A DNA stretch of 64,000 nucleotides from Pseudooceanicola spongiae (GTDB lineage Bacteria > Pseudomonadota > Alphaproteobacteria > Rhodobacterales > Rhodobacteraceae). Shown one piece after another: positions 1 through 64,000 of this stretch. The position numbers and the translations under genes were made by a program. How positions within the stretch are numbered: position 1 is the stretch's first letter; the number at the start of each line of letters is the position of its first letter. Under the pieces are notes generated by a model that made no database searches, had not been told where the DNA came from, and saw nothing but the letters and a program-made list of their open reading frames with translations. The stretch spans positions 3,449,501-3,513,500 of the forward strand of contig NZ_CP045201.1 of the NCBI RefSeq assembly GCF_014899185.1, given 5' to 3'.

Positions 1-322
1 AGCCCGCGCCCCATTGCGAGGCGGTGGCCATGTCGATGGGCGCGCCCATCTCGGTCGAGATCGCCTCGGCCATGTCACCCTGGCGGGCCTTGTAGATCTC
101 AAGAAACTTTTCGACCAGCGCGATACGCTCGGCCGGGTCACGGCGCATCCAGGTGGGGAAGGCGGCCTTGGCGGCGGCGACGGCGGCATCGACATCGGCA
201 GCAGAGCCGAGCGAGATCACACCGCAGGGTTCCTCGGTCGAAGGGTCGATGACGGCGCGGTCATTGGCGTGCACCGGGTCAACCCAGGTGCCGTTGATGT
301 AGAACTGGCGTTTCTCGATCAT
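1..322 (-). CDS. Aldehyde dehydrogenase family protein (N-terminal part, cut by the window edge)
   Basis: Only the first ~107 residues are present; the rest lies before the window. The protein begins MIEKRQFYINGTWVDP and continues through the usual N-terminal ALDH pattern (VIDPSTEEPCGVI, then AADVDAAVAAAKAAF and RRDPAERIALVEKF). This is the start of the NAD(P)-binding fold; the catalytic Cys and Glu are not in the window. Two ATGs lie 6 bases apart. A GGAG sits 7 bases before the second and only one base before the first, so the second (base 322) is preferred. It is divergent from the peroxiredoxin gene. Substrate cannot be judged. Confidence 0.85.
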   Translation of the reverse strand, partial: MIEKRQFYINGTWVDPVHANDRAVIDPSTEEPCGVISLGSAADVDAAVAAAKAAFPTWMRRDPAERIALVEKFLEIYKARQGDMAEAISTEMGAPIDMATASQWGAG

Positions 323-587
323 GGTCATACTCCGATCATAATGCGGCACAAATTCCGCCATGCGGGCGTCAATTTCGTGCGATCGCAGTTAATGTGGCAC
401 CGCCGGGGAAAAAGGGCAAGCTGTGCCGCAGGTCTTTGAGGCCTGCGTCGATGCACAGCCGCCCCGGCGCAGGCGACGTAGGGGCACGCTTGGCCATCGG
501 GGTGCGGGCCGGGCCTCAGGACAGGGGGTGCAAAGGGGCACCGGAGGGCCTAGGTATGGATCAACCGCATTTAAACCGGAGGATATC

Positions 588-1241
588 ATGGCTCTGCGTA
601 TCAATGACATTGTACCTGACTTTACCGCTGAAACCGATCAGGGGACGATCCATTTCCACGACTGGATCGGCGACAGCTGGGCGATCCTGTTTTCCCACCC
701 GAAGGACTTCACGCCCGTCTGCACCACCGAATTCGGGGCCGTGGCGCAGCTGGCGCCGGAGTGGGAAAAGCGCGGCACCAAGGTGATCGGCATCTCCGTC
801 GACAGCGCCGAGCAGCACAAGAAATGGAAGCGCGACATCGAGGCCTTTGCCAGTGTCCCGGCCAATTTCCCGATCATCGCGGATGAGGGGCTGGAGGTCA
901 GCAAGGCCTTCGACATGCTGCCCGCCGATGCCTATCTGCCCGATGGGCGGACCCCGGCGCATTCGGCCACGGTGCGCAGCGTCTTCATCATCAGCCCGGA
1001 CAAGAAGCTGCAGCTGAGCATGACCTATCCGATGTCGGTCGGGCGCAATTTTGCCGAAGTTCTGCGCGCGCTCGATGGCCTGCAAAAGACCTATGGCGCG
1101 CCGGTGGCGACGCCTGCTAACTGGCAGGTCGGTCAGGACGTGATCGTGGCGCTGTCGCTGGATGACGCTGCGGCGACCGAGAAATACGGTACCCTCGACA
1201 AGAAACTGCCCTATCTGCGGTTTGCCAAGGACAAGAGCTGA
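588..1241 (+). CDS. 1-Cys peroxiredoxin (Prx6/AhpC-TSA family)
   Basis: A 217-residue cytoplasmic thiol peroxidase expected to reduce H2O2 and organic peroxides. The peroxidatic cysteine is Cys45 in FTPVCTTEFG, with the preceding SHPKD typical of the Prx6 group. The long C-terminal part (about residues 165-217, with TPANWQ and a KLPYLRF ending) also fits Prx6-type enzymes rather than 2-Cys AhpC. The start ATG has GGAGG about 4-5 bases upstream (ccggaggatatcATG). An open frame extends further upstream but has no ribosome site and no family similarity there. The gene appears monocistronic and is followed by a GC-rich hairpin before the capsule gene. Confidence 0.93.
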   Translation: MALRINDIVPDFTAETDQGTIHFHDWIGDSWAILFSHPKDFTPVCTTEFGAVAQLAPEWEKRGTKVIGISVDSAEQHKKWKRDIEAFASVPANFPIIADEGLEVSKAFDMLPADAYLPDGRTPAHSATVRSVFIISPDKKLQLSMTYPMSVGRNFAEVLRALDGLQKTYGAPVATPANWQVGQDVIVALSLDDAAATEKYGTLDKKLPYLRFAKDKS

Positions 1242-1286
1242 TCACACGCGCCAGACGTTCCGCTCAGGGGTGTCAGCCATAAGGGG

Positions 1287-1308
1287 GGCGGGCCAGGATT
1301 GGCCCGCC
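1287..1308 (+). terminator. GC-rich hairpin between peroxiredoxin and capsule gene
   Basis: A perfect 8-bp inverted repeat, GGCGGGCC and GGCCCGCC, with a 6-base loop. No T tract follows, and the downstream ribosome site (GGGGAC) begins at its edge. It could be a weak terminator or a structure affecting translation of the next gene; the sequence cannot decide. Confidence 0.35.
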
Positions 1309-1318
1309 GGGGACTTGA

Positions 1319-2449
1319 ATGTTCGTAAAACTCGACACTGGCGTCGTGCGCCATTTCGACACGGCCCTTGCGGGCGAGGTGGACAGCATTGCGACCTCCA
1401 GCCGCGAGGTCTATCGCCGCCTTGCCGCGCTGAAGGGGGCTGCGTTTGCCCGCCGCGCGTTGTGGCAGGCGCTGACGGCTGACAAGTCCGATATCCGTCC
1501 GCTGATCGAAGGCAATCTGACGCGCAAGCGAATCCGCTTGCCAAAGGTGTTCGGCAATCCGGTGATCGGGGGCATTTACGGGGCCATCAAGCGGGTGCAG
1601 GCGCATCTGCTGCGCAGCTTGCTGCGGGCCGAGTTCGAGACGGTGCGGCAGGATCGCGTGGCGATTGTCTATAACGGTTCGAACTACCCCGAGTCGGTGC
1701 TGGCAGAGGTGACGGCGGGCCATCCGCGGGTTTTTGTCGAGGCGGGGTTCTTTCCCGGCACGCTGCAGATTGATCCCCGCGGCCTGAACGGTGCCAATTC
1801 GGTTCCGCGCGACGCGGCCTTCTACCTTGAGAGCGATCAGGATTTTGCGGCGGGTGGTCTGCCGGAGGCGGTGAACAACCGCCCCTCCAAGGGCAAGTTC
1901 GCGCCGGTCGACTTGCAGCCCGGGTTTGTGTTCGTGCCATTTCAGGTGCCCTCGGACATGCAGGTGACGCTGCATTCGCCGATGGTGCGCGATATGGAAC
2001 AGTTTCTGGATGTGGTGATCGCCGCCGCCGAGGCGAACCCGGATGAGACCTTTGTCATCAAGGAACACCCGAGCTTCAAGCGCTCGGTCATCGGGGCGCG
2101 GCCCGAACATCCTCGGGTGATCTTCGCCAATGGCAATGTCACCTCAGAGATGATCGCGCAGGCGCGGGCGGTGCTGACGCTGAACTCTACCGTGGGGATC
2201 GAGGCGCTGCTGCTGGACAAGCCGGTGATTACGCTGGGCGCGGCCTGCTACAACATCGACGGGCTGGTGCTGCATGCCGAGGGGGCTGAGGCGCTGAACG
2301 CGGCGCTGGCGCGGCGCGACTGGCGGCCCGATGGGCGGCTGCGGCGGCAGTTCATCGGTTACCTGTGGAACCACTACCTTGTGCATGGGCGCTACGATGA
2401 TCTGCCGGTCGATCTGGCGGCGCAGCTGGAAAGAATCGCCCGTGGCTGA
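1319..2449 (+). CDS. Capsule polysaccharide biosynthesis (KpsS-like) protein
   Basis: A 376-residue protein resembling KpsS/KpsC-type capsule biosynthesis proteins. These act at the cytoplasmic side of the inner membrane and in characterised members are Kdo transferases that build the lipid linker of capsule. Visible family features are FVIKEHPSF (about residue 240) and a C-terminal LTLNSTVGIEALLLDKPVITLG block, the nucleotide-sugar-binding half of the GT-B-like fold. No signal peptide is visible. The start has GGGGAC 5 bases upstream. Its last codons overlap the start of the GT8 gene by 8 bases, suggesting coupled translation. The exact sugar transferred is not predictable. Confidence 0.8.
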   Translation: MFVKLDTGVVRHFDTALAGEVDSIATSSREVYRRLAALKGAAFARRALWQALTADKSDIRPLIEGNLTRKRIRLPKVFGNPVIGGIYGAIKRVQAHLLRSLLRAEFETVRQDRVAIVYNGSNYPESVLAEVTAGHPRVFVEAGFFPGTLQIDPRGLNGANSVPRDAAFYLESDQDFAAGGLPEAVNNRPSKGKFAPVDLQPGFVFVPFQVPSDMQVTLHSPMVRDMEQFLDVVIAAAEANPDETFVIKEHPSFKRSVIGARPEHPRVIFANGNVTSEMIAQARAVLTLNSTVGIEALLLDKPVITLGAACYNIDGLVLHAEGAEALNAALARRDWRPDGRLRRQFIGYLWNHYLVHGRYDDLPVDLAAQLERIARG

Positions 2450-3311
2450 GCCTGTGCAGATCGCGCTGGCGTCGGATCGCAACATGATCGACGCGGCGCT
2501 CGTGGTGATCGGAACGGCGGCGCGCCATGCTTCGGTGCCGCTACGGGTACACTTCATGGGGCGCGGGCTGAGCCCGCAGGACTGGGCGCGCATCGCCCGC
2601 ATCTGCGAGGTTGGCGGCGCCGAGCTGGTGCGCCATGAGCTGAGCGATGCGATGCTGACGGGCGCGGTCCAGCGCAAGGCCGAGATTTCGCTGGTCGCCA
2701 TGGCGCGGCTGTTTCTGCCGGGGCTGGTGCGTGGCCGTGTGCTCTACCTCGATTGCGATGTGCGGGTCGCGGCGGATATCGCGACGCTGGTCGTGCAGCC
2801 GTTGAACGGCGCACTGATGGGGGTGGTGCGGGACTTTCTGGTGCTCGACCGGGTGCGCCAGCAGGGCGCGGAGAGCCCCAGACTGCGCGACCATTTCAAG
2901 GTCATGGGCGAGGTGCCGGTGACCGAGTACTTCAATTCGGGCGTGCTGGTGATGGACTGCGATGCGATCAACGCGCAACCGGGGCTGGCCGGGGAGATGA
3001 CGGATGTGGCGCGCGCCAGTACGTTTCCGCTGTCCGATCAGGATTATCTGAACCTGCTGTTCGCCGGACGGACGCAGTTCCTGCCGCTGGGCTGGAACGC
3101 GATCTGGGGGCGCAATGCCTATCACGCGAAGGCCGTGCGCCAGATGGACTGGCTGCCCGAGGCCGAGCGTGACACGCGCGCCCGCATCATCCACTACACG
3201 GGGCCGAAAAAGCCGTGGAAGCCGGTGACGCTTTCGGCGGTTCTGCGGGGCCGGGGGCTCGAGACGCTGCGCTACCGGCAGGCGGCGCGACAGGTTTTGC
3301 GCCAGCTCTAG
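2442..3311 (+). CDS. Glycosyltransferase family 8 protein
   Basis: A 289-residue retaining glycosyltransferase. The metal-binding DxD motif is Asp104-Cys-Asp106 in LYLDCDVRV, followed by YFNSGVLVMD (about 164-173) and the C-terminal HYTGPKKPW, all characteristic of GT8 enzymes such as LPS glucosyl- or galactosyltransferases. The chosen GTG start lies inside the last codons of the capsule gene (8-base overlap) and gives MAEPVQIALASD, the usual beta-strand that opens the fold. Likely adds a hexose to LPS or exopolysaccharide; donor and acceptor are unknown. Its stop codon overlaps the stop codon of the opposite-strand RgpF-like gene. Confidence 0.88.
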   Translation: MAEPVQIALASDRNMIDAALVVIGTAARHASVPLRVHFMGRGLSPQDWARIARICEVGGAELVRHELSDAMLTGAVQRKAEISLVAMARLFLPGLVRGRVLYLDCDVRVAADIATLVVQPLNGALMGVVRDFLVLDRVRQQGAESPRLRDHFKVMGEVPVTEYFNSGVLVMDCDAINAQPGLAGEMTDVARASTFPLSDQDYLNLLFAGRTQFLPLGWNAIWGRNAYHAKAVRQMDWLPEAERDTRARIIHYTGPKKPWKPVTLSAVLRGRGLETLRYRQAARQVLRQL

Positions 3312-4387
3312 GCTTTGTCCCAGCCCAGCACTTCGCGCTGAATGACGGGGTCAAGCTCGGCCAGGATCTCGGGGCTTTCGCGCAGGATGGCGCGCTGGCG
3401 AATGAATTCCGGCTCTCGGATCTTCTTGAGGATCGGCATCCGCATGGTCTGGATGCAGAGCAGCGGATGGTCATCGACCAGCCGGGTGACGAAGGACTGC
3501 GATTTCAGCACCTCGCGGGCGTGATCGCGAAAGGCCGCGTCTTCCATGTCGCCGCCGAGCAGCGCGTTCAGGCTGTCACTGCCACGGCTGGGCTTTTCCA
3601 GATGCAGGCGCAGAACGGTGCGGAAGTCGGCGGTGGGCAGGGCGAGCAGCGCCTCGATCACGCTGGCGGGGCGATAGGCGGCATTGATCGCCGCGCCATG
3701 CGCCACGAAATATTCGCTGAGGCCGATTTCAAAACGGCGCACCACGAGGCGCTTGTTCTGATAGAGCGGCAGCTTTTCCCAAAAGCCGCGGAAATCGGCG
3801 GAATTCAGCAGGCTGCCGGAAAAGCGATAGAAATAGGACTGAATGTGGGTCCGGTGTTTCTTGAACTGGTTCTGATACATGAACAGGCCAAAGATTTCTT
3901 CGGGCGCGCTGCGGGCATCTTCAATAAGCGTGCAATCGGGCAGGGTGGGAAACCAGATGGAATCGTTCAGCACGAATAGCGTATTGACCGGTGCGACATT
4001 ATTCAGAACCCAAAGAACACCTTCGCGATAACCGCCAAAATCATAACCCAGATTGGGGCGTTCGATCAGGGTCATGCAGAGCGGCTTGAGCCGCGCAAAA
4101 TCGCTTGGGTCAAAGCAGTGGTTGGCCACGAGAACGGTGGAAATGCCACGGCTTTTCAGATGCTCAAGCGTCAGGAACAGCGAGTCGAGCAAACCGTCGG
4201 GCTGATAGATCAGGACAACGGCGCATTCGTCGGTCGCGACAACCTCACCGGCAAAGACGTGAACATTCCCGGCCCGGCGCAGATCGTGATAGCGCCGCCG
4301 CCACGGGGCAATTGCGTGTTGCAGATAGTTGCGGATCGACAGCGGAATGCGCCTGATTTCGCGCTTAATTTTCCAGCCCGGTACCAT
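3308..4387 (-). CDS. Rhamnan synthesis F (RgpF)-family protein
   Basis: A protein of about 359 residues with features of the RgpF family, found in O-antigen and rhamnose-polysaccharide assembly loci. Seen are a GT-A-like core with YQPDGLLDSL, VANHCFD, the diagnostic NLGYDFGGYREG block and VLNDSIWFP. Members are thought to be glycosyltransferases, though biochemical proof is limited. An upstream TTG (base 4423) would add 12 residues but has no ribosome site; the ATG at 4387 has GGAG about 12 bases upstream and is preferred. The gene is convergent with the GT8 gene and their stops share bases. Bases 4424-4454 hold no gene. Confidence 0.82.
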   Translation of the reverse strand: MVPGWKIKREIRRIPLSIRNYLQHAIAPWRRRYHDLRRAGNVHVFAGEVVATDECAVVLIYQPDGLLDSLFLTLEHLKSRGISTVLVANHCFDPSDFARLKPLCMTLIERPNLGYDFGGYREGVLWVLNNVAPVNTLFVLNDSIWFPTLPDCTLIEDARSAPEEIFGLFMYQNQFKKHRTHIQSYFYRFSGSLLNSADFRGFWEKLPLYQNKRLVVRRFEIGLSEYFVAHGAAINAAYRPASVIEALLALPTADFRTVLRLHLEKPSRGSDSLNALLGGDMEDAAFRDHAREVLKSQSFVTRLVDDHPLLCIQTMRMPILKKIREPEFIRQRAILRESPEILAELDPVIQREVLGWDKA

Positions 4388-4454
4388 ATTGAGTTTTCGC
4401 TCCGCCAAAGTCGTATCGTGCAAAAGAACTTTATGCTTTTAATACCGCGGTTCG

Positions 4455-4483
4455 AAAAAAGTAAGGGGCCTTGCGGCCCCCTA
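4455..4483 (-). terminator. Rho-independent terminator of pnp
   Basis: Read on the minus strand just after the pnp stop: a GGGGCC/GGCCCC stem with a GCAA tetraloop, then TTAC and six T residues. Strong intrinsic terminator pattern, placed 27 bases past the gene. Confidence 0.85.
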
Positions 4484-4509
4484 CAAAATCACAGGAGAAG
4501 TGTTGCCGA

Positions 4510-6639
4510 TTACTCGGTAACTTCTTCCGCAGATTCTTCGCCGGTGGTCTGATCGACCATTTTCATCGACAGGCGCACCTTGCCGCGATCGTCAAAGCCA
4601 ACCAGCTTGACCCAGACGTCCTGACCTTCTTTGAGGACATCGGACGGGTGGTTCAGGCGACGGTTCTCGATTTGCGAGACGTGCACGAGGCCGTCACGCT
4701 TGCCGAAGAAGTTCACGAAAACGCCGAAGTCGACGATCTTCACGACCTTGCCTTTGTAGATCTTGCCTTCTTCCGGCTCGGCCACGATCGAATAGATCAT
4801 GTCGTAGGCCTTCTGGATGGCTTCACCGTTGGCGGAGGCGATCTTGATCACGCCATCGTCGTTGATGTCGACCTTGGCACCCGACAGCTCGACGATTTCG
4901 CGGATGACCTTGCCGCCGGACCCGATGACTTCACGGATCTTGTCGGTCGGGATCTGCATGGTTTCGATCCGCGGTGCGTGCACCGAGAATTCGCCCACGC
5001 CGGACAGCGCCTTGTTCATCTCGCCCAGGATATGCAGACGGCCGGCTTTGGCTTGCGCCAGGGCTTTCTGCATGATCGCGGGGGTGATGCCCTGCACTTT
5101 GATGTCCATCTGCAGCGACGTGATACCGTCTTCGGTACCGGCCACTTTGAAGTCCATGTCGCCGAGGTGATCTTCGTCGCCCAGGATGTCGGTCAGGATG
5201 GCGTAGGAGCCGTCGTCTTCCATGACCAGACCCATGGCCACACCGGCAACCGGTGCTTTCAGGGGAACGCCTGCATCCATCATCGACAGCGAACCGCCGC
5301 AGACCGACGCCATCGAGGAGGAGCCGTTGGATTCAGTGATCTCTGACACGATGCGGATCGTGTAGGGGAAATCGGTCGAGGCGGGCAGAACGGCCTGAAG
5401 GGCGCGCCATGCCAGTTTGCCGTGGCCGATTTCACGACGACCGGGCGAACCCACGCGGCCAACTTCGCCAACCGAATACGGCGGGAAGTTGTAGTGCAGC
5501 ATGAAGTTGGATTTGAAGTTGCCGTGCAGCGCGTCGATGAACTGCTCGTCATCGCCGGTGCCCAGAGTGGTCACGACGAGGCCCTGGGTTTCCCCACGGG
5601 TGAACAGAGCCGAACCGTGCGTGCGCGGCAGGATGCCGGTTTCGGCAACGATATCGCGGACCTGATCGGTGGCGCGGCCATCGATACGGCGGCCGTGCTT
5701 GACGACATCCCCGCGCAGAACGCCGGATTCCAGCTTCTTCAGAGCGGAGGGCAGGTTGCCATCCGCCAGCTGCTCTTCCGAGAGCGTCGCCTTGATCGCG
5801 TCCTTGGCAGCGGCAACAGCGGTTGTGCGCTCCTGCTTGTCGAGGATCGCATAGGCCGAGCGCATCTTGTCTTCGCCAGCGGCTTTCACGGCGTTGTAGA
5901 GCGCCGAGTAATCCGGGGGGGTGAAGTCGAAGGGCTCTTTCGCGCAGTCTTCGGCCAGGTCGATGATCATGTCGATCACGGGCTGGATCTGTTCATGCGC
6001 GAAGGTCACGGCGCCGAGCATCTCTTCTTCGCTCAGCTCGTAGGCTTCGGATTCGACCATCATGACGGCGTCTTTGGTGCCGGCGACAACCAGATCGAGA
6101 CGCTGCTCGGGGTTGTTGCGCAGGCCCTGCATGTCGTCGACACTCGGGTTCAGCTTGTATTCGCCGTTGGAGAAACCAACGCGGCAGCCAGCGATCGGGC
6201 CCATGAAGGGGGCGCCAGAGATCGTCAGCGCGGCCGAGGCAGCGATCATGGCAACGACGTCGGGGTCATTTTCCAGGTCGTGGCTCAGGACGGTGCACAT
6301 CACCAGGACTTCGTTCTTGAAGCCGGGGACGAACAGGGGGCGGATCGGACGGTCGATCAGACGCGCAGTCAGCGTCTCTTTCTCGGTGGGACGGGCTTCG
6401 CGTTTGAAGAAGCCGCCCGGCACTTTACCGGCCGCATAATATTTCTCTTGGTAGTGCACAGTGAGGGGGAAGAAATCCTGGCCCTCTTTCTGTTTCTTGG
6501 CGAAAGTCACGTTGGCCATGACCGACGTTTCGCCCAGGGTGGCGATGACCGAGCCATCCGCCTGACGAGCAACCTTGCCCGTTTCCAGTGTCAGCGTCTC
6601 GTCGCCCCACTGAATTGATTTCGTCGTAACGTTGAACAT
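4510..6639 (-). CDS. pnp: Polyribonucleotide nucleotidyltransferase (PNPase)
   Basis: Full-length 709-residue PNPase, the phosphorolytic 3'-5' exoribonuclease of the RNA degradosome. Both RNase PH domains are present: the first starts at about residue 10, the second contains [14 protein letters not shown] and [29 protein letters not shown]-type sequence around residues 340-430. A KH domain follows ([15 protein letters not shown], about 560-620), then an S1 domain ([30 protein letters not shown] region, about 625-690). The tail is acidic. AGGAT lies about 8 bases before the ATG. It follows rpsO on the same strand, the conserved order, but with an unusually long 413-base gap. Confidence 0.98.
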
Positions 6640-7052
6640 CAGCGTATCCTAACTGGAAGCACTCCCGGGCCCTCCCGGGTCTTCCGTTTTGCATGGCGGC
6701 CCCATTGCCGCCGACCCCAATCATCCTTCGCTTCACGGCGCGGGGGTCTTCGCACCACGTCTCAGATGTTGCGCGCATACACGGGATTGCAGCTTTTGGG
6801 AACCAAAATTCTCGTGCCCCACAGTCCTCAGCGCCTTATTTCTTATGGCCCGAAGCCGGATCGGGCGCCCGCGCGGCAGGGACGCCCCACAGGCCCTCAG
6901 GCGTGTGGCGCGGTTTCGCAGCACTCGCTCAGGGGTGTCCGGGGTGCGCCGCCCCCGCCCGCAAACGAAAACGCCCGCCTCCTGAGAGACGGGCGTCGGG
7001 TCGTTCAGCCCGCACGGGATCCCCGAAGGTACCCCGGCGCGGCCCTGTCCGC
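6640..7052. other. 413-base pnp-rpsO intergenic region
   Basis: No gene is supported here. It contains the rpsO terminator near its rpsO end and presumably a separate pnp promoter. Close to pnp are two CCCGGG palindromes in a row (about 6663-6680) that can form a GC hairpin in the pnp leader. In E. coli the pnp leader is processed by RNase III for autoregulation; whether this hairpin plays that role is inference. Confidence 0.5.
6966..6996 (-). terminator. Rho-independent terminator of rpsO
   Basis: On the minus strand, 56 bases past the rpsO stop, ACGCCCG pairs with CGGGCGT around a 12-base loop and is followed by TTTCGTTT. Fits an intrinsic terminator, explaining why pnp would need its own promoter. 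Confidence 0.75.
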
Positions 7053-7322
7053 TTAGCGGCGCAGGCCCAAGCGTTGGATGAGGTCGGTATAGCGCGCCTC
7101 GTCCTTGCCTTTCAGGTAATCCAGCAGTTTGCGGCGCAGAGCGACCATTTTCAGAAGGCCACGGCGACCGTGGTTATCTTTCTTGTGGATCTTGAAGTGC
7201 TCTGTCAGCGTGGCAATGCGCGACGACAGGATGGCAACCTGGACTTCGGGCGAACCGGTGTCGCCTTCCTTGGTTGCGTATTCCTTCATCAGGCGGTTCT
7301 TGTCTTCGACGGTGATCGACAT
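7053..7322 (-). CDS. rpsO: 30S ribosomal protein S15
   Basis: An 89-residue protein matching S15 throughout: [20 protein letters not shown] at the start, [21 protein letters not shown] in the middle, [15 protein letters not shown] (16S rRNA-binding region) and a [19 protein letters not shown] end. It binds the central domain of 16S rRNA early in 30S assembly. AAGGAGAT lies about 5 bases before the ATG. Neighbours truB upstream and pnp downstream are the usual ones. Confidence 0.98.
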
Positions 7323-7504
7323 CGGGATCTCCTTGATTAAGGGTGGGGGCTCAAGCCGGGATGTCGTCCAGCAGGGTCCATGGAGGCATCACCCGACCCC
7401 CGGCAGAAACCGGACCTCGGGCGATTGCGCGCAGATAAAGGATTCGCCCCCCGATAGGAAGCCTTTTCTGCGCCGCGCCCCAGCCTGCAAGCGCGCCCTG
7501 CATG

Positions 7505-7535
7505 TTTCCCTGTCGGAAATATCCCCGCCGGAGGC
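7505..7535 (+). repeat. Short intergenic repeat, copy A
   Basis: Pattern TTTCCCTGTCGGAAATATCC followed by CCGCCGGAGGC. It closely matches copy D at 58466-58495 and shares its CCGCCGGAGGC end with copies B and C. It ends right at the stop of the DUF1643 gene. Confidence 0.7.
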
Positions 7536-7536
7536 A

Positions 7537-8064
7537 TCACCGCCAGTCCAGCAGCGCCTGCGCATAAGCGACGTAAAGCGGATGCCGCGGGTGCCCGTCT
7601 TTCGTCAGCCCGAGGTGGCGCAACGCCACTCCGCTGCCGCGCAGCATCCCGGCCACCTCCGCGCCGCGCCCCAGATGCGCGCCGTGCACACCCCAACCAC
7701 ACAGGATCACGCCGCTCTCGCCCACCCACGCCGCGCCTTCCAGCAGAGCGGCGTCATTGGCCGGCCCCACCGGGGCCGTGGCGCGTTTCAGCAGGGCGGG
7801 CGAGGTCTCGCGCCAGCCGAACAGGTTGCAGACCCGAAACCCGCCGAAGCCGAGCGCGCGGGCGCGCCGTTCGCAGCGCTCGACGGTGGGATCGTTCTGC
7901 GCCTCGGTGGCTTTCGACGGATTGAGCATCACGTAGAGGATACGCGGCCCCGCCGCCCATTGCCGCGTCAGCGCGTAGCGGTAGCCCTCGCAGGGCGAAT
8001 AGAGCGCTGCGCTCAGGGTCTCACCTGCCTGCGCGCGGCGCTCGATCAGCCCGTCAGCTCTCAT
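7537..8064 (-). CDS. DUF1643 domain-containing protein
   Basis: A 175-residue protein of unknown function. The DUF1643 signature is clear: [20 protein letters not shown], then [20 protein letters not shown] and a conserved LCGWGVHG block near residue 125. No signal peptide or membrane segment is visible. The ATG overlaps the truB stop (ATGA), so translation is probably coupled to truB. An upstream frame extension lies wholly inside truB and is rejected. Members occur in bacteria and phages; no reaction is established. Confidence 0.82.
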
Positions 8065-8975
8065 CCCTGCGTCAGATTGAAGACGCGGGTCGGGTGCAGC
8101 TCTCCGGCGCGATAGGTGCCGACGGCGACGGGGGTGCCCTCGAAGCTCGCCCAGCATTCATCGCCGAACTCGACGGAGGAGGTCAGCACCATGCCGGGAT
8201 TGCCGTGGCGCAGACGGGCCGCGCCCTCGGCTGTGGCGCGAACCTCGGGCAGATCGGTCAGGCCCAGCTGCAGCGGCAGCAGATGCGCGTCCAGTTCGGG
8301 CGTGCGGGCATTGGCCTCGATATGGGCAAAGGTCACACTGTCGTCGACATCGAAGGGCCCGGACCAGGTGCGGCGCAATTCGCGCACATGGCCATAACAG
8401 CCGAGCGCTTCGCCGAGGTCACGGGCGATGGCGCGCACGTAACCGCCCTTGCCGCAGACCATCTCAAGCGTGACGTGATCTGCGTCGGGGCGCTCAAGGA
8501 AAACGAGGCTGTCGACGAACAGGGGACGGGCCGCAATCTCCATCTCCTCGCCCTCGCGGGCCAGCTTATAGGCGCGCTGGCCGTCGATCTTGACGGCCGA
8601 GAACTGCGGCGGCACCTGCATGATGTCGCCGATGAAGGGCGCCAGCGCGGCCTCGATTTCAGCGTCCGTCGGGCGCAGGTCGCTGGTGGCGGTGATCTCG
8701 CCTTCGGTGTCGTCGGTGTTGGTGGCCTGGCCGAGGCGCACGGTAAAGACATAGGCCTTCAGCGCGTCGGTGATATAGGGCACGGTCTTTGTCGCCTCGC
8801 CCAGAGCCACGGCGAGAACGCCGGTTGCTTCGGGGTCGAGGGTGCCGGCGTGCCCGGCCTTGTTGGCGTCAAAGGCCCAGCGGACCTTGTTGACGACGGC
8901 GTTGGAAGTGATCCCGGCGGGTTTGTCGATCACCAGCCAGCCGGAGATATCGCGACCTTTGCGTTTGCGTGCCAT
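8061..8975 (-). CDS. truB: tRNA pseudouridine(55) synthase TruB
   Basis: A 304-residue enzyme converting U55 of the tRNA T-loop to pseudouridine. The catalytic aspartate is Asp47 in [14 protein letters not shown]. Other family blocks are [13 protein letters not shown] (13-25), [21 protein letters not shown] (about 122-142) and the [15 protein letters not shown]-like [18 protein letters not shown] TruB C-terminal domain follows. It sits between dapB-rbfA and rpsO as in related genomes and overlaps the DUF1643 start by 4 bases. Confidence 0.97.
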
Positions 8976-9103
8976 GTCGCCCGTCCTTGTGCCTGCTGCG
9001 AATGCTGTCGAAGGCCGGTCAGGTAAAGGGCGCGGCGCAGGACGTCAAGATTTCTGAGCGTCTGCGCGGCGGAGGGGAGGGAAGAGCCGCGCTCTGCCGC
9101 GCT

Positions 9104-9520
9104 TCAGCGGATGCGCAGGTCAGCCGTGTCGCCCTTGCCCTGATCCGCGGTGAAGCGCAGCGTGTTGGCCATCAGGCCGACGGTCTGGCAGTTCAGTTTG
9201 AACTCGGTCGAGCCCCAGGACATGGAGCGGCAGAAATAGCCGTCCTTCCAGGTCCAGGCGCCGGTGACGCTGCGGCCAAAGGCGTTGCCGCGGATCGAGC
9301 CGTTGGGCCGCACCTGCAGTGTGACGCCAAGGTTCTTGAGATCGGACTTCCCGACAAGAGAAAGAAACTCCGCCTGCGTCTTGATCCGCTGGAAGCCATC
9401 GGCGCGGGCGTCGCCAAACGACATGCCTGCGCTGAACACCAGCAGGAAGCCCAGCAACAGGGCGGCGGAAAATTTGCGTGTCAGGACTCTCATTTCGAAG
9501 ATACGCATGAAGTGGGTCAT
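9104..9520 (-). CDS. Small exported protein, unknown function
   Basis: A 138-residue protein with a clear N-terminal export signal: basic residues (MRVLTRKF) then a hydrophobic run SAALLLGFLLVFSAGMSFG, with cleavage likely after ARA. The mature part of ~95 residues has FLSLVGKSDLKNLGVTLQVRPNGSIRG and WKDGYFCRSMSWG, with two cysteines (YFC and LNC) that could form a disulfide in the periplasm. Three possible ATGs exist (residues 1, 5 and 10) and none has a good ribosome site. Related proteins next to dapB are sometimes labelled as DapB by neighbour transfer, but no reductase motif is present. Confidence 0.65.
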   Translation of the reverse strand: MTHFMRIFEMRVLTRKFSAALLLGFLLVFSAGMSFGDARADGFQRIKTQAEFLSLVGKSDLKNLGVTLQVRPNGSIRGNAFGRSVTGAWTWKDGYFCRSMSWGSTEFKLNCQTVGLMANTLRFTADQGKGDTADLRIR

Positions 9521-9724
9521 TGGTTCATTCTGTCTGGCTGATTTTCAATCCGCTTGCCGGACCGCACCCATGAGGGGCGCGGGCGACAGGGGGAGCGGGG
9601 GGCCACCTTTCCCATAGAGATAGGCCGAATTCACGCAAGTCGCGCCATATTCAGCATTCAGACATCAACGTATCGTTAACAGCAGGTGACGTAAAGGCAG
9701 CGGCCCGTGAATGGCTCCTGCCGC

Positions 9725-10555
9725 TCAGTCGTTCAGGCCCAGCACGTCGAGCATGTTGTAGGCCCCCGGTGCCTTGTCCTGCCCCCAGATCGCGGCCTTG
9801 AGCGCGCCCGTGGCAAAGACGCTGCGATCCTCGGCGACGTGGCGCAGGATCAGCCGTTCGCTCTGCGAGGCAAACATCACGTCATGCTCACCGATGATCG
9901 CCCCGGCGCGGATCGCGGAAAAGCCGATATGCCCGGATCCGCGCGCGCCGGTGATGCCGTCACGGCCCCGGTCGGCGACGTCCTCAAGGGTGACGCCGCG
10001 GCCTTCGGCGGCGGCCTCGCCCAGCATCAGCGCGGTGCCGGAGGGGGCGTCGACCTTGCGGTTGTGGTGGTATTCGATGACTTCGATGTCGAAATCGGCG
10101 TCCAGCGCGGCGGCGACCTTTTTCGTCAGCAGGGTCAGCAGGTTGACGCCAAGGCTCATGTTGCCGGCGCGCACGATCACGGCGTGATGGGCGGCGCGGT
10201 TGATCGCGGCGATATCGTCAGCGCTGAGGCCGGTGGTGCCGATGACATGCACGGCGCGGGCCTGCGCGGCGAGGCCGGCAAATTCGACGGTGGCGGAGGG
10301 CGCGGTGAAGTCGATCACGGCCTGCGCCTTGGCGAAGGCTTCAAGCGGGTCGTCGGTGACGGTGACGCCGACGGCGCTGCCCCCCATCGCCTCGCCCACG
10401 TCGCGGCCGATCCAGTCGTGTCCGCTGCGGTCAAGGGCGCCGACAAGGCGCACGCGGTCGCTGGCCAGAACGGTGCGGATCAGCATCTGGCCCATGCGCC
10501 CCGATGCCCCGGTGATGACGATTCCGGGTGTGGTGGTGTTGGCCTCAGCGCTCAT
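9725..10555 (-). CDS. dapB: 4-hydroxy-tetrahydrodipicolinate reductase
   Basis: A 276-residue enzyme of the diaminopimelate branch of lysine and peptidoglycan synthesis. The nucleotide-binding loop is [11 protein letters not shown]-type ([10 protein letters not shown], residues 14-23). The active-site motif [15 protein letters not shown] (about 160-174) carries the substrate-binding His and Lys. The C-terminal block includes [19 protein letters not shown]. The start gives a short unstructured [11 protein letters not shown] leader. It is divergent from rbfA; the ~145 bases between them must hold both promoters. Confidence 0.97.
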
Positions 10556-10700
10556 GTCCTGCGTCCCTGTCTGTACTGGTGTCTGTGCTGTGCAATTGCG
10601 GCCTTCCTACCCTGTGGCCCTGCGGGCGGTAAAGCCATTCACGTCTATGCGGGCGGGGGTCAATATGAGTTGACTTGGCAAACGCCGCGCAAGGCTCTAG

Positions 10701-11132
10701 ATGCAGGCCATGAGCAAGAACAGTTTTCAAGATGGCTCCGGCCATTCACAGCGGCAGCTTCGCATCGGCGAGACTGTGCGCCGGGCGTTGTCCGAGGTGC
10801 TGCAGCGTGGCGATATCCACGAGCCGGACCTGAACCGCCTGTCGATCACGGTCGGCGAGGTGCGCATCAGCAACGACCTCAAGATCGCGACGGCCTATGT
10901 CATGCCGCTGGGCGGGGGCAACGTCGACGAGGCGATTGCCCTGCTGGCCAAGAACAAGGGCGAGATGCGGCGCATCATCGGCAAGAAGCTGAACCTGAAG
11001 TTCACGCCGGATCTGCGGTTTCGCCCCGATGACACCTTTGATCGGCTGGATGAGTCGCGCCGCCTGTTCTCGGATGAGACGGTGCGCCGTGATGTCGCAG
11101 CCGGTGACGAGGCTTCGGAGGGGGACGAGTAG
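10701..11132 (+). CDS. rbfA: 30S ribosome-binding factor RbfA
   Basis: A 143-residue KH-like protein needed for late 30S maturation and cold adaptation. Visible blocks are RQLRIGETVRRALSEVLQRG, LSITVGEVRISNDLKIATAYVM and RRIIGKKLNLKFTPDLRFRPDDTFDR. The C-terminal tail is acidic. ATGs occur at 10701 and 10710; AAGG 6 bases before the first makes it slightly better. A phosphodiester glycosidase gene follows after 5 bases, so the two are likely cotranscribed. Confidence 0.95.
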   Translation: MQAMSKNSFQDGSGHSQRQLRIGETVRRALSEVLQRGDIHEPDLNRLSITVGEVRISNDLKIATAYVMPLGGGNVDEAIALLAKNKGEMRRIIGKKLNLKFTPDLRFRPDDTFDRLDESRRLFSDETVRRDVAAGDEASEGDE

Positions 11133-11137
11133 CGCCC

Positions 11138-11899
11138 GTGCTGCTGCGTGTCCTGCCTCTCGCCCTTGCGGCCATTCTGGCGCTGCTGGCGCCGCCCGCC
11201 GCGCGGGCGCTTGAGTGCAGCAATCAGAGCTACGCCGGAAATCGCTATACCCTGTGTTCCGTCGCGCCTGAGCGTGACGAGCTGCGGCTGTTTCTCTATG
11301 ACCCAGGCGGCAAGCCTTATGGTGATTTCGACGCGGTGAACGCGCGGCTTGCGGGCGAGGGCAAGCAACTGTCCTTTGCCATGAACGCCGGCATGTATCA
11401 CGAGGATCGTGCACCGGTCGGCCACTACGTCGAGGACGGCACCGAGCTGATGCGCGTCGTGCCGAACGAGGGGCCGGGCAATTTCGGGCTGCTGCCGAAC
11501 GGGGTGCTCTGCCTGAGCGCGCACCGTGCCCGCGTCTACGAGACGCTAAGGTTCGAGAAAGAGCATCCGAAGTGCCGCTATGCCACGCAATCCGGCCCGA
11601 TGCTGGTGATTGACGGCGAATTGCACCCACGTTTCCTGCCCGACGGCACCTCGCGCTATATCCGCAACGGGGTGGGCACCAGCGCCGACGGCAAGCGCGC
11701 GGTCTTCGTCATCTCGCGCAATGCCGTCAGCTTTCACGAATTCGCCAGCTATTTCCGCGACGGGCTGAAGCTGCCGCAGGCGCTGTTTCTGGATGGCAAT
11801 ATTTCGCGCCTGTACGCGCCCTCGCTGGGGCGCAACGACTGGGGCCGTCAGATGGGCCCGATTGTCGGTGTGGTCGAGGACAAGCTCGCCGCTGAGTAG
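11138..11899 (+). CDS. Exported phosphodiester glycosidase (NAGPA/DUF2233) family protein
   Basis: A 253-residue protein with a signal peptide (LLRVLPLALAAILALLAPPAARA) and a DUF2233/NAGPA-type domain. Family patterns are SFAMNAGMYHEDRAPVGHYVEDG, NFGLLPNGVLC, ATQSGPMLVIDGELHPRF and SRYIRNGVGTSADGK, ending in QALFLDGNISRLY. In better-known members the domain uncovers N-acetylglucosamine phosphodiesters; bacterial substrates are mostly unknown. It starts with GTG 5 bases after rbfA. Probably periplasmic, acting on envelope glycans. Confidence 0.85.
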   Translation: MLLRVLPLALAAILALLAPPAARALECSNQSYAGNRYTLCSVAPERDELRLFLYDPGGKPYGDFDAVNARLAGEGKQLSFAMNAGMYHEDRAPVGHYVEDGTELMRVVPNEGPGNFGLLPNGVLCLSAHRARVYETLRFEKEHPKCRYATQSGPMLVIDGELHPRFLPDGTSRYIRNGVGTSADGKRAVFVISRNAVSFHEFASYFRDGLKLPQALFLDGNISRLYAPSLGRNDWGRQMGPIVGVVEDKLAAE

Positions 11900-11949
11900 G
11901 GCGGGGCAGGCGGGCGCTGAGGCGCCCTGACCTGATTTCAGACGTCTTT

Positions 11950-12162
11950 TCAGAAGTCGATGGCGAGGCCCTTGCTCTCCCAATCGCCATAGCGCACCGG
12001 CTCGGGGCCGTTGCGGCCACCGTATTCCTTGGCGCGGGCTTTTTCCTCGGCGTCCATTGCGGCGCGACGCTCGGCGGCTTCGGCCAATGCGCGCTGGGCG
12101 GCAGGGGGCAGGTCGGTTTTCGGCTCTGCAATCTCGGCCTGTGGTGTCTGGTCCTGTGACAT
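11950..12162 (-). CDS. DUF1674 (SDHAF4-like) protein
   Basis: A 70-residue protein, MSQDQTPQAEIAEPK at the start, with the conserved C-terminal RYGDWESKGLAIDF and the preceding EYGGRNGPEP. This is the DUF1674 signature shared with mitochondrial SDHAF4, which protects flavinylated SdhA during succinate dehydrogenase assembly. The ATG has AAGGA 7 bases upstream (cgaaaggaacatccATG). A much longer open frame runs on upstream antisense to rsmB, but only this segment is real. It is divergent from rsmB across 63 bases. Confidence 0.85.
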   Translation of the reverse strand: MSQDQTPQAEIAEPKTDLPPAAQRALAEAAERRAAMDAEEKARAKEYGGRNGPEPVRYGDWESKGLAIDF

Positions 12163-12225
12163 GGATGTTCCTTTCGGCTGAAGCCATGTTATACGCGCGC
12201 CCTGATCCGTCGCAAGGAGGCTGCC

Positions 12226-13593
12226 ATGCCCTCTCATCGCTCGACCCCGCCGCGCAAGGGCAATCCACGCGGCAACCGCCCGAATTCCGACGCGGCCGCC
12301 GCGCCCCGGCGCGAAACGCCACAACGCATCCCCTCGGCGCGCGAAGCCGCCGTGCGGATGCTGAACGAGGTGCTGGGAGACGAGCCGCGCCTGCTGTCGG
12401 ACCTGCGCGAGGCCCCCTGGCTGTCGCGCCTTGACCCGCCCGAACGTGCCCGCGCCCTGCGGCTGGCGACAGAGACCCTGCGCTGGCTGGAGCGCTGCGA
12501 CCGGATGCTGGCGAAACCGCTGCAAAAACAACCGCCTCTGCCGGTTCTGAACATCCTGCGCCTCGGCACATATGAGCTGGGCACGGGGGGGGCTGCGCAT
12601 GGCGTGGTCAACGATCTGGTGCAGATGACCAACAATCTGCCGCAGCTGGGCCACCTGAAGGGGCTGGTCAACGCCGTGCTGCGCAAGATCTCGGACGCCG
12701 GGGAAGAGCAGTGGAACAAGCTGCGCAATCCGCGTCTGCCGGACTGGCTGCGCGGCCCGCTGGTCGAGGCTTACGGCGCTGAGCGTCTGCTGGCTTTCGA
12801 GGCCGCTCATGCCGCCGGTGCCGCGCTGGACCTGACGCCGCGTGACCCTGCGAGCGCGCCCGAGTGGGCGGAAAAGCTGAACGGGACGCTGTTGCCGACG
12901 GGGTCGATTCGCCTTGAGGCGGGTGTGCAGGTTTCGGCTCTGCCGGGCTATGACGAGGGCGCGTGGTGGGTGCAGGATGCCGCCGCCGCGCTGCCTGCGG
13001 TGCTGCTGAACGCCCGGCCGGGCGAGCGGGTGATCGACCTTTGCGCCGCGCCGGGGGGCAAGACGCTGCAACTGGCAGCGACGGGGGCCACGGTCACCGC
13101 GCTGGATATTTCGGCGCACCGGCTGAAGCGGCTGGAGCAGAACCTGACCCGCACCGGCCTTGCCGCCGAAGTGCTGGCGGGCGACGCGCTGGAGGTCGAG
13201 GGCGCATATGACGCGGTTCTGCTGGATGCGCCCTGTTCGGCCACCGGCACCATTCGTCGCCACCCCGATCTGCCGGTCGCCCGCGATGGCGACGAGATCG
13301 GAGAGCTGATCGGCCTGCAGGAGGCGATGCTGGAACATGCGCTTGGCCTGCTGGCCCCGGGCGGGCGGCTGGTGTTCTGCACCTGCTCGCTGATCCCGGA
13401 CGAGGGCGAATGCCATATCGAGGAGGCGCTGCTGCGCCACCCCGGCCTCAGCGTTGATCGCAGTGCGCTGGATCATCCCGGCATCGACCCCGCCTGGATC
13501 ACCGAAGAGGGCGGCCTGCGCCTGACGCCTGATAACTGGGCAGAGCTTGGCGGGATGGACGGCTTCTATATGGCTGTGCTGCGCAAAGACTGA
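12226..13593 (+). CDS. rsmB: 16S rRNA (cytosine-C5) methyltransferase, RsmB/NOP family
   Basis: A 455-residue protein with an N-terminal NusB-like RNA-binding domain (about 37-165, including EVLGDEPRLLSDL and VNDLVQMTNNLPQLGHLKGLVNAVLRKI) and a SAM-dependent methyltransferase domain. Motif I is VIDLCAAPGGKTLQLA; the two catalytic cysteines are in DAPCSATGTIRRHPD and CTCSLIPDEGE. This layout matches RsmB, which methylates C967 of 16S rRNA. AAGGAGG lies 6 bases before the ATG. The first ~35 residues are basic and proline-rich. Confidence 0.92.
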   Translation: MPSHRSTPPRKGNPRGNRPNSDAAAAPRRETPQRIPSAREAAVRMLNEVLGDEPRLLSDLREAPWLSRLDPPERARALRLATETLRWLERCDRMLAKPLQKQPPLPVLNILRLGTYELGTGGAAHGVVNDLVQMTNNLPQLGHLKGLVNAVLRKISDAGEEQWNKLRNPRLPDWLRGPLVEAYGAERLLAFEAAHAAGAALDLTPRDPASAPEWAEKLNGTLLPTGSIRLEAGVQVSALPGYDEGAWWVQDAAAALPAVLLNARPGERVIDLCAAPGGKTLQLAATGATVTALDISAHRLKRLEQNLTRTGLAAEVLAGDALEVEGAYDAVLLDAPCSATGTIRRHPDLPVARDGDEIGELIGLQEAMLEHALGLLAPGGRLVFCTCSLIPDEGECHIEEALLRHPGLSVDRSALDHPGIDPAWITEEGGLRLTPDNWAELGGMDGFYMAVLRKD

Positions 13594-13711
13594 TCTGGTG
13601 CTGCCTCTGCGGCCCGTGTTCCGATTGTCGCATGACAGGGGCAGGGCCGCAGGCTAGGCTGTTGCAGGACGCCGCCAGAGCGTCCGTGGTTGAGCGACAG
13701 AGGCCAAGCAG

Positions 13712-15457
13712 ATGGCAGTATCCAACGCCCATGCAACCCGCGCGGAACGGGTCCTGAACCGGCTGCATGCCTGGCGGGCGGTGCGTGCGAAACCCGCCAC
13801 GGCCTTCACCTCGCAACCCGAGCCGCGCACGGTGGGCAGTTTTGCCCGTGGCCGACAGCTGATGGCGGGGAATTTCCTGTTCGCGGGCAGTCTGGTTGAG
13901 GCGGCAGGCACCTCGATCTGGGATATCGAGGCGCCCGATTACAGCTTTCTTGAGGAACTGCACGGTTTCGGCTGGCTGGATGATCTGGCCGCTGTGCCTG
14001 ACCCTGCCACGCGGGAGCGCGCGCAGGCATGGACCTGGGACTGGATCGCGCGGTTTGGCCGTGGGCGTGGCCCCGGCTGGGTGCCCGACCTTGCGGGGCG
14101 GCGGCTGATCCGCTGGATCAACCACGCGCTGTTCTTGCTGCGCAATCAGCCCTCGGAGGCCTCAAAAGTCTATTTCCTCAGCCTCGGGCAGCAGACGATC
14201 TTCCTCGCGCGGCGCTGGCAGGCGGCGCGCCCCGGTCTGCCCCGGTTCGAGGCGCTGACCGGGCTGATCTACGCTGGCCTCGCCCTGCGCGGGATGGAGG
14301 GGCACGTCGGCGCGGCGCAAAAGGCGCTGGAGCGTGAGGCCGCTGATCAGATTGATGCGCAGGGCGGGCTGCCGACGCGCAATCCCGAGGAATTGCTGGA
14401 GGTTTTCACGCTGCTGAGCTGGGCCGCCGCTGCGCTGGAGGAGGCCGAGATTGCCGTGGGGCGCGAACATCTGGCGGCGATCCAGCGCATTGCCCCGACG
14501 CTGCGCACCCTGCGCCATGCCGATGGCAGCCTCGCGCGGTTTCATGGTGGTGGGCGCGGACCGGAGGGGCGGCTGGATCAGGCGCTCGCGGCCAGCGGGA
14601 TCAGCCATGCCCGACCAGAGGGGCTGTCGATGGGCTATGCGCGGCTGTCGGCGGGGCGCACCAGCGTCATCGTCGATGCCAGCGCGCCGCCGAAGGGACG
14701 CGCCAGCCTGAACGCCCATGCCTCGACCCTCGCGTTCGAGCTGACCTCGGGGCGGCGGGCGCTGGTGGTCAACTGCGGCTCGGGCGAGAGTTTCGGGGCC
14801 GAGTGGCGCAGCGCCGGGCGTGCCACGCCCAGCCATTCGACGCTGGTGCTGGATGCCACCTCCTCGGCGAAACTGGCGACGCGGCGCGCGCCTGAGCTGG
14901 AGGACGGCCCGAAGCAGGTGCCGATGGAGATGAGCCATACGCCCGAGGGCGTGCAGTTCGAGGGCGGGCATGACGGCTATCTGCGCGCGACGGGCCTGAC
15001 CCATGCGCGGCGGCTGGAGCTGTCGTTCGACGGGCGCGACCTGAGCGGGCAGGACATGCTGCTGTGTCTGGAGGAGGCGGACCGCAAGCGCTTTGACAAG
15101 CTGATGGACGCGCGTGGGCTGCAGGGCGTGCCGTTCGCCATGCGCTTTCACCTGCATCCGGAGGTCGAGGCGCAGCTGGACATGGGCGGGTCCGCCGTGT
15201 CGCTGATCCTGAAAAGCGGCGAGATCTGGGTGTTTCGCCACGACGGGGCGCAGGAATTGACGCTGGAGACGTCGGTTTTTCTGGAAAAGGACCGAATCAC
15301 ACCGCGTGCGAGCAAACAGATAGTTCTCTCTGGCCGCGCTTTGGAGTATGCGACCCGCATTCGCTGGTCTTTCGCCAAGGCTCAGGATACTCCCGTCAGC
15401 GTGCGGGATCTGAACCGGGAAGGCGAAGACCCGGCGTTGCTGAGCCACCTGACCTGA
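13712..15457 (+). CDS. Heparinase II/III family protein
   Basis: A 581-residue protein with an all-alpha N-terminal half (about 60-320, with [22 protein letters not shown] and WINHALFLL) and a beta-rich C-terminal heparinase II/III-like domain containing [41 protein letters not shown] and [13 protein letters not shown]. Alphaproteobacterial members are common but their polysaccharide is unknown. No signal peptide is visible, so it may be cytoplasmic, unlike classical heparinases. GAGG lies 8 bases before the ATG. purH follows after 25 bases on the same strand. Confidence 0.85.
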
Positions 15458-15482
15458 CCAAGCTGCTGGATTTGATGTACCG

Positions 15483-17081
15483 ATGACCGACACAAACGCA
15501 CTCCACCCCGTGCGCCGCGCGCTTATTTCCGTTTCCGACAAGTCCGGGCTGATTGACCTGGCCAAGGCGCTGACTGGGCGCGGGATCGAACTGCTCTCGA
15601 CCGGGGGCAGCGCGAAGATGCTGCGCGAGGCCGGGCTTGAAGTGCGCGACGTCGCCGAGATCACCGGCTTTCCCGAGATGATGGATGGCCGCGTCAAGAC
15701 GCTGCACCCTGCCGTGCACGGTGGCCTGCTGGCGCTGCGCGACGATGCCGCTCACGTTGAGGCGATGAACACCCACAATATCGGGGCGATCGACCTGCTG
15801 ATCGTCAACCTCTACCCGTTTGAGGAAACCGTCGCCAAGGGCGGCGATTATGACGACTGCATCGAGAATATCGACATCGGCGGCCCGGCGATGATCCGCG
15901 CCGGTGCCAAGAACCACAAGTTCGTCAACGTCGTGGTCGACACCGCAGACTACCAGCCGCTGCTGGACGAGCTTGAGGCGAACGATGGTGCGACCTCCTA
16001 CGCCTTCCGTCAGAAACTGGCGCTGACTGCCTATGCGCGCACCGGTGCCTATGACGCGGCGGTTTCGGCATGGATGACCGGCGCTCTGGCCGAGGTCGCT
16101 CCGCGTCGCCGCGCCTTTGCCGGCACGCTGGCCCAGACGCTGCGCTATGGCGAGAACCCGCACCAGACGGCGGCCTTTTATACCGACGGCTCGAACCGCC
16201 CCGGTCTGGCCAATGCCGTGCAGGTGCAGGGCAAAGAGCTGAGCTATAACAACATCAACGACACCGATGCCGCGTTTGAGCTGGTCTCGGAGTTCCTGCC
16301 CGCGAACGGCCCGGCCTGCGCGATCATCAAGCACGCCAACCCTTGCGGCGTGGCGCGCGGCCAGACCCTGCGCGAAGCCTATATGCGCGCCTTTGACTGC
16401 GACCGCACCAGCGCCTTCGGCGGCATCATCGCCCTGAACGAAACGCTCGACGAAGAGACCGCCGCCGAAATCAGCGAGATCTTCACCGAAGTCATCATCG
16501 CGCCCGGTGCTTCGGATGCGGCGAAGGCTTTGCTGGCCAGCAAGAAGAACCTGCGCCTGCTGCTGACGCCCGGTCTGGCCGATCCGACGACCGCTGGCCT
16601 GATGTTCAAGCAGGTGTCGGGTGGGTTCCTCGTGCAGGACCGCGACAACGGCCATATCGACATGGACGATCTGCGGGTGGTGACGAAACGCCAGCCCTCG
16701 GAAAAGGAAATGGCCGATATGCTGTTTGCCTGGAAGGTCGCCAAGCACGTCAAGTCCAACGCCATCGTCTACGTCAAGGACGGCGCGACTGTTGGCGTCG
16801 GCGCAGGCCAGATGAGCCGTGTCGACAGCTGCCGCATTGCCGCGCAGAAAAGCCGCGACATGGCCGAGGCGATGGGCCTGGCCGAGCCGCTGACCATTGG
16901 TTCGGTCGTGGCGTCGGATGCGTTCTTTCCCTTCGCCGATGGTCTGCTGACTGCGGCTGAGGCGGGCGCGACGGCGGTGATCCAGCCCGGTGGCTCGATG
17001 CGCGATCAGGCGGTGATCGATGCGGCGGACGAGGCGGGTCTGGCGATGGTTCTGACCGGCATGCGTCACTTCCGGCACTGA
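15483..17081 (+). CDS. purH: Bifunctional AICAR formyltransferase / IMP cyclohydrolase
   Basis: A 532-residue enzyme for the last two steps of purine synthesis. The N-terminal IMP cyclohydrolase domain (1 to about 200) shows [36 protein letters not shown] and [16 protein letters not shown]. The C-terminal formyltransferase domain shows [43 protein letters not shown] (the KHxNPCG active site) and [10 protein letters not shown], ending in [18 protein letters not shown]. It heads a likely operon with lspA and a lipoprotein gene. Confidence 0.98.
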
Positions 17082-17089
17082 GGATCATG

Positions 17090-17560
17090 ATGCGCACTGT
17101 CTTCTGGGCCGGTTTCTGGGTGTTTCTGCTCGATCAGCTGACGAAATATCTGGTCGTGCATGTGATGAACCTGGCGCTGGTGCAGGAGGTCGTGGTGATC
17201 CCCGGCCTGCTGCATTTCCGCATGGCCTGGAATTACGGCATCAACTTCGGTCTCTTCGCCAGCGACGGGGCCGATGCGACGCGCTGGATTCTGATCGGGG
17301 TCGCGGCGCTGATCAGTGGCGGTGTGCTGTTCTGGGTGCAGCGTGAAAGCCCGCGCTGGATCGGCCGCGTTGCCGCAGGTCTGGTGATCGGCGGGGCGCT
17401 TGGCAATGTGGTGGACCGGTTCCTTTACGGGGCCGTGGCCGATTTCGTTAACGTCAGCTGCTGCGGGTTCAACAACCCCTATGCGTTCAACGTCGCCGAT
17501 GTGGCGATCTTTCTGGGCGCTGCCATGCTGGTCTTTCTGCCTGCGGATAAAGAGGCGTGA
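17090..17560 (+). CDS. lspA: Lipoprotein signal peptidase (signal peptidase II)
   Basis: About 156 residues with four hydrophobic segments, the inner-membrane aspartic protease that cleaves prolipoprotein signal peptides. The catalytic aspartates lie in NVVDRFLYGAVADFVN (first Asp) and FNVADVAIFLGA (second Asp). FLLDQLTKYLV and AWNYGINFGLF are also family blocks. Two ATGs are adjacent; AGGA is 5 bases before the second and 2 before the first, so the second is preferred. The stop overlaps the extended frame of the next gene, a lipoprotein, itself a probable LspA substrate. Confidence 0.95.
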   Translation: MRTVFWAGFWVFLLDQLTKYLVVHVMNLALVQEVVVIPGLLHFRMAWNYGINFGLFASDGADATRWILIGVAALISGGVLFWVQRESPRWIGRVAAGLVIGGALGNVVDRFLYGAVADFVNVSCCGFNNPYAFNVADVAIFLGAAMLVFLPADKEA

Positions 17561-17613
17561 CCTCGGTCGCGCGATGCGATAATCCTGCGCCAGATACAAA
17601 GGGGGTTGCCGGT

Positions 17614-18126
17614 ATGATGGCACGGGGTCTGATCCTGACGACAGTATGCGTTCTGCTTGCAGGCTGCAGCGACGGAACGACTCTGCGCGGTATGCGCAAT
17701 ACCAGCGCCGGGCCGGAAGAATTCAACGTCGCACCAACGCGCGAGCTGGAAACGCCGGACAACCTTGCCGCGCTGCCTGTGCCGACGCCGGGCGGGGCGA
17801 ATCTGGTCGACCAGACGCCGAAAGCTGATGCCGTTGCGGCCCTTGGGGGCAACCCGGCAGCGCTGAACGGCACGGCGGTGGCTGCGGCCGATGGTGCGCT
17901 CGTGTCCTACGCGGGGCGCGCCGGCATCGACGCCAGGATCCGCCCGACGCTGGCCGCCGAAGATCAGGCGTTCCGCGAGCGTGAGGCGCGGTTCTCGCGG
18001 CTGCGGCTGTTCGGCTCTGACCGCTACTACATGGCCTACCAGAAGCAGACTCTGGATGCGCAGGCCACGGCGCGCAAGTTCCGCCGTGCCGGTGTACCGA
18101 CGCCAAGCGCGCCTCCGGGCAGATGA
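17614..18126 (+). CDS. DUF3035 / BamF-like lipoprotein
   Basis: A 170-residue lipoprotein. From the chosen ATG the protein begins MMARGLILTTVCVLLAGCSD, a lipoprotein signal with lipobox LLAGC and modified Cys at about residue 18. The mature part is rich in Pro, Ala and Gly with PEEFNVAPTRELETPDNLAALPVPTPGG, typical of the DUF3035 family, which Pfam links to the alphaproteobacterial BamF subunit of the outer-membrane assembly complex. Starting further upstream would bury the signal peptide. It sits just after lspA. Confidence 0.82.
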   Translation: MMARGLILTTVCVLLAGCSDGTTLRGMRNTSAGPEEFNVAPTRELETPDNLAALPVPTPGGANLVDQTPKADAVAALGGNPAALNGTAVAAADGALVSYAGRAGIDARIRPTLAAEDQAFREREARFSRLRLFGSDRYYMAYQKQTLDAQATARKFRRAGVPTPSAPPGR

Positions 18127-18156
18127 CCCGCTGAGGCGGTGAGACAGGCAATGATC

Positions 18157-18191
18157 CGCGCAGGGGGCCCGCCAGCCCGCTGCGCGTTTTT
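18157..18191 (+). terminator. Rho-independent terminator after the purH-lspA-lipoprotein genes
   Basis: A 12-bp stem with one mismatch (CGCGCAGGGGGC against GCCCGCTGCGCG), a 6-base loop, then five T residues. Good intrinsic terminator, 30 bases after the lipoprotein stop. Confidence 0.85.
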
Positions 18192-18349
18192 CGTTGTTTC
18201 CCCTGTCGCGCGCGTTAACCGGGCGTTAGCCATGTTGGTGGCAGGCTCTGCCGGGCTCTCACAACGCAGTGAGAAGCCTGTCATGCGCTTGAAGCGGCGG
18301 GTCTGCGCCGTATGTTCGCCCTATGACCGATCAGTCGAGAGGAAAGCCG

Positions 18350-19699
18350 ATGCTTCGAAGGTTTGCCGTCGGGGCATTGACCCTGACAGCCCTGACCACG
18401 CCCGCGATCGCCCAGCAGACAGTCTCTGACCTTGTCACCGACTTCACGCTGGATAATGGCATGCAGGTCGTCGTGATCGAGGATCACCGCGCCCCCGTCG
18501 TTGTCCAGATGGTCTGGTATCGCGCCGGCTCTGCCGATGAAAAGCCCGGTGTCTCGGGCATTGCGCACTTTCTGGAACACCTGATGTTCAAGGGCACAGA
18601 CAGTTTCGGGCCGGGCAAGTTCTCGGCCACCGTGGCGGCCAATGGCGGCACGGACAACGCCTTCACCAATTACGATTTCACCGCCTATCACCAGCGCGTC
18701 GCGGCGGACCGCCTGCCGCTGATGATGGAGATGGAAGCTGACCGCATGACGCATCTCAACCTCGACGAGGACGCGATCAAGACGGAACGGCAGGTGATTC
18801 TGGAGGAGCGCAGCATGCGCACCGACTCCAATCCGCAGGCCCTGTTCGGCGAGCAGACGCGCGCGGCGCAATACCTCAACCATCACTACGGCATCCCGGT
18901 CATCGGCTGGCGTCATGAGATGGAGCAGCTGAATCTGCAGGAGGCGGAGGACTTCTACAAGATGTACTACGCCCCCAACAATGCCACGCTGGTCGTCGCT
19001 GGCGATGTCACCCCGGACGAGGTGCACAAGCTCGCCGATCAGTACTATGGCGTGATCCCCGCCAACCCCGACCTGCCCGACCGCGTCCGCCCGCAGGAAC
19101 CCGAACAGCGGGCCGAGCGGCGGGTGATCTTCAAGGATGCACGGGTGGCGCAGCCCTATGTCAGCCGCACCTATCTTGCGCCCGAGCGTGACCACGACGA
19201 TCAGAAACCGGCGGCGGCGCTGGTGATGCTGGCGCAGCTGCTGGGCGGGGGCCAGTCTGGCTATCTGACCGACAAGCTGGTGTTCGAGAAGAAGATCGCC
19301 ACCTACACTTCGGCCTTCTACAACGACACCTCGCTGGACGACACGAACTTTGGTGTCTACGCGGTGCCCGCACCCGGTGTCTCGCTTGAAGATGCCGAGG
19401 CTGCGCTGGACGATGCCCTTGCCAGCTTCATCAAGGATGGAGTCGACCCGGCTGCGTTGGAGCGGATCAAGATGCAGGTCCGCGCAAGTCAGGTCTATGA
19501 CCGGGATGACGTGGCGGGACTGGCGCAGATGTATGGCGCGGCGCTGAGCCAGGGTCTGACCGTCTCTGATATCCAGGCCTGGCCCGAGATCCTGCAGGAG
19601 GTGCAGCCCGATGACATCATCGCGGCGGCCAAGCAGGTGCTGAACAAGGATCACGCCGTCACCGGCTATCTGATGTCCGACAAGGAGGTGACCCAATGA
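18350..19699 (+). CDS. M16 family zinc peptidase (catalytic member)
   Basis: A 449-residue exported M16 peptidase. The signal peptide is MLRRFAVGALTLTALTTPAIA. The zinc motif HxxEH is His73-Phe-Leu-Glu76-His77 in GIAHFLEHLMFKGT, with the third ligand glutamate in RQVILEERSMR downstream. The C-terminal M16_C domain includes NATLVVAGDVTPDEV. GAGG lies 7 bases before this ATG; an earlier ATG at 18323 has no ribosome site and would disrupt the signal. Its stop overlaps the start of the second M16 gene, so the two probably form a heterodimer in the periplasm. Confidence 0.93.
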   Translation: MLRRFAVGALTLTALTTPAIAQQTVSDLVTDFTLDNGMQVVVIEDHRAPVVVQMVWYRAGSADEKPGVSGIAHFLEHLMFKGTDSFGPGKFSATVAANGGTDNAFTNYDFTAYHQRVAADRLPLMMEMEADRMTHLNLDEDAIKTERQVILEERSMRTDSNPQALFGEQTRAAQYLNHHYGIPVIGWRHEMEQLNLQEAEDFYKMYYAPNNATLVVAGDVTPDEVHKLADQYYGVIPANPDLPDRVRPQEPEQRAERRVIFKDARVAQPYVSRTYLAPERDHDDQKPAAALVMLAQLLGGGQSGYLTDKLVFEKKIATYTSAFYNDTSLDDTNFGVYAVPAPGVSLEDAEAALDDALASFIKDGVDPAALERIKMQVRASQVYDRDDVAGLAQMYGAALSQGLTVSDIQAWPEILQEVQPDDIIAAAKQVLNKDHAVTGYLMSDKEVTQ

Positions 19700-21006
19700 T
19701 CCGCTTCGTTCTGCCCGTCGTTCTGGCGCTGAGCGCGTTTCAGGCCCATGCCGAGATCAAGATCCAGCAGGTCACCAGCCCCGGCGGTATCTCGGCCTGG
19801 CTGGTCGAGGAGCACTCGATCCCCTTCACCGCGCTCGACATGCGTTTCGCCGGGGGCGCGGCGCTGGACGAGGCTGGCAAGCGCGGTGCGACCTATCTGA
19901 TGTCGGGCCTGCTTGAGGAAGGCACGGGCGACATGGACGCCCGCGATTTCGCCAAGGCCGAGGATGCGCTGGCCGCCAGCTATGGCTATTCCGCCAACTC
20001 TGACAGCATGTCGATCTCGGCCCGCTTCCTGAGCGAAAACCGTGACGAGGCCGTCGACCTGCTGCGCCGCAGCATTGTCGAGCCGACCTTCTCTGAGGAT
20101 GCCATCGCCCGCGTCAAGGATCAGGTGCTGTCGGGGATTCGCGCCGATGCCGAGGATCCCTCCAGCATCGCCTCCAGTAAATTCGATGCGCTGGCGTATG
20201 GAGATCACCCCTATGCCACGGCCATCGAGGGCACCGAGGACAGCGTTGCGGCCCTGACCCGCGACGATCTGATGACCGCCAAGAACAATGTGCTGGTCAA
20301 GGACCGCGTCAGCATTGCCGCCGTTGGGGACATCACCCCCGAACAGCTGGGGACGCTGCTTGATTCGCTGCTGGGCGCTCTGCCGACTGGCGGCGCGCCA
20401 TTGCCCCAGACGGTAGACCTGTCGCTGACACCGGGCGTCACCATCGTGCCTTACGACACGCCGCAGGCTCAGGTGGTCTGGGGGCAGAAGGGCCTCGGGA
20501 TGGAAGATCCCGATTTCTTCGCCGCCTATCTGCTGAACACGATCCTCGGCGGCGGGGGCTTTGAAAGCCGCCTGATGCATGAGGTGCGTGAAAAGCGTGG
20601 GCTGACCTATGGCGTCTATTCCTATCTCGCCGACCGTGATTTCGCCGATCTCTGGGGCGGGTCCGTCGCCTCGGCGAATGACCGCGTGGCCGAGTCGATC
20701 AGCGTCATTCGCGACGAATGGGCCCGCATCGCCAAGGACGGCGTCACGGAGGAGGAGCTGGACAGCGCCAAGAAATACCTGACCGGCGCCTATCCGCTGC
20801 GCTTTGACGGCAATGGCACCATCGCCAGCATCCTCGTCGGCATGCAGCACGACAACATGCCGATCGATTATCCCGCGACGCGCAACGACAAGGTCAACGC
20901 GGTCACGCTGGAGGAAATCAACCGTGTCGCGCGCGAACGCCTGCACCCCGACCAGCTGCGCTTTGTCGTCGTCGGCAAGCCGGTGGGTCTCGACCCTGTC
21001 AACTGA
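19696..21006 (+). CDS. M16 family protein lacking the zinc motif (partner subunit)
   Basis: A 436-residue exported paralogue of the preceding peptidase. The signal peptide is MIRFVLPVVLALSAFQAHA. Where the catalytic protein has HFLEH, this one has YLMSGLLEEGT, so zinc ligands are absent. The second half keeps the M16 C-terminal pattern, including GGGGFESRLMHEVREKRGLTYGVYS, whose Arg and Tyr contribute to substrate binding in heterodimeric M16 enzymes. The ATG overlaps the upstream stop (ATGA). A strong terminator follows directly. Confidence 0.93.
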   Translation: MIRFVLPVVLALSAFQAHAEIKIQQVTSPGGISAWLVEEHSIPFTALDMRFAGGAALDEAGKRGATYLMSGLLEEGTGDMDARDFAKAEDALAASYGYSANSDSMSISARFLSENRDEAVDLLRRSIVEPTFSEDAIARVKDQVLSGIRADAEDPSSIASSKFDALAYGDHPYATAIEGTEDSVAALTRDDLMTAKNNVLVKDRVSIAAVGDITPEQLGTLLDSLLGALPTGGAPLPQTVDLSLTPGVTIVPYDTPQAQVVWGQKGLGMEDPDFFAAYLLNTILGGGGFESRLMHEVREKRGLTYGVYSYLADRDFADLWGGSVASANDRVAESISVIRDEWARIAKDGVTEEELDSAKKYLTGAYPLRFDGNGTIASILVGMQHDNMPIDYPATRNDKVNAVTLEEINRVARERLHPDQLRFVVVGKPVGLDPVN

Positions 21007-21021
21007 TCCGCACCAAACGAA

Positions 21022-21048
21022 AAAAGGGGGGCCGCGTGCCCCCCTTTT
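21022..21048. terminator. Bidirectional rho-independent terminator
   Basis: A perfect 10-bp stem, AAAAGGGGGG against CCCCCCTTTT, with a 7-base loop. A and T tracts on the two sides let it serve both converging genes, the M16 pair and the asparaginase. Confidence 0.9.
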
Positions 21049-21066
21049 GCTGTCCGAAGCCCTGTT

Positions 21067-22065
21067 TTACGCCGGAAAACCGGGCGCGGGCCGGATCACG
21101 CCGGTGTCCACGCCGCGCCGGTTCAGCATCGGCACGTTCATCCGTTTGCGCGCCGCCGGATGGTTCGGATCCAGCACGCCCAGATTCGCCAGAATCGCGG
21201 TGATGGCGCATTCGCTGGCACGCGTCCCGCCATCGAGAATTTTCAGCGCCACGCCCAGACCCAGCTCAGGGATGATGGCGACGAACACCGCTTCGGCCCC
21301 GGTCTTGATCGCGACGCGGCCATTCATGGCGCGCATCAGCTCGGTGCAGGCGCGGGTCTCGCCCGCCACCATCTCGGGGAAGGCGGCCATGGCGCGGGTC
21401 AGCCGCGCGGCGGCCTTTTCGCGCACCGAGCTGCCGTTATGCGCATTGGCAAAGAACGCCATGGCGCGCGCCAGACCGGTCACCGTGGTGGCAAAGTTCG
21501 GCGCCGAACAGCCGTCGATGCCATAGCCGGGGCTGTCCATGCCGGTGACGCTCTCAAACGCCTCGCGCACAGCCTTTTGCACCGGGTGATCCGGCTCGAC
21601 ATATTCCGAGCCGCCGCCGAGATGCCGGTTCAGCGTCAGAAAGCCCGAATGCTTGCCCGAGCAGTTGTTGTGATACTGGCATGGGCTCGAGTCGGTCTTG
21701 ATCAGCGCATGCAGCGCCGGGATATCGTCGGGCATCTGCGGGCCACAGCGGAAATCCTCGTCCGTCATCCCCATATCGGCCAGCCAGCTTTGCACCGCGT
21801 CGGTATGGATCGCCGCGCCATTGTGCGAGGCGCAGGACAGTGCCAGTTGCTTTTCGCTGAGACCTGCGGCGTCGGCGGCCCCTGATTCCACCAGTGGCAG
21901 CGCCTGCAGCATCTTGCACGACGAGCGCGGCAGGATCAGCGCATCCGGGTCGCCCCAGGCGCGAATGACCGCTCCGTGCGTGTCAACGATGGCTGCGTGA
22001 CCGTAGTGAACGGACTCGCAGAACGGCCCGCGCCAGACCTCAACCAGTTTCTCTGCGCCGGTCAT
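21067..22065 (-). CDS. Asparaginase (Asparaginase_II / thermolabile rhizobial type)
   Basis: A 332-residue protein of the PF06089 asparaginase family, unrelated to the classical E. coli enzymes; characterised rhizobial members hydrolyse L-asparagine to aspartate and ammonia. Family blocks are LPRSSCKMLQALPLVESGAAD, LALSCASHNGAAIHT, NNCSGKHSGFLTL and GYGIDGCSAPNFATTV; the SxxK and conserved Cys/Ser positions are all present. GGGAAG 5 bases before the ATG fixes the start; an ATG 12 codons upstream has no such site. Confidence 0.9.
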   Translation of the reverse strand: MTGAEKLVEVWRGPFCESVHYGHAAIVDTHGAVIRAWGDPDALILPRSSCKMLQALPLVESGAADAAGLSEKQLALSCASHNGAAIHTDAVQSWLADMGMTDEDFRCGPQMPDDIPALHALIKTDSSPCQYHNNCSGKHSGFLTLNRHLGGGSEYVEPDHPVQKAVREAFESVTGMDSPGYGIDGCSAPNFATTVTGLARAMAFFANAHNGSSVREKAAARLTRAMAAFPEMVAGETRACTELMRAMNGRVAIKTGAEAVFVAIIPELGLGVALKILDGGTRASECAITAILANLGVLDPNHPAARKRMNVPMLNRRGVDTGVIRPAPGFPA

Positions 22066-22227
22066 GATAACTTCCCTTTGATTTGTGCGGTTTCTTGCCA
22101 ATCAGCCTTTCGCATGTGGCAGATTCCGCGCTAATAATGCAATGTCGAGATCGCGAGACAGCCCCGAGAGATGGCGACTAGGCCACGGGGGCACGGCAGA
22201 GGCAAGGACGGCTTGGAGGCTGGACAG

Positions 22228-22761
22228 ATGACATTTGGGAAGTTGGGTGCGGCAGTCGCCGTGATGGCGTTTGCGGCAGCCGGTGCCACGACAGGTGCCA
22301 TGGCACAAACGGTCAGCGAAAATCAGGTCGCCGCCAAGACGGACTGGAGCGTTTTCGAAGAACCCGATCCCAAGGAATGCTGGGCGGTGTCTGAACCGAA
22401 GAAAACGGTCAATTCGAAAGACGGCAAACCGATCGAGGTGCGCCGCAGCGAAATCCAGTTGATGGCGTTCTTCCGCCCCGGCGCGGATCTCACGGGGCAG
22501 ATCGCCTTTACCGGCGGCTATCCCTTCGCGGATGGCTCGACCGTCAACATGGCGATCGGCGACAACAAGTTTGAGCTCTACACCCAAGGCGAATGGGCCT
22601 GGCCGGGTCCGGGCGACGATGCCAAGATCCTGGCGGCCCTGCGCGGCGGCACCGATGCCGTGCTCAGCGCACGTTCGGGTCGTGGCACGCAGACCAAGGA
22701 CACCTTCTCGCTGATGGGCTTCACCGCCGCAGTCGAGGATGCGGCCAAGCGCTGCAAATAA
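22228..22761 (+). CDS. Invasion-associated locus B (IalB) family protein
   Basis: A 177-residue exported protein. A signal peptide (MTFGKLGAAVAVMAFAAAGATTGAMA) precedes the IalB-like domain: ECWAVSEPKK, then RRSEIQLMAFFRPG, IAFTGGYPFADGSTVNMAIGDNKFELYT and the terminal FTAAVEDAAKRC. Two conserved cysteines (one early, one at the end) may pair. The name comes from Bartonella erythrocyte invasion; in environmental Rhodobacteraceae the role is unknown. GGAGG lies 8 bases before the chosen ATG. Confidence 0.88.
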   Translation: MTFGKLGAAVAVMAFAAAGATTGAMAQTVSENQVAAKTDWSVFEEPDPKECWAVSEPKKTVNSKDGKPIEVRRSEIQLMAFFRPGADLTGQIAFTGGYPFADGSTVNMAIGDNKFELYTQGEWAWPGPGDDAKILAALRGGTDAVLSARSGRGTQTKDTFSLMGFTAAVEDAAKRCK

Positions 22762-22810
22762 GCGGTCAGGCGCGGGTTTTAGCGTCAGCCGCAGACCAGA
22801 TATGTAGGGC

Positions 22811-22842
22811 AGGGGGTGTGACAGTGTCACGCGCCCTGTTTT
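22811..22842 (+). terminator. Rho-independent terminator after the IalB-family gene
   Basis: A 12-bp stem (AGGGGGTGTGAC against GTCACGCGCCCT, one mismatch and one G-T pair), a 3-base loop AGT, then GTTTT. It separates this gene from rlmN. Confidence 0.7.
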
Positions 22843-22893
22843 CATGTGGATAAGAATCCCCTATATGGGCAGACTTCCAGCAGGAGCCCGATC

Positions 22894-24129
22894 ATGACCG
22901 CCACGACCGACAGCACCCCGACCAGCCAAGCGCCCGACCTCCAGACGACCCGCAGCACCCCTGCGGCGCCGATCACGCAGGATGTCATGACGATCCCGCG
23001 CAAGCTGCCCGAGGGACCGGTGAACCTTGTCGGCCTGACGCGCCCGGCCCTGCTCGAGGCGCTGATCGCCGCTGGCACGCCCGAAAAACAGGGCAAGATG
23101 CGGGTCAATCAGGTCTGGCAATGGCTCTATCACTGGGGCGTGCGCGACTTTGCGAAGATGACCAACCTGTCGAAGGACTACCGCGCCCTGCTGGCCGACA
23201 ACTTCGTCATCGACCTGCCCGAGATCGTGTCCAAGCAGGTCTCCTCCGACGGCACCCGCAAGTACCTCGTGCGCATCGCCGGCGGTCACGAGGTCGAGGT
23301 GGTCTATATCCCCGAAACCGACCGCGGCACGCTGTGCATTTCCTCTCAGGTCGGCTGCACGCTGACCTGCTCGTTCTGCCATACGGGCACGCAGAAACTG
23401 GTGCGCAACCTGACGCCGGGCGAAATCGTCGGCCAGGTCATGCTGGCGCGCGACGACCTTGGTGAATGGCCCGTCCCCGGTGCGCCTCGGGACGAAACCC
23501 GCCTGCTCTCCAACGTCGTGTTGATGGGCATGGGCGAACCGCTTTACAACTTCGACAACGTGCGCGACGCGATGAAGATCGCGATGGACCCCGAGGGCAT
23601 CTCGCTCTCGCGCCGCCGCATCACCCTCTCCACCTCCGGCGTCGTCCCCGAAATCGCCCGCGCGGCCGAGGAAATCGGCTGCCTCCTCGCGGTCTCCTTC
23701 CACGCTACCACGGACGAGGTCCGCGACAAGCTGGTGCCGATCAACAAGCGCTGGAACATCGAAACCCTGCTGAACACCCTGCGCGACTACCCGCGCCTGT
23801 CCAACTCCGAACGCATCACGTTTGAATATGTGATGCTGAAAGACGTCAACGACAGCGACGCCGACGCCCGCCGTCTGGTCAAGCTGATCAGCGGCATCCC
23901 CGCCAAGATCAACCTGATCCCCTTCAACGAATGGCCCGGCGCCCCCTACCAGCGCAGCGATCAGGACCGCATCAAGGCCTTCGCCGATGTCGTCTACAAA
24001 GCCGGCTACGCCAGCCCGATCCGCACCCCGCGCGGCGAAGACATCATGGCCGCCTGTGGCCAGCTGAAATCGGCGACAGAGCGCGCCCGCAAATCCCGCA
24101 AGGACATCGCGCAAGAGGCGGGGCTCTAA
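22894..24129 (+). CDS. rlmN: Dual-specificity 23S rRNA/tRNA adenine-C2 methyltransferase RlmN
   Basis: A 411-residue radical-SAM enzyme methylating A2503 of 23S rRNA and A37 of some tRNAs. The iron-sulfur motif CxxxCxxC is CTLTCSFC within [22 protein letters not shown]-type sequence. Other blocks are [30 protein letters not shown] and [15 protein letters not shown]. The acceptor Cys lies near the end in [16 protein letters not shown] is 7 bases before the chosen ATG; the N-terminal ~45 residues are an extension rich in Thr and Pro, longer than in E. coli RlmN. Confidence 0.96.
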
Positions 24130-24156
24130 AGACCCCCGCCGCCACCGGCCTCCCCG

Positions 24157-24188
24157 TCATCTTGCCTGTAAATACTTCCGCCGGAGGC
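24157..24188 (+). repeat. Short intergenic repeat, copy B
   Basis: GTCATCTTGCC then a short variable part, AAATACTTCCG and CCGGAGGC. It is nearly identical to the reverse complement of copy C (58413-58443). It sits between the converging rlmN and acr3 genes. Confidence 0.75.
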
Positions 24189-24204
24189 TGGCGCGCAGCG
24201 CCAA

Positions 24205-25263
24205 TCAGGCCTTGCGCACAGCCTTCGGTTTCGGTTTTGCCCGTGCCCGCTTCGGCTTGGGGAATCTTGCTTGCGTCCGGTTGGCGAACCAGACCAGCGA
24301 CAGCATCACCGGCACCTCGACCAGCACACCGACCACGGTGGCCAGCGCCGCTCCCGAGTTCAAGCCGAACAGGCTGATCGCCACCGCCACCGCCAGCTCA
24401 AAGAAATTCGACGTCCCGATCAGCGCACAGGGCGCCGCGATCTTGTGCGGCACCTTCATGGCAAAAGCCGCGCCATAGGCGATGGCGAAGATCCCATAGC
24501 TCTGGATCAGGATCGGCACTGCGATCAGCGCGATGATCAGCGGATCATAGAGGATCACATCCCCCTGCAACCCGAACAGGATCGCCACCGTTACGATCAG
24601 CCCCCCAATCGACACCGGCTTCATCTTGGCTGTGAAGGCGGCAATCGCCTTCGCGCTCCCCAACCGCCGCCGTGTCAGGATGCCCGCTACCAAGGGCGCG
24701 GCGACAAACAGCAGCACCGACAGGATCAGCGTGCTCCAGGGCACGACGATATCCGTGACCCCCAGCAGGAAGGCCACCAGCGGCGCAAAGGCCACCACCA
24801 TGATCAGATCGTTCACCGTCACCTGCACCAGCGTATAGGCCGGATCGCCCTTGGTCAGGTTCGACCAGATGAACACCATCGCCGTGCAGGGCGCCGCCCC
24901 CAGCAGGATCAGCCCGGCGATATACTCTGGCGCCAGCTCTGCCGACACGATCGGCGCATAGATGTGGTTGAAGAACAGCACCGCCAGCGCCGCCATGGTG
25001 AAGGGCTTGATCAGCCAGTTCACCACCAGTGTGATCACCAGCCCCTTCGGCTGCTTCATCACGCCCGAGATCGCCCCCGGATCGACCCCGATCATCATCG
25101 GATAGACCATCGCCCAGATCAGCACCGCCACGACAAGGTTCACATGCGCCACCTCGGCGCCCGCGATCAGGTCGAACAGCCCAGGCATCACGCTGCCGAG
25201 GCCAACGCCGATGGCAATCGCCAGCACGACCCACAGGGTCAGGTATCTCTCAAACAGGCTCAT
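24205..25263 (-). CDS. acr3: Arsenite efflux transporter Acr3
   Basis: A 352-residue membrane protein with about ten hydrophobic segments, of the BASS/Acr3 family that expels As(III) using the proton gradient. The conserved transport cysteine is in [20 protein letters not shown] and the conserved glutamate in [20 protein letters not shown]. The [11 protein letters not shown] block after the third segment is also typical. The C-terminal tail is strongly basic ([17 protein letters not shown]). It is last in the arsenic operon, overlapping the arsJ stop by 4 bases. Confidence 0.95.
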
Positions 25264-26513
25264 CTGCGGGTGTCCTTCTCTTCAAGCCGCCCCGCGCCAT
25301 AGCGACTGAGCAGCAGCATCACCGCCGCGGTGGCCAGACAGGCAGGCAGCCCGCCCAGCTGATAGCTGAGGCCCGACAGCAGCGTGCCCAGCAATCGCCC
25401 CGCAGCATTGGCCATGTAGTAGAAACCCACGTCCATTGTCACCCGCTCGCCCGAGGTAAAGGCGAGGATCAGGTAGGAATGCAGCGACGAATTCACCGCA
25501 AAGACCGCTCCGAACACCAGCAGCCCCGCGACGATCACCCCCGTCAGCCATGGCGCAGGCTCGCCCGCCGCGCAGACCAGCACCGCCAACAGCGCCGGCA
25601 CCGCCACCAGCGCGGACACCCAATGACGGGCCGAGGCGACGAGGTCGCCTTCGGACCGGCTTTTCGCCCTGAGCAACCTCGGCGCCCAAGCCTGCACCGC
25701 GCCATACAGGATCGTCCAGACGGCCATGAAGCTGCCAATGGCAAAGAAGGCCGCGCGGTTGCCCGCCTCGGTCCCGTCAGACAGTACCGCGTAGAAATAG
25801 ATCGGGATGCCGACGACGAACCAGACATCGCGCGCGCCGAACAGGAACACCCGCGCAAAGCTCAGCCAGTTGACGTTTGTGTCCTTGGAGAAAACCTCGG
25901 AAAACTTCGCCCCCTTGCGCCCCTTCGGCAGCCCCTCCGGCATCCAGAGCGCCACGGCGGCGAGGATCAGCGCCAGCACCAGCGCCATCCCCAGCACCGA
26001 GCCGGTGAAGCCCACGACCCCCAGCAGCACCGCGCCGAGCAGAAAGCCCGCGCCCTTTACCGCGTTCTTCGACCCCGTCAGCACCGCGACCCAGGCGAAC
26101 AGCCCACCCTGACCCGCAGGCGCCAGCAGCTTGACCGCGGATTTCGACGACATCTTCGCCAGATCCTTGGCCACGCCGGACGCGCCCTGCACCGCCATGA
26201 CATAGGCGACCGATCCCCAAAGGCTCCACGCGGGGTCGAGCGCCGCCAGCGCGACCAGCGCCAGCACCTGCAAAGCAAGCCCGGCATAAAGCGTCCGCGT
26301 CAGCCCGAACCGCGCCGCGATCCACCCCGCCGACAGGTTCGTCACGACCCCCGCCACCTCATAGAGCACAAACAGATAGGCCAGCTGCACCGGCGAAAAG
26401 CCAAGGCCATGGAAATGCAGCAGCACCAGCATCCGCAGCGCCCCGTCGCTGAGCATAAAGGCCCAGTAGGCGGCGGTGACGGCGATATAGGCGGACAGGC
26501 CAGCCGGTCTCAC
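25260..26513 (-). CDS. arsJ: Organoarsenical efflux MFS transporter ArsJ
   Basis: A 417-residue MFS protein. ArsJ exports 1-arseno-3-phosphoglycerate, made from arsenate by the partner GAPDH; the compound falls apart outside, so the pair acts as an arsenate efflux pathway. Visible ArsJ-like features are the N-terminal [27 protein letters not shown] region, [15 protein letters not shown] and [19 protein letters not shown]. The GTG start overlaps the gapdh stop (GTGA); a longer frame upstream is inside that gene. The stop overlaps the acr3 ATG. Confidence 0.94.
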
Positions 26514-27508
26514 AACGCGTCGCCGACCATGCGGGCGACGTCGATCAGGCGATGCGCATAGCCCCACTCGTTGTCATACCAGGCATAGATCTTCACCTGC
26601 GTGCCGTTGATCACCATGGTCGAGGGCGCGTCGATGATCGAACTGCGCGGGTCATTGACGTAATCCGCCGAAACGAGCGGCCGCGTCTCGTACCCCAGAA
26701 TCCCGCGCAATGGCCCCTCGGCAGCGGCCTTGAGCAGCGCGTTGACCTCCTCGACACTGGTGGCGCGCTCCACCTCGAAGACGCAATCGGTGAGGGAGGC
26801 ATTCAGCAGCGGCACCCGCACCGCATGGCCGTTCAGCTTGCCGGTCAGTTCGGGATAGATCAGCGTGATCGCCGTGGCGCTGCCGGTCGTCGTCGGGATC
26901 AGCGAATTCAACGCCGAACGCGCCCGCCGCAGATCCTTCGCGGGGCGGTCCACCATGGTCTGCGTATTGGTCACATCGTGGATCGTGGTGATCGAGCCGT
27001 GCCGGATGCCCAGCCCCTCATGGATCACCTTCACCACGGGGGCGAGGCAGTTTGTCGTGCAGCTCGCCGCCGTGACGATCCTGTGCTGATCCGCGTCGTA
27101 ATCGTGGTTGTTCACGCCATAGACGATATTGGCGGTCGGCCCGTCCTTGACGGGGGCCGAGACGATGACCTTCTTCACCCCGGCCGCGAAATAGGGCGCC
27201 AGCGCGGCCTCGGTCTTGAATTTGCCGGTGCAGTCGATAACCACGTCGACACCCTCCAGCGGCAGGGCGGCCAGTTCCTTGGTGCCGATAAAGGGCAGGC
27301 GGGTGCCGTCGATGGTGACGCTGGTGTCATCCGCCGAAATCTCGGCCCGCCAGCGGCCATGCACCGTGTCGAACTCCAGCAGATGCGCATGCATCGCGGC
27401 GTCGCCGGTGGCATCGTTGATCCAGGCGATCTTCGCGCCGCTTTCCAGCAGCGGGCGCAGCGCCAGCTTGCCGATGCGGCCAAGTCCGTTCAGGGCGTAG
27501 GTGGTCAT
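26510..27508 (-). CDS. ArsJ-associated glyceraldehyde-3-phosphate dehydrogenase
   Basis: A 332-residue GAPDH. The NAD-binding start is [15 protein letters not shown], the catalytic nucleophile is Cys150 in [10 protein letters not shown], and [12 protein letters not shown] is the usual C-terminal block. Placed between the arsR-arsC fusion and arsJ with 4-base overlaps, it is expected to form 1-arseno-3-phosphoglycerate from arsenate and glyceraldehyde-3-phosphate rather than to serve central glycolysis. The start overlaps the stop of the regulator gene (ATGA). Confidence 0.93.
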
Positions 27509-28275
27509 GCGGGTACTCCGGTATGGGCTATCGCGTCGAGGCCGCGCTGCAGGGCAGCCCGGTCGTGCGTGTCAACGGCCAAGGAAAGGAAAGCTGTGAG
27601 GCGCTGGTGCAGCGCGGCATAGGTCTGTTGAAAATCGCCCAGAGTCACCGGGTCGGGCAGACCCCAGTGGCTGGTCAGGGGCTGGCCGGGAAAGGCCGGG
27701 CAGTCCTCGTTCGCGGCGCGGTCGCAGAGGGTCAGCACGACGTCGACCTGTTCAGGCACCGCGTCAAAGCCCTTGCTGTGCAGGCCGTCCGTGTCGTGCC
27801 CCTGTGCGCGCAGCACCTCAAGCGCGAGCGGATGCGGCGCCCCGGCGGGCTGCTTGCCCGCGGAATGGACCGCAAAGCGCCCTGCGCCGAGGTCGCGCAA
27901 CAGTGCCTCGGCCATCAGTGAACGGGCGGAATTTCCGGTGCACAGGAACAGCACGCTGCGCGGCGCGGCCAGAGGCGCAAAGCACAGCTCCGGTCGGCTG
28001 CGGCAGCAATCGGCAAAGAGGTGGTTCAACATCATCGCGGCCGAGCCTACCTCGGCTCTGTAACGCAGCGATGTGCCCAGGCGGTCCTGCGTGATCAGCG
28101 CCGCCTTGCGCAGCGCCGAGAGGTAGACCGAGAGGGTAGAGTTCTTCAGCCCCGTTGCCTCCGCGATCTCGCCAGCAGGCAGAGCATCGGGGTAGCGGCG
28201 CATCAGCAGCCGCCAGATGCGCAGGCGTTGCGGGTGTCCAAGGGTGGCAAGTTGCGCGGCGAGTTCTATTTCCAT
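27505..28275 (-). CDS. ArsR-ArsC fusion: arsenic repressor joined to LMW-phosphatase-type arsenate reductase
   Basis: A 256-residue two-domain protein. Residues 1 to about 85 are an ArsR winged helix ([16 protein letters not shown], then [28 protein letters not shown]). Residues from about 106 form a low-molecular-weight phosphatase-like arsenate reductase with the CX5R loop Cys112-TGNSA-Arg118 and the WGLPDP catalytic-acid motif. Between them lie Cys90, Cys91 and Cys98 ([10 protein letters not shown]), a likely As(III)-sensing site. It heads the arsenic operon and probably represses it from the palindrome at its own start. The ATG has no ribosome site; an in-frame stop lies two codons upstream, so no longer start exists. 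Confidence 0.93.
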
Positions 28276-28288
28276 ATTTCATGAAATA
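28275..28288. promoter_or_regulatory. Perfect 14-bp palindrome at the ars start: candidate ArsR operator
   Basis: TATTTCATGAAATA is fully palindromic, and its last base on the coding strand is the first base of the arsR-arsC start codon. AT-rich dyads of this kind at the head of an arsR operon are typical ArsR operators. The position at the initiation codon, and the lack of any ribosome site, suggest transcription starts very near the gene. Confidence 0.65.
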
Positions 28289-28330
28289 GGGGAGGGGCCG
28301 CCGCCGCGCAAATGAAGCTTTTGTAACGCC

Positions 28331-28969
28331 TCAGATGCGCAGGAAGGGCTGCGCCAGCCTCGGCAGGATCGAGTTGAAGCGCAGCCGCGCATCCGTCGCC
28401 GCAAGGCAGATGCAGGGCGCGCCTGCGTCGGCGGTCGGCGTATGCTCCAGATCCTCGTTCGCGACCTCGACGTCACCGACGCGGAACTGCCCGGTCTCAT
28501 CGCTGAACGCCCCCGACAGCACCATCGTCAACTCGATCCCGCGGTGGCCGTGATCCGGCACCGCCATACCGCCGGGGATATAGAGCAGGCGGACCGAGCC
28601 CTTGCCATCCTCAAACAGGATCTGCTGGCGCACGCCGCCGCCGGCCGAGCGCCAGCGCGGTGGCTGGTTGCCAAGGGCTGCGGCGATGGGGCCGGGGTAG
28701 ATGTCCATCCGCGGCACAGGCGCGGCCTGCACGGGCGCTTCGTCGAGACGGTCCATGACGCGGGCCAGCAGGTCGCCCTCGATCGGCAGCTCTGCACTCG
28801 TCGCCTCAAGCGCGGCACCGGCCAGCGTCTCATGCGCCTCAAGCGCCGCACGGCAGTCGTCACACATCGAGACATGCGCCGCGACGACCATCTCGAAGGC
28901 CGGCGGCAGGGTACCGGCGACATAGCCGGCAATCATTTCTTCGGGGATATGATGTGCAATCGCGCTCAT
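28331..28969 (-). CDS. chrR: ChrR-family anti-sigma factor
   Basis: A 212-residue zinc-binding anti-sigma factor. The N-terminal domain has His6 and His32-xxx-Cys36-xx-Cys39 (AHVSMCDDC), matching the zinc ligands of Rhodobacter sphaeroides ChrR. A cupin domain follows (about 110-195) with PDHGHRGIELTMVLSGAF, the metal-binding His and Glu motif needed there for the singlet-oxygen response. It should hold the upstream-encoded sigma factor inactive until singlet oxygen or a related signal. The ATG shares one base with the sigma-factor stop (TGATG). Confidence 0.93.
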   Translation of the reverse strand: MSAIAHHIPEEMIAGYVAGTLPPAFEMVVAAHVSMCDDCRAALEAHETLAGAALEATSAELPIEGDLLARVMDRLDEAPVQAAPVPRMDIYPGPIAAALGNQPPRWRSAGGGVRQQILFEDGKGSVRLLYIPGGMAVPDHGHRGIELTMVLSGAFSDETGQFRVGDVEVANEDLEHTPTADAGAPCICLAATDARLRFNSILPRLAQPFLRI

Positions 28970-29532
28970 CAGTTTCGCAAGTCCTTCAATTCATGCCTCA
29001 GACGGTCCAGCCCAAGGCGGATACGCGATTTGATCGTGCCCATCGGCAGGCCGGTTTCGGTCTGTATTTCCCGGTGCGTCAGGTCGCCGACATAGGCGCG
29101 CACGATCAGGTCGCGTTGTTCGGGGCTGAGGCGGCTCAGTGCCTCTTTCAGCTGGCCGGCCTCCTGCTCAAACGCGAGCAGATGGCCGGGATCTTCTTCG
29201 GGGCGCGTCTGCGTCTCGATCTCTTCGGGCAGCGGGCGCTGCGCCTTGCGGGCAATGTCGATCTGACGGTTGCGCGCAATCTTGTAGATCCAGCCAGAAA
29301 CCTGCGAGCGCGCAGGATCAAACTGCGCCGCCTTGTGCCAGACCGCCAGCATGACGTCCTGCACGATATCCTCGGCCGCCGCCGCGGGCACCCCCGAACG
29401 CATCAGCATCCCCTTAATCCTCGGGGCATAAAACCCGAAGAGCCTGGCAAAACTGGCGCGGTCGCGCTGGTCGCGCACGGCAAGCATCCACTCGATCTGT
29501 TCTGTCCGGTCCGTGTTCTGAACTTCGGCCAA
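28969..29532 (-). CDS. rpoE: ECF sigma factor RpoE (ECF11, ChrR-partnered)
   Basis: An ECF sigma factor with region 2 (FARLFGFYAPRIKGMLMRSG through EDIVQDVMLAVWHKA and GWIYKIARNRQIDIARK) and region 4 (LSPEQRDLIVRAYVGDLTHREIQTETGLPMGTIKSRIRLGLDRLR), linked to chrR. It directs the singlet-oxygen response in relatives. The start is uncertain. An ATG at 29625 would give 218 residues, but the predicted promoter begins transcription almost on top of it. A TTG at 29532 (187 residues) fits family length better; an ATG at 29487 is a shorter alternative. Confidence 0.93.
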   Translation of the reverse strand: MAEVQNTDRTEQIEWMLAVRDQRDRASFARLFGFYAPRIKGMLMRSGVPAAAAEDIVQDVMLAVWHKAAQFDPARSQVSGWIYKIARNRQIDIARKAQRPLPEEIETQTRPEEDPGHLLAFEQEAGQLKEALSRLSPEQRDLIVRAYVGDLTHREIQTETGLPMGTIKSRIRLGLDRLRHELKDLRN

Positions 29533-29629
29533 ATTCGCTCTGCCTTTCCGCGTCGCGGCACACGTCCCCCGAAAGCGGGGGCGCATCTGGAATAGTGTCG
29601 CAGGCATTGGGTCAGGGTTCAACATATGC

Positions 29630-29659
29630 CAGTTACGCAGGCCATCTCAGACCGGATCA
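29630..29659 (-). promoter_or_regulatory. Sigma-E type promoter of rpoE-chrR
   Basis: On the minus strand TGATCC (29659-29654) and TAACTG (29635-29630) are exactly 18 bases apart, close to the R. sphaeroides sigma-E consensus TGATCC-N18-TAAGA. The start of transcription would fall near 29624, supporting positive autoregulation and a translation start downstream of 29625. Confidence 0.75.
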
Positions 29660-29677
29660 CAAATTTTTATTTGTGAT
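29656..29677. promoter_or_regulatory. Perfect inverted repeat overlapping the sigma-E promoter
   Basis: ATCACAAAT and ATTTGTGAT, 9 bases each, separated by TTTT. It overlaps the -35 element of the rpoE promoter and lies between the two divergent operons. The arm polarity (TCACA ... TGTGA) is opposite to a CRP site. It looks like an operator for an unidentified regulator. Confidence 0.6.
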
Positions 29678-29682
29678 AGGAG

Positions 29683-29712
29683 TGAACTGTTCGGTGCCCA
29701 GCGCCGTACCTT
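29683..29712 (+). promoter_or_regulatory. Weak sigma-E-like promoter for the divergent operon
   Basis: TGAACT, then 18 bases, then TACCTT, 28 bases before the flavoprotein ATG. Spacing matches the sigma-E consensus and several positions agree, but the match is partial. Confidence 0.35.
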
Positions 29713-29740
29713 TAACCAACACGTCATACAGGGAGCGACC

Positions 29741-31033
29741 ATGTCATTCGACGCGCTATCGATGCGACCCCAGCGTATTGCCATCATCGGCGGTGGTATT
29801 TCCGGGCTGGCTGCGGCCTATATGTTGTCGCCGCACCACCGGGTCACGCTGTATGAGGCCGAGGCGCGTCTGGGCGGCCATGCCCGCACCGTGATGGCAG
29901 GTCTGCACGGTGATCAGCCGGTGGATACCGGCTTCATCGTCTTCAACTACGCCAACTATCCGCATCTGACGGCGATGTTCCGCGACCTCGACGTGCCGGT
30001 CGAGAAAAGCGATATGAGCTTTGGCGCCACCATCAACAACGGCCAGGTCGAATACGGCCTGCGCGACATTGCCGCCGTCTTCGGGCAAAAGCGCAACCTG
30101 CTGCGCCCCGGCTTTGCCCGTATGGTGCGCGACATCCTGCGCTTTAATGCCCGGGCTGAGGCGACGGCGCGCGACGACACCATGACCGTCGGCGATCTGA
30201 TGGCCGAGCTGCGCCTCGGGTCGTGGTTCCGCGATTATTACCTCAAGCCGATCTGTGGCGCGATCTGGTCGACCCCGCCCGAGGGCATCACCGCCTTTCC
30301 GGCCCGCTCGCTGGTGCAGTTCTTCCGCAATCACGCGCTGCTCTCGGCGCAGGGGCAGCACCAGTGGTGGACGGTCAGCGGCGGCTCGATCGAATACGTC
30401 CGCCGGATCGAGGCCTTCCTGCGCGCCAGTGGCACCGAGATCCGCACCGACGCCGCCATCCGCGCCGTCACCCGCGACGGTCTGCGCCCCGAGGTGCATA
30501 TCGAAGGGGCCGAGCCTGAGGCCTATGATCAGGTCATCCTCGCCTGCCACTCCGATCAGGCGCTGCGCCTGCTGGCCCAGCCGACGGCTGTCGAACACAG
30601 CGCCCTTTCCAGCGTCGGCTATCAGGACAACCACATGATCCTGCACCGCGACGTCAGCCAGATGCCGCGCCGCAAGGCCTGCTGGTCGTCCTGGGTCTAC
30701 AAGGCCGACACCACTGCGCAACAGAGCCAGATTGGCGTCACCTACTGGATGAACCGCCTGCAAAACATCGACGAAAGCGATCCGCTGTTTGTCTCGCTCA
30801 ACCCCTGCCAGTCGATCCCGGACGACCTGATCTACGATCAGAAGACCTTCCGCCACCCGGTCTTTGACGGCCCCGCCGTTCGGGCTCAAAAGCAGATCCA
30901 AGCGATGCAGGGCGAGAACAACACCTGGTTCGCCGGGGCATGGCTGCGCCACGGGTTTCACGAGGACGGCTTTGCCAGCGCGGTGCGCGTCGCCCGTCAG
31001 CTGGACCCGGCCCTTGCGATGCTGCGGACATGA
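29741..31033 (+). CDS. FAD-dependent amine-oxidase-type oxidoreductase of the sigma-E locus
   Basis: A 430-residue flavoprotein. The FAD-binding Rossmann motif is RIAIIGGGISGLAAAYMLS, followed by LYEAEARLGGHARTV (GG doublet). Further blocks are VDTGFIVFNYANYPHLTAMF and the C-terminal NNTWFAGAWLRHGFHEDGFASAV that closes the FAD site. In R. sphaeroides the gene in this place next to rpoE is sigma-E dependent, and genes of this locus have been tied to methyl-branched and furan fatty acid synthesis (UfaD desaturase/UfaO). Assignment to one of those is inference. GGGAG lies 5 bases before the ATG. Confidence 0.85.
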   Translation: MSFDALSMRPQRIAIIGGGISGLAAAYMLSPHHRVTLYEAEARLGGHARTVMAGLHGDQPVDTGFIVFNYANYPHLTAMFRDLDVPVEKSDMSFGATINNGQVEYGLRDIAAVFGQKRNLLRPGFARMVRDILRFNARAEATARDDTMTVGDLMAELRLGSWFRDYYLKPICGAIWSTPPEGITAFPARSLVQFFRNHALLSAQGQHQWWTVSGGSIEYVRRIEAFLRASGTEIRTDAAIRAVTRDGLRPEVHIEGAEPEAYDQVILACHSDQALRLLAQPTAVEHSALSSVGYQDNHMILHRDVSQMPRRKACWSSWVYKADTTAQQSQIGVTYWMNRLQNIDESDPLFVSLNPCQSIPDDLIYDQKTFRHPVFDGPAVRAQKQIQAMQGENNTWFAGAWLRHGFHEDGFASAVRVARQLDPALAMLRT

Positions 31034-31788
31034 CCTTCGCCCCGCAACAGATTTCCGGCCAGACGGTGCACGCCCGGCGCGGCGCGATTGCCCACAGTTT
31101 TCGCTACTCCGTCGACTATGTGCTGATCGACCCCGACAGCGACCAGACCCCGCTGCTGTTCTCGCGCAATGGCTTCAACCTCGCCTCCGTGCAGGACCGC
31201 AACCATGGCGGCCTGCGCGGCCACGGGCGCGGCGTTGTCTGGGCGCGTGAGGTGCTGGCCGAACGTGGGCTTGCCGCCGTGCGCATCAGCCAGATCCTGT
31301 TGCTGACCCAGCCCGGTTTCCTCGGGGCGCTGTTCAACCCCGTCTCCTTCTGGCTGGTCTATGAAAAGGCCGCCCTGATCGCTGTAATTGCAGAGGTCAA
31401 CAACACCTTCGGCGACCGTCACAGCTATGTCTGCGCCCACCCTGGCTTCGCGCCGATCAGCGCCGAGGATCACCTCGGCGCGCGCAAGATGATGCATGTC
31501 TCGCCGTTTCAGGACGTCGCGGGGGACTATGACTTCCGCTTCGATATCCGTGACGACCGCGTCGCCATCTTCATCAACCACGGCAACGGACCAGAGGGGC
31601 TCTATGCCACGCTCACCGGCCCACGCCGCCCGCTGACCAGCGCCGGCCTGCTGCACTCCGCCCTATGGCGCCGCCCCCTCGGGGCGCTGCGCACCGTCGC
31701 GCTGATCTATTGGCAGGCGATCCGCCTGAAACTGAAACGCGCCCCCTATCGCACCCGTCCGGCCCCCCCGGCTGAGGAGATCTCCTGA
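31030..31788 (+). CDS. DUF1365 domain-containing protein
   Basis: A 252-residue protein of the DUF1365 family, which nearly always sits beside the flavin amine oxidase and a cyclopropane-synthase-like methyltransferase. Family blocks are VHARRGAIAHSFRYSVDYVLID, LLTQPGFLGALFNPVSFWLVY, EVNNTFGDRHSYV and KMMHVSPFQDVAGDYDFRF. The reaction is unknown; its company suggests lipid modification. The ATG overlaps the previous stop by 4 bases, and its stop shares one base with the next ATG. Confidence 0.88.
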   Translation: MTFAPQQISGQTVHARRGAIAHSFRYSVDYVLIDPDSDQTPLLFSRNGFNLASVQDRNHGGLRGHGRGVVWAREVLAERGLAAVRISQILLLTQPGFLGALFNPVSFWLVYEKAALIAVIAEVNNTFGDRHSYVCAHPGFAPISAEDHLGARKMMHVSPFQDVAGDYDFRFDIRDDRVAIFINHGNGPEGLYATLTGPRRPLTSAGLLHSALWRRPLGALRTVALIYWQAIRLKLKRAPYRTRPAPPAEEIS

Positions 31789-32942
31789 TGCCCATCCTGA
31801 CCAACCGCCTGAAGTCCGAGTTCCTGAAAAGCTGCGAGGTGATCGAGACCGGCCGCCTGCGCCTGATCACCCCCGAAGGCGACGTGCACACCTTCGGGCA
31901 CAGCGGCATCGAGGCCGAGATGAAGATCAACGACTGGTCCGCGATTTCTGCCGCCCTCGCGCGCGGCGACGTCGGTCTGGGCGAGGCCTATATCGAGGGT
32001 CTCTGGGATACCCCGTCGATCGAGGCGCTGACCATTCTGGCGCTGAAGAACCTCGACCAGTTCCGCAAATATGCCTACGCCAGCCCCTGGCAAAGCTTCA
32101 AGTTCCGCACCATCGACCGCCTGCTGCGGGCCAATTCGCGCACCGGCGCGTCCAAGAATATCCGCGCCCACTACGATGTCGGGAACGAGTTCTTTCAGCT
32201 TTGGCTCGACCCCTCGATGACTTATTCGTCGGCGTTGTTCAGCCCCGGCGACATGGACCTGGGTCGCGCCCAGATGCGCAAGTACGATCGTATCCTCGAC
32301 CGCGTCGAGGGCGAGCGTCTGCTCGAGATCGGCTGCGGCTGGGGCGGTTTTGCCGAACGCGCCGCAGGGCAGGGGCGGCATGTCACCGGCCTGACCATCT
32401 CACCCGCGCAGAAGGGCTACGCCGACGCGCGCCTTGACGGGCAGGCCGAGATCCAGCTGCGCGATTACCGCGACAGCGACGGCAAGTTCGACGGCATCGT
32501 CTCGATCGAGATGATCGAGGCGGTGGGCGAACGCTACTGGCCGACCTTCTTTGCCACGCTGAAGGACCGCCTTGCCGATGGCGGCCGCGCCGTGGTGCAG
32601 GCGATCACCGTGCCCGACCGCTATTTCCCGACTTACCGCAACAGCTCGGATTTCATCCGCCAGCACTCTTTTCCCGGTGGCATGTTGCTCTCGGATGGGC
32701 AGATCGCGCGGGCGGCGAAGAATGCGGGCCTGACCGTCACCGACAGCTTCGCCTTTGGCCACGACTACGCCCAGACCTGCCGCACATGGCTGGCCCGGAT
32801 GGAGGACGAGGCCCGCCGTATCGAAAAGCTCGGCTATGGCGAGGCGTTTCTGCGCAGCTGGCACTACTACCTCGGCATCTGCGCCGCGTCTTTTGCTGTC
32901 GGGCAAACCGACGTCGTTCAGGTGGAGCTGCGCCATGCGTAA
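31788..32942 (+). CDS. Cyclopropane-fatty-acid synthase-like SAM methyltransferase
   Basis: A 384-residue CFA-synthase-family enzyme. The N-terminal ~100 residues form the small lipid-binding domain; HYDVGNEFFQLWLDPSMTYSSALF is the classic entry motif and LLEIGCGWGGFAERA the SAM-binding loop. IVSIEMIEAVGERYW and the C-terminal FLRSWHYYLGICAASFAVGQTD also match. Such enzymes methylate or cyclopropanate unsaturated phospholipid acyl chains; bacterial relatives make 11-methyl-branched chains. Tight linkage to the flavin oxidase supports a combined acyl-chain modification pathway. Confidence 0.9.
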   Translation: MPILTNRLKSEFLKSCEVIETGRLRLITPEGDVHTFGHSGIEAEMKINDWSAISAALARGDVGLGEAYIEGLWDTPSIEALTILALKNLDQFRKYAYASPWQSFKFRTIDRLLRANSRTGASKNIRAHYDVGNEFFQLWLDPSMTYSSALFSPGDMDLGRAQMRKYDRILDRVEGERLLEIGCGWGGFAERAAGQGRHVTGLTISPAQKGYADARLDGQAEIQLRDYRDSDGKFDGIVSIEMIEAVGERYWPTFFATLKDRLADGGRAVVQAITVPDRYFPTYRNSSDFIRQHSFPGGMLLSDGQIARAAKNAGLTVTDSFAFGHDYAQTCRTWLARMEDEARRIEKLGYGEAFLRSWHYYLGICAASFAVGQTDVVQVELRHA

Positions 32943-33447
32943 GACCCTCGCCCTTCTCCTCGCCCTGCTGGCAGGCCCCGCCTTCGCCCAGCAGGTGCCG
33001 CCCGATGCCGCCCGCATCGTCTCGCCCGCCCAGCTGCTCGGGCAGGCGCGGTTCACATGGCTCGGCATCCACATCTATGACGCGAACTTGTGGAGCAACG
33101 CGGCCCCCTTCGCATGGTCGTCGCCGCTGGCGCTGCAGCTGACCTACGCCATGGGCATCGACGGCGACGACCTGCTCGACACCACGATGAAAGAGATCAC
33201 CCGGATCGAGGGCGCCAGCGCCGACCTGCCCCAGCTGAAACAGGTGCTGGCCAAATGTATGGGCACCGTGGCCGAGGGCGACAGCTACACCGCCGCCTCG
33301 GCCAGCGCCGACCGCCTGACGATGTGGCTGAACGGCACTCAGACCTGCGATGTCACCTATCCCGGCGTCAAACAGCGCTTCCTTGGGATCTGGCTGGCCG
33401 ACAACAGCCGCAGCCCGGACCTGTCGCGCCAGTTGCGCGGCAGCTAG
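32935..33447 (+). CDS. Exported chalcone-isomerase-like protein
   Basis: A 170-residue protein with a signal peptide (MRKTLALLLALLAGPAFA) and a chalcone-isomerase-like fold signature: FTWLGIHIYDANLW, LTYAMGIDGDDLLDTTMKEI and TMWLNGTQTCDVTYPGVKQRFLGIWLADNS. Such bacterial proteins are periplasmic with unknown ligands, possibly fatty acids. The ATG lies 8 bases inside the end of the methyltransferase gene. It belongs to the same operon. Confidence 0.85.
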   Translation: MRKTLALLLALLAGPAFAQQVPPDAARIVSPAQLLGQARFTWLGIHIYDANLWSNAAPFAWSSPLALQLTYAMGIDGDDLLDTTMKEITRIEGASADLPQLKQVLAKCMGTVAEGDSYTAASASADRLTMWLNGTQTCDVTYPGVKQRFLGIWLADNSRSPDLSRQLRGS

Positions 33448-33453
33448 GCCCCG

Positions 33454-34689
33454 ATGCAACCGCTCAGACGTTGGCGGATTCTGCCTTTCGCCGCCATGCT
33501 CTCGGTGGCGGGGTTGCCGCTCTATATCCATCTGCCCCGGTTCGCGGGGGCTGAGCTCGGCCTCAGCCTGTCGACCGTCGGCGTCATCCTGATCGCCATA
33601 CGCGTGCTGGATTTCGGCCAGGACCCGGCGCTCGGCTGGATGGTCGACCGCTGGCCGCGCGCCCGCCCCCTGTTCGCCGCGCTCGCCTGCGCGGCACTGG
33701 GCCTCGGCTTTTTGCTGCTGTTTTCCGTGCCGCCGCCCATCGCGCCGGTGCTCTGGGTGACGCTGCTGCTGGTGGTGATCTTCACCGCCTACAGCCTCGC
33801 CACCATCCTGCTCTATGGCCAGACCGAGGCAATAGCGGCACAGGAAGGCCCCGGCGGCACTGGCCACCTCGGAGTCGCCGCATGGCGTGAAACCGGGCTG
33901 GTCCTCGGCGTGCTGGTCGCTGCCGCTGCCCCCAGCCTGCTGGCGCTGCTGGCGGGTGATGATCTGACCTATCCGCTGTTCGGCCTGCTGATTGCGGCGC
34001 TGGCGCTGGCGGGGGGCTGGTGCGCGCGCCCGCTCTGGCGGCTCCGCGCGCCCAAGTCCGCGCCCCTGACGCTCAGCGCGCTGGTCGCCTCGGGCGGGGT
34101 GTCGCTGTTGCTGCTGGCCTGCCTGAACGCCTTGCCGACCGCGCTGACCTCGACCCTGTTCCTGTTCTTTGTCGAGGACCGCCTGCGCCTGCCCGATCTG
34201 GCGGGGCCGTTCCTGATCCTGTTCTTCCTGTCGGCGGGGGTGGCAGCCCCGCTCTGGGCGCGGGCGGCGGCGCGCTTTGGCAACTGGCCGGTGCTGGTCA
34301 GTGGCATGACGCTGACGATCCTCGCCTTTGCCGGCGCGGGGCTGCTGCCCGTGGGCGCCGCCCTTGGTTTTGCCGTGATCTGTGTCGCCTCGGGTGCGGC
34401 GCTCGGCGCGGATCTGGTGATTCTGCCGGTGCTGTTTTCCACCGCTCTGGCGCGGGCGGGTCTGTCCAGCGGTCAGGCCTTTGGCCTCTGGTCGATGGCC
34501 ACCAAGCTCTCGCTCGCCCTCGCAGCCGTCGCCACCCTGCCGTTGCTGCAATCTTATGGATATGTCCCGGGCGGCGAGAACACGCCGAAAGCCCTGCAGG
34601 TTTTAAATATTTCTTACGCGATTTTACCATGCGGTATGAAACTGATTGCGCTACTCGCCGTTCTTACTAGACGGGTGCCGGTGATCTGA
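33454..34689 (+). CDS. GPH-type MFS transporter
   Basis: A 411-residue membrane protein with about 12 hydrophobic segments. The motif DFGQDPALGWMVDRWPR after the second segment resembles the glycoside-pentoside-hexuronide signature, and a second-half repeat appears at WARAAARFGNWPVL. In the R. sphaeroides sigma-E locus a sugar-type transporter occupies the corresponding place. The substrate is unknown; a lipid or lipid head group is possible. It starts 6 bases after the preceding stop. Confidence 0.82.
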   Translation: MQPLRRWRILPFAAMLSVAGLPLYIHLPRFAGAELGLSLSTVGVILIAIRVLDFGQDPALGWMVDRWPRARPLFAALACAALGLGFLLLFSVPPPIAPVLWVTLLLVVIFTAYSLATILLYGQTEAIAAQEGPGGTGHLGVAAWRETGLVLGVLVAAAAPSLLALLAGDDLTYPLFGLLIAALALAGGWCARPLWRLRAPKSAPLTLSALVASGGVSLLLLACLNALPTALTSTLFLFFVEDRLRLPDLAGPFLILFFLSAGVAAPLWARAAARFGNWPVLVSGMTLTILAFAGAGLLPVGAALGFAVICVASGAALGADLVILPVLFSTALARAGLSSGQAFGLWSMATKLSLALAAVATLPLLQSYGYVPGGENTPKALQVLNISYAILPCGMKLIALLAVLTRRVPVI

Positions 34690-34743
34690 GACCGTGTTGT
34701 TTCGCTCAGGCCACATTTTAGTGTTTTTGGAAGGATAGCGGCC

Positions 34744-35487
34744 ATGGCCCCACGTAGTCTGCAGGGCAAGACGTACTGGATCATCGGCGCAAGCGAAGGT
34801 CTGGGCCGCACGATCGCGCGGGAAATGTCGCGGCTTGGGGCGCAGGTCATCCTGTCTGCCCGCACCGAAGACCGTCTGAAGGATCTCGCCGCAGATATCC
34901 CGGGCGCACAGGTGTTGCCGATGGATGTCAGCGATCTCGACTCGGTCAAGGCGGCGGTGGAGGTCGGCTCCAAGGCGGATGGTCTGATTTACTGCGTCGG
35001 CCAGTATGACCCGATGACCGCGCAGGAGTGGAACCCCGACAAGGCGGAACAGATCTGCGAGGCCAACTTCATGGGGGCCATGCGGGTGCTCGGGCGCACC
35101 GTGCCCGGCTGGGCGGCGCGCGATTATGGTCATATCGTGCTGATCGGATCGCTGGCGGGGTTCAAAGGCCTGCCCGGTGCCATCGGCTATGGTGCCAGCA
35201 AGGCCGCGCTGCGCCACCTTGCCGAAGATATGTATATCGATCTGCAGGGCACCGGCGTCCAGGTGCAGGTGGCCAACCCCGGGTTCATCCGCACCCGCCT
35301 GACCTCGAAGAACGAATTCTCGATGCCGCAGCTGATGGACCCGCAGGAGGCCGCCTATTACGTCATGGGCCTGATCCGCGATCCCGGAACGCGGCAGATC
35401 AGCTTTCCTCGGCCCTTCGCCTGGGTGTTCACCGTACTGGGCCGGATTTTGCCCTTCCGTCTTTACGCCAGGATCGTCTCTGACTGA
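34744..35487 (+). CDS. Short-chain dehydrogenase/reductase
   Basis: A 247-residue SDR. The nucleotide motif is IIGASEGLGRTIAREM (TGxxxGxG type), the catalytic Ser lies in VLIGSLAGFKGLPGAIG and the YxxxK pair in GYGASKAALRHLAEDM. The C-terminal segment (ARQIS to RLYARIVSD) is hydrophobic and may touch the membrane. GGAAGGA lies about 9 bases before the ATG. It ends the sigma-E-associated gene run and is followed by a strong terminator. Confidence 0.9.
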   Translation: MAPRSLQGKTYWIIGASEGLGRTIAREMSRLGAQVILSARTEDRLKDLAADIPGAQVLPMDVSDLDSVKAAVEVGSKADGLIYCVGQYDPMTAQEWNPDKAEQICEANFMGAMRVLGRTVPGWAARDYGHIVLIGSLAGFKGLPGAIGYGASKAALRHLAEDMYIDLQGTGVQVQVANPGFIRTRLTSKNEFSMPQLMDPQEAAYYVMGLIRDPGTRQISFPRPFAWVFTVLGRILPFRLYARIVSD

Positions 35488-35539
35488 GGCACGCACTCAG
35501 GCACCCGCGGCGCTGACACCAGTCCCGCCGCACCAGATC

Positions 35540-35567
35540 AGGCCCGCACCAAATTGCGGGCCTTTTT
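35540..35567 (+). terminator. Rho-independent terminator of the sigma-E-linked operon
   Basis: A perfect 9-bp stem, AGGCCCGCA against TGCGGGCCT, a 6-base loop and five T residues. It lies 52 bases after the SDR stop. Confidence 0.9.
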
Positions 35568-35701
35568 CATGCGCTCCACGTTCAGCTCCTCTGGCGGGCA
35601 ACGGCCCTAAGCCGCAAATCGGCGTTGAGATCCCTGCGCGCTCCGGTCTAGGTAAGGCGCTGAGATCCCCCGTGACTTTCCTTGATCCAAAAGGGTGCGC
35701 C

Positions 35702-36844
35702 ATGACAAAGCTGCTGACCCCGCGCCGCTCGGTCTGTGCGGCCTTTGCACTGAACGGTTTGCTGCTGGGCGCATGGGCGTCGCGCGTGCCCGCCGTCGTC
35801 GAAAAACATGGGCTGAGCGAATCCGGCTTTGGCATCCTGCTGCTGGCGATGGGGGTCGGCGCGCTGGTCTCCTTTCCGCTGGCGGGGCGGCTGGCGGATG
35901 GCTTTGGCGCGGTGCGTCTGACGCGCTGGATCATGCTCGCCTATCTGACCACGCTGATCCTGATCGGCCTTGCGCCCACGGTGCCGCTGCTCGGCGTGGC
36001 GCTGTTCTTCTTCGGGATGAGCCACGGCGCGATGGATGTCACGATGAACAGCTGGGCCAGCGAGGTCGAGAAGCATCTGCGCCGCTCAATCATGTCGTCC
36101 TTTCACGCGATGTGGAGCCTCGGGGCCGGTCTGGGCGCGGCGACGGGCTTTGCCGCGACCAGCTGGGATCTGTCGATCGCGGCGCATTTCCCGCTGGTGG
36201 CGCTGCTTGGGGCGGGGCTGCTTGCACCGCTGACGCGGGCGCACTGGACCTCGACAACCCGGCCCCACGACCGCAGCGCCCCGGTCTTTGCCCTGCCGCG
36301 CGGCCCGCTGGTGCTGGTCGGCGTGATCGCCCTGTCCGCCGGGCTGGGCGAGGGGGCCCTCGCGGACTGGAGCGCGATCTTTCTGGCCGATGTCACCGGC
36401 GCCGGGCCGTCGCAGGCGACCCTTGGCTATGCGGCCTTCTCCGTCACCATGGTGGCGATGCGGCTGTCGGTGGACCCCCTGATCACCCGTCTGGGGCCTG
36501 CGGTGGTGGCACGCGCGGGGGGGCTGGCGGCCGCGCTCGGCATCGCCATTGCGACCGGGTTCGCCACGCTTCCCGCCGCGCTGCTGGGCTTCGTGCTGAT
36601 GGGGGTGGGCTATGCTGCGCTGGTGCCTCTGGCCTTCAGCCGCGCCGCCGCCGATCCCGTCGTGCCGCCGGGGCAGGGCATCGCCTCGGTCGCGACGCTG
36701 GGCTATGGCGCGATGCTGCTCGGCCCGCCGGTCATCGGCTTCGTGGCCGAGGTCAGCTCCCTGCGTCTGGGCTTCGTGCTGCTGGGCGGTTTTGCCCTGT
36801 TGGTCGCGCTGGTCGCACCGGTGCTGCGGCGCGCCCCCGCCTGA
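35702..36844 (+). CDS. MFS transporter (fucose-permease-like)
   Basis: A 380-residue MFS protein with about 12 hydrophobic segments. GLLLGAWASRVPAVVEKHGLSESGFGILLLAMGVGAL at the N-terminus and AMDVTMNSWASEVEKHLRRS after the fourth segment are typical of FucP-like transporters in Rhodobacteraceae. Substrate is unknown. AAGGG lies 6 bases before the chosen ATG; an earlier ATG adds ten residues without a ribosome site. It is convergent with the racemase-like gene. Confidence 0.85.
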   Translation: MTKLLTPRRSVCAAFALNGLLLGAWASRVPAVVEKHGLSESGFGILLLAMGVGALVSFPLAGRLADGFGAVRLTRWIMLAYLTTLILIGLAPTVPLLGVALFFFGMSHGAMDVTMNSWASEVEKHLRRSIMSSFHAMWSLGAGLGAATGFAATSWDLSIAAHFPLVALLGAGLLAPLTRAHWTSTTRPHDRSAPVFALPRGPLVLVGVIALSAGLGEGALADWSAIFLADVTGAGPSQATLGYAAFSVTMVAMRLSVDPLITRLGPAVVARAGGLAAALGIAIATGFATLPAALLGFVLMGVGYAALVPLAFSRAAADPVVPPGQGIASVATLGYGAMLLGPPVIGFVAEVSSLRLGFVLLGGFALLVALVAPVLRRAPA

Positions 36845-36858
36845 GCGGCTCAGGCGGG
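36836..36858. terminator. Hairpin shared by two converging stop codons
   Basis: A perfect 10-bp inverted repeat, CCCGCCTGAG and CTCAGGCGGG, with a 3-base loop. It contains the stop codons of both the MFS gene and the racemase-like gene. No T tract is seen, so it may protect 3' ends rather than terminate. Confidence 0.45.
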
Positions 36859-37626
36859 CGGATACATCAGCTTCAGCCGGTCTTGCCAGCGCGCTCCGCT
36901 CAGCCAGTCGGGCAGATCGGTCGCGCCCAGCGATTGCCAGTCGCGCGCCTGTACGGCCGCCCAGACCAGCGCGACATTGCACGAGATCGCCGGGATCAGC
37001 CCCTCCGCATGGCCCGCCAGCATCGGATAGAGCGTCGCCATCCCGGTGCCCAGCATCAGCACCGCATCCGCGCCACTGGCCGAAAGCTCGCGGTAGGCCG
37101 CCAGAACGCCATTGCCGGTCATGGCATAGATCGGGTGAAAGGCGTCTGTCTCCAGCGCCGGGCCGGTCTTGGCCACCACCTCGAACCCGAAACTCTCCCA
37201 GTAGGGGGTCGAGTGCCTGTTCAGGCTCTCGGGGTAGGGCGTCAGCAGGGCGATCTTTTTCGCCCCCATCAGCCGCAGCGCCGCGACCGAGGCCAGCGCC
37301 GCCGTCAGGAACGGCTTGCCGTGGCTGCTCTGCACCTCGTCGACCAGCCGGGCCTCGGCCTCTGCCCCGATCAGGTAGGATGCCCCGGTGCAGGCCGCCG
37401 CGATCACGTCGATCGGCGCATTGGCGAACTGGCCCGAGGTGGCGTTGAACTTGCCGGTGTAATCGACCAGCCGCGCCTCGATACTGTCCAGCGAGGAGGT
37501 CAGCCGCGCGTTCAGCATCGACCAATGCGGCGGCAGCAGCGCCCAAAGCTCGGGCTCAACCGTGGTATTGGCCTGAGGGGTCAGCACGCCGATGGTGCCG
37601 GCGTTGCCGTATTCCTTCACAGCCAT
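36850..37626 (-). CDS. Asp/Glu racemase-superfamily protein (maleate isomerase / arylmalonate decarboxylase-like)
   Basis: A 258-residue protein of the Asp/Glu racemase fold. It has IGVLTPQANTTVEPEL at the start, the first active-site cysteine region AAACTGASYLIG (Cys79) and KKIALLTPYPESLNRHSTPYWESFGF. Where maleate isomerases usually have their second Cys, this protein has VLMLGTGMATL, so only one nucleophilic Cys is in place; another Cys (216) lies later. It could be a maleate isomerase relative, decarboxylase or racemase. It overlaps the dctM gene by 10 bases, with GGGAG 7 bases before the ATG. Confidence 0.78.
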   Translation of the reverse strand: MAVKEYGNAGTIGVLTPQANTTVEPELWALLPPHWSMLNARLTSSLDSIEARLVDYTGKFNATSGQFANAPIDVIAAACTGASYLIGAEAEARLVDEVQSSHGKPFLTAALASVAALRLMGAKKIALLTPYPESLNRHSTPYWESFGFEVVAKTGPALETDAFHPIYAMTGNGVLAAYRELSASGADAVLMLGTGMATLYPMLAGHAEGLIPAISCNVALVWAAVQARDWQSLGATDLPDWLSGARWQDRLKLMYPPA

Positions 37627-38930
37627 CCCAAGACTCCCGGTAGCCAGAGGCTGAGCGCCGGGAACAGGATCAGGACGACCAGCCGGGCGATGTCAGCAAA
37701 GATGAAGGGCACGACGCCCCGGAAAATCGTGCGCAGCGGCAGGTCATGGGCCATGCCGTGCAGCACGAAGACGTTGATGCCGATGGGCGGGGTGATCATC
37801 CCCAGCTCGATCACCACGATATTGACCACGCCCCACCAGATCGGATCGTAGCCGAGGCCGATGATCAGCGGATAGACGAAGGGCAGGGTCAGCACCATCG
37901 CAGCAATGGTGTCGAAGATTGCGCCGAGGATCAGGTAGAAGACCATCAGCAGGCACAGCACCAGCAGCGGCGGCAAACCAAGGCTCTGGATCCATTCGAC
38001 CGTGGCCGAGGGCAGGCCCGACAGCGTCGCAAAGTAGGAAAACACCGAAGCCCCGATGATCATCACGAAGATCATGCCCGTGTTGGCGGCTGTATCGCCA
38101 AGCGCGGCGAGGAACTTGCGCACCGTCAGGCGACGCCGGAAGATCGCCAGCAGCAGCGACACGGTGGCCCCGACAGAGGCGGCCTCGCTGACCGTGAAGA
38201 TGCCGGAATAGATCCCGCCGGAGACGATCACGGCCAGCAGCACCACTGCCCAGCTCTGCGCCGTGACGCGCTTTCGCTCGGGCCAGCTGGTCCGCGCGCC
38301 CACCGGGGCGGCGTCGGGGTTGCGGCGCACCACGATGTAGACGGCGGCGAAATAGAACACGACCGCCAGAATGCCCGGCACCATCGCCGCCAGAAACAGC
38401 GCGATGATCGAGTTTTCGGTCAGGATGGCATAGAGGATCATCACCACCGAGGGCGGGATGATCATCCCCAGCGTGCCCCCCGCCGCGATGGAGCCTGCGG
38501 CCAGCGACTTGGCATAGCCGCGCGCCAGCATCTCGGGCAGGGCGATGCGCGCCATGGTGGCGGCGGTTGCGACCGACGACCCGCAGATCGCGCCGAACCC
38601 GGCGCAGGCGCCGATGGTGGCAAAGACCAGCCCGCCGCGCTTGTGCCCAAGATAGACATAGGCCAGCTTGTAGAGCTCGCGCGACAGCCCGCCGATATGG
38701 GCCAGGTTGCCCATCAGCAGGAACATCGCGATCACCGCAAAGCCCTCGGACGCCATGGAGGAGGACGGCTCGGTCGCCAGCAGCGTCAGCGCCGGGCCGA
38801 AGCCGATGATCAGGCCGCAGCCGACCACGCCGATCACGCCCATGGCGATGCCGACGGGCACCTGCAGCAGGATCAGCACGAACATCGCCGCAAGGCCCAG
38901 CAGGCCTGTGGTATAGGGGTCGGACATCAT
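37617..38930 (-). CDS. TRAP transporter large permease (DctM family)
   Basis: A 437-residue membrane protein with about 12 hydrophobic segments, the main channel subunit of a TRAP carboxylate transporter. DctM patterns include VPVGIAMGVIG, GAICGSSVATAATMARIALPEM, GSIAAGGTLGMIIPPSVVMILYAI and VNIVVIELGMITPPIGINVFVLHGMA near the end. It follows the small permease after 4 bases and overlaps the racemase-like gene. Sodium-coupled uptake of an organic acid is expected. Confidence 0.93.
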   Translation of the reverse strand: MMSDPYTTGLLGLAAMFVLILLQVPVGIAMGVIGVVGCGLIIGFGPALTLLATEPSSSMASEGFAVIAMFLLMGNLAHIGGLSRELYKLAYVYLGHKRGGLVFATIGACAGFGAICGSSVATAATMARIALPEMLARGYAKSLAAGSIAAGGTLGMIIPPSVVMILYAILTENSIIALFLAAMVPGILAVVFYFAAVYIVVRRNPDAAPVGARTSWPERKRVTAQSWAVVLLAVIVSGGIYSGIFTVSEAASVGATVSLLLAIFRRRLTVRKFLAALGDTAANTGMIFVMIIGASVFSYFATLSGLPSATVEWIQSLGLPPLLVLCLLMVFYLILGAIFDTIAAMVLTLPFVYPLIIGLGYDPIWWGVVNIVVIELGMITPPIGINVFVLHGMAHDLPLRTIFRGVVPFIFADIARLVVLILFPALSLWLPGVLGWL

Positions 38931-38934
38931 GATC

Positions 38935-39498
38935 TCACTTTGCCTCCAGGTCGGACATCACGTCCTCGTCGTCGCGCAGGGTGGCAAGCGCGGGCAGCTC
39001 GCCGCAGCGCAGCGTGGCGCGGATCCACTCCAGCGCGACATAGGCCTGCACCGGCACGCAGACGGCCATCACGGCGGTGGTCACATACCACCAGGGTGCC
39101 AGCGCCAGCCCGATGGTGCGGGTGGTGCGCCCGCCGTGTTCGAACTGGCCGGTCAGCCGGATGAACTGCCAGGTCAGCAGCGCAAAGAACACCAGCGTCA
39201 CCACCGCGCCAAGCGCCTCAAGCGCGGCATGCACCCGCGGCCCGCCAAAGGTGCCGAAGACGCGCACCGTCACATTGGTCTGGCGCAGCAGCCCTGCCGG
39301 AAAGCAGCTGGCAATGACGAGGGGAAAGACCACCTCGCCATAATCCGAAAAGCCCGAAATCCGGGGCAGCCAGAGATAGCGCGCCGCCCCGTCGTAGGTG
39401 ATCAGCAGCGCCATGATCACAAGGCCCGAAAACCCGATGAAGGCCGCGGTTTGCGTGATCCGGTCAAGTTTTTGGGCCGTGGTCATGGCGCGCTCCAT
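38935..39498 (-). CDS. TRAP transporter small permease (DctQ family)
   Basis: A 187-residue protein with four hydrophobic segments, the scaffold subunit pairing with DctM. Segments begin around AAFIGFSGLVIMALLITYDGAARYL, GEVVFPLVIASCFPAGLL, VVTLVFFALLTWQFIRL and WYVTTAVMAVCVPVQAYVAL. The first ATG shares a base with the dctP stop (TGATG); a second ATG four codons on has GGAG 6 bases upstream, so either could be used. Confidence 0.88.
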   Translation of the reverse strand: MERAMTTAQKLDRITQTAAFIGFSGLVIMALLITYDGAARYLWLPRISGFSDYGEVVFPLVIASCFPAGLLRQTNVTVRVFGTFGGPRVHAALEALGAVVTLVFFALLTWQFIRLTGQFEHGGRTTRTIGLALAPWWYVTTAVMAVCVPVQAYVALEWIRATLRCGELPALATLRDDEDVMSDLEAK

Positions 39499-40511
39499 CA
39501 GTTCTGGGTCCGCATCTCGGCCAGCAGGTCGAGGGCGGCGTCATAGACGGCCTGACCATTCGGCGTCGCCGCGATCCAGGCGTCGTGGATCGGCTTCACC
39601 GCTTCGCCGTAAGCCGCCATCTGGTCCTCGGTTGGCACCACGATGGCGATGCGTCCCTCGGCTTCGACCTCCTTGCGGATCTCCTCACCAGCGCCGGCAT
39701 AGGCGTCGCCCCCGGCCTGGGCAAAGGCCGCCCCGCCGTGCTTCATCACGATCTCCTGCAGCGCGGGTGGCAGGCTGTCCCATTTGCGCGCGTTCATCAG
39801 CAGCAGGAAGGGGATCGCCCCGGCGGGCACCTCGATGGCCTCGCTGACCAGCGGCAGCGACTTGAAGGTCTTCATGCCGGTCCAGCCCTGAATGGCGCCG
39901 TCAACCGTGCCCCGGCTCAGCCCTTCGTTGAACTCGGCCGAGCTCAGCGTCTGCGGCGCCGCGCCAAGGCTTTCCAGCCATTTCGCCTGAATCGCCCCGG
40001 CCGAGCGGATCTTGAGGTTCGACAGCCCCTCCAGCCCGCCAACCGCGTCCTTCATGAACAGCGCATTCGGCTCAGCCGCGAAAAAGCCGACGACATGCAC
40101 GCCGTCAAAGCCCGTCAGCAGCCCCATCTCGTTCAGCTTCCAACCGACGAGAGAGGCCTCCTGCGCCGTGCGGAACAGGAACGGCAGCTCGAACAGCCCC
40201 ATCTCGGGGAACTGCCCCGAGGTGTAGCCGGGCAGAACCCAGGTCACATCCGCGACGCCGTTCTGGACCAGCTCGAACTGCTTGAACGGGTCCTTGCCCA
40301 GCGTGCCGCCCCAGAAGGGCTGCATGCGCACGCTGTCCCCGGCTTCGGCCTGCACGGCCTCCAGCCAGGGCTTGATCACCTTGGCGACCCCGGTGCTCTG
40401 TTCCGGCACGAACGAGCCGACCTTGATGCTGTCCTGTGCCAGCGCCGGGCTGGCAAGGGACGACGCGAGCGCAACAGCCAGCGTGCTGGCGAGTGTTCTG
40501 AAGTGCAACAT
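39498..40511 (-). CDS. TRAP transporter solute-binding protein (DctP family)
   Basis: A 337-residue periplasmic binding protein. The signal peptide is MLHFRTLASTLAVALASSLASPALA. The DctP fold shows GSFVPEQSTGVAKVIKPWLEAV, the conserved arginine segment LKIRSAGAIQAKWLESLGAAPQTLSSAEFNEGLSRGTVDGAIQG, and LPLVSEAIEVPAGAIPFLLLMNARKWDSLP. That arginine normally salt-bridges a carboxylate ligand. AAGGAAG lies about 9 bases before the ATG. Ligand is unknown. Confidence 0.92.
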   Translation of the reverse strand: MLHFRTLASTLAVALASSLASPALAQDSIKVGSFVPEQSTGVAKVIKPWLEAVQAEAGDSVRMQPFWGGTLGKDPFKQFELVQNGVADVTWVLPGYTSGQFPEMGLFELPFLFRTAQEASLVGWKLNEMGLLTGFDGVHVVGFFAAEPNALFMKDAVGGLEGLSNLKIRSAGAIQAKWLESLGAAPQTLSSAEFNEGLSRGTVDGAIQGWTGMKTFKSLPLVSEAIEVPAGAIPFLLLMNARKWDSLPPALQEIVMKHGGAAFAQAGGDAYAGAGEEIRKEVEAEGRIAIVVPTEDQMAAYGEAVKPIHDAWIAATPNGQAVYDAALDLLAEMRTQN

Positions 40512-40549
40512 GACGTGAAACTTCCTTTTCCCTGTTGGTGTGATGGATC

Positions 40550-42049
40550 TTAATCCGCGCCCGCCCCGAACCTTCTGAGGGTCGGTGGCGTGGTCGGAAG
40601 GGTCGTGGTCTTTTCTTCGGTGTAGAACGCCTCGCAGGCGGCCCCACCCTCGCGGCCCACGCCGGAGGTCTTGTAGCCCCCGAAGGGCGCGCGCAATTCG
40701 CGCATCATCGGCGTGTTCACCCAGACCACGCCCGAGCGCAGGCGCGGCGTTGTCGCCATCACCGTCGGCAGGTCATCGGACCAGACATAGCTGACCAGCC
40801 CGAAGGCCGTGTCGTTGGCAATGGCCACGGCCTCGTCGGCGGTGTCGAAGGGCAGGAAAGTGGCGAAGGGGCCAAAGATCTCGTCCTGCGCACAGCGATC
40901 CGCGTTGGAACTGGCACAGACCGCCGTCGGCGCGATGAAATAGCCCTCGCCCAGATCGTGGCGGCGCGCGCCCCCAGTCAGCAGCCGCCCGCCATCGCCG
41001 CGCGCCGCATCGACAAAGCTCAGCACCCGGTTCATATGCGCCAGCGAGGCCAGAGGCCCCACCTCGGTCGCATCGTCCAGCGGATCACCGACCCGGACCT
41101 GTTCGGCCCGGGCGCGGAACTTCTCGGTGAAATCGTCAAAGATCGACCGCTCCAGCAGAATCCGCGACCCCGCCAGACATTGCTGCCCGTTGTTCGAAAA
41201 GATGCCCTGCAGCGCGCCATCCAGCGCGCGCTCCTGATCGGCGCTGGCAAAGATGATATTGGCGGATTTGCCGCCCAGCTCCATCGTGCAGGGCACAAGG
41301 TTGCGCCCCGCCGCCGACATGATCGAACGCCCGGTTTCGGTGCCGCCGGTAAAGCTGATCAGATCGACGCCGGGATGCGCCACCAGTGCCGCCCCGGTCA
41401 CCGAACCCCGCCCGTTCACCAGATTGAGCACGCCCTCGGGCAGCACCTCCTGCAGCAACGCGACCAGCCGCGCCAGCGCCAGCGGCGTCTGCTCTGAGGG
41501 TTTCAGCACGCAGGTATTGCCGAAGGCCAGCGCCGCCGCGATCTTCATCGTCGCCAGCGCCACCGGCGCATTCCACGGTGCGATCAGGGCCGCAACGCCC
41601 ACCGGCTCGCGCGTCACCGTGGTCAGATAGCCCTCGGTCTGGGTATAGCTCTGCCCGGCGGACTGGCTGATGTATTCGGCAAAGAAGCGAAAGTTGTAGG
41701 CCGCGCGCACCATGTGCCGGGCGCGCAATTCCCGCAGCACTAGCCCGGTCGCGGCGCATTCCAGACGCGCCAGCTCATCGACATTGGCCAGGATCGTGGC
41801 GCGGCAGGCCTCCAGCACCTCGATGCGCTTGGCGACGCTCAGCGTCGGCCAGGGGCCCGTGTCAAAGGCCCGGCGCGCGGCGGCAACAGCGTGATCCACC
41901 GCTGCGCCGTCATCCTCGGTCAGCGTCGAAATCTGTGCCCCCGTCGCCGGATAGAAGACGGGAATGTCGATGCCGCCGCCGCTGCTGGCGGTGCCGTTGA
42001 TCAGGCCGCCGACGCGGGCGGGCGGCTGGATTGGCAACTCAAAGCTCAT
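40550..42049 (-). CDS. Aldehyde dehydrogenase
   Basis: A 499-residue NAD(P)-dependent aldehyde dehydrogenase with all key residues: oxyanion Asn160 (APWNAP), general base Glu257 (MELGGKS) and nucleophile Cys291 (NNGQQCLAGSRI). The C-terminal FGGYKTSGVGREGG is also canonical. It lies between the flavin monooxygenase and the TRAP genes, so it likely oxidises a semialdehyde arising in the same catabolic route. AGGAGAG lies 7 bases before the ATG. Confidence 0.93.
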   Translation of the reverse strand: MSFELPIQPPARVGGLINGTASSGGGIDIPVFYPATGAQISTLTEDDGAAVDHAVAAARRAFDTGPWPTLSVAKRIEVLEACRATILANVDELARLECAATGLVLRELRARHMVRAAYNFRFFAEYISQSAGQSYTQTEGYLTTVTREPVGVAALIAPWNAPVALATMKIAAALAFGNTCVLKPSEQTPLALARLVALLQEVLPEGVLNLVNGRGSVTGAALVAHPGVDLISFTGGTETGRSIMSAAGRNLVPCTMELGGKSANIIFASADQERALDGALQGIFSNNGQQCLAGSRILLERSIFDDFTEKFRARAEQVRVGDPLDDATEVGPLASLAHMNRVLSFVDAARGDGGRLLTGGARRHDLGEGYFIAPTAVCASSNADRCAQDEIFGPFATFLPFDTADEAVAIANDTAFGLVSYVWSDDLPTVMATTPRLRSGVVWVNTPMMRELRAPFGGYKTSGVGREGGAACEAFYTEEKTTTLPTTPPTLRRFGAGAD

Positions 42050-42083
42050 CGCTCATCTCTCCTCTTGCGGTACAGCGGCGCGC

Positions 42084-43256
42084 TCATGTCAGCGCCTCGG
42101 CGCGGCGCAACCCGGTGATCATGGAGGAGCGCATCAGAAAGGCCTTGGCGCGCTCGGCGTCCCCGGCAATGGCGCGCAGGTTCTCCAGCTGGGCCAGACG
42201 CTCCTGCGTGTCGGTGGTGTTCATGCGGCGGCGGTTCTCATCGGCCTGCGCCAGAATGTCGTCGCGCGCGATGGGGCGGCGCTGCGCCTCGTAGGCGTCC
42301 AGCAGCGCCGCATCCGCGCCCTGCGCGACCGCGATCAGCTTGTCGGCCAGATTGAAGACGTCGTGAATACCGCCGTTCATGCCCATCCCGCCCTTGGGGC
42401 TGTTCAGATGCGCCGCATCCCCGGCGAGGAACATCATGCCCTGCCGATAGGTCGAGGCGACGCGCCGGTGCACCCGGTAGACCCGCTTTTCGACGATATC
42501 GATATCGCCCGCATCGGGGATGACACTGCGCGTCTGCGCCCGGATCGAGGCGTCGCTAATCGCGTCTTCGACGTCCTGATCTGTCTCGGGGTGCAGCGAC
42601 ACGCGCCACAGATCAGGCAGGCGCAGCAGCGAATAGGTGCCGCCCGGCTTCCAGATGTAGTTGACGCCCGACAGCCCCTCCAGGTGATCCTCGAAGGCAA
42701 AGGTCGTGGTCACCAGAATCGTGTTCTCGGGATAGGTCGCCCCCTCGAACCCCGCGCCGATGGCCTTGCGCACGACACTGCGCGCGCCGTCACAACCGAC
42801 CAGCGCCCAGCCCTCATGCGCCTCGCCATTGACGCTGAGCGTCACGCCGTCGCTGTCCTGAGTGACCTCTCCGACCTCGGCGTCAAACACCACCGTGCCC
42901 TCGGGCAGCAGCGCGTACAGTGCCCGGCTCAGCTCGGCCTGACGGCATTGCAGGCGATAGGGGTGGTCGGTCTCGCCCGCCAGCACACCCAGATCGAACT
43001 CGGCCTTCTCGCCCGTCGCGTGCATCCGGATCTGCCACGTCGGCGTGATCCGTCCCTTGGCGATCAGCGTCTCGGTGATGCCCGACTCCGCGAACATGTC
43101 CAGCGTCGGGGGATGAAAGGTCGAGGCGCGCAGCTGATCGGAAATCTCGCTCTCTGCCTCGAAAACCTTCACCGGCAGTCCCGCAGACACCAGTCGCCAC
43201 GCCAATGTCAGCCCGACCGGCCCCGCACCCACGATGAGTATTGTCTTCTTCGCCAC
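42084..43256 (-). CDS. FAD-dependent aromatic monooxygenase
   Basis: A 390-residue class A flavoprotein monooxygenase. The FAD motif is ILIVGAGPVGLTLAWRL, the DG motif is ALVGCDGARSVVRKAIG and the GD motif is FLAGDAAHLNSPKGGMGMNGG. Such enzymes hydroxylate phenolic or heteroaromatic acids with NAD(P)H and O2. It starts with GTG, preceded at 8 bases by GGGGA. It is first in the minus-strand operon, divergent from a GntR regulator across an AT-rich dyad region, which suggests the regulator senses its substrate or product. Confidence 0.9.
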   Translation of the reverse strand: MAKKTILIVGAGPVGLTLAWRLVSAGLPVKVFEAESEISDQLRASTFHPPTLDMFAESGITETLIAKGRITPTWQIRMHATGEKAEFDLGVLAGETDHPYRLQCRQAELSRALYALLPEGTVVFDAEVGEVTQDSDGVTLSVNGEAHEGWALVGCDGARSVVRKAIGAGFEGATYPENTILVTTTFAFEDHLEGLSGVNYIWKPGGTYSLLRLPDLWRVSLHPETDQDVEDAISDASIRAQTRSVIPDAGDIDIVEKRVYRVHRRVASTYRQGMMFLAGDAAHLNSPKGGMGMNGGIHDVFNLADKLIAVAQGADAALLDAYEAQRRPIARDDILAQADENRRRMNTTDTQERLAQLENLRAIAGDAERAKAFLMRSSMITGLRRAEALT

Positions 43257-43311
43257 GTCTCATGTCCCCTCAGGAAGCAGGCCTGCTTCCATGTCTTGAA
43301 TTGATATAATG

Positions 43312-43342
43312 ATATACCAATAGGTCATTTAAATTGGTATAT
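43312..43342. promoter_or_regulatory. 10-bp inverted repeat: candidate GntR operator, site 1
   Basis: ATATACCAAT and ATTGGTATAT are perfect inverted repeats 11 bases apart, in a strikingly AT-rich island between the monooxygenase operon and the GntR gene. The symmetry continues imperfectly outward (TTGA ... GATATA on both sides). HutC-type GntR proteins bind dyads with TATA-rich cores. Confidence 0.65.
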
Positions 43343-43348
43343 AGATAT

Positions 43349-43365
43349 ATCATTGAGTCAATGAT
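43349..43365. promoter_or_regulatory. 7-bp inverted repeat: candidate GntR operator, site 2
   Basis: ATCATTG and CAATGAT with a 3-base spacer, directly after site 1 and about 38 bases before the GTG start of the GntR gene. It may be a second half-site set for autoregulation. Confidence 0.45.
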
Positions 43366-43402
43366 TAGAGTGCAGCTGCCTGACAGAATTTATGGAAGCG
43401 AC

Positions 43403-44233
43403 GTGACAGCCCAAAAAAGCCCCACTCTCGATCCCAGCTCGCCCGTGCCGCTGTATCAGCAGCTCTATGTGCTTTTGCGCAGCCAGATCCACGCCGGCCC
43501 GCTGGCCCCCGGCGACAAGATCATGGGCGAGGCAGAGCTTTGCGCCGCCTTCGATGTCTCGCGCATCACGGCCAAGCGGGCGCTGAACGAACTGGCCGAC
43601 AGCGGGCTGGTGGTGCGTCAGCGTGGCCGGGGCACCCGCGTCTCGGATCGCATTCCGCCGCGCCCGATCAAGTCCAGCATCGACGGGCTGCTGGAAACCG
43701 TTGGGCAGATGGGGCGCACCACTTCCGTCAAGGTGCTCTCCTCCGGCCTCACCCTCGCCCCGCCCGAGGTGCTGTCGCGCCTTGCTCTGGCACCGGGCGC
43801 GCGCGCCATGCAGGCCCTGCGCGTGCGTTCGCTCGGCGATCAGACGCTGTCCTATGTCGAGACATGGGTCCCCGAGGATATCGCCGCGCTGGTCGAGGGG
43901 CAGGATGCCTCGCGCACGCCGCTGCTGTTGCTGCTGGAGCAGGCCGGTGTGCCTGTCAGTGCCGCGACCCAGACGATCACCGCGACGCTGGCCGATGCCA
44001 CCTCGGCCGCCGCGCTGAACATTCCTGCCGGTGCGCCGCTGATCGACACCCGCCGCGTCGTCTATGATTCCTCGGACCGCCCGGTCGAGTTCATCAAGGT
44101 GCTCTACCGCCCCGAACTCTATCAGTTCGAAATGTCGATGCGCCGGGTCCAGAGCGACACCGGGCGCGCCTGGATTTCCGACCAGCCCGACGCGCGTGGC
44201 ACCCCCAAAGATCCCCCTCCCGAAAGCCCCTGA
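43403..44233 (+). CDS. GntR-family transcriptional regulator (HutC/UTRA type)
   Basis: A 276-residue regulator. The winged-helix domain has PLYQQLYVLLRSQIHAGPLAPGDKI and MGEAELCAAFDVSRITAKRALNELADSGLVVRQRGRGTRV; the C-terminal UTRA ligand domain runs from about 100 to 245 (with YVETWVPEDIA and EFIKVLYRPELYQFEM). The chosen GTG has GGAAG 4 bases upstream. An in-frame ATG at 43361 lies inside an inverted repeat and lacks a ribosome site. It probably controls the divergent monooxygenase/TRAP operon and the following hydrolase gene. Confidence 0.9.
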   Translation: MTAQKSPTLDPSSPVPLYQQLYVLLRSQIHAGPLAPGDKIMGEAELCAAFDVSRITAKRALNELADSGLVVRQRGRGTRVSDRIPPRPIKSSIDGLLETVGQMGRTTSVKVLSSGLTLAPPEVLSRLALAPGARAMQALRVRSLGDQTLSYVETWVPEDIAALVEGQDASRTPLLLLLEQAGVPVSAATQTITATLADATSAAALNIPAGAPLIDTRRVVYDSSDRPVEFIKVLYRPELYQFEMSMRRVQSDTGRAWISDQPDARGTPKDPPPESP

Positions 44234-44251
44234 CCCCGAAAGCCCTTCAAG

Positions 44252-44863
44252 ATGCCCCATGATTTCGACCTCAGCCGCACCGCCCTGCTGACCATCGACC
44301 TGCAGAACGACTTTCTGCACCCCGAGGGCGCCTATGGCCGCGCCGGGCAGGCCAGTGACGAGATCGCCGCGCTGCCCGCCCGTGTCCTGCCCGTGATCGA
44401 GGCGATGCGCGCCCGGGGTGGCAGCTATGTCTCGGCGCAGTTCACGCTGGTGCCGCGTCATGACGGCGACCCACTGATCGCGCCACACCTCAAGACCCTG
44501 AGGCCGTTTCTGGGGCGCGGTGACTTTGCCCCCGGCAGCTTTGGTCACGATCTGGTCGACAGCCTGCAACCGGCGGATTTCACGGTGGAAAAGGTCAACT
44601 ACTCGGCCTTTTACCAGACCCGGCTGGAATATATCCTCAAGGCCATCGGGGTCGATACGCTGATCGTTGGCGGCATTGTCACCAACGGCGGCGTCGCCAG
44701 CACCCTGCGCGATGCGCATCTGCGCGGCATCCATACGATCCTGCTGTCGGACGGCTGCGCCACCTTCTCGCCCAAGGTCCACGAGGCAACGCTGATTTCG
44801 CTCGGCTCGGTGACCGAAATCATGACCTGCGCCGAGGCAGCGGCGATGATCACCGCTGCCTGA
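44252..44863 (+). CDS. Isochorismatase-superfamily protein without the catalytic cysteine
   Basis: A 203-residue protein with the isochorismatase fold: Asp16 in LLTIDLQNDF, Lys114 in TVEKVNYSAF and the loop GGIVTNGGVASTLRDA. Cysteine hydrolases of the family have Cys at position 147 of this loop (TNxCV); here it is Gly. The Asp and Lys remain. Isochorismate-cleaving members such as PhzD also work without that Cys, so a vinyl-ether or other non-amidase reaction is possible; so is a binding-only role. It follows the GntR gene by 18 bases. Confidence 0.85.
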   Translation: MPHDFDLSRTALLTIDLQNDFLHPEGAYGRAGQASDEIAALPARVLPVIEAMRARGGSYVSAQFTLVPRHDGDPLIAPHLKTLRPFLGRGDFAPGSFGHDLVDSLQPADFTVEKVNYSAFYQTRLEYILKAIGVDTLIVGGIVTNGGVASTLRDAHLRGIHTILLSDGCATFSPKVHEATLISLGSVTEIMTCAEAAAMITAA

Positions 44864-44883
44864 CACCCCTTAAGGCCGCCGCA

Positions 44884-45744
44884 TCATTCGTAGGTCGCGG
44901 CGGTCTCCAGCATCTCGGGCAGGCCGATCACCTCGTTGAGCTCGTCAAACAGCGCCATGCGGTCCTGAAACGGTGCGTTGCTGCCATTGGCCTTCAAGCT
45001 GGCGTAATAGGCCTGCCCCTGCCGCAGCATGGCGCGGGCGATTCCGCCGGGAAAGATCACCAGCCGGAAGCCGCGCGCATGCAGCGCCTCGGCCGAGCCC
45101 ATGGGCGTCTGCCCGCCCTCGACCATATTGGCCAGCAACGGCAGCCGCCCGGCAAAGCGTTCGGCAATCTGCGCCATATGCTCAAGCGAGCGCGGCGCCT
45201 CGATGAACAGCACATCCGCTCCGGCGTCCGCATACATCCCGGCCCGCTCCAGCGCGGCTTCAAAGCCCTCGACCGCAATGGCATCGGTGCGCGCGATGAT
45301 CTGAAAGCGGTCGGACTGGCGGGCATCGACGGCGGCGCGGATCTTGCCGACCATCTCCTGCGCCGGGATCAGCTTCTTGCCCGCAAGGTGGCCGCAGCGC
45401 TTGGGAAAGCTCTGGTCTTCCAGCTGGATCGCCTGCGCGCCCGCGCGCTCGAACCCGCGCACCGTGCGCTGCACGTTCATCGCATTGCCGAACCCTGTGT
45501 CGCCATCCACGATCAGCGGCAACCCGACGCGATCCGTGATCAGCTCGATCGTGGCAATCACCTCTGAGACGGAGACGAGGCCGATATCGGGCCGCCCCAG
45601 CCGGGTATAGGCAATCGAGGCGCCCGACAGGTACAGGCAGTCGAACCCGGCCTGTTCGGCCAGCAGCGCGGTAAAGGGGTCATACACCCCGGGCGCCACG
45701 ATGCCGCGTGCGGGGTCGGCCAGAAGGGTTTTCAGATCAGTCAT
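44884..45744 (-). CDS. Isocitrate lyase/PEP mutase family lyase
   Basis: A 286-residue TIM-barrel enzyme. Metal ligands lie in VDGDTGFGN (Asp80, Asp82), and the flexible catalytic loop carries Lys115-Arg-Cys117-Gly-His119. The KxCGH Cys marks carbon-carbon lyases (2-methylisocitrate or 2,3-dimethylmalate lyase) rather than phosphomutases. ARTDAIAVEGFEAALERAG and ANMVEGGQTP also fit. It likely splits a substituted malate into pyruvate plus an acid. The ATG overlaps the upstream GntR stop by 4 bases. Confidence 0.88.
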   Translation of the reverse strand: MTDLKTLLADPARGIVAPGVYDPFTALLAEQAGFDCLYLSGASIAYTRLGRPDIGLVSVSEVIATIELITDRVGLPLIVDGDTGFGNAMNVQRTVRGFERAGAQAIQLEDQSFPKRCGHLAGKKLIPAQEMVGKIRAAVDARQSDRFQIIARTDAIAVEGFEAALERAGMYADAGADVLFIEAPRSLEHMAQIAERFAGRLPLLANMVEGGQTPMGSAEALHARGFRLVIFPGGIARAMLRQGQAYYASLKANGSNAPFQDRMALFDELNEVIGLPEMLETAATYE

Positions 45745-46553
45745 GTGTCGGCTCCGCTCGTGCTGTCTTTGGAGGTCCAGAAATCCGCCGCCTTGGTGTG
45801 GCTGCGGTCATATTCCATCTCGTGTTCATAGGTGTCGGGGCGGTAGAGGCCGTTGATATATTCGACCACCTCGCCCGCATCGTCGTAGACCAGCCGGCGC
45901 ACCGACAGCAGCGCCTCGCCCACCTCGATGCGCAGCAGCTGCGCGACTTCGGGGGCGGCCAGCTTGGCGGTGATCGCCTGACGGGCGCTGGCGATGCGAT
46001 GGCCCGCGCGCTCGATCAGGCGCAACAGCGGCGTGCGCTGCATTTCCTCGGGTGTGAAGCTGCGCCCGATCGCCTCGGGCAGCCAGGTGGTGAGGTGGCT
46101 GAACGGCACCCCGTCCAGGCTGCGCACCCGTACAGCGCGCTGCATCACCGTGCCGACGGGCTGCCCCATGGCGGCGCAGATATGCGGCGGCACGACGTCA
46201 TAGCTCAGCGAGACAAGCGCCACATCCGTCTGCAGGCCAAGCGCCAGCAGGTTCTCGATATTGCCCGACAGGCTGGCCGTGACGGGCGAGGGGCGGCCTA
46301 CGTCGCGCGCAAAGGTGCCACGCCCGCGCTGCCGCTCGACCCGGCCTTCCTGCGACAGCCGGTCCATCGCCTTGCGGATGGTGATGCGCGAGACGTCAAA
46401 GCGCGCCGCCAGCGCCAGTTCGCCCTGCATCGGGGCATCGCCGGAATAGACGCCCTCCTCGATCTCCTGGCGCAGGATCAGATAGACGCGGTGATGCTTC
46501 GGCCAGGGGCTGTCCTCGCTCGTATGGCCTGCGGCGGCGCGCGCATCTGTCAT
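45741..46553 (-). CDS. GntR-family transcriptional regulator (HutC/UTRA type)
   Basis: A 270-residue regulator with a winged helix (HHRVYLILRQEIEEGVYSG, then MQGELALAARFDVSRITIRKAMDRLSQEGRVERQRGRGTFA) and a UTRA domain (about 105-245, with HLTTWLPEAIG and EYINGLYRPDTYEHEM). AAGGA lies 6 bases before the ATG. It is cotranscribed with the lyase gene and divergent from the tripartite tricarboxylate transporter genes, so it probably senses their substrate. It is related to the other GntR of this island. Confidence 0.9.
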   Translation of the reverse strand: MTDARAAAGHTSEDSPWPKHHRVYLILRQEIEEGVYSGDAPMQGELALAARFDVSRITIRKAMDRLSQEGRVERQRGRGTFARDVGRPSPVTASLSGNIENLLALGLQTDVALVSLSYDVVPPHICAAMGQPVGTVMQRAVRVRSLDGVPFSHLTTWLPEAIGRSFTPEEMQRTPLLRLIERAGHRIASARQAITAKLAAPEVAQLLRIEVGEALLSVRRLVYDDAGEVVEYINGLYRPDTYEHEMEYDRSHTKAADFWTSKDSTSGADT

Positions 46554-46622
46554 GGCTTTTCCTTCAGGACATACCCGTTTCAGGCGATTGTTACCCAATC
46601 ATTCCCCCGAACCCAAGTCCAA

Positions 46623-46642
46623 ATGTTATATTGACATGACAT
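46623..46642. promoter_or_regulatory. Candidate operator between GntR-lyase and transporter operons
   Basis: ATGTTAT and ATGACAT form an imperfect dyad (one mismatch) around ATTGAC. It lies in the AT-rich gap between the divergent operons, about 70 bases before one start and 60 before the other, a suitable place for the GntR protein. Confidence 0.45.
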
Positions 46643-46704
46643 TAAGACTTGATAGCTTCAGCGGCGACCGGGCCCCAAGCCCGTGCACGTCTAGGGAGGA
46701 CATC

Positions 46705-47733
46705 ATGCAGAGATTTTCAGGCGCCGCGCGCCGCCGTTTCATCACCTTCGCCGCTTCGGCCTTTGGCGCTGTGGCGCTGGGCGCGACCAGCCTCGCCGTC
46801 ATGCCCGGTGCCGCCCGCGCCGCAGACGACTGGCCGCAGGACCCGATCACCATCGTCGTGCCCTTCAAGGCCGGTGGCTCGGCGGACCGCATGGCGCGCA
46901 CGCTGGCCGAACCGATGGGGGCCGAGCTTGGCGTGCCGGTCGTGGTGGAAAACCGTCCCGGTGGGGCAGGCGGCCTCGGCGCGACCTACGTCAGCCGTCA
47001 GGACCCCGACGGCAACACCCTGCTGCTGATGCAGGCGACGCCCTACCTCGCCAATGCGATCCTGGTCGGCGGCGCCCCGGTGAAGTGGGAGGATTTCGCC
47101 TTCCTCAACGCCCAGTGGAACGACTACGCCATCGTCGCCGTGCACAAGGACAGCCCCTACCAGACCTTCGCCGATCTGGTCGAGGCGATGAAGGAGCCGG
47201 GCAAGGTCTCCTCCGGCATCATCTACGCCAATGGCGGCCACCTGCAGACCCTCGTCGCGATGGAGGCGCTGGGCATCCCCGACGCCAACGTCCGTTTCGT
47301 CACCTATGACGGCGGCGCACCGCTGCGCACGGCCCTCGCCGGCAATCAGGTCGATTTCGAGGTCCTCGCCGCCAATGGGGCGGATGCGGTCATGGACAGC
47401 CTGCGTGTGCTCGCCGTGGTCAATGACACCAACCCCGACAACATGGACGCGCCCCTGCTCAACGACGCCCTGACCGCGCTGGGGGCCGAGCCGACCGCGA
47501 TCATCGGTGGCAATATCACCGGCCTGCTGGTGCCCGCCGCCTTCGAGACGGACTACCCGGAGCGCTATTCCAAGCTGGTCGCGGCCTACAAGACCGTCGT
47601 CGAATCGGCTGAATACAAGGACATCGCTGCGCAGTCCGGCCTCGGCTCCGATTGGGTCGGACCAGAGGCCAGCCAGAAGCTGATCGACGATGCCTATCAG
47701 GCGCTGTCCAAGCTCAGCGACGTGGTGAACTGA
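46705..47733 (+). CDS. Tripartite tricarboxylate transporter substrate-binding protein (TctC/Bug family)
   Basis: A 342-residue periplasmic binding protein with a twin-arginine-like leader (ARRRFITFAASAFGAVALGATSLAVMPGAARA). The Bug fold shows PITIVVPFKAGGSADRMARTL, VENRPGGAGGLGATYVSRQDPDGNTLL and FVTYDGGAPLRTALAGNQVDF. Bug proteins bind small carboxylates through water-bridged loops. GGAGG lies 5 bases before the ATG. It starts the operon tctC-tctB-tctA-leuC-like-leuD-like. Confidence 0.92.
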   Translation: MQRFSGAARRRFITFAASAFGAVALGATSLAVMPGAARAADDWPQDPITIVVPFKAGGSADRMARTLAEPMGAELGVPVVVENRPGGAGGLGATYVSRQDPDGNTLLLMQATPYLANAILVGGAPVKWEDFAFLNAQWNDYAIVAVHKDSPYQTFADLVEAMKEPGKVSSGIIYANGGHLQTLVAMEALGIPDANVRFVTYDGGAPLRTALAGNQVDFEVLAANGADAVMDSLRVLAVVNDTNPDNMDAPLLNDALTALGAEPTAIIGGNITGLLVPAAFETDYPERYSKLVAAYKTVVESAEYKDIAAQSGLGSDWVGPEASQKLIDDAYQALSKLSDVVN

Positions 47734-47807
47734 TCCCACGCCGCGCCCCATGACCGCTGCGCCGGGCCCACCCCGGCGCAGCACACCACCCGAGCAGGAC
47801 CAGACAG

Positions 47808-48284
47808 ATGGCACACCCGACAGACCCCGACACCTCCGCCCCCCGCCGCCGCTGGGGGCCTCTGGTCTTTGCCGCGCTGCTGGCGCTGGCCATGCTTGTC
47901 TACGCATGGTCGGTGATGGGGATCGCCCGCGGGCTGACCGACTGGCTGCTGATCCTGCCCGTGGCGCTGATCGGCGCGGTGGCCGCCCTCTGGGCCGGTG
48001 TCGCCGACATGAAGCCCCTCACCGGCCTCGCCAAAACGGTCGAGCGGACCTGGGGCGAGGACACGAAGCCGATCCTGCTGCTGGTGCTGACCGGCGCCTA
48101 CGCCTGCGCCGCGCCCTTCGCCGGATTTGATGTCGGCACGGCGGTATTCATCCTGCTGGCGCTGCTGCTGCAGGGCGAACGCAGCTGGTGGAAACTGGCG
48201 CTCGCCTCTCTCGCCGGGGCCGCACTGATGACCTGGATCTTCACCGATCTGCTCAGCGTGCGCCTGCCGACCCTGCTTTTCTGA
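47808..48284 (+). CDS. Tripartite tricarboxylate transporter small permease (TctB family)
   Basis: A 158-residue membrane protein with four hydrophobic segments (VFAALLALAMLVYAWSVMGIA, LLILPVALIGAVAALWAGVA, ILLLVLTGAYACAAPFAGFDVGTAVFILLALLL and ALASLAGAALMTWIFTDLL). Length and pattern match TctB. It lies between the binding protein and the large permease. AGGA is 8 bases before the ATG. Confidence 0.85.
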   Translation: MAHPTDPDTSAPRRRWGPLVFAALLALAMLVYAWSVMGIARGLTDWLLILPVALIGAVAALWAGVADMKPLTGLAKTVERTWGEDTKPILLLVLTGAYACAAPFAGFDVGTAVFILLALLLQGERSWWKLALASLAGAALMTWIFTDLLSVRLPTLLF

Positions 48285-48305
48285 CGACCCCCCGGGAGTC
48301 CCCAC

Positions 48306-49805
48306 ATGCTCGACCTCACCGCGCTTTCCGATGCTTTCACGCTGCTGGGCAGTGATCCTCTGGCCTGGCTGGTGGTGATCCCCGGCCTGCTGATCGGCCT
48401 GATCTTCGGCGCGATTCCGGGCCTGTCGATCTCCATCGCCATGGCGGTGTTCCTGCCCGCCACGCTATACATGGATTTCCTGCCCGCCATCCTGTTTCTG
48501 ACGGCGATTTTCACGGGCGGCGGCTTTGGCGGCGCGGTGCCCGCCATCCTGATGAACATCCCCGGCACCTCCAGCGCCGTCGCCACAGCCTTTGACGGCT
48601 ACCCCATGTCCCAGCAGGGCCGTCACGGAGAGGCGCTTGGCGCCGGGCTGGTCGCCTCGGCCATCGGCACGCTGTTCGGCTACATCATCCTGCTGTTCCT
48701 CGTCAGCCCCGTCGCCTCCTGGGTGCTGCAACTCGGCCCGACCGAGATGCTGGTGGTGGCGATCTGGGGCCTGCTGCTGATCGCGGTGCTGAACGATTCC
48801 TCGGTGGCCAAGGGGCTGGCGGCGGGGATGCTTGGCATCCTGATCAGCACCATCGGCTATTCCGACACCGGGCTGATGCGCGGCACCATGGGCTCGATGT
48901 ACCTGCTCGACGGCATCCCCGCGATCCCGGCGCTGATCGGCCTGTTCGCCGCGTCCGAGCTGATCAACATGACCGGCCGCGACTACCTCGTTGCCGACCG
49001 CGAGATGCGCAAGATGCGGCTGCGTCCGATCCTCAGCGGCGCGGCCGACACGCTGCGCAACTGGCCGAGCGTGCTGCGCGGCTCGGCCCTCGGCACGCTG
49101 ATCGGCATCATTCCCGGCGTCGGGGCCAGTGTCGCAAACCTTGCCTCCTACGCCGCCGCCAAGCGGCTGTCGGATGACCCCGCCAGCTTCGGACGCGGCA
49201 ACATGGACGGCGTCGTCGCCTCCGAATCGGCCAATTCCTCGTCCGAGGGCGGCGGCATGGTGACGCTGCTGGCGCTCGGACTGCCCGGCGGCGCGGGCAC
49301 GGCGATCCTGCTTGGCGCCTTCGCGATGCACAATGTCACCGGCGGGCCACGCTTCATCTCGCAGAACACCGATGTGGTCTATGCGCTGATCCTCGGCAAT
49401 ATCGTCCAGGCGATCCTGCTGCTTGGCGTCGGGCTGGTCTTCGTCTTCCTCGCCAGCTCGATCGTCAAGATCCGCCTCAGCTACCTGATCCCCTTCGTGC
49501 TGTCGGTGTCGATGATGGGGGCCTATGCGATCACCGGCTCGATGGTCGGCCCGTTCACCGTGGCGGGGGCAGGGGCGCTCGGCTGGGTGATGCGGCGCTA
49601 CGGCTTTCCCGTCACCGCCACCGTCGTCGGCCTGCTGATCGGCCCCATGGCCGAGGGAGAGCTGACGCGCTCCTGGCAGATCTCGGGTGGCGATCCGGCG
49701 TTTCTGCTGACCCGCCCGATCACGCTGGTGATGCTGGCGATCCTCGCAGTGATCCTGAGCGTGCTGCTGCTCAGCCGCCGCCGTGGCCGCGCCCTCAGCG
49801 CCTGA
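48306..49805 (+). CDS. Tripartite tricarboxylate transporter large permease (TctA family)
   Basis: A 499-residue permease with about 11-12 hydrophobic segments. Typical TctA blocks are GLIFGAIPGLSISIAMAVFLPAT, GGGFGGAVPAILMNIPGTSSAVATAFDGYPMSQQGRHGEALG and GIIPGVGASVANLASYAAAKRLSDDPASFGRGNMDGVVASESANSSSEGGGMVTLLALGLPGGAGTAILL, with glycine-rich substrate loops. GGGAG lies 7 bases before the ATG. It should import the carboxylate processed by the adjacent hydro-lyase and lyase. Confidence 0.95.
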   Translation: MLDLTALSDAFTLLGSDPLAWLVVIPGLLIGLIFGAIPGLSISIAMAVFLPATLYMDFLPAILFLTAIFTGGGFGGAVPAILMNIPGTSSAVATAFDGYPMSQQGRHGEALGAGLVASAIGTLFGYIILLFLVSPVASWVLQLGPTEMLVVAIWGLLLIAVLNDSSVAKGLAAGMLGILISTIGYSDTGLMRGTMGSMYLLDGIPAIPALIGLFAASELINMTGRDYLVADREMRKMRLRPILSGAADTLRNWPSVLRGSALGTLIGIIPGVGASVANLASYAAAKRLSDDPASFGRGNMDGVVASESANSSSEGGGMVTLLALGLPGGAGTAILLGAFAMHNVTGGPRFISQNTDVVYALILGNIVQAILLLGVGLVFVFLASSIVKIRLSYLIPFVLSVSMMGAYAITGSMVGPFTVAGAGALGWVMRRYGFPVTATVVGLLIGPMAEGELTRSWQISGGDPAFLLTRPITLVMLAILAVILSVLLLSRRRGRALSA

Positions 49806-49818
49806 GAAGGACACCCCA

Positions 49819-51189
49819 ATGACCCATCCCCGCACCACCGTCGCCAAGATCTGGGACGCCCATCGCATCCTGTCGGACGCGGGCTCTGACCTGCTCTGGA
49901 TCGACCGGCATTACCTGCACGAAGGCAGCCACCACGCCTTCGCCCGCCTGCGGACGGGCAACCGCCCCCTGCGCCATCCAGAGCTGACGTTCGGCGTGGC
50001 AGATCACTACGCCCCCTCGGCGCAGGCCCGCGCGACCGAGGTCACCGGCACCATGATCGCCCGCCTGCAGCGCAACACGTCCGATTTCGGCGTCGACAGC
50101 TTTGGCATGGGCGATCCGCGCCGGGGCATTGTCCATGTCGCCATGCCCGAACAGGGGCTGACGCTGCCCGGCCTCAGCATCGTCTGTGGTGACAGCCATA
50201 CGGCAACGCATGGCGCTTTCGGAGCCTTCGCCTTTGGCATCGGCGCCTCCGAGGTGGCGCATGTGCTGGCGACCCAGACCCTCTGGCAAAAGCCGCCGCC
50301 CGTCATGCGCATCCGCGTCACCGGCACCCTGCCGCAGGGCACCACGGCCAAGGACCTCGCGCTGGCGATCATCGGCCAGATCGGCACCGGCGGCGCGACC
50401 GGGCACGCAGTGGAATACGCCGGCCCCGCCATCGCCGCCCTCAGCATGGAAGAGCGTATGACGCTCTGCAACATGACGATAGAGATGGGCGCGCGCTCCG
50501 GCCTCGTGCCCGCAGATCAGACCACCTTCGACTGGCTCAAGGGCCGGCCCATGGCCCCCACTGGCGCAGATTGGGACGCCGCCGTGGCCGAATGGCGCAC
50601 CCTCGCGCCGGACGAAGGGGCCACCTATGACCGCGATGTCGCGCTGGACGCGGGCACGGTCGCGCCGATGGTCACATGGGGCACCAGCCCCGAACAGGTC
50701 GCTCCGGTCACCGGGCGCATCCCCGCCGATGCCACGCCCGACTCGCTGTCCTACATGGGCCTCACGGCGGGCGCTCAGATCGACAGCATCGCCATCGACC
50801 GCGCCTTCATCGGCTCCTGCACGAATGGCCGTCTGGCCGATCTGCAGGCCGCGGCACGCATCCTCAAGGGCCAGCGCGTCGCCGTCCCCCTGCTGGTCTC
50901 GCCAGGGTCCGAGGCGGTCGCGCGGCAGGCCGAAGCCTCCGGCCTTGCCGATATCTTCCGCGCGGCCGGGGCCGAGTGGGGCGCCAGTGGCTGCTCGCTC
51001 TGCGTCGGCATGAACGGCGATCAGGTGGCGGCGGGCGAACGCTGCGCCTCGACCTCCAACCGTAACTTCCGTGGCCGTCAGGGCCCCGGCGCGCGCACCC
51101 ACCTGATGAGCCCCGAAATGGTCGCCGCCGCCGCCCTGACCGGGCGCATCACCGACGCCCGCGCCCTGTCCGCAAAGGCCACACCATGA
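49819..51189 (+). CDS. LeuC-like hydro-lyase large subunit (aconitase superfamily)
   Basis: A 456-residue protein close to 3-isopropylmalate dehydratase large subunit. WIDRHYLHEGSHHAF replaces the usual SPQAF region, while CGDSHTATHGAFGAFAFGIGASEV and the cluster cysteines (IGSCTNGRLADLQ and GCSLCVGMN) are intact, so a 4Fe-4S enzyme is expected. Location in a transporter operon, not with leuB, suggests a catabolic paralogue acting on citraconate, methylmaleate or a similar acid. AAGGA lies 8 bases before the ATG. It overlaps the leuD-like start by 4 bases. Confidence 0.88.
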   Translation: MTHPRTTVAKIWDAHRILSDAGSDLLWIDRHYLHEGSHHAFARLRTGNRPLRHPELTFGVADHYAPSAQARATEVTGTMIARLQRNTSDFGVDSFGMGDPRRGIVHVAMPEQGLTLPGLSIVCGDSHTATHGAFGAFAFGIGASEVAHVLATQTLWQKPPPVMRIRVTGTLPQGTTAKDLALAIIGQIGTGGATGHAVEYAGPAIAALSMEERMTLCNMTIEMGARSGLVPADQTTFDWLKGRPMAPTGADWDAAVAEWRTLAPDEGATYDRDVALDAGTVAPMVTWGTSPEQVAPVTGRIPADATPDSLSYMGLTAGAQIDSIAIDRAFIGSCTNGRLADLQAAARILKGQRVAVPLLVSPGSEAVARQAEASGLADIFRAAGAEWGASGCSLCVGMNGDQVAAGERCASTSNRNFRGRQGPGARTHLMSPEMVAAAALTGRITDARALSAKATP

Positions 51190-51815
51190 CCCCGATCACC
51201 ACCCTCACCGGCACCGCCGCCGCCCTGCCGCGCGCCAATGTCGACACCGACCAGATCATCCCGGCCCGCTTCATGAGCCGGTCGCGCACCGATGGTTATG
51301 GCGATCAGTGCTTTCACGACCTGCGCTTTGACGAAGCCGGCGCGCCGCGCGCCGACTTCCCGCTCAACGACCTCGCTCAGGCGCCGGGGATCCTCGTTGC
51401 GGGCGACAACTTTGGCTGTGGGTCCTCAAGAGAGGCCGCAGTCTATGCCCTGCTCGACTACGGCGTCGCCGCCGTCATCGCGCCCAGTTTCGCCGATATC
51501 TTCCGTTCCAACGCGGGCAAGAATGGCCTGCTGACCATCGCGCTGGACGCGGAGACGGTGCAGAGCCTGACCGACATGCTGACCGATCAGCCTGCCATGC
51601 CCGCCGACATCGACCTGCCCGCGCAGCGCCTGACCATTGGCCCCCGTCAGCTGGACTTCGACATCGACGCCCGCCTCAAGCACCGCCTGATCAACGGCCT
51701 CGACGACCTTGCTGCGACCCTGCAGGACCTGCCCCGGATCGAGGATTTCGAGGGCCGCTATTACGCCGCCCGCCCCTGGGCGATCCCGCAAAAGCAAACC
51801 GCCGCGCAGGGTTAG
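51186..51815 (+). CDS. LeuD-like hydro-lyase small subunit (aconitase superfamily)
   Basis: A 209-residue small subunit with the swivel-domain patterns NVDTDQIIPARFMSR, DNFGCGSSREAAVYAL and IAPSFADIFRSNAGKNGLL. In typical LeuD the motif reads GSSREHA; here His is replaced by Ala, a hint of a changed substrate. It pairs with the preceding large subunit (4-base overlap) to form the active hydro-lyase. The 3' end of the gene overlaps the terminator of the opposite-strand ugp operon. Confidence 0.87.
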   Translation: MTPITTLTGTAAALPRANVDTDQIIPARFMSRSRTDGYGDQCFHDLRFDEAGAPRADFPLNDLAQAPGILVAGDNFGCGSSREAAVYALLDYGVAAVIAPSFADIFRSNAGKNGLLTIALDAETVQSLTDMLTDQPAMPADIDLPAQRLTIGPRQLDFDIDARLKHRLINGLDDLAATLQDLPRIEDFEGRYYAARPWAIPQKQTAAQG

Positions 51816-51829
51816 CCCCCACGCGGCGG
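51788..51829 (-). terminator. Terminator of the ugp operon
   Basis: On the minus strand CGCCGCGT ... GCGCGGCG-type arms (8-bp perfect stem CCGCCGCG with CGCGGCGG) are followed by GTTTGCTTTTGC. It lies 20 bases past the ugpC stop and partly inside the end of the leuD-like gene. Confidence 0.65.
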
Positions 51830-51848
51830 TGTCGCAAAGCCCGAAAGT

Positions 51849-52895
<1,047 letters not shown>

Positions 52896-52897
52896 GG

Positions 52898-53746
52898 TTA
52901 TTTCTCCGTCTCGATCAGGCCCTTCACGAAGAGCCTTTGCATGAACACCACGACAGCCACGGGCGGCAGCATTGCCAGCACCGAAACGGCCATGATGTAA
53001 TTCCACATTGGGGTGCCGTCTTGCACGTCGGTCATCCGCTTGATGCCCGAAACGATGGTCGTATAGCTGGGGTCCGTGGTGATCAGCAGCGGCCAGAGGT
53101 ACTGATTCCAGCCGTAGATGAACAGGATCACGAACAGCGCTGCGATGTTGGTCTTGCTCAGCGGCAGCAGGATGTCGCGAAAGAACTTCATCGGCCCCGC
53201 ACCATCAATCCGCGCCGCCTCCACCAGCTCGTCCGGCATCGTCAGAAAGACCTGACGGAACAGGAAGGTCGCCGTGGCCGAAGCGATCAGCGGGATCGAC
53301 AGACCGGCATAGCTGTTCAGCATCCCGAGGTCCGCAATCACCTTGTAGGTCGGCAGAATGCGCACCTCGACCGGCAGCATCAGGGTGATGAAGATCATCC
53401 AGAACGCCAGACCCCGGCACGGAAAGCGAAAGTACACGATCGCAAACGCCGAGGTGATCGAGATCACGATCTTGCCCACCGCGATCATCAGCGCCATGAT
53501 CATCGAGTTGCCCAGCATCAGCCAGATCGGCTGCGAGATCTGCGACGACACGCCCCCCCGCAGCACCGCCGAATAGGTCTCGACCATGTTGTGGCCGGGC
53601 AGCATCGGAATGACCCCGGACATGAACGCCCCGCTCTCGTGGGTCGAGGCGACGAAGGCGATATAGACCGGCAGCGCCACGACGATGACGCCGAGGATCA
53701 GCACCGCATGGGCCAGCACATTCAGCCAGCGTTGATTTTCAACCAT
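52898..53746 (-). CDS. ugpE: sn-glycerol-3-phosphate ABC transporter permease UgpE
   Basis: A 282-residue inner-membrane permease with six hydrophobic segments. The EAA loop is [28 protein letters not shown], which docks to the ATPase. [17 protein letters not shown] and the [29 protein letters not shown] end match UgpE. It follows ugpA by 13 bases and precedes ugpC by 2. Confidence 0.93.
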
Positions 53747-53759
53747 TGCTCTGGCCCTC

Positions 53760-54644
53760 TCAGTAATTCACGCGCCGCTCGACAAAGCGGAACTGGATGA
53801 CGGTCAACAGGATGACGATGCCCATCAGCACCACCGATTGCGCAGCAGAGGAGCCGAGGTTCAGACCCACGAACCCGTCCTGATAAACCTTGTAGACAAG
53901 GATGTTGGTCGATTGCGCCGGTCCGCCCTCGGTGATCGCGTCGATCACGCCGAAGGTGTCGAACATCGTGTAGACGATGGTGACCACCAGCAGGAAGAAC
54001 GTCGTCGGCGACAGCAGCGGCAGGGTGATCGTCCAGAACCGGCGCACCGGCCCCGCGCCATCAATCGCCGCAGCTTCGCGCAGACTGCCCGGAATCGCCT
54101 GCAGCCCGGCCACGAAAAACAGGAAGTTGTAGCTGATCTGCTTCCACGCCGAAGCGATGACGACCAGCGTCATGGCATTGCCCCGGTCCAGCGCATGGTT
54201 CCACTTATAGCCCACGGCCTCCAGCAGATAGGGCAGGATGCCGATGGTGGGGTTGAACATGAACCACCACAGCACGCCCGCAATCGCCGGCGCCACGGCA
54301 TAGGGCCAGATCAGCAGCGTCGAATACAGCCGCGCACTGCGCAGCATCCGGTCGACCGCCAGCGCCAGGATCAGCGCGGCCCCCATCGACAGCGCTGCGG
54401 TCGACAGGGCAAACACCACCGTCACCTTCAGCGAATTCAGATAGCTCGGGTCGTGGAACAGATAGCGATAATTCTCCAGCGCCACGAAGGTCGTCTTGAT
54501 GCCAAAGGCATCCTCGCGCAGGAAACTCTGCCAGATGGCCTGCCCGGCCGGCCAGAGAAAGAAGATCGCCGTGATGATCAGCTGCGGGGCCAGCAGCAAA
54601 TAGGGCAGCCCCTTCGCCCCAAAGATCGCGCGTTTGTTCTGCAT
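53760..54644 (-). CDS. ugpA: sn-glycerol-3-phosphate ABC transporter permease UgpA
   Basis: A 294-residue permease with six hydrophobic segments, starting [40 protein letters not shown] as UgpA proteins do. The EAA loop is [32 protein letters not shown] at 54695 would add 17 residues but sits next to an intergenic hairpin and is less likely. It partners UgpE. Confidence 0.92.
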
Positions 54645-54696
54645 GTCGGATATCACTTGTTGCGCCGCTTGCCTGAAACGGCCCTGAAACGGCAAT

Positions 54697-54722
54697 GACC
54701 CGCGCCGGAACTGGCGCGGGTC
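54697..54722 (-). terminator. Intercistronic hairpin between ugpB and ugpA
   Basis: A perfect 10-bp stem, GACCCGCGCC against GGCGCGGGTC, with a 6-base loop, 25 bases after ugpB. There is no strong T tract. Such hairpins after binding-protein genes protect the upstream mRNA or partly stop transcription, giving excess binding protein. Confidence 0.6.
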
Positions 54723-54746
54723 GGGAATGCTCAGGTCAGGACCTGA

Positions 54747-56066
54747 TCAGTCGTTGGCGGCTTCGAACTGACGCAGCAGCTCATTGCCACGGGCGTCAAC
54801 CTGGTCCAGCGCGGTTTTCGCATCGACGTCACCGGCCAGCAGGGCCTGGAACTCTTCGTCGATGATGCCACGGATCTGGACGTAGTTGCCAAAGCGCAGA
54901 CCTTTGGAGTTCGCTGTCGGTGCGTTCAGCGTGATCTGCTTGATCGCCACGTCGGAGCCGGGGTTGGCCTCGTAATAGCCCTGTTCCTTGCCCAGCTCAT
55001 AAGCGGCGCTGGTGATCGGCAGGTAGCCCGAGAACTGGTGCCAGTCGGCCTGAACCTCAGCCGAAGACAGGTAGCTGAAGAAGTTCGCAGCCGCCTTGTA
55101 CTCGTCGCTGTCGTGGCCTTGCAGAACCCACAGGGTCGCGCCGCCGATGATCGAGTTCTGCGGTGCGCCGTCAACGTCTGCGTAATAGGGCAGCATGCCG
55201 AAGCCGACGTCGAACTCTTTCGCGTTGGCCATGACACCGGCGCGGCTTGCGGAGGAGTTCATGTACATCGCGCATTCCTGCGCATAGAACTTCGGCGCCG
55301 CATCGTCACCGCCGCCCGGGCCACCGTATTGGAAGACACCGTTCTTCTGCCATTTGGCCAGGTTTTCCCAATGCTTGACCTGCGCGGGGCCGTTGACCGT
55401 CAGCTCGGCGTCCAGACCGCCAAAGCCGTTTTCCTTGGTACCGATCGGCTGGTTGTGCCAGGCCGAGAAGTTCTCAAGCTGCACCCAGCTGATCCAGCCA
55501 GTGGTAAAGCCGCAGTTGGCCGCGCCGCTGTCCATGATCTTGGTCGAGAAGGCTTCGACATCTTCCCAGGTCTTGGGGGCAGTGTTCGGGTCCAGACCGG
55601 CTTTCTCGAACACGTCCTTGTTGTAGTACAGGATCGGGGTGGAGGAGTTGAACGGCATCGACAGCATGTTGCCGTTGGTGTCGGTGTAATAGCCGACGAC
55701 GGCGGGCAGGAAGGCTTTCGGGTCGAACGCCTGACCGGTGTCCTTCATCATCTGGTAGACGGGATAGACAGCGCCCTCAGCCGCCATCATCGTGCCGGTG
55801 CCGACTTCAAAGACCTGAACGATGGTCGGCTGCTCTTTCGCACGGAAGGCGGCGATGGCCGAGGTCATGGTCTCGGAGTAGCTGCCCTTGTAGGTCGGGA
55901 CAACTTTGTAATCGGACTGGCTGGCGTTGTAGCTCGCGACAATCTCTTCCAGCTTCTGGCCCAGCTCGCCACCCATGGCGTGCCACCACTGGATTTCGGT
56001 CTGTGCCTGAGCGGCGGTCAGCGAGGCGACAAGCGCCAGTGCGGAAACGGAAAACGTGCGGATCAT
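54747..56066 (-). CDS. ugpB: sn-glycerol-3-phosphate ABC transporter substrate-binding protein
   Basis: A 439-residue periplasmic binding protein. The signal peptide is MIRTFSVSALALVASLTAAQA and the mature protein begins TEIQWWHAMGGELGQKLEEI, as in UgpB. VPTYKGSYSETMTSAIAAFRAKEQPTIVQVFEVGTGTMMAA and GGATLWVLQGHDSDEYKAAANFF are strongly UgpB-like. It is first in the ugp operon, which imports glycerol-3-phosphate and glycerophosphodiesters as phosphate sources. Pho-box repeats lie 45-62 bases upstream of the ATG. Longer upstream starts would break the signal. Confidence 0.95.
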   Translation of the reverse strand: MIRTFSVSALALVASLTAAQAQTEIQWWHAMGGELGQKLEEIVASYNASQSDYKVVPTYKGSYSETMTSAIAAFRAKEQPTIVQVFEVGTGTMMAAEGAVYPVYQMMKDTGQAFDPKAFLPAVVGYYTDTNGNMLSMPFNSSTPILYYNKDVFEKAGLDPNTAPKTWEDVEAFSTKIMDSGAANCGFTTGWISWVQLENFSAWHNQPIGTKENGFGGLDAELTVNGPAQVKHWENLAKWQKNGVFQYGGPGGGDDAAPKFYAQECAMYMNSSASRAGVMANAKEFDVGFGMLPYYADVDGAPQNSIIGGATLWVLQGHDSDEYKAAANFFSYLSSAEVQADWHQFSGYLPITSAAYELGKEQGYYEANPGSDVAIKQITLNAPTANSKGLRFGNYVQIRGIIDEEFQALLAGDVDAKTALDQVDARGNELLRQFEAAND

Positions 56067-56110
56067 AGGAAGCCCCATTGGTTCTGATGGGGCGCTTGTG
56101 CTGACCCCGC

Positions 56111-56128
56111 GTAACAGAACGGTTACAG
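56111..56128 (-). promoter_or_regulatory. Pho box upstream of ugpB
   Basis: On the minus strand CTGTAAC, 4 bases, CTGTTAC: two 7-base repeats with the 11-base period of PhoB sites (consensus CTGTCAT-N4-CTGTCAT). A third partial repeat CTGTCAC lies further upstream (56149-56143). Placement 45 bases before ugpB fits phosphate-starvation control. Confidence 0.75.
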
Positions 56129-56178
56129 TTTCTTGAAGCTTTGTGACAGCATGTCGGAATGCGTGAATAATCATCCGC

Positions 56179-56207
56179 CTGTCATCGAACCGTCACCCAA
56201 ATGTCAT
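56179..56207 (+). promoter_or_regulatory. Second Pho-box array, facing away from ugpB
   Basis: CTGTCAT, CCGTCAC and ATGTCAT occur in tandem with 4-base spacers, an exact 11-base period, on the plus strand. The first repeat is a perfect consensus. No gene starts within 580 bases downstream on this strand, so its target is unknown. Confidence 0.65.
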
Positions 56208-56560
56208 CTTCGCGGCGCCGACTGTCCTTTTCGGGCAGGCGCGCACCGTCTGGTTAACGCGCCGCTGCGTGCGCCGCCTTAACCCGGCCTGTCGCGCGAT
56301 ATCGCACCGCCCGGATACCGTTCAGATACCGACCCGATACCGACAGCCGGATTCGCCGCTTTTCAGAGATTAACCATGATTCGGAGGGGGGCAGGGGCCG
56401 CACCCGGTCCAACACCGCCAAACCCCGTTAACCAGCCCCCGCACAAAGGGCCGCCCAGAGGTCGCAGCAAAGGCCTGAACGCCGCGCGCCCACAAAAGGG
56501 CATGCGCCCCAAGGGGAGGAAGCCCCTCAGCGCAAGCCGCCGAAATATATAGGGATTTAA

Positions 56561-56637
56561 TGGTAGCGGAGGAGGGACTTGAACCCCCGACACGCGGATT
56601 ATGATTCCGCTGCTCTAACCAACTGAGCTACTCCGCC
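56561..56637 (-). tRNA. tRNA-Met (anticodon CAT)
   Basis: A complete 77-base cloverleaf with encoded CCA. The acceptor stem GGCGGAG pairs with CTCCGCT (a G-T pair at position 1-72), the D arm is GCTC/GAGC, the anticodon stem GCGGA/TCCGC holds loop ATCATAA with anticodon CAT, and the T arm contains GGTTCAAGTCC. Sequence resembles alphaproteobacterial elongator tRNA-Met. It lacks the initiator features; tRNA-Ile2 (lysidine-modified CAT) is the less likely alternative. Confidence 0.93.
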
Positions 56638-56795
56638 AAACCGTGGCGCTACCTAGGGCAGAGATTTTCTGAGGTCAAGGCAAAATCATCGACGAAATTC
56701 GCAATTGCTCTCTTGGCGGGGTGTCGTGGCCGGTCCTCCCTTGCTCCCGCCCCTCAGCCAACGCATGATAACCCCGTAATACAAAGGGAAATTCC

Positions 56796-58202
56796 ATGCT
56801 CGACCAGCTCCGCTCATGTCTCGGCCCGGCCCATGTCCTGACAGGAAAGGACGCCGAGCCCTACGGGTGGGATTGGGGGCATGAGTCGTTCGAGGCCCCT
56901 CTGGCCGTGGTCCGCCCCGGCTCCACCGCCGAGGTCGCCGAAGTTGTGAAATGGGCCAATGCCACCGGCACCCCCCTCATCCCGCTCGGTGGCCGCACCG
57001 GCATGGCCGGCGGCGGGCAGGGCGAGGGTGCTCTCGTGGTCTCGCTTGAGCGGATGAACCGCATCCGCGACATCCGCCCCGACGCACGCAGTATTGTCGT
57101 CGAAGCCGGTGTGATCATTGCGAAAATTCACGATGCAGTTGAACCGCATGGCCTGATCTTTCCGCTGTTTTTCGGGGCGCGCGGCTCGGCGATGATCGGC
57201 GGAGCCCTGGCGACAAATGCGGGCGGCTCCAACGTGCTGCGCTACGGCAATACCCGGGATCTGGTGCTGGGAATCGAAGCGGTGCTGCCCACGGGTGAGG
57301 TGGTCGAGCTGATGCACGACCTGCACAAGAACAACTCCGGCTACGATCTGCGGCACCTGCTGATCGGCTCCGAAGGCACGCTGGGCATCATCACCGGCGC
57401 CGTGCTGCGGCTTCGTCCCAAACCCGGTGCCTATGCGACGGCGCTGGTGGGGATGAAAAGCCTCGCCCCGGCGCTGGATCTGCTCAATCGGATCCAGCTG
57501 GCGACAGGCGGCGCGGTCGAGGCTTTTGAATATATGCCAGATACTTACATCACCGACTTCCTGCGCCTGCGCCCCGAGGCACGCGCGCCCTTTGCGGAAA
57601 ACCACAAGGCCAATATCCTGATCGAAATCGGTGCCCTGGCGCCGCGCGATTGTGTCCCGCTCGCGGATGGCTCGGTGCCGATCGTGTCCTACCTCGAAGA
57701 GGTTCTGGCCGAACTGCATGACGCTGGCGTGATCCAGGATGCGCTGATCGCCACCTCTGAGGCGCAGCGGTCCGAGATCTGGTCCATGCGCGAAGCCGCG
57801 AGCGAGGTGGCCGCGATGAAAAAGCCCCTGATGATCATGGATGTCGCCGTGCCGGTGGACCGTATGGAAGCCTTTATTTTTAAAGCAAATATCGCATTGG
57901 CCGACCTGGATCCCTCGGCGACCACCTCCATCGTGGCGCATCTCGGGGACGGTAATATTCACTACACGATTTTCCCGACCAGCACCGATCTTTCCCACAA
58001 GGACAGGCTGGTGGAGGCCATCGAGGATGTGGTCGTCGAGATGAAAGGATCGTTTTCAGCTGAGCACGGGATCGGAACCCACAAACTCTCGACGATGGCA
58101 CGGCGAAAGGACCCGGTGGCCCTGGCAGCGATGCGTGCCATCAAGGGGGCTCTGGATCCCAGAGGCATCATGAATCCGGGAAAACTCCTGCCTGGTGAAT
58201 GA
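56796..58202 (+). CDS. FAD-binding 2-hydroxyacid dehydrogenase, glycolate oxidase GlcD type
   Basis: A 468-residue flavoprotein of the PCMH/FAD_binding_4 family with the C-terminal FAD-oxidase domain. The FAD region shows PLGGRTGMAGGGQGEGALVVSLERMNRI and IGGALATNAGGSNVLRYGNTRDLVLGIEAVLPTGEV; SEGTLGIITGAVLRL follows. The catalytic-domain end has HLGDGNIHYTIFPTS and SFSAEHGIGTHKL. It oxidises a D-2-hydroxyacid such as glycolate, D-lactate or D-2-hydroxyglutarate; no GlcE or GlcF gene is next to it, so it may be a stand-alone dehydrogenase. AAGGGA lies 6 bases before the ATG. Confidence 0.9.
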   Translation: MLDQLRSCLGPAHVLTGKDAEPYGWDWGHESFEAPLAVVRPGSTAEVAEVVKWANATGTPLIPLGGRTGMAGGGQGEGALVVSLERMNRIRDIRPDARSIVVEAGVIIAKIHDAVEPHGLIFPLFFGARGSAMIGGALATNAGGSNVLRYGNTRDLVLGIEAVLPTGEVVELMHDLHKNNSGYDLRHLLIGSEGTLGIITGAVLRLRPKPGAYATALVGMKSLAPALDLLNRIQLATGGAVEAFEYMPDTYITDFLRLRPEARAPFAENHKANILIEIGALAPRDCVPLADGSVPIVSYLEEVLAELHDAGVIQDALIATSEAQRSEIWSMREAASEVAAMKKPLMIMDVAVPVDRMEAFIFKANIALADLDPSATTSIVAHLGDGNIHYTIFPTSTDLSHKDRLVEAIEDVVVEMKGSFSAEHGIGTHKLSTMARRKDPVALAAMRAIKGALDPRGIMNPGKLLPGE

Positions 58203-58412
58203 GGAAGGTAAATACTGCACAGCCTATGCCGCCAATGCCCACAAGATATTCGATGGCCCCACCCAATGAGAAACAAAGAGCAGCACTCATTTTATCGGCG
58301 TTCGTTTACCGTAAGTGTGCGCACTGCGTCTCGTTAACGGGCCAGAGCAATTGCGCAAAAAGTGGAAGGCTTGCCCAATCTATTCCTCGCAGTGCGCGCT
58401 GAAAGCTCGGAT

Positions 58413-58443
58413 GCCTCCGGCGGAAGTATTTTCGGCAAGATGA
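58413..58443 (-). repeat. Short intergenic repeat, copy C
   Basis: GCCTCCGGCGGAAGTATTTT then CGGCAAGATGAC. Its reverse complement is almost identical to copy B at 24157-24188. Confidence 0.75.
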
Positions 58444-58465
58444 CACCGAGCCCCGCACCACATTA

Positions 58466-58495
58466 TTTCCCTGTTGGAAATATCCCGGGGGAGGC
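58466..58495 (+). repeat. Short intergenic repeat, copy D
   Basis: TTTCCCTGTTGGAAATATCC then CGGGGGAGGC, matching copy A at 7505-7535 with a few changes. It stands 22 bases from copy C in inverted orientation. Confidence 0.65.
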
Positions 58496-58536
58496 AGCGC
58501 AGCTGGCGGGGGCAGAGCCCCCTGTCCCGACCGCAA

Positions 58537-59565
58537 TCAACTGGCGTTGCGCAGCTCGGGTGCGACCTTTGTGCCGAGCACTTCGATGGCTTTGAGCATT
58601 TCCTTCTGCTCGATCACGCCAATGGCCATCTGCATGGTCACGCGGTCGAATCCGAGATCCTCTTTCAGGCCGAGGATCTTGTCGACCAGTTGCGCGGGGG
58701 AGCCGACGAACATCGCGCCTTCAGGGCTCATCGATGCGTCGAACTGGGCGCGGCTTTGCGGGCCCCAGCCGCGCTCGCGGCCGATCTGGTCCATCACCTG
58801 CTTCTGCGCCGGGAAGAAAAGGTCTGCAGCGGCCTTGCCATCTTCACCCACGAAGCCGTGGACGTTGAGGGAGACGCGGGCGGTATCGGCATGTCCGGCT
58901 TGTTCCGCGGCGCGGCGGTAGAGGTCGGCGAGGGGGGCGAAGCGACGCGGCTCGCCGCCGATGATGGCCAGAGCGAGGGGCGCGCCATAGGCGCCGGCGC
59001 GCACCATGCTTTGCGGTGTACCGCCGGCCGCGATCCAGATCGGCAGCTTGCCGTTCACGGGGCGCGGATAAACTCCCACGCCCTTGACACCTTGGGTATG
59101 CGCTGTCGCCTTCCAGTTCAGCTTTTCATCTTCATTGATGGCCATCAACATGGCCAGCTTTTCCTCGAACAATGCGTCGTAATCGTTCAGGTCATAGCCG
59201 AACAGCGGGAAGCTTTCGATGAAGCTGCCGCGCCCGACCATCAGTTCGGCACGCCCGTTTGTCAGGTTGTCGAGCGTAGCGAACTGCTGGTAGGCGCGCA
59301 CCGGGTCCTCGGAGCTGAGGACGGTCACGGCGGAGCTGAGCTTGATGTTTTTCGTCGTGCGCGCGGCGGCGGCCAGCACGGTCGAGGGCGCGGTCACGGC
59401 GTAGTTCGGGCGGTGGTGTTCGCCCAGGCCGAAGACGTCGAGGCCAACCTGATCGGCCAGCTCGATCTCTTCCATCAGGTTGTTCAGGCGTTTCTGCGCA
59501 TCGACCTTTTCGCCCGTGACCGGGTTGGTGCCGACGTCGCCAAATGTGTACAGACCGATTTCCAT
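58537..59565 (-). CDS. LLM class flavin-dependent oxidoreductase (luciferase-like)
   Basis: A 342-residue luciferase-like monooxygenase-family protein. MEIGLYTFGDVGTNP starts the barrel; EIELADQVGLDVFGLGEHHRPNY, TKNIKLSSAVTVLSSEDPVRAYQQFATLDNLTNGRAELMVGRGSF and LPIWIAAGGTPQSMVRAGAYGAPLALAIIGG are typical. Members use reduced FMN or F420; substrate is unknown. GGAGG lies 5 bases before the ATG. Confidence 0.9.
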   Translation of the reverse strand: MEIGLYTFGDVGTNPVTGEKVDAQKRLNNLMEEIELADQVGLDVFGLGEHHRPNYAVTAPSTVLAAAARTTKNIKLSSAVTVLSSEDPVRAYQQFATLDNLTNGRAELMVGRGSFIESFPLFGYDLNDYDALFEEKLAMLMAINEDEKLNWKATAHTQGVKGVGVYPRPVNGKLPIWIAAGGTPQSMVRAGAYGAPLALAIIGGEPRRFAPLADLYRRAAEQAGHADTARVSLNVHGFVGEDGKAAADLFFPAQKQVMDQIGRERGWGPQSRAQFDASMSPEGAMFVGSPAQLVDKILGLKEDLGFDRVTMQMAIGVIEQKEMLKAIEVLGTKVAPELRNAS

Positions 59566-59662
59566 GAGTGCCTCCGAATTGCTTTGGCATCACCCTATGC
59601 GCGCGGCGCCGGGCGGGTTAGCCCCGCCGGGCGCACAGGGTCTGTGCGTATGGGAAGGGGCG

Positions 59663-60280
59663 TTACTTCGCTCGCCGCTCCTCCCGCCAGCGCGCAAAGC
59701 GGCTGCGGTCGTAGCTGTCTTCGACGTTTTCCAGCATCGGGTCGATACGGCGGCGGCGAAACCGCAGCCAGCGCACGCGGATCGCCCAGAACAGCGCGAA
59801 GACCAGGGCCAGGATGATGATGTTCAGCCAGGGGATCGACGTGACATCGGGGCCAGAGACACCCTTGAGGCCGACGGCATTCGGGAAGGTCGACAGAAAC
59901 TCGTTGCGCCAGCCGTAATGTGTCACCTGAACCCATTGCGGATTGGCCGAGGTGGATTTCAGATCCGACGCCCTGGCCTGCAGGTTGTTGGTGTCGAACT
60001 TGAAATAGGGCGGCCAACCCCAGCCGGTATCTTCGTTGCGATAGACCATCGGCTTGCCGTTTTCACGGATCGACTGGATGAAGAAGACATCGCGGTTGGT
60101 GGTTCCGGTGGCGTTGCCGGTATTGGCATCGGCCCAGAAGATCGAATTGCTGCCGTAATCGACGCGTTTCTCGAACGTGTCGGTGATCCGCACGATGTCT
60201 TGCTGTGGCAGGGTATAGTGAAAGAAGGCTGCGACCACGGCCGCGATGATGCCCCAGAAAGCCCACTTAACATAGCGCAT
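59663..60280 (-). CDS. DUF1523 family membrane protein
   Basis: A 205-residue protein with an N-terminal membrane anchor (VKWAFWGIIAAVVAAFFHYTL), a periplasmic domain containing RITDTFEKRVDYGSNSIFWADANT, RDVFFIQSIRENGKPMVYRNEDTGWGWPPYFKFDT and HYGWRNEFLSTFPNAV, and a second segment IPWLNIIILALVFALFWAIRV before a basic tail. This is the DUF1523 pattern; function is unknown. AGGAG lies 9 bases before the ATG. It forms a pair with the small membrane gene upstream (13-base gap). Confidence 0.85.
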   Translation of the reverse strand: MRYVKWAFWGIIAAVVAAFFHYTLPQQDIVRITDTFEKRVDYGSNSIFWADANTGNATGTTNRDVFFIQSIRENGKPMVYRNEDTGWGWPPYFKFDTNNLQARASDLKSTSANPQWVQVTHYGWRNEFLSTFPNAVGLKGVSGPDVTSIPWLNIIILALVFALFWAIRVRWLRFRRRRIDPMLENVEDSYDRSRFARWREERRAK

Positions 60281-60293
60281 GCGCCGGTTCTCC

Positions 60294-60551
60294 TTACATG
60301 AAATTCACGGCGTAGATGATGAAGGCAACAATGACCACTGGCACGATATAGATCAGCAGGATCAGCTTGCGCGCCATGCTGTCGTCATAGTCGGCCAGCC
60401 CTTGCGCGACGTGCTCGTCACGGCTGCCGGGCAGGGCGTCTTCTTCCCATTCCTGCTCCAGCCGCGCGCGACGGGCGTGGCGCGCATAGAGCGAGACCAC
60501 CACGTAAAGCAGCGTCAGAACGATGAAGGAGACGAAGGCGAGGCGAAACAT
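60294..60551 (-). CDS. Small membrane protein paired with DUF1523
   Basis: An 85-residue protein with two hydrophobic segments (FRLAFVSFIVLTLLYVVVSLY and KLILLIYIVPVVIVAFIIYAVNF) around a charged loop RHARRARLEQEWEEDALPG. I do not recognise a named family. Same strand and 13-base spacing to the DUF1523 gene suggest the two products work together in the membrane. The ribosome site (AGGG) is close to the ATG. Confidence 0.72.
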   Translation of the reverse strand: MFRLAFVSFIVLTLLYVVVSLYARHARRARLEQEWEEDALPGSRDEHVAQGLADYDDSMARKLILLIYIVPVVIVAFIIYAVNFM

Positions 60552-60720
60552 GGCCCTATGATAACCGCTCTTGCGCGGGAGTGCATCCCGCAGGTGTATC
60601 GTTGCCGTGCAGGGGGCCTGCAGGCGTATCTGTTCATCAGATGGGGCGCGGGGGCGAGGCTGGAAACCCCGGCAGGCGAATAAACTTTACCGGCGCGACC
60701 GGACCCATCGCTGAGGCGAG

Positions 60721-60750
60721 TGCGGGCCGGAGGTGGCGCTCCGGCCCGCA
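60721..60750 (-). terminator. Strong hairpin just after the creatinase gene
   Basis: A perfect 12-bp stem, TGCGGGCCGGAG against CTCCGGCCCGCA, with a 6-base loop, 3 bases past the creatinase stop. No T run follows on the minus strand, so it may be a rho-assisted end or an mRNA-protecting structure. Confidence 0.55.
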
Positions 60751-60753
60751 TGG

Positions 60754-61962
60754 TCAGGCGATGATGTTGTGTTCGGGGCCATAGGGAAAGCCGGTGATGT
60801 CTTCGGCGCCGTCCTCGGTCATCACGAGGATGTCGTGCTCGCGGTAGCCGCCGGCACCGGGCGTGCCCTGCGGCAGGGTCAGCATCGGCTCCATCGAGAT
60901 CACCATGTCGGCGTGCAGCACGGTGTCGATATCCTCGCGCAGTTCCAGACCGGCTTCGCGGCCATAGTAATGCGACAGGACCCCGAAGGAGTGGCCATAG
61001 CCGAAGGTGCGGTATTGCAGCAGGTCGCGCTCCTCAAGGAAGGCATTGATCTGCTGGGTGACTTCGGCGCAGCTGACGCCGGGTTTCAGCAGCGACATGC
61101 CATACTCATGCGTGTCGACATTGGCCTGCCAGATCTTCAGCGAGGCGGCGTCAGGCTCGCCCAGAAACAGCGTCCGCTCCAGCGCGGTGTAGTAGCCCGA
61201 GATCATCGGGAAGGTGTTCAGCGACAGGATGTCGCCCTGCTTCAACTTGCGCGAGGTGACGGGGTTATGCGCGCCGTCCGTGTTCAGGCCGGACTGGAAC
61301 CAGACCCAGGTGTCGCGGTATTCGGCGTCGGGAAAGGCGCGGGCAATCTCAAGCTCCATCGCGTTGCGGCCTGCCATGGCGACGTCGATCTCGCGCGTGC
61401 CTTCGCGGATGGCGTCGCGGATCGCTTGGCCGCCGATGTCGGCAACGCGCGCTCCGGCGCGGATCAGGGCGATCTCGGCCTCGCTCTTGAACAGGCGCTG
61501 ACGCATGGTGGCGGGGGCGATGTCGACCATGACGATCGGGTCGAGGAACTCCTCCAGCTTGTCGCGCATGCTCAGGGTCAGGTGATCGCCCTCATAGCCC
61601 ACAAGCTTGCCCTTGCCGGTGACATGGGCGACGGCGCGCCAGAAGTTGTCGCGCCCCCAGTCGGTATAGGTCAGGCTGTCGCCATGGCAGCGCCGCCAGG
61701 GCTGGCCCGCGTCAATCCCGGCTGAGATGGTAACGCAGGTCTCCTCGGTCACGACCAGCGCGTAGGGCCGCCCAAAGCTGCAATAAAGAAAGCCCGAATA
61801 ATAGGCGATGTTGTGCATCGATGTCAGGACAACGACGCCAGCACCGGTGAACTCCATCGCTTCGCGCAGACCGGCGAGGCGGGCGTCATATTCGGCCGGG
61901 GAAAAGGGCAGAGCGACCTTGTCGCCGTTGTGGACAGGGTGAAAGGCGGGGCGTTTGGTCAA
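60754..61962 (-). CDS. Creatinase (creatine amidinohydrolase)
   Basis: A 402-residue pita-bread-fold enzyme hydrolysing creatine to sarcosine and urea. From the TTG start, numbering falls exactly on Pseudomonas creatinase: His232 (NTDGAHNPVT), Glu262 (YYTALERTLF), Glu358 (VISMEPM) and His376 (GGYREHDIL) are all present. LYCSFGRPYALVVTEE and YRTFGYGHSFGVLSHYYGREAGLELREDIDTVL are near-diagnostic for creatinases within the M24 family. AGGAGG lies 5 bases before the TTG; an ATG far upstream has no such site. No sarcosine oxidase or creatininase gene lies in the window. Confidence 0.93.
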   Translation of the reverse strand: MTKRPAFHPVHNGDKVALPFSPAEYDARLAGLREAMEFTGAGVVVLTSMHNIAYYSGFLYCSFGRPYALVVTEETCVTISAGIDAGQPWRRCHGDSLTYTDWGRDNFWRAVAHVTGKGKLVGYEGDHLTLSMRDKLEEFLDPIVMVDIAPATMRQRLFKSEAEIALIRAGARVADIGGQAIRDAIREGTREIDVAMAGRNAMELEIARAFPDAEYRDTWVWFQSGLNTDGAHNPVTSRKLKQGDILSLNTFPMISGYYTALERTLFLGEPDAASLKIWQANVDTHEYGMSLLKPGVSCAEVTQQINAFLEERDLLQYRTFGYGHSFGVLSHYYGREAGLELREDIDTVLHADMVISMEPMLTLPQGTPGAGGYREHDILVMTEDGAEDITGFPYGPEHNIIA

Positions 61963-62056
61963 GGTGACCTCCTGAGACAGAGGTCCCGGCGTGCAGGACG
62001 TGGTAAGGCCCGCCCGGAGAGCTCCCGGGTTGCGACGCCATCGCTTGGGCCGGGGC

Positions 62057-62089
62057 CATCTTGCCCATCCCGCGCCATCTGGCAAGATG
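62057..62089. promoter_or_regulatory. 9-bp inverted repeat between creatinase and P1 peptidase genes
   Basis: CATCTTGCC and GGCAAGATG, perfect, 15 bases apart, in the 174-base divergent gap. It could be an operator. However CATCTTGCC also forms the edge of repeat copies B and C, so it may be a repeat remnant. Confidence 0.35.
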
Positions 62090-62136
62090 CGCCGCGATGA
62101 CAGAGGCACTCTCAGCCCCGAATGAAGGACAACGTG

Positions 62137-63183
62137 ATGACCATTTCAGCTTCGCAAGCCTGGCGGCCCGGCCCGCGCAATGCGATTTCCGATATCAAGG
62201 GGCTGCTGGTCGGTCAGTCACAGGATCTGGCGGTGAAGACGGGTGTGACGGTGCTGAGCGCGGATCGCCCCTTCACCGCCGGGGTCAGCGTCATGGGTGG
62301 CGCGCCGGGCAGCCGGGAGACGGATCTGCTGGCCCCCGACAAGACGGTGCAACAGGTGGATGCGCTGGTGCTGTCGGGCGGCTCGGCCTTCGGGCTGGAT
62401 GCGGCGGGCGGTGTCACGGATGCGCTGCGCGAGGCCGGGCGCGGCTATCAGGCGGGGCCGGTGCGTGTGCCCATCGTGCCCTCGGCGATCCTGTTCGACC
62501 TGATCAATGGCGGCAACAAGGACTGGGTGGATAACCCCTACAAGGCGCTTGGGCGTCAGGCCTACGGTGCGCTGAGCGATCAGATCCAGCTGGGCAGCCA
62601 TGGCGCGGGCACTGGTGCTGTGACGGCGGGGCTGAAGGGCGGGCTCGGCACCGCCTCTGTCGTGCTGCCCTCGGGGCATATCGTGGCGGCGATCGTGGCG
62701 GTGAATGCGCTCGGCACGGCGACGGTCAATGCGGGCGAACACTTCTGGGCCGCCCCATGGGAGATGGACGACGAGTTCGGCGGTCGTGGTATGGCGCAGA
62801 CCTTTCCCAACCCGCATGAGCCCCTGACCAAGCTGACCATGCTGGAGCGGATGGGCCTGCCCTCACCCGGGACGCGCGGCAACACCACCATCGGCATCGT
62901 CGCGACCGACGCCGATCTCAATCAGGCGCAATGCACCCGCCTTGCCACCACGGCCCACGACGGCTTTGCCCGCGCATTGGTGCCCAGCCATACGCCCGCC
63001 GACGGAGACCTGATCTTTGGTGCCGCCACCGGAGAGAAACCGTTGGACCAGCCTGAGGTCGATATGCTGACGCTGTGTCATGCCGCCGCCATCGTCATGG
63101 CGCGCGCCATTGCGCGGGGGGTGCATGCCGCGACCCCGGCAGCGGGCGATCCGTTCCCCTGCTGGCAGGCTCAATTTGGCTGA
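62137..63183 (+). CDS. P1 family peptidase (DmpA/BapA-type aminopeptidase)
   Basis: A 348-residue Ntn-type hydrolase of the P1 (S58) family. Family blocks are RNAISDIKGLLVGQ, GVTVLSADRPFTAGVSVMGGAPGSRETDLL, VDALVLSGGSAFGLDAAGGV and RGNTTIGIVATDADL; the N-T junction in RGNTT is where such precursors self-cleave to expose the nucleophile. Members release N-terminal residues, including D- and beta-amino acids, from peptides. GAAGGA lies 7 bases before this ATG, deciding against an ATG 5 codons earlier. It is divergent from creatinase. Confidence 0.88.
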   Translation: MTISASQAWRPGPRNAISDIKGLLVGQSQDLAVKTGVTVLSADRPFTAGVSVMGGAPGSRETDLLAPDKTVQQVDALVLSGGSAFGLDAAGGVTDALREAGRGYQAGPVRVPIVPSAILFDLINGGNKDWVDNPYKALGRQAYGALSDQIQLGSHGAGTGAVTAGLKGGLGTASVVLPSGHIVAAIVAVNALGTATVNAGEHFWAAPWEMDDEFGGRGMAQTFPNPHEPLTKLTMLERMGLPSPGTRGNTTIGIVATDADLNQAQCTRLATTAHDGFARALVPSHTPADGDLIFGAATGEKPLDQPEVDMLTLCHAAAIVMARAIARGVHAATPAAGDPFPCWQAQFG

Positions 63184-63294
63184 GTCGCGTCGAAAACGGG
63201 TGGCGTCGCGGCGCTTCGGCGCTAGGTTGCGACGCATACCCAAACCTCGGCCCGCGTCAGGGGATGCGGCGCCACTCTGATAAAGGGATACCCC

Positions 63295-64000
63295 ATGCTC
63301 GATTCCAAGACGGACCTGCGGTCCTTGCTGAAAGACCCCTCGCTGCTGGTCGAAGCGGCCTATCTGGCCGGCGACTGGGTCGAGGGCGACGAGGGCACCT
63401 TTGACGTGCTCAACCCTGCGCGCGGCGATGTCATCGCCCGCGTCGCCGACCTCAGCCGCGACCAGATGGCTCTGGCCATCGACAAGGCCTACGTCGCGCA
63501 AAAGGAATGGGCGGCGATGACCGGCAAGGAACGCGCCAACATCATGCGCAAATGGTACGATCTGATGATGGAGAACCAGGACGATCTGGGCACCATCCTG
63601 ACCGCCGAACAGGGCAAGCCGCTGGCCGAAGCCAAGGGCGAGATCGCCTATGGCGCGTCCTTCATCGAGTTCTTCGCCGAAGAGGCCAAGCGCATCTACG
63701 GTGAAACCATCCCCGGCCACCAGCGCGACAAGCGCATCACCGTGATCAAGCAGCCCATCGGTGTGGCCGCCTCGATCACGCCGTGGAACTTCCCCAACGC
63801 GATGATCACCCGCAAGGCCGCCCCCGCGTTGGCCGCAGGCTGTGCCTTCGTCGGTCGCCCTGCCAAGGAAACGCCGCTGTCGGCGCTTGTCATGGGCGTG
63901 CTGGCGGAACGCGCGGGCATCCCGAAGGGCGTCTTCTCGATCCTGACCTCCTCCAGGGCCTCCGATGCCGGCAAGGAGTTCTGCGAGAACCCGAAAGTGC
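63295..64000 (+). CDS. Succinate-semialdehyde dehydrogenase-type aldehyde dehydrogenase (3' end outside window)
   Basis: The first 235 residues of a GabD-like aldehyde dehydrogenase; the frame runs off the window before the catalytic Glu and Cys. LSRDQMALAIDKAYVAQKEWA, ERANIMRKWYDLMMENQDDLGTILTAEQGKPLAEAKGEI and FFAEEAKRIYGETIP are typical of succinate/glutarate-semialdehyde dehydrogenases; SITPWNFPNAMITRKAAPALAAGCAFVGRPAKETPLSAL carries the oxyanion Asn and cofactor loop. AAGGGA lies 5 bases before the ATG. It follows the P1 peptidase gene on the same strand by 111 bases. Confidence 0.9.
   Translation, partial: MLDSKTDLRSLLKDPSLLVEAAYLAGDWVEGDEGTFDVLNPARGDVIARVADLSRDQMALAIDKAYVAQKEWAAMTGKERANIMRKWYDLMMENQDDLGTILTAEQGKPLAEAKGEIAYGASFIEFFAEEAKRIYGETIPGHQRDKRITVIKQPIGVAASITPWNFPNAMITRKAAPALAAGCAFVGRPAKETPLSALVMGVLAERAGIPKGVFSILTSSRASDAGKEFCENPKV

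Follow-up and report, generated by a model that had tools for sequence, protein, structure and literature searches.

The LeuC/LeuD-like pair and the carbon-carbon lyase encoded at this locus of Pseudooceanicola spongiae probably catalyse the two final reactions of a catabolic route in which a substituted maleate would be hydrated and then split. We put the probability of this reading at roughly 0.6. The route appears to be widespread in bacteria and is seemingly undescribed. As judged from sequence, the proposal that an aconitase-type hydratase feeds a carbon-carbon lyase has strong comparative support. The window, that is, the whole stretch of DNA that was analysed, is 64,000 nucleotides long and all coordinates refer to it. 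The genes of the module are listed below.

44884..45744, minus strand: carbon-carbon lyase of the ICL/PEP-mutase superfamily with a KRCGH loop (Pfam PF13714, 158.9 bits)
45741..46553, minus strand: lyase-linked GntR/UTRA regulator (Pfam UTRA and GntR)
46705..47733, plus strand: TctC, binding protein of a tripartite tricarboxylate transporter (Pfam PF03401, 62 bits)
47808..48284, plus strand: TctB (Pfam PF07331, 45.7 bits)
48306..49805, plus strand: TctA (Pfam PF01970, 400 bits)
49819..51189, plus strand: LeuC-like large subunit, aconitase family (TIGR00170)
51186..51815, plus strand: LeuD-like small subunit, GSSREAAVYAL (TIGR00171 and motif)

The lyase and GntR genes are divergent from the TctC-TctB-TctA-LeuC-LeuD run. 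Coordinates and Pfam matches agree here with the preliminary description, which had reported a KRCGH lyase with a GntR gene, divergent from a tripartite transporter operon that ends in LeuC/LeuD. The GntR gene lies upstream of the lyase gene and overlaps it by 4 nt (45741-45744); its start was picked by codon score, and a TTG at 46598, further upstream, is also open. TctC starts at an ATG preceded by GGAGG, and the gaps that follow are 74 nt (TctC/TctB), 21 nt (TctB/TctA), 13 nt (TctA/LeuC) and -4 nt (LeuC/LeuD). TctA, TctB and TctC all score above the Pfam cut-offs and so belong to the tripartite tricarboxylate transporters. No match was obtained in an Rfam scan of 42000-56200, and no inverted repeat was found between the lyase-linked GntR gene and TctC at the settings used.

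We infer the types of reaction, their order and the roles of the transporter and the regulator as follows. The tripartite transporter would import the acid or a close precursor, which the GntR protein overlapping the lyase would sense. In most relatives, where the two enzymes have hydantoinase A/B and an isochorismatase-like protein as neighbours, the acid would probably arise through ring opening of a cyclic amide or imide. The LeuCD-like pair would then add water to R1-C(COO-)=C(R2)-COO-, giving a 2-hydroxy-2-R1-3-R2-succinate, i.e., a substituted malate. Cleavage of this product by the lyase would yield R1-CO-COO-, a 2-oxo acid, together with the carboxylic acid R2-CH2-COO-.

LeuC scores 584.6 bits with TIGR00170 (cut-off 560.25; longer frame 49783-51189) and LeuD 172.5 bits with TIGR00171 (cut-off 116.25). 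Catalytic residues are retained in the pair and in the lyase alike, including the three cluster cysteines of LeuC, C333, C391 and C394 (numbered from 49822). The LeuD motif is GCGSSREAAVYAL, whereas the genome's other LeuD and that of E. coli read GSSREHAPWAL, so that GSSREA takes the place of GSSREH. With the LeuD/DmdB model TIGR02087 the window LeuD reaches 78.2 bits, below the cut-off of 108.95. The preliminary description had named complementation of leuCD by the pair, together with the lack of any other leuCD copy in the genome, as a point against its route. Another leuC-leuD was found, followed by a leuB-like gene (from G000:C1:3722391 on), and the window pair is neither linked to leuB nor the sole copy. 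Because of this second set the window pair is not needed for leucine, and a leucine role was rejected. The window LeuC is 53-56% identical to the genome's other LeuC. In the LeuC tree it stands on a branch of its own, with support of 90 together with its cluster relatives and of 100 for the trio that contains it; a Variovorax LeuC adjoining an annotated leuB sits on the same side as the cluster LeuCs, which, like the leuC/leuD model scores of the pair, counts against the proposed route.

The lyase has 286 aa and carries a FPKRCGHLAGKK loop. Its D53, D80, D82, E109, K115-H119, R152, E182 and N206 match the same residues in an alignment with E. coli PrpB. In that alignment D80, D82, K115-H119 and E182 correspond to PrpB D85, D87, K121-H125 and E188, which we take to be the Mg-binding Asp pair, the KRCGH loop and the catalytic Glu, and which place the protein in the ICL/PEP-mutase superfamily. 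With NCBIfam prpB (TIGR02317) it scores 295.8 bits, below the cut-off of 354.4, and neither prpC nor prpD was found beside it among the ORFs scanned. Profile scores against solved structures (PrpB 247, petal death protein 240, dimethylmalate lyase 212) and a Foldseek search with a pLDDT-87 model, in which PrpB and petal death protein nearly tie, cannot separate these three enzymes.

The module recurs among relatives. A lyase orthologue is present in 50 of 290 genomes of the family Rhodobacteraceae, sampled at nearly one genome per genus, so the module is common in the family and not peculiar to the window. An aconitase-type pair lies in the lyase neighbourhood in 46 of these 50, the recurrence for which the preliminary description had proposed a genome search, and in the other four (G041, G119, G139, G142) the neighbourhood is cut off where the contig ends. 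Of the 46 pairs, 35 are LeuCD-like and 11 are of HacA/DmdB type. Three of these 11 were scanned, and in all three PRK00402, TIGR01343, TIGR02086 and TIGR02087 were over their cut-offs, with TIGR02087 at 142-169 bits. This swap points to hydration as the conserved function; on the lyase tree 5 switches between the two hydratase types are required, though well-supported branches enforce only 1. The Ala in place of the His of GSSREHA had been noticed before and is confirmed; its value as a hint to the substrate is lessened by the 11 relatives that use the other small-subunit type. Of the 290 genomes, 38 have the lyase orthologue together with the Ala-type LeuD motif, 2 the motif alone, 12 the lyase alone and 238 neither (Fisher p = 1.5e-34, kinship between genomes ignored). 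It should be noted that loci picked by the LeuD motif give circular evidence on the motif itself; the lyase-based count is independent of it. A chance neighbourhood was rejected on this co-occurrence and on the conserved aconitase-type pair near the lyase.

In Skermanella mucosa TctCBA, LeuC, LeuD and a lyase from another branch form a single run. Outside the family, a lyase of at least 55% identity was found at only 2 of 12 SSRE[AG]AVYA loci of a class sample, within the stretches read, some of which are short. On a plasmid of Roseivivax marinus (NZ_CP090153) the lyase-GntR and TctCBA genes are present, with no LeuC or LeuD match in the 24.8 kb read. The earlier claim that the hydratase feeds the lyase gains from the transporter, the GntR gene, the non-leucine LeuCD and the conserved pairing, and is weakened by this plasmid stretch and by the low count outside the family.

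Hydantoinase A and an isochorismatase-like protein are each found near the lyase in 48 of the 50 genomes, and most clusters include hydantoinase A/B. Sulfitobacter pontiacus DSM 110277 has the hydantoinase-type cluster on a plasmid. Two genomes, from one genus of another class, have allantoinase-PuuE-like proteins instead of the hydantoinase. Some relatives carry a tautomerase, a TcuA-like flavoprotein (not universal) or a glutarate-type CoA-transferase (rare), and some carry MmgE/PrpD. With hydantoinase A and the isochorismatase-like protein near the lyase the clusters look like ring-opening catabolism, and a nitrogen ring compound is the probable source of the acid. The route drawn in the preliminary description holds insofar as the hydratase-lyase set recurs, but it had left out the hydantoinase and isochorismatase-like genes.

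The preliminary description had proposed citraconate, methylmalate, dimethylmaleate or a similar acid as substrate, and citraconate or dimethylmaleate is possible. In this special case of the hydratase-lyase route, which we consider a minority reading with perhaps one chance in a few, imported citraconate or dimethylmaleate would give citramalate or dimethylmalate, and these would yield pyruvate with acetate or propionate. Its chemistry is that of DmdAB with dimethylmalate lyase, the FIEAP and VEGG motifs of the lyase resemble petal death protein, and there are PDB entries named isopropylmalate/citramalate isomerase. Maleate hydratase activity is reported for an M. jannaschii leuC gene product (PMC8307300). 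However, so small an acid makes no call for the hydantoinase, tautomerase, flavoprotein and CoA-transferase of the relatives, an objection tempered by the patchy occurrence of the last two. In a few relatives a CoA-transferase lies nearby, a hint that the acid may be a larger tricarboxylate.

To the left of the lyase lie further genes, the leftmost of them only possible members of a catabolic region.

44252..44863, plus strand: isochorismatase-like protein (Pfam PF00857, 118.8 bits)
43445..44233, plus strand: second GntR/UTRA regulator (Pfam UTRA/GntR; start uncertain, TTG at 43334 possible)
42084..43256, minus strand: FAD-dependent monooxygenase, possible member (Pfam FAD_binding_3, 198.5 bits)
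40550..42049, minus strand: aldehyde dehydrogenase, possible member (NCBIfam HpaE, 489.5 bits, below the cut-off of 638)
37617..40511, minus strand: TRAP transporter, possible member (TIGR00786, 303.7 bits, and NF037995, 80.2 bits, both over cut-off), with DctM at 37617-38930, DctQ at 38935-39498 (no family match in the profile scan, named by position only) and DctP at 39498-40511
36850..37626, minus strand: arylmalonate decarboxylase/maleate isomerase-like protein, possible member (Pfam Amdase, 57.1 bits)

The genes of 36850-44863, from the isochorismatase-like to the arylmalonate-decarboxylase-like one, were absent from the earlier reading. The isochorismatase-like protein is 67-72% identical to seven aligned copies from Rhodobacterales lyase clusters and is the orthologue of the lyase-adjacent copy in most relatives. 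It keeps D16 and K114 and has Gly at the usual Cys nucleophile, so it lacks the Asp-Lys-Cys triad of amidases. All 34 copies extracted, the window's included, read TNGG without Cys, and the L006 and L173 proteins read TSGC. True isochorismatases carry Gly at that place. Its candidacy as a half-amidase is weakened by this Gly, and with it the upstream half of the route.

It is doubtful, with odds clearly below those of the small acids, that 36850-51815 forms one pyridine-type pathway, modelled on the known nicotinate-type degradation pathways. In such a pathway the FAD monooxygenase would hydroxylate the ring, maleamate and then maleate would follow, and LeuCD would act as a maleate hydratase giving D-malate. 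The monooxygenase has PnpA and HspB as its nearest solved structures, isochorismatase-like and maleate-isomerase-like genes are in the window, and a second cluster of the genome holds an FMO, AMDase-like, PuuE-like, isochorismatase and SDR genes and a lyase paralogue. Against this, no ring-cleaving dioxygenase or deformylase was found among the ORFs scanned, which are part of those of the region; the monooxygenase set has its own GntR gene, and only 19 of the 290 family genomes have a monooxygenase match with E up to 1e-60. Maleate isomerases use a catalytic cysteine pair. The arylmalonate-decarboxylase-like protein, whose nearest solved relatives are maleate isomerases, keeps AACTGAS and reads MLGTGM at the second site, i.e., it has one of the two family cysteines; this speaks against the pathway, as does the Gly of the isochorismatase-like protein. 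Of still lower probability is a neighbourhood of no joint meaning, in which the pair would be a redundant isopropylmalate isomerase and the lyase would act either as methylisocitrate lyase or as oxaloacetate decarboxylase: the leuC/leuD model scores and the leading place of PrpB among solved lyase relatives (nearly tied in Foldseek) favour it, but the separate leuCD with its leuB-like gene, the missed prpB cut-off, the absence of prpC and prpD from the neighbouring ORFs that were scanned and a pairing conserved with two hydratase types speak against it.

Returning to the hydration and cleavage of a substituted maleate, one long-shot extension is that the module completes the breakdown of alkyl-substituted maleimides of tetrapyrrole origin, e.g., haematinic acid (3-carboxyethyl-4-methylmaleimide). 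Maleimides of this type are tetrapyrrole breakdown products, and TcuA-type flavoproteins form double bonds. Hydantoinase or PuuE-like enzymes would open the imide, the half-amide would then be hydrolysed, and the TcuA-like flavoprotein would introduce the double bond if it is not yet there. After a homoaconitase-like step by the LeuCD-like pair, the lyase would give pyruvate and glutarate, and the glutarate-type CoA-transferase and an acyl-CoA dehydrogenase would take glutarate onward. If true, this would be a counterpart of the methylcitrate cycle with one more carbon, and marine bacteria could feed on chlorophyll, haem and bilin debris.

The gene set is not described in the titles and abstract openings found in a literature search, in which subscription papers and preprints are thinly covered. 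Genes labelled 3-isopropylmalate dehydratase and isocitrate lyase/PEP mutase family are physically tied in 46 of 290 genomes, mostly also to hydantoinase genes, which points to a common catabolic route without an assigned function in the sources searched. If the proposed route is true, many marine and soil bacteria carry such copies under a mistaken leucine-pathway label, and the route would serve a new carbon or nitrogen source.

Comparison with known systems places the module as follows. The itaconate/methylsuccinate cluster of Cupriavidus and pseudomonads has MmgE/PrpD, as do some relatives of the window cluster, with an acyl-CoA dehydrogenase and a tripartite-transporter binding protein nearby; it differs in running through CoA esters, and neither LeuC nor isopropylmalate occurs in the searched part of its text (PMC12290011). 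3-Isopropylmalate isomerase LeuCD shares family, sizes and iron-sulfur cysteines with the window pair, which differs in having no leuB nearby and, in LeuD, SSREAAVYAL for SSREHAPWAL and PARFM for PKQFL. 2-Methylisocitrate lyase PrpB is like the window lyase in fold, catalytic residues and 40% identity; the window lyase departs from it in FIEAP versus FPEAI, VEGG versus TEFG, the prpB model score and the lack of prp genes among the ORFs scanned. Petal death protein resembles it in FVEAP, IEGG and a C-terminal FNE stretch; it is a plant enzyme, and to our knowledge it has no hydratase partner. In nicotinate-fermenting Eubacterium dimethylmaleate hydratase DmdAB is followed by 2,3-dimethylmalate lyase. 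Compared by description, DmdAB differs from the window pair, which is of LeuCD type (LeuD 78 against a cut-off of 109) and comes with a transporter, and in relatives with hydantoinase A/B. The likeness is that a two-subunit hydratase of aconitase type precedes a lyase of the ICL superfamily, which acts on a substituted malate, and the three scanned replacement pairs of relatives score above the cut-off of the NCBIfam LeuD/DmdB model.

The divergent arrangement of a lyase-GntR pair and a transporter-LeuCD set, claimed in the preliminary description, was borne out by gene calls and family matches.

44884-45744, minus strand: lyase (ICL/PEP-mutase superfamily, KRCGH loop), sharing 4 nt with a GntR/UTRA gene and divergent from TctC-TctB-TctA-LeuC-LeuD
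49819-51189, plus strand: LeuC
51186-51815, plus strand: LeuD

The gaps between the ORFs from TctC to LeuD are 74, 21, 13 and -4 nt, and these five genes probably form one operon. LeuC retains the three cluster cysteines and the lyase, by alignment, the residues matching E. coli PrpB positions which we take to be catalytic. The Ala reported earlier in LeuD is likewise present, as SSREAAVYAL, against His in E. coli LeuD and in the other LeuD of the genome. Convergent with LeuD lies an sn-glycerol-3-phosphate type ABC transporter (51849-56066; UgpB above its model cut-off), which is probably unrelated to the lyase-LeuCD set.

The preliminary description named the lack of another leuCD copy in the genome, together with leuCD complementation by the pair, as grounds for refuting its reading. 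The genome (a single contig of 4.37 Mb) does have another copy, at C1:3722391: a second LeuC, 56% identical to the window LeuC, and after it a LeuD of the His type and a leuB-like gene, the latter named from reading its sequence rather than from a model score. In the LeuC tree the window protein clusters with those of loci L008 and L118 (support 100), apart from the leucine copies. This second set and the tree placement speak against a leucine-synthesis role for the window pair. The trio joins the other cluster LeuCs less firmly (support 90); immediately beyond that group, still on the side of the cluster proteins, branch two plasmid LeuCs, of which the one from L216 (Variovorax) adjoins an annotated leuB.

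Conservation was followed in 290 genomes of the family, nearly one per genus, with neighbourhoods of about 10 kb on each side and genes labelled by similarity to reference proteins taken from these loci. The Ala-type LeuD motif was found in 40 genomes and a lyase orthologue (E up to 1e-85; 57-76% identity, window excluded) in 50, all of whose neighbourhoods were read. Both occur in 38 genomes, the motif only in two (G010, G212), the lyase only in 12 and neither in 238 (Fisher p = 1.5e-34, kinship ignored); G192, of the host's own genus, has neither match at the thresholds used. A lyase of at least 55% identity lies within about 10 kb in 34 of 39 motif loci, the window's own left out; among the other five, L131, L132, L147 and L150 lie close to the end of a contig, and the lyase of L146 is divergent (42%). 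Beyond the family the link between motif and lyase is looser (2 of 12 loci), and in Tistrella the lyase sits on a different plasmid.

The LeuCD-like pair is near the lyase in 35 of the 50 lyase genomes. Another aconitase-type pair directly adjoins it in 11 (G004, G090, G126, G128, G158, G162, G164, G182, G227, G245, G253). Three of these 11 pairs were scanned: large subunits exceeded the PRK00402, TIGR01343 and TIGR02086 cut-offs and small subunits that of TIGR02087 'LeuD/DmdB family'; the remaining eight were assigned by similarity to one of the three (large subunits 58-73%). The lyase tree intermixes both hydratase types, with five changes by parsimony, one forced by starred branches. This swap, in which different aconitase-type pairs occupy the same place, is the best argument that addition or removal of water is a step of the route. 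In G041, G119 and G139 motif and lyase are on separate contigs, and the lyase adjoins genes for hydantoinase A, an isochorismatase-like protein and a flavoprotein; in G142 the contig edge is reached after HyuB.

Among the nearest relatives of the window version, the order lyase-GntR / TctCBA-LeuC-LeuD recurs in G263 (L118; 46-80% identity). In a Hyphomicrobiales MAG the set is split between two contigs, a small one with TctA-LeuC-LeuD and another with GntR-lyase (lyase 80%). Roseivivax marinus has the lyase (73%), GntR and TctCBA; LeuCD was not found beside them in the neighbouring stretch read, an observation that speaks against LeuCD as an obligatory part. Skermanella mucosa carries TctCBA-LeuC-LeuD-lyase, in which LeuD is of the His type and the lyase comes from another branch, apparently an independent assembly of the window's design.

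Most versions are of a hydantoinase type: hydantoinase A is near the lyase in 48 of the 50 genomes (absent from its vicinity in the window and G263) and HyuB in 47; an isochorismatase-like gene is likewise present in 48 (exceptions G263 and, at a contig edge, G245). Of the 39 motif loci, several of them cut, 31 have a tautomerase, 28 a flavoprotein and 25 a TRAP binding protein. For the one flavoprotein scanned the best model was flavocytochrome c (249.7 bits, cut-off 285), with TcuA lower (163 bits, cut-off 369); HyuA and HyuB, one protein each, came nearest to caprolactamase subunits, far under cut-off. Clusters of the hydantoinase type also occur in Sulfitobacter pontiacus, Azospirillum ramasamyi, Roseomonas haemaphysalidis, Paraburkholderia largidicola and Neorhizobium petrolearium. 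In two genomes of one genus from another class of the phylum, weakly PuuE (allantoinase)-like proteins replace the hydantoinase (118 and 108 bits, cut-off 424.6, one scanned per genome). In Variovorax sp. RA8 (L236, plasmid 2) isochorismatase-lyase-LeuC-LeuD is accompanied by genes for a RibBA-like protein, an LLM flavin oxidoreductase and a flavin reductase; this may be a further ring-opening variant. MmgE/PrpD proteins adjoin the lyase in ABC-transporter versions (L215, L238, L239).

The window isochorismatase-like protein (44252-44863) probably belongs to the route, as its 67-72% identity to the seven aligned lyase-cluster copies from Rhodobacterales indicates. All 34 extracted copies read TNGG, so that Gly replaces the catalytic Cys (TSGC in the Cys-bearing L006 and L173), which makes an amidase role doubtful. 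Of the other genes to the left in the window, the FAD-dependent monooxygenase (FMO, 42084-43256, minus strand) has close homologues (at least 67%) that adjoin the ALDH in L188 to L191, together with GntR1 (the second GntR/UTRA gene) and the TRAP genes in L188 and L189 and with the AMDase-like gene in L189, L190 and L191. In G233, AMDase-like, FMO (53%) and ALDH-like genes, the last recognised from reading alone, begin about 1.4 kb past the lyase. The genome's second catabolic cluster (L187 7743-17270; G000:C1:2448000-2467900) holds FMO, AMDase-like, PuuE-like, isochorismatase, SDR and lyase-paralogue genes. These associations tie ring oxidation to the hydratase-lyase module as a link, not as proof. 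The L187 isochorismatase has the Cys, and an ABC transporter stands alongside. The window AMDase/maleate-isomerase-like protein (36850-37626) has only the first of two cysteines, and its L006 paralogue both. A possible operator is an inverted repeat at 43302-43352, whose 20-nt arms are 85% complementary and which separates FMO from the GntR1 coding region.

For an aconitase-type hydratase to feed this lyase, the chemistry requires R1-C(COO-)=C(R2)-COO-. The CaiB-type CoA-transferases of relatives speak for a product that is a larger dicarboxylate. In Tistrella, three near-identical loci and G900, an in-operon CaiB has succinate-glutarate CoA-transferase as best model (533 and 513 bits, cut-off 750), and a similar CaiB (535 bits) adjoins the G116 cluster with an acyl-CoA dehydrogenase. 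Among eight type-B loci read past the flavoprotein, such genes occur only in G116 and G279; loci with this CaiB are a minority, all scoring below cut-off. At L212 and L221 the CaiB-type CoA-transferase, with succinate-glutarate CoA-transferase as best model and below cut-off, lies within HyuBA-isochorismatase-LeuCD operons. The local lyase motifs FIEAP and VEGG, which resemble petal death protein, speak for small R groups, though total scores slightly favour PrpB.
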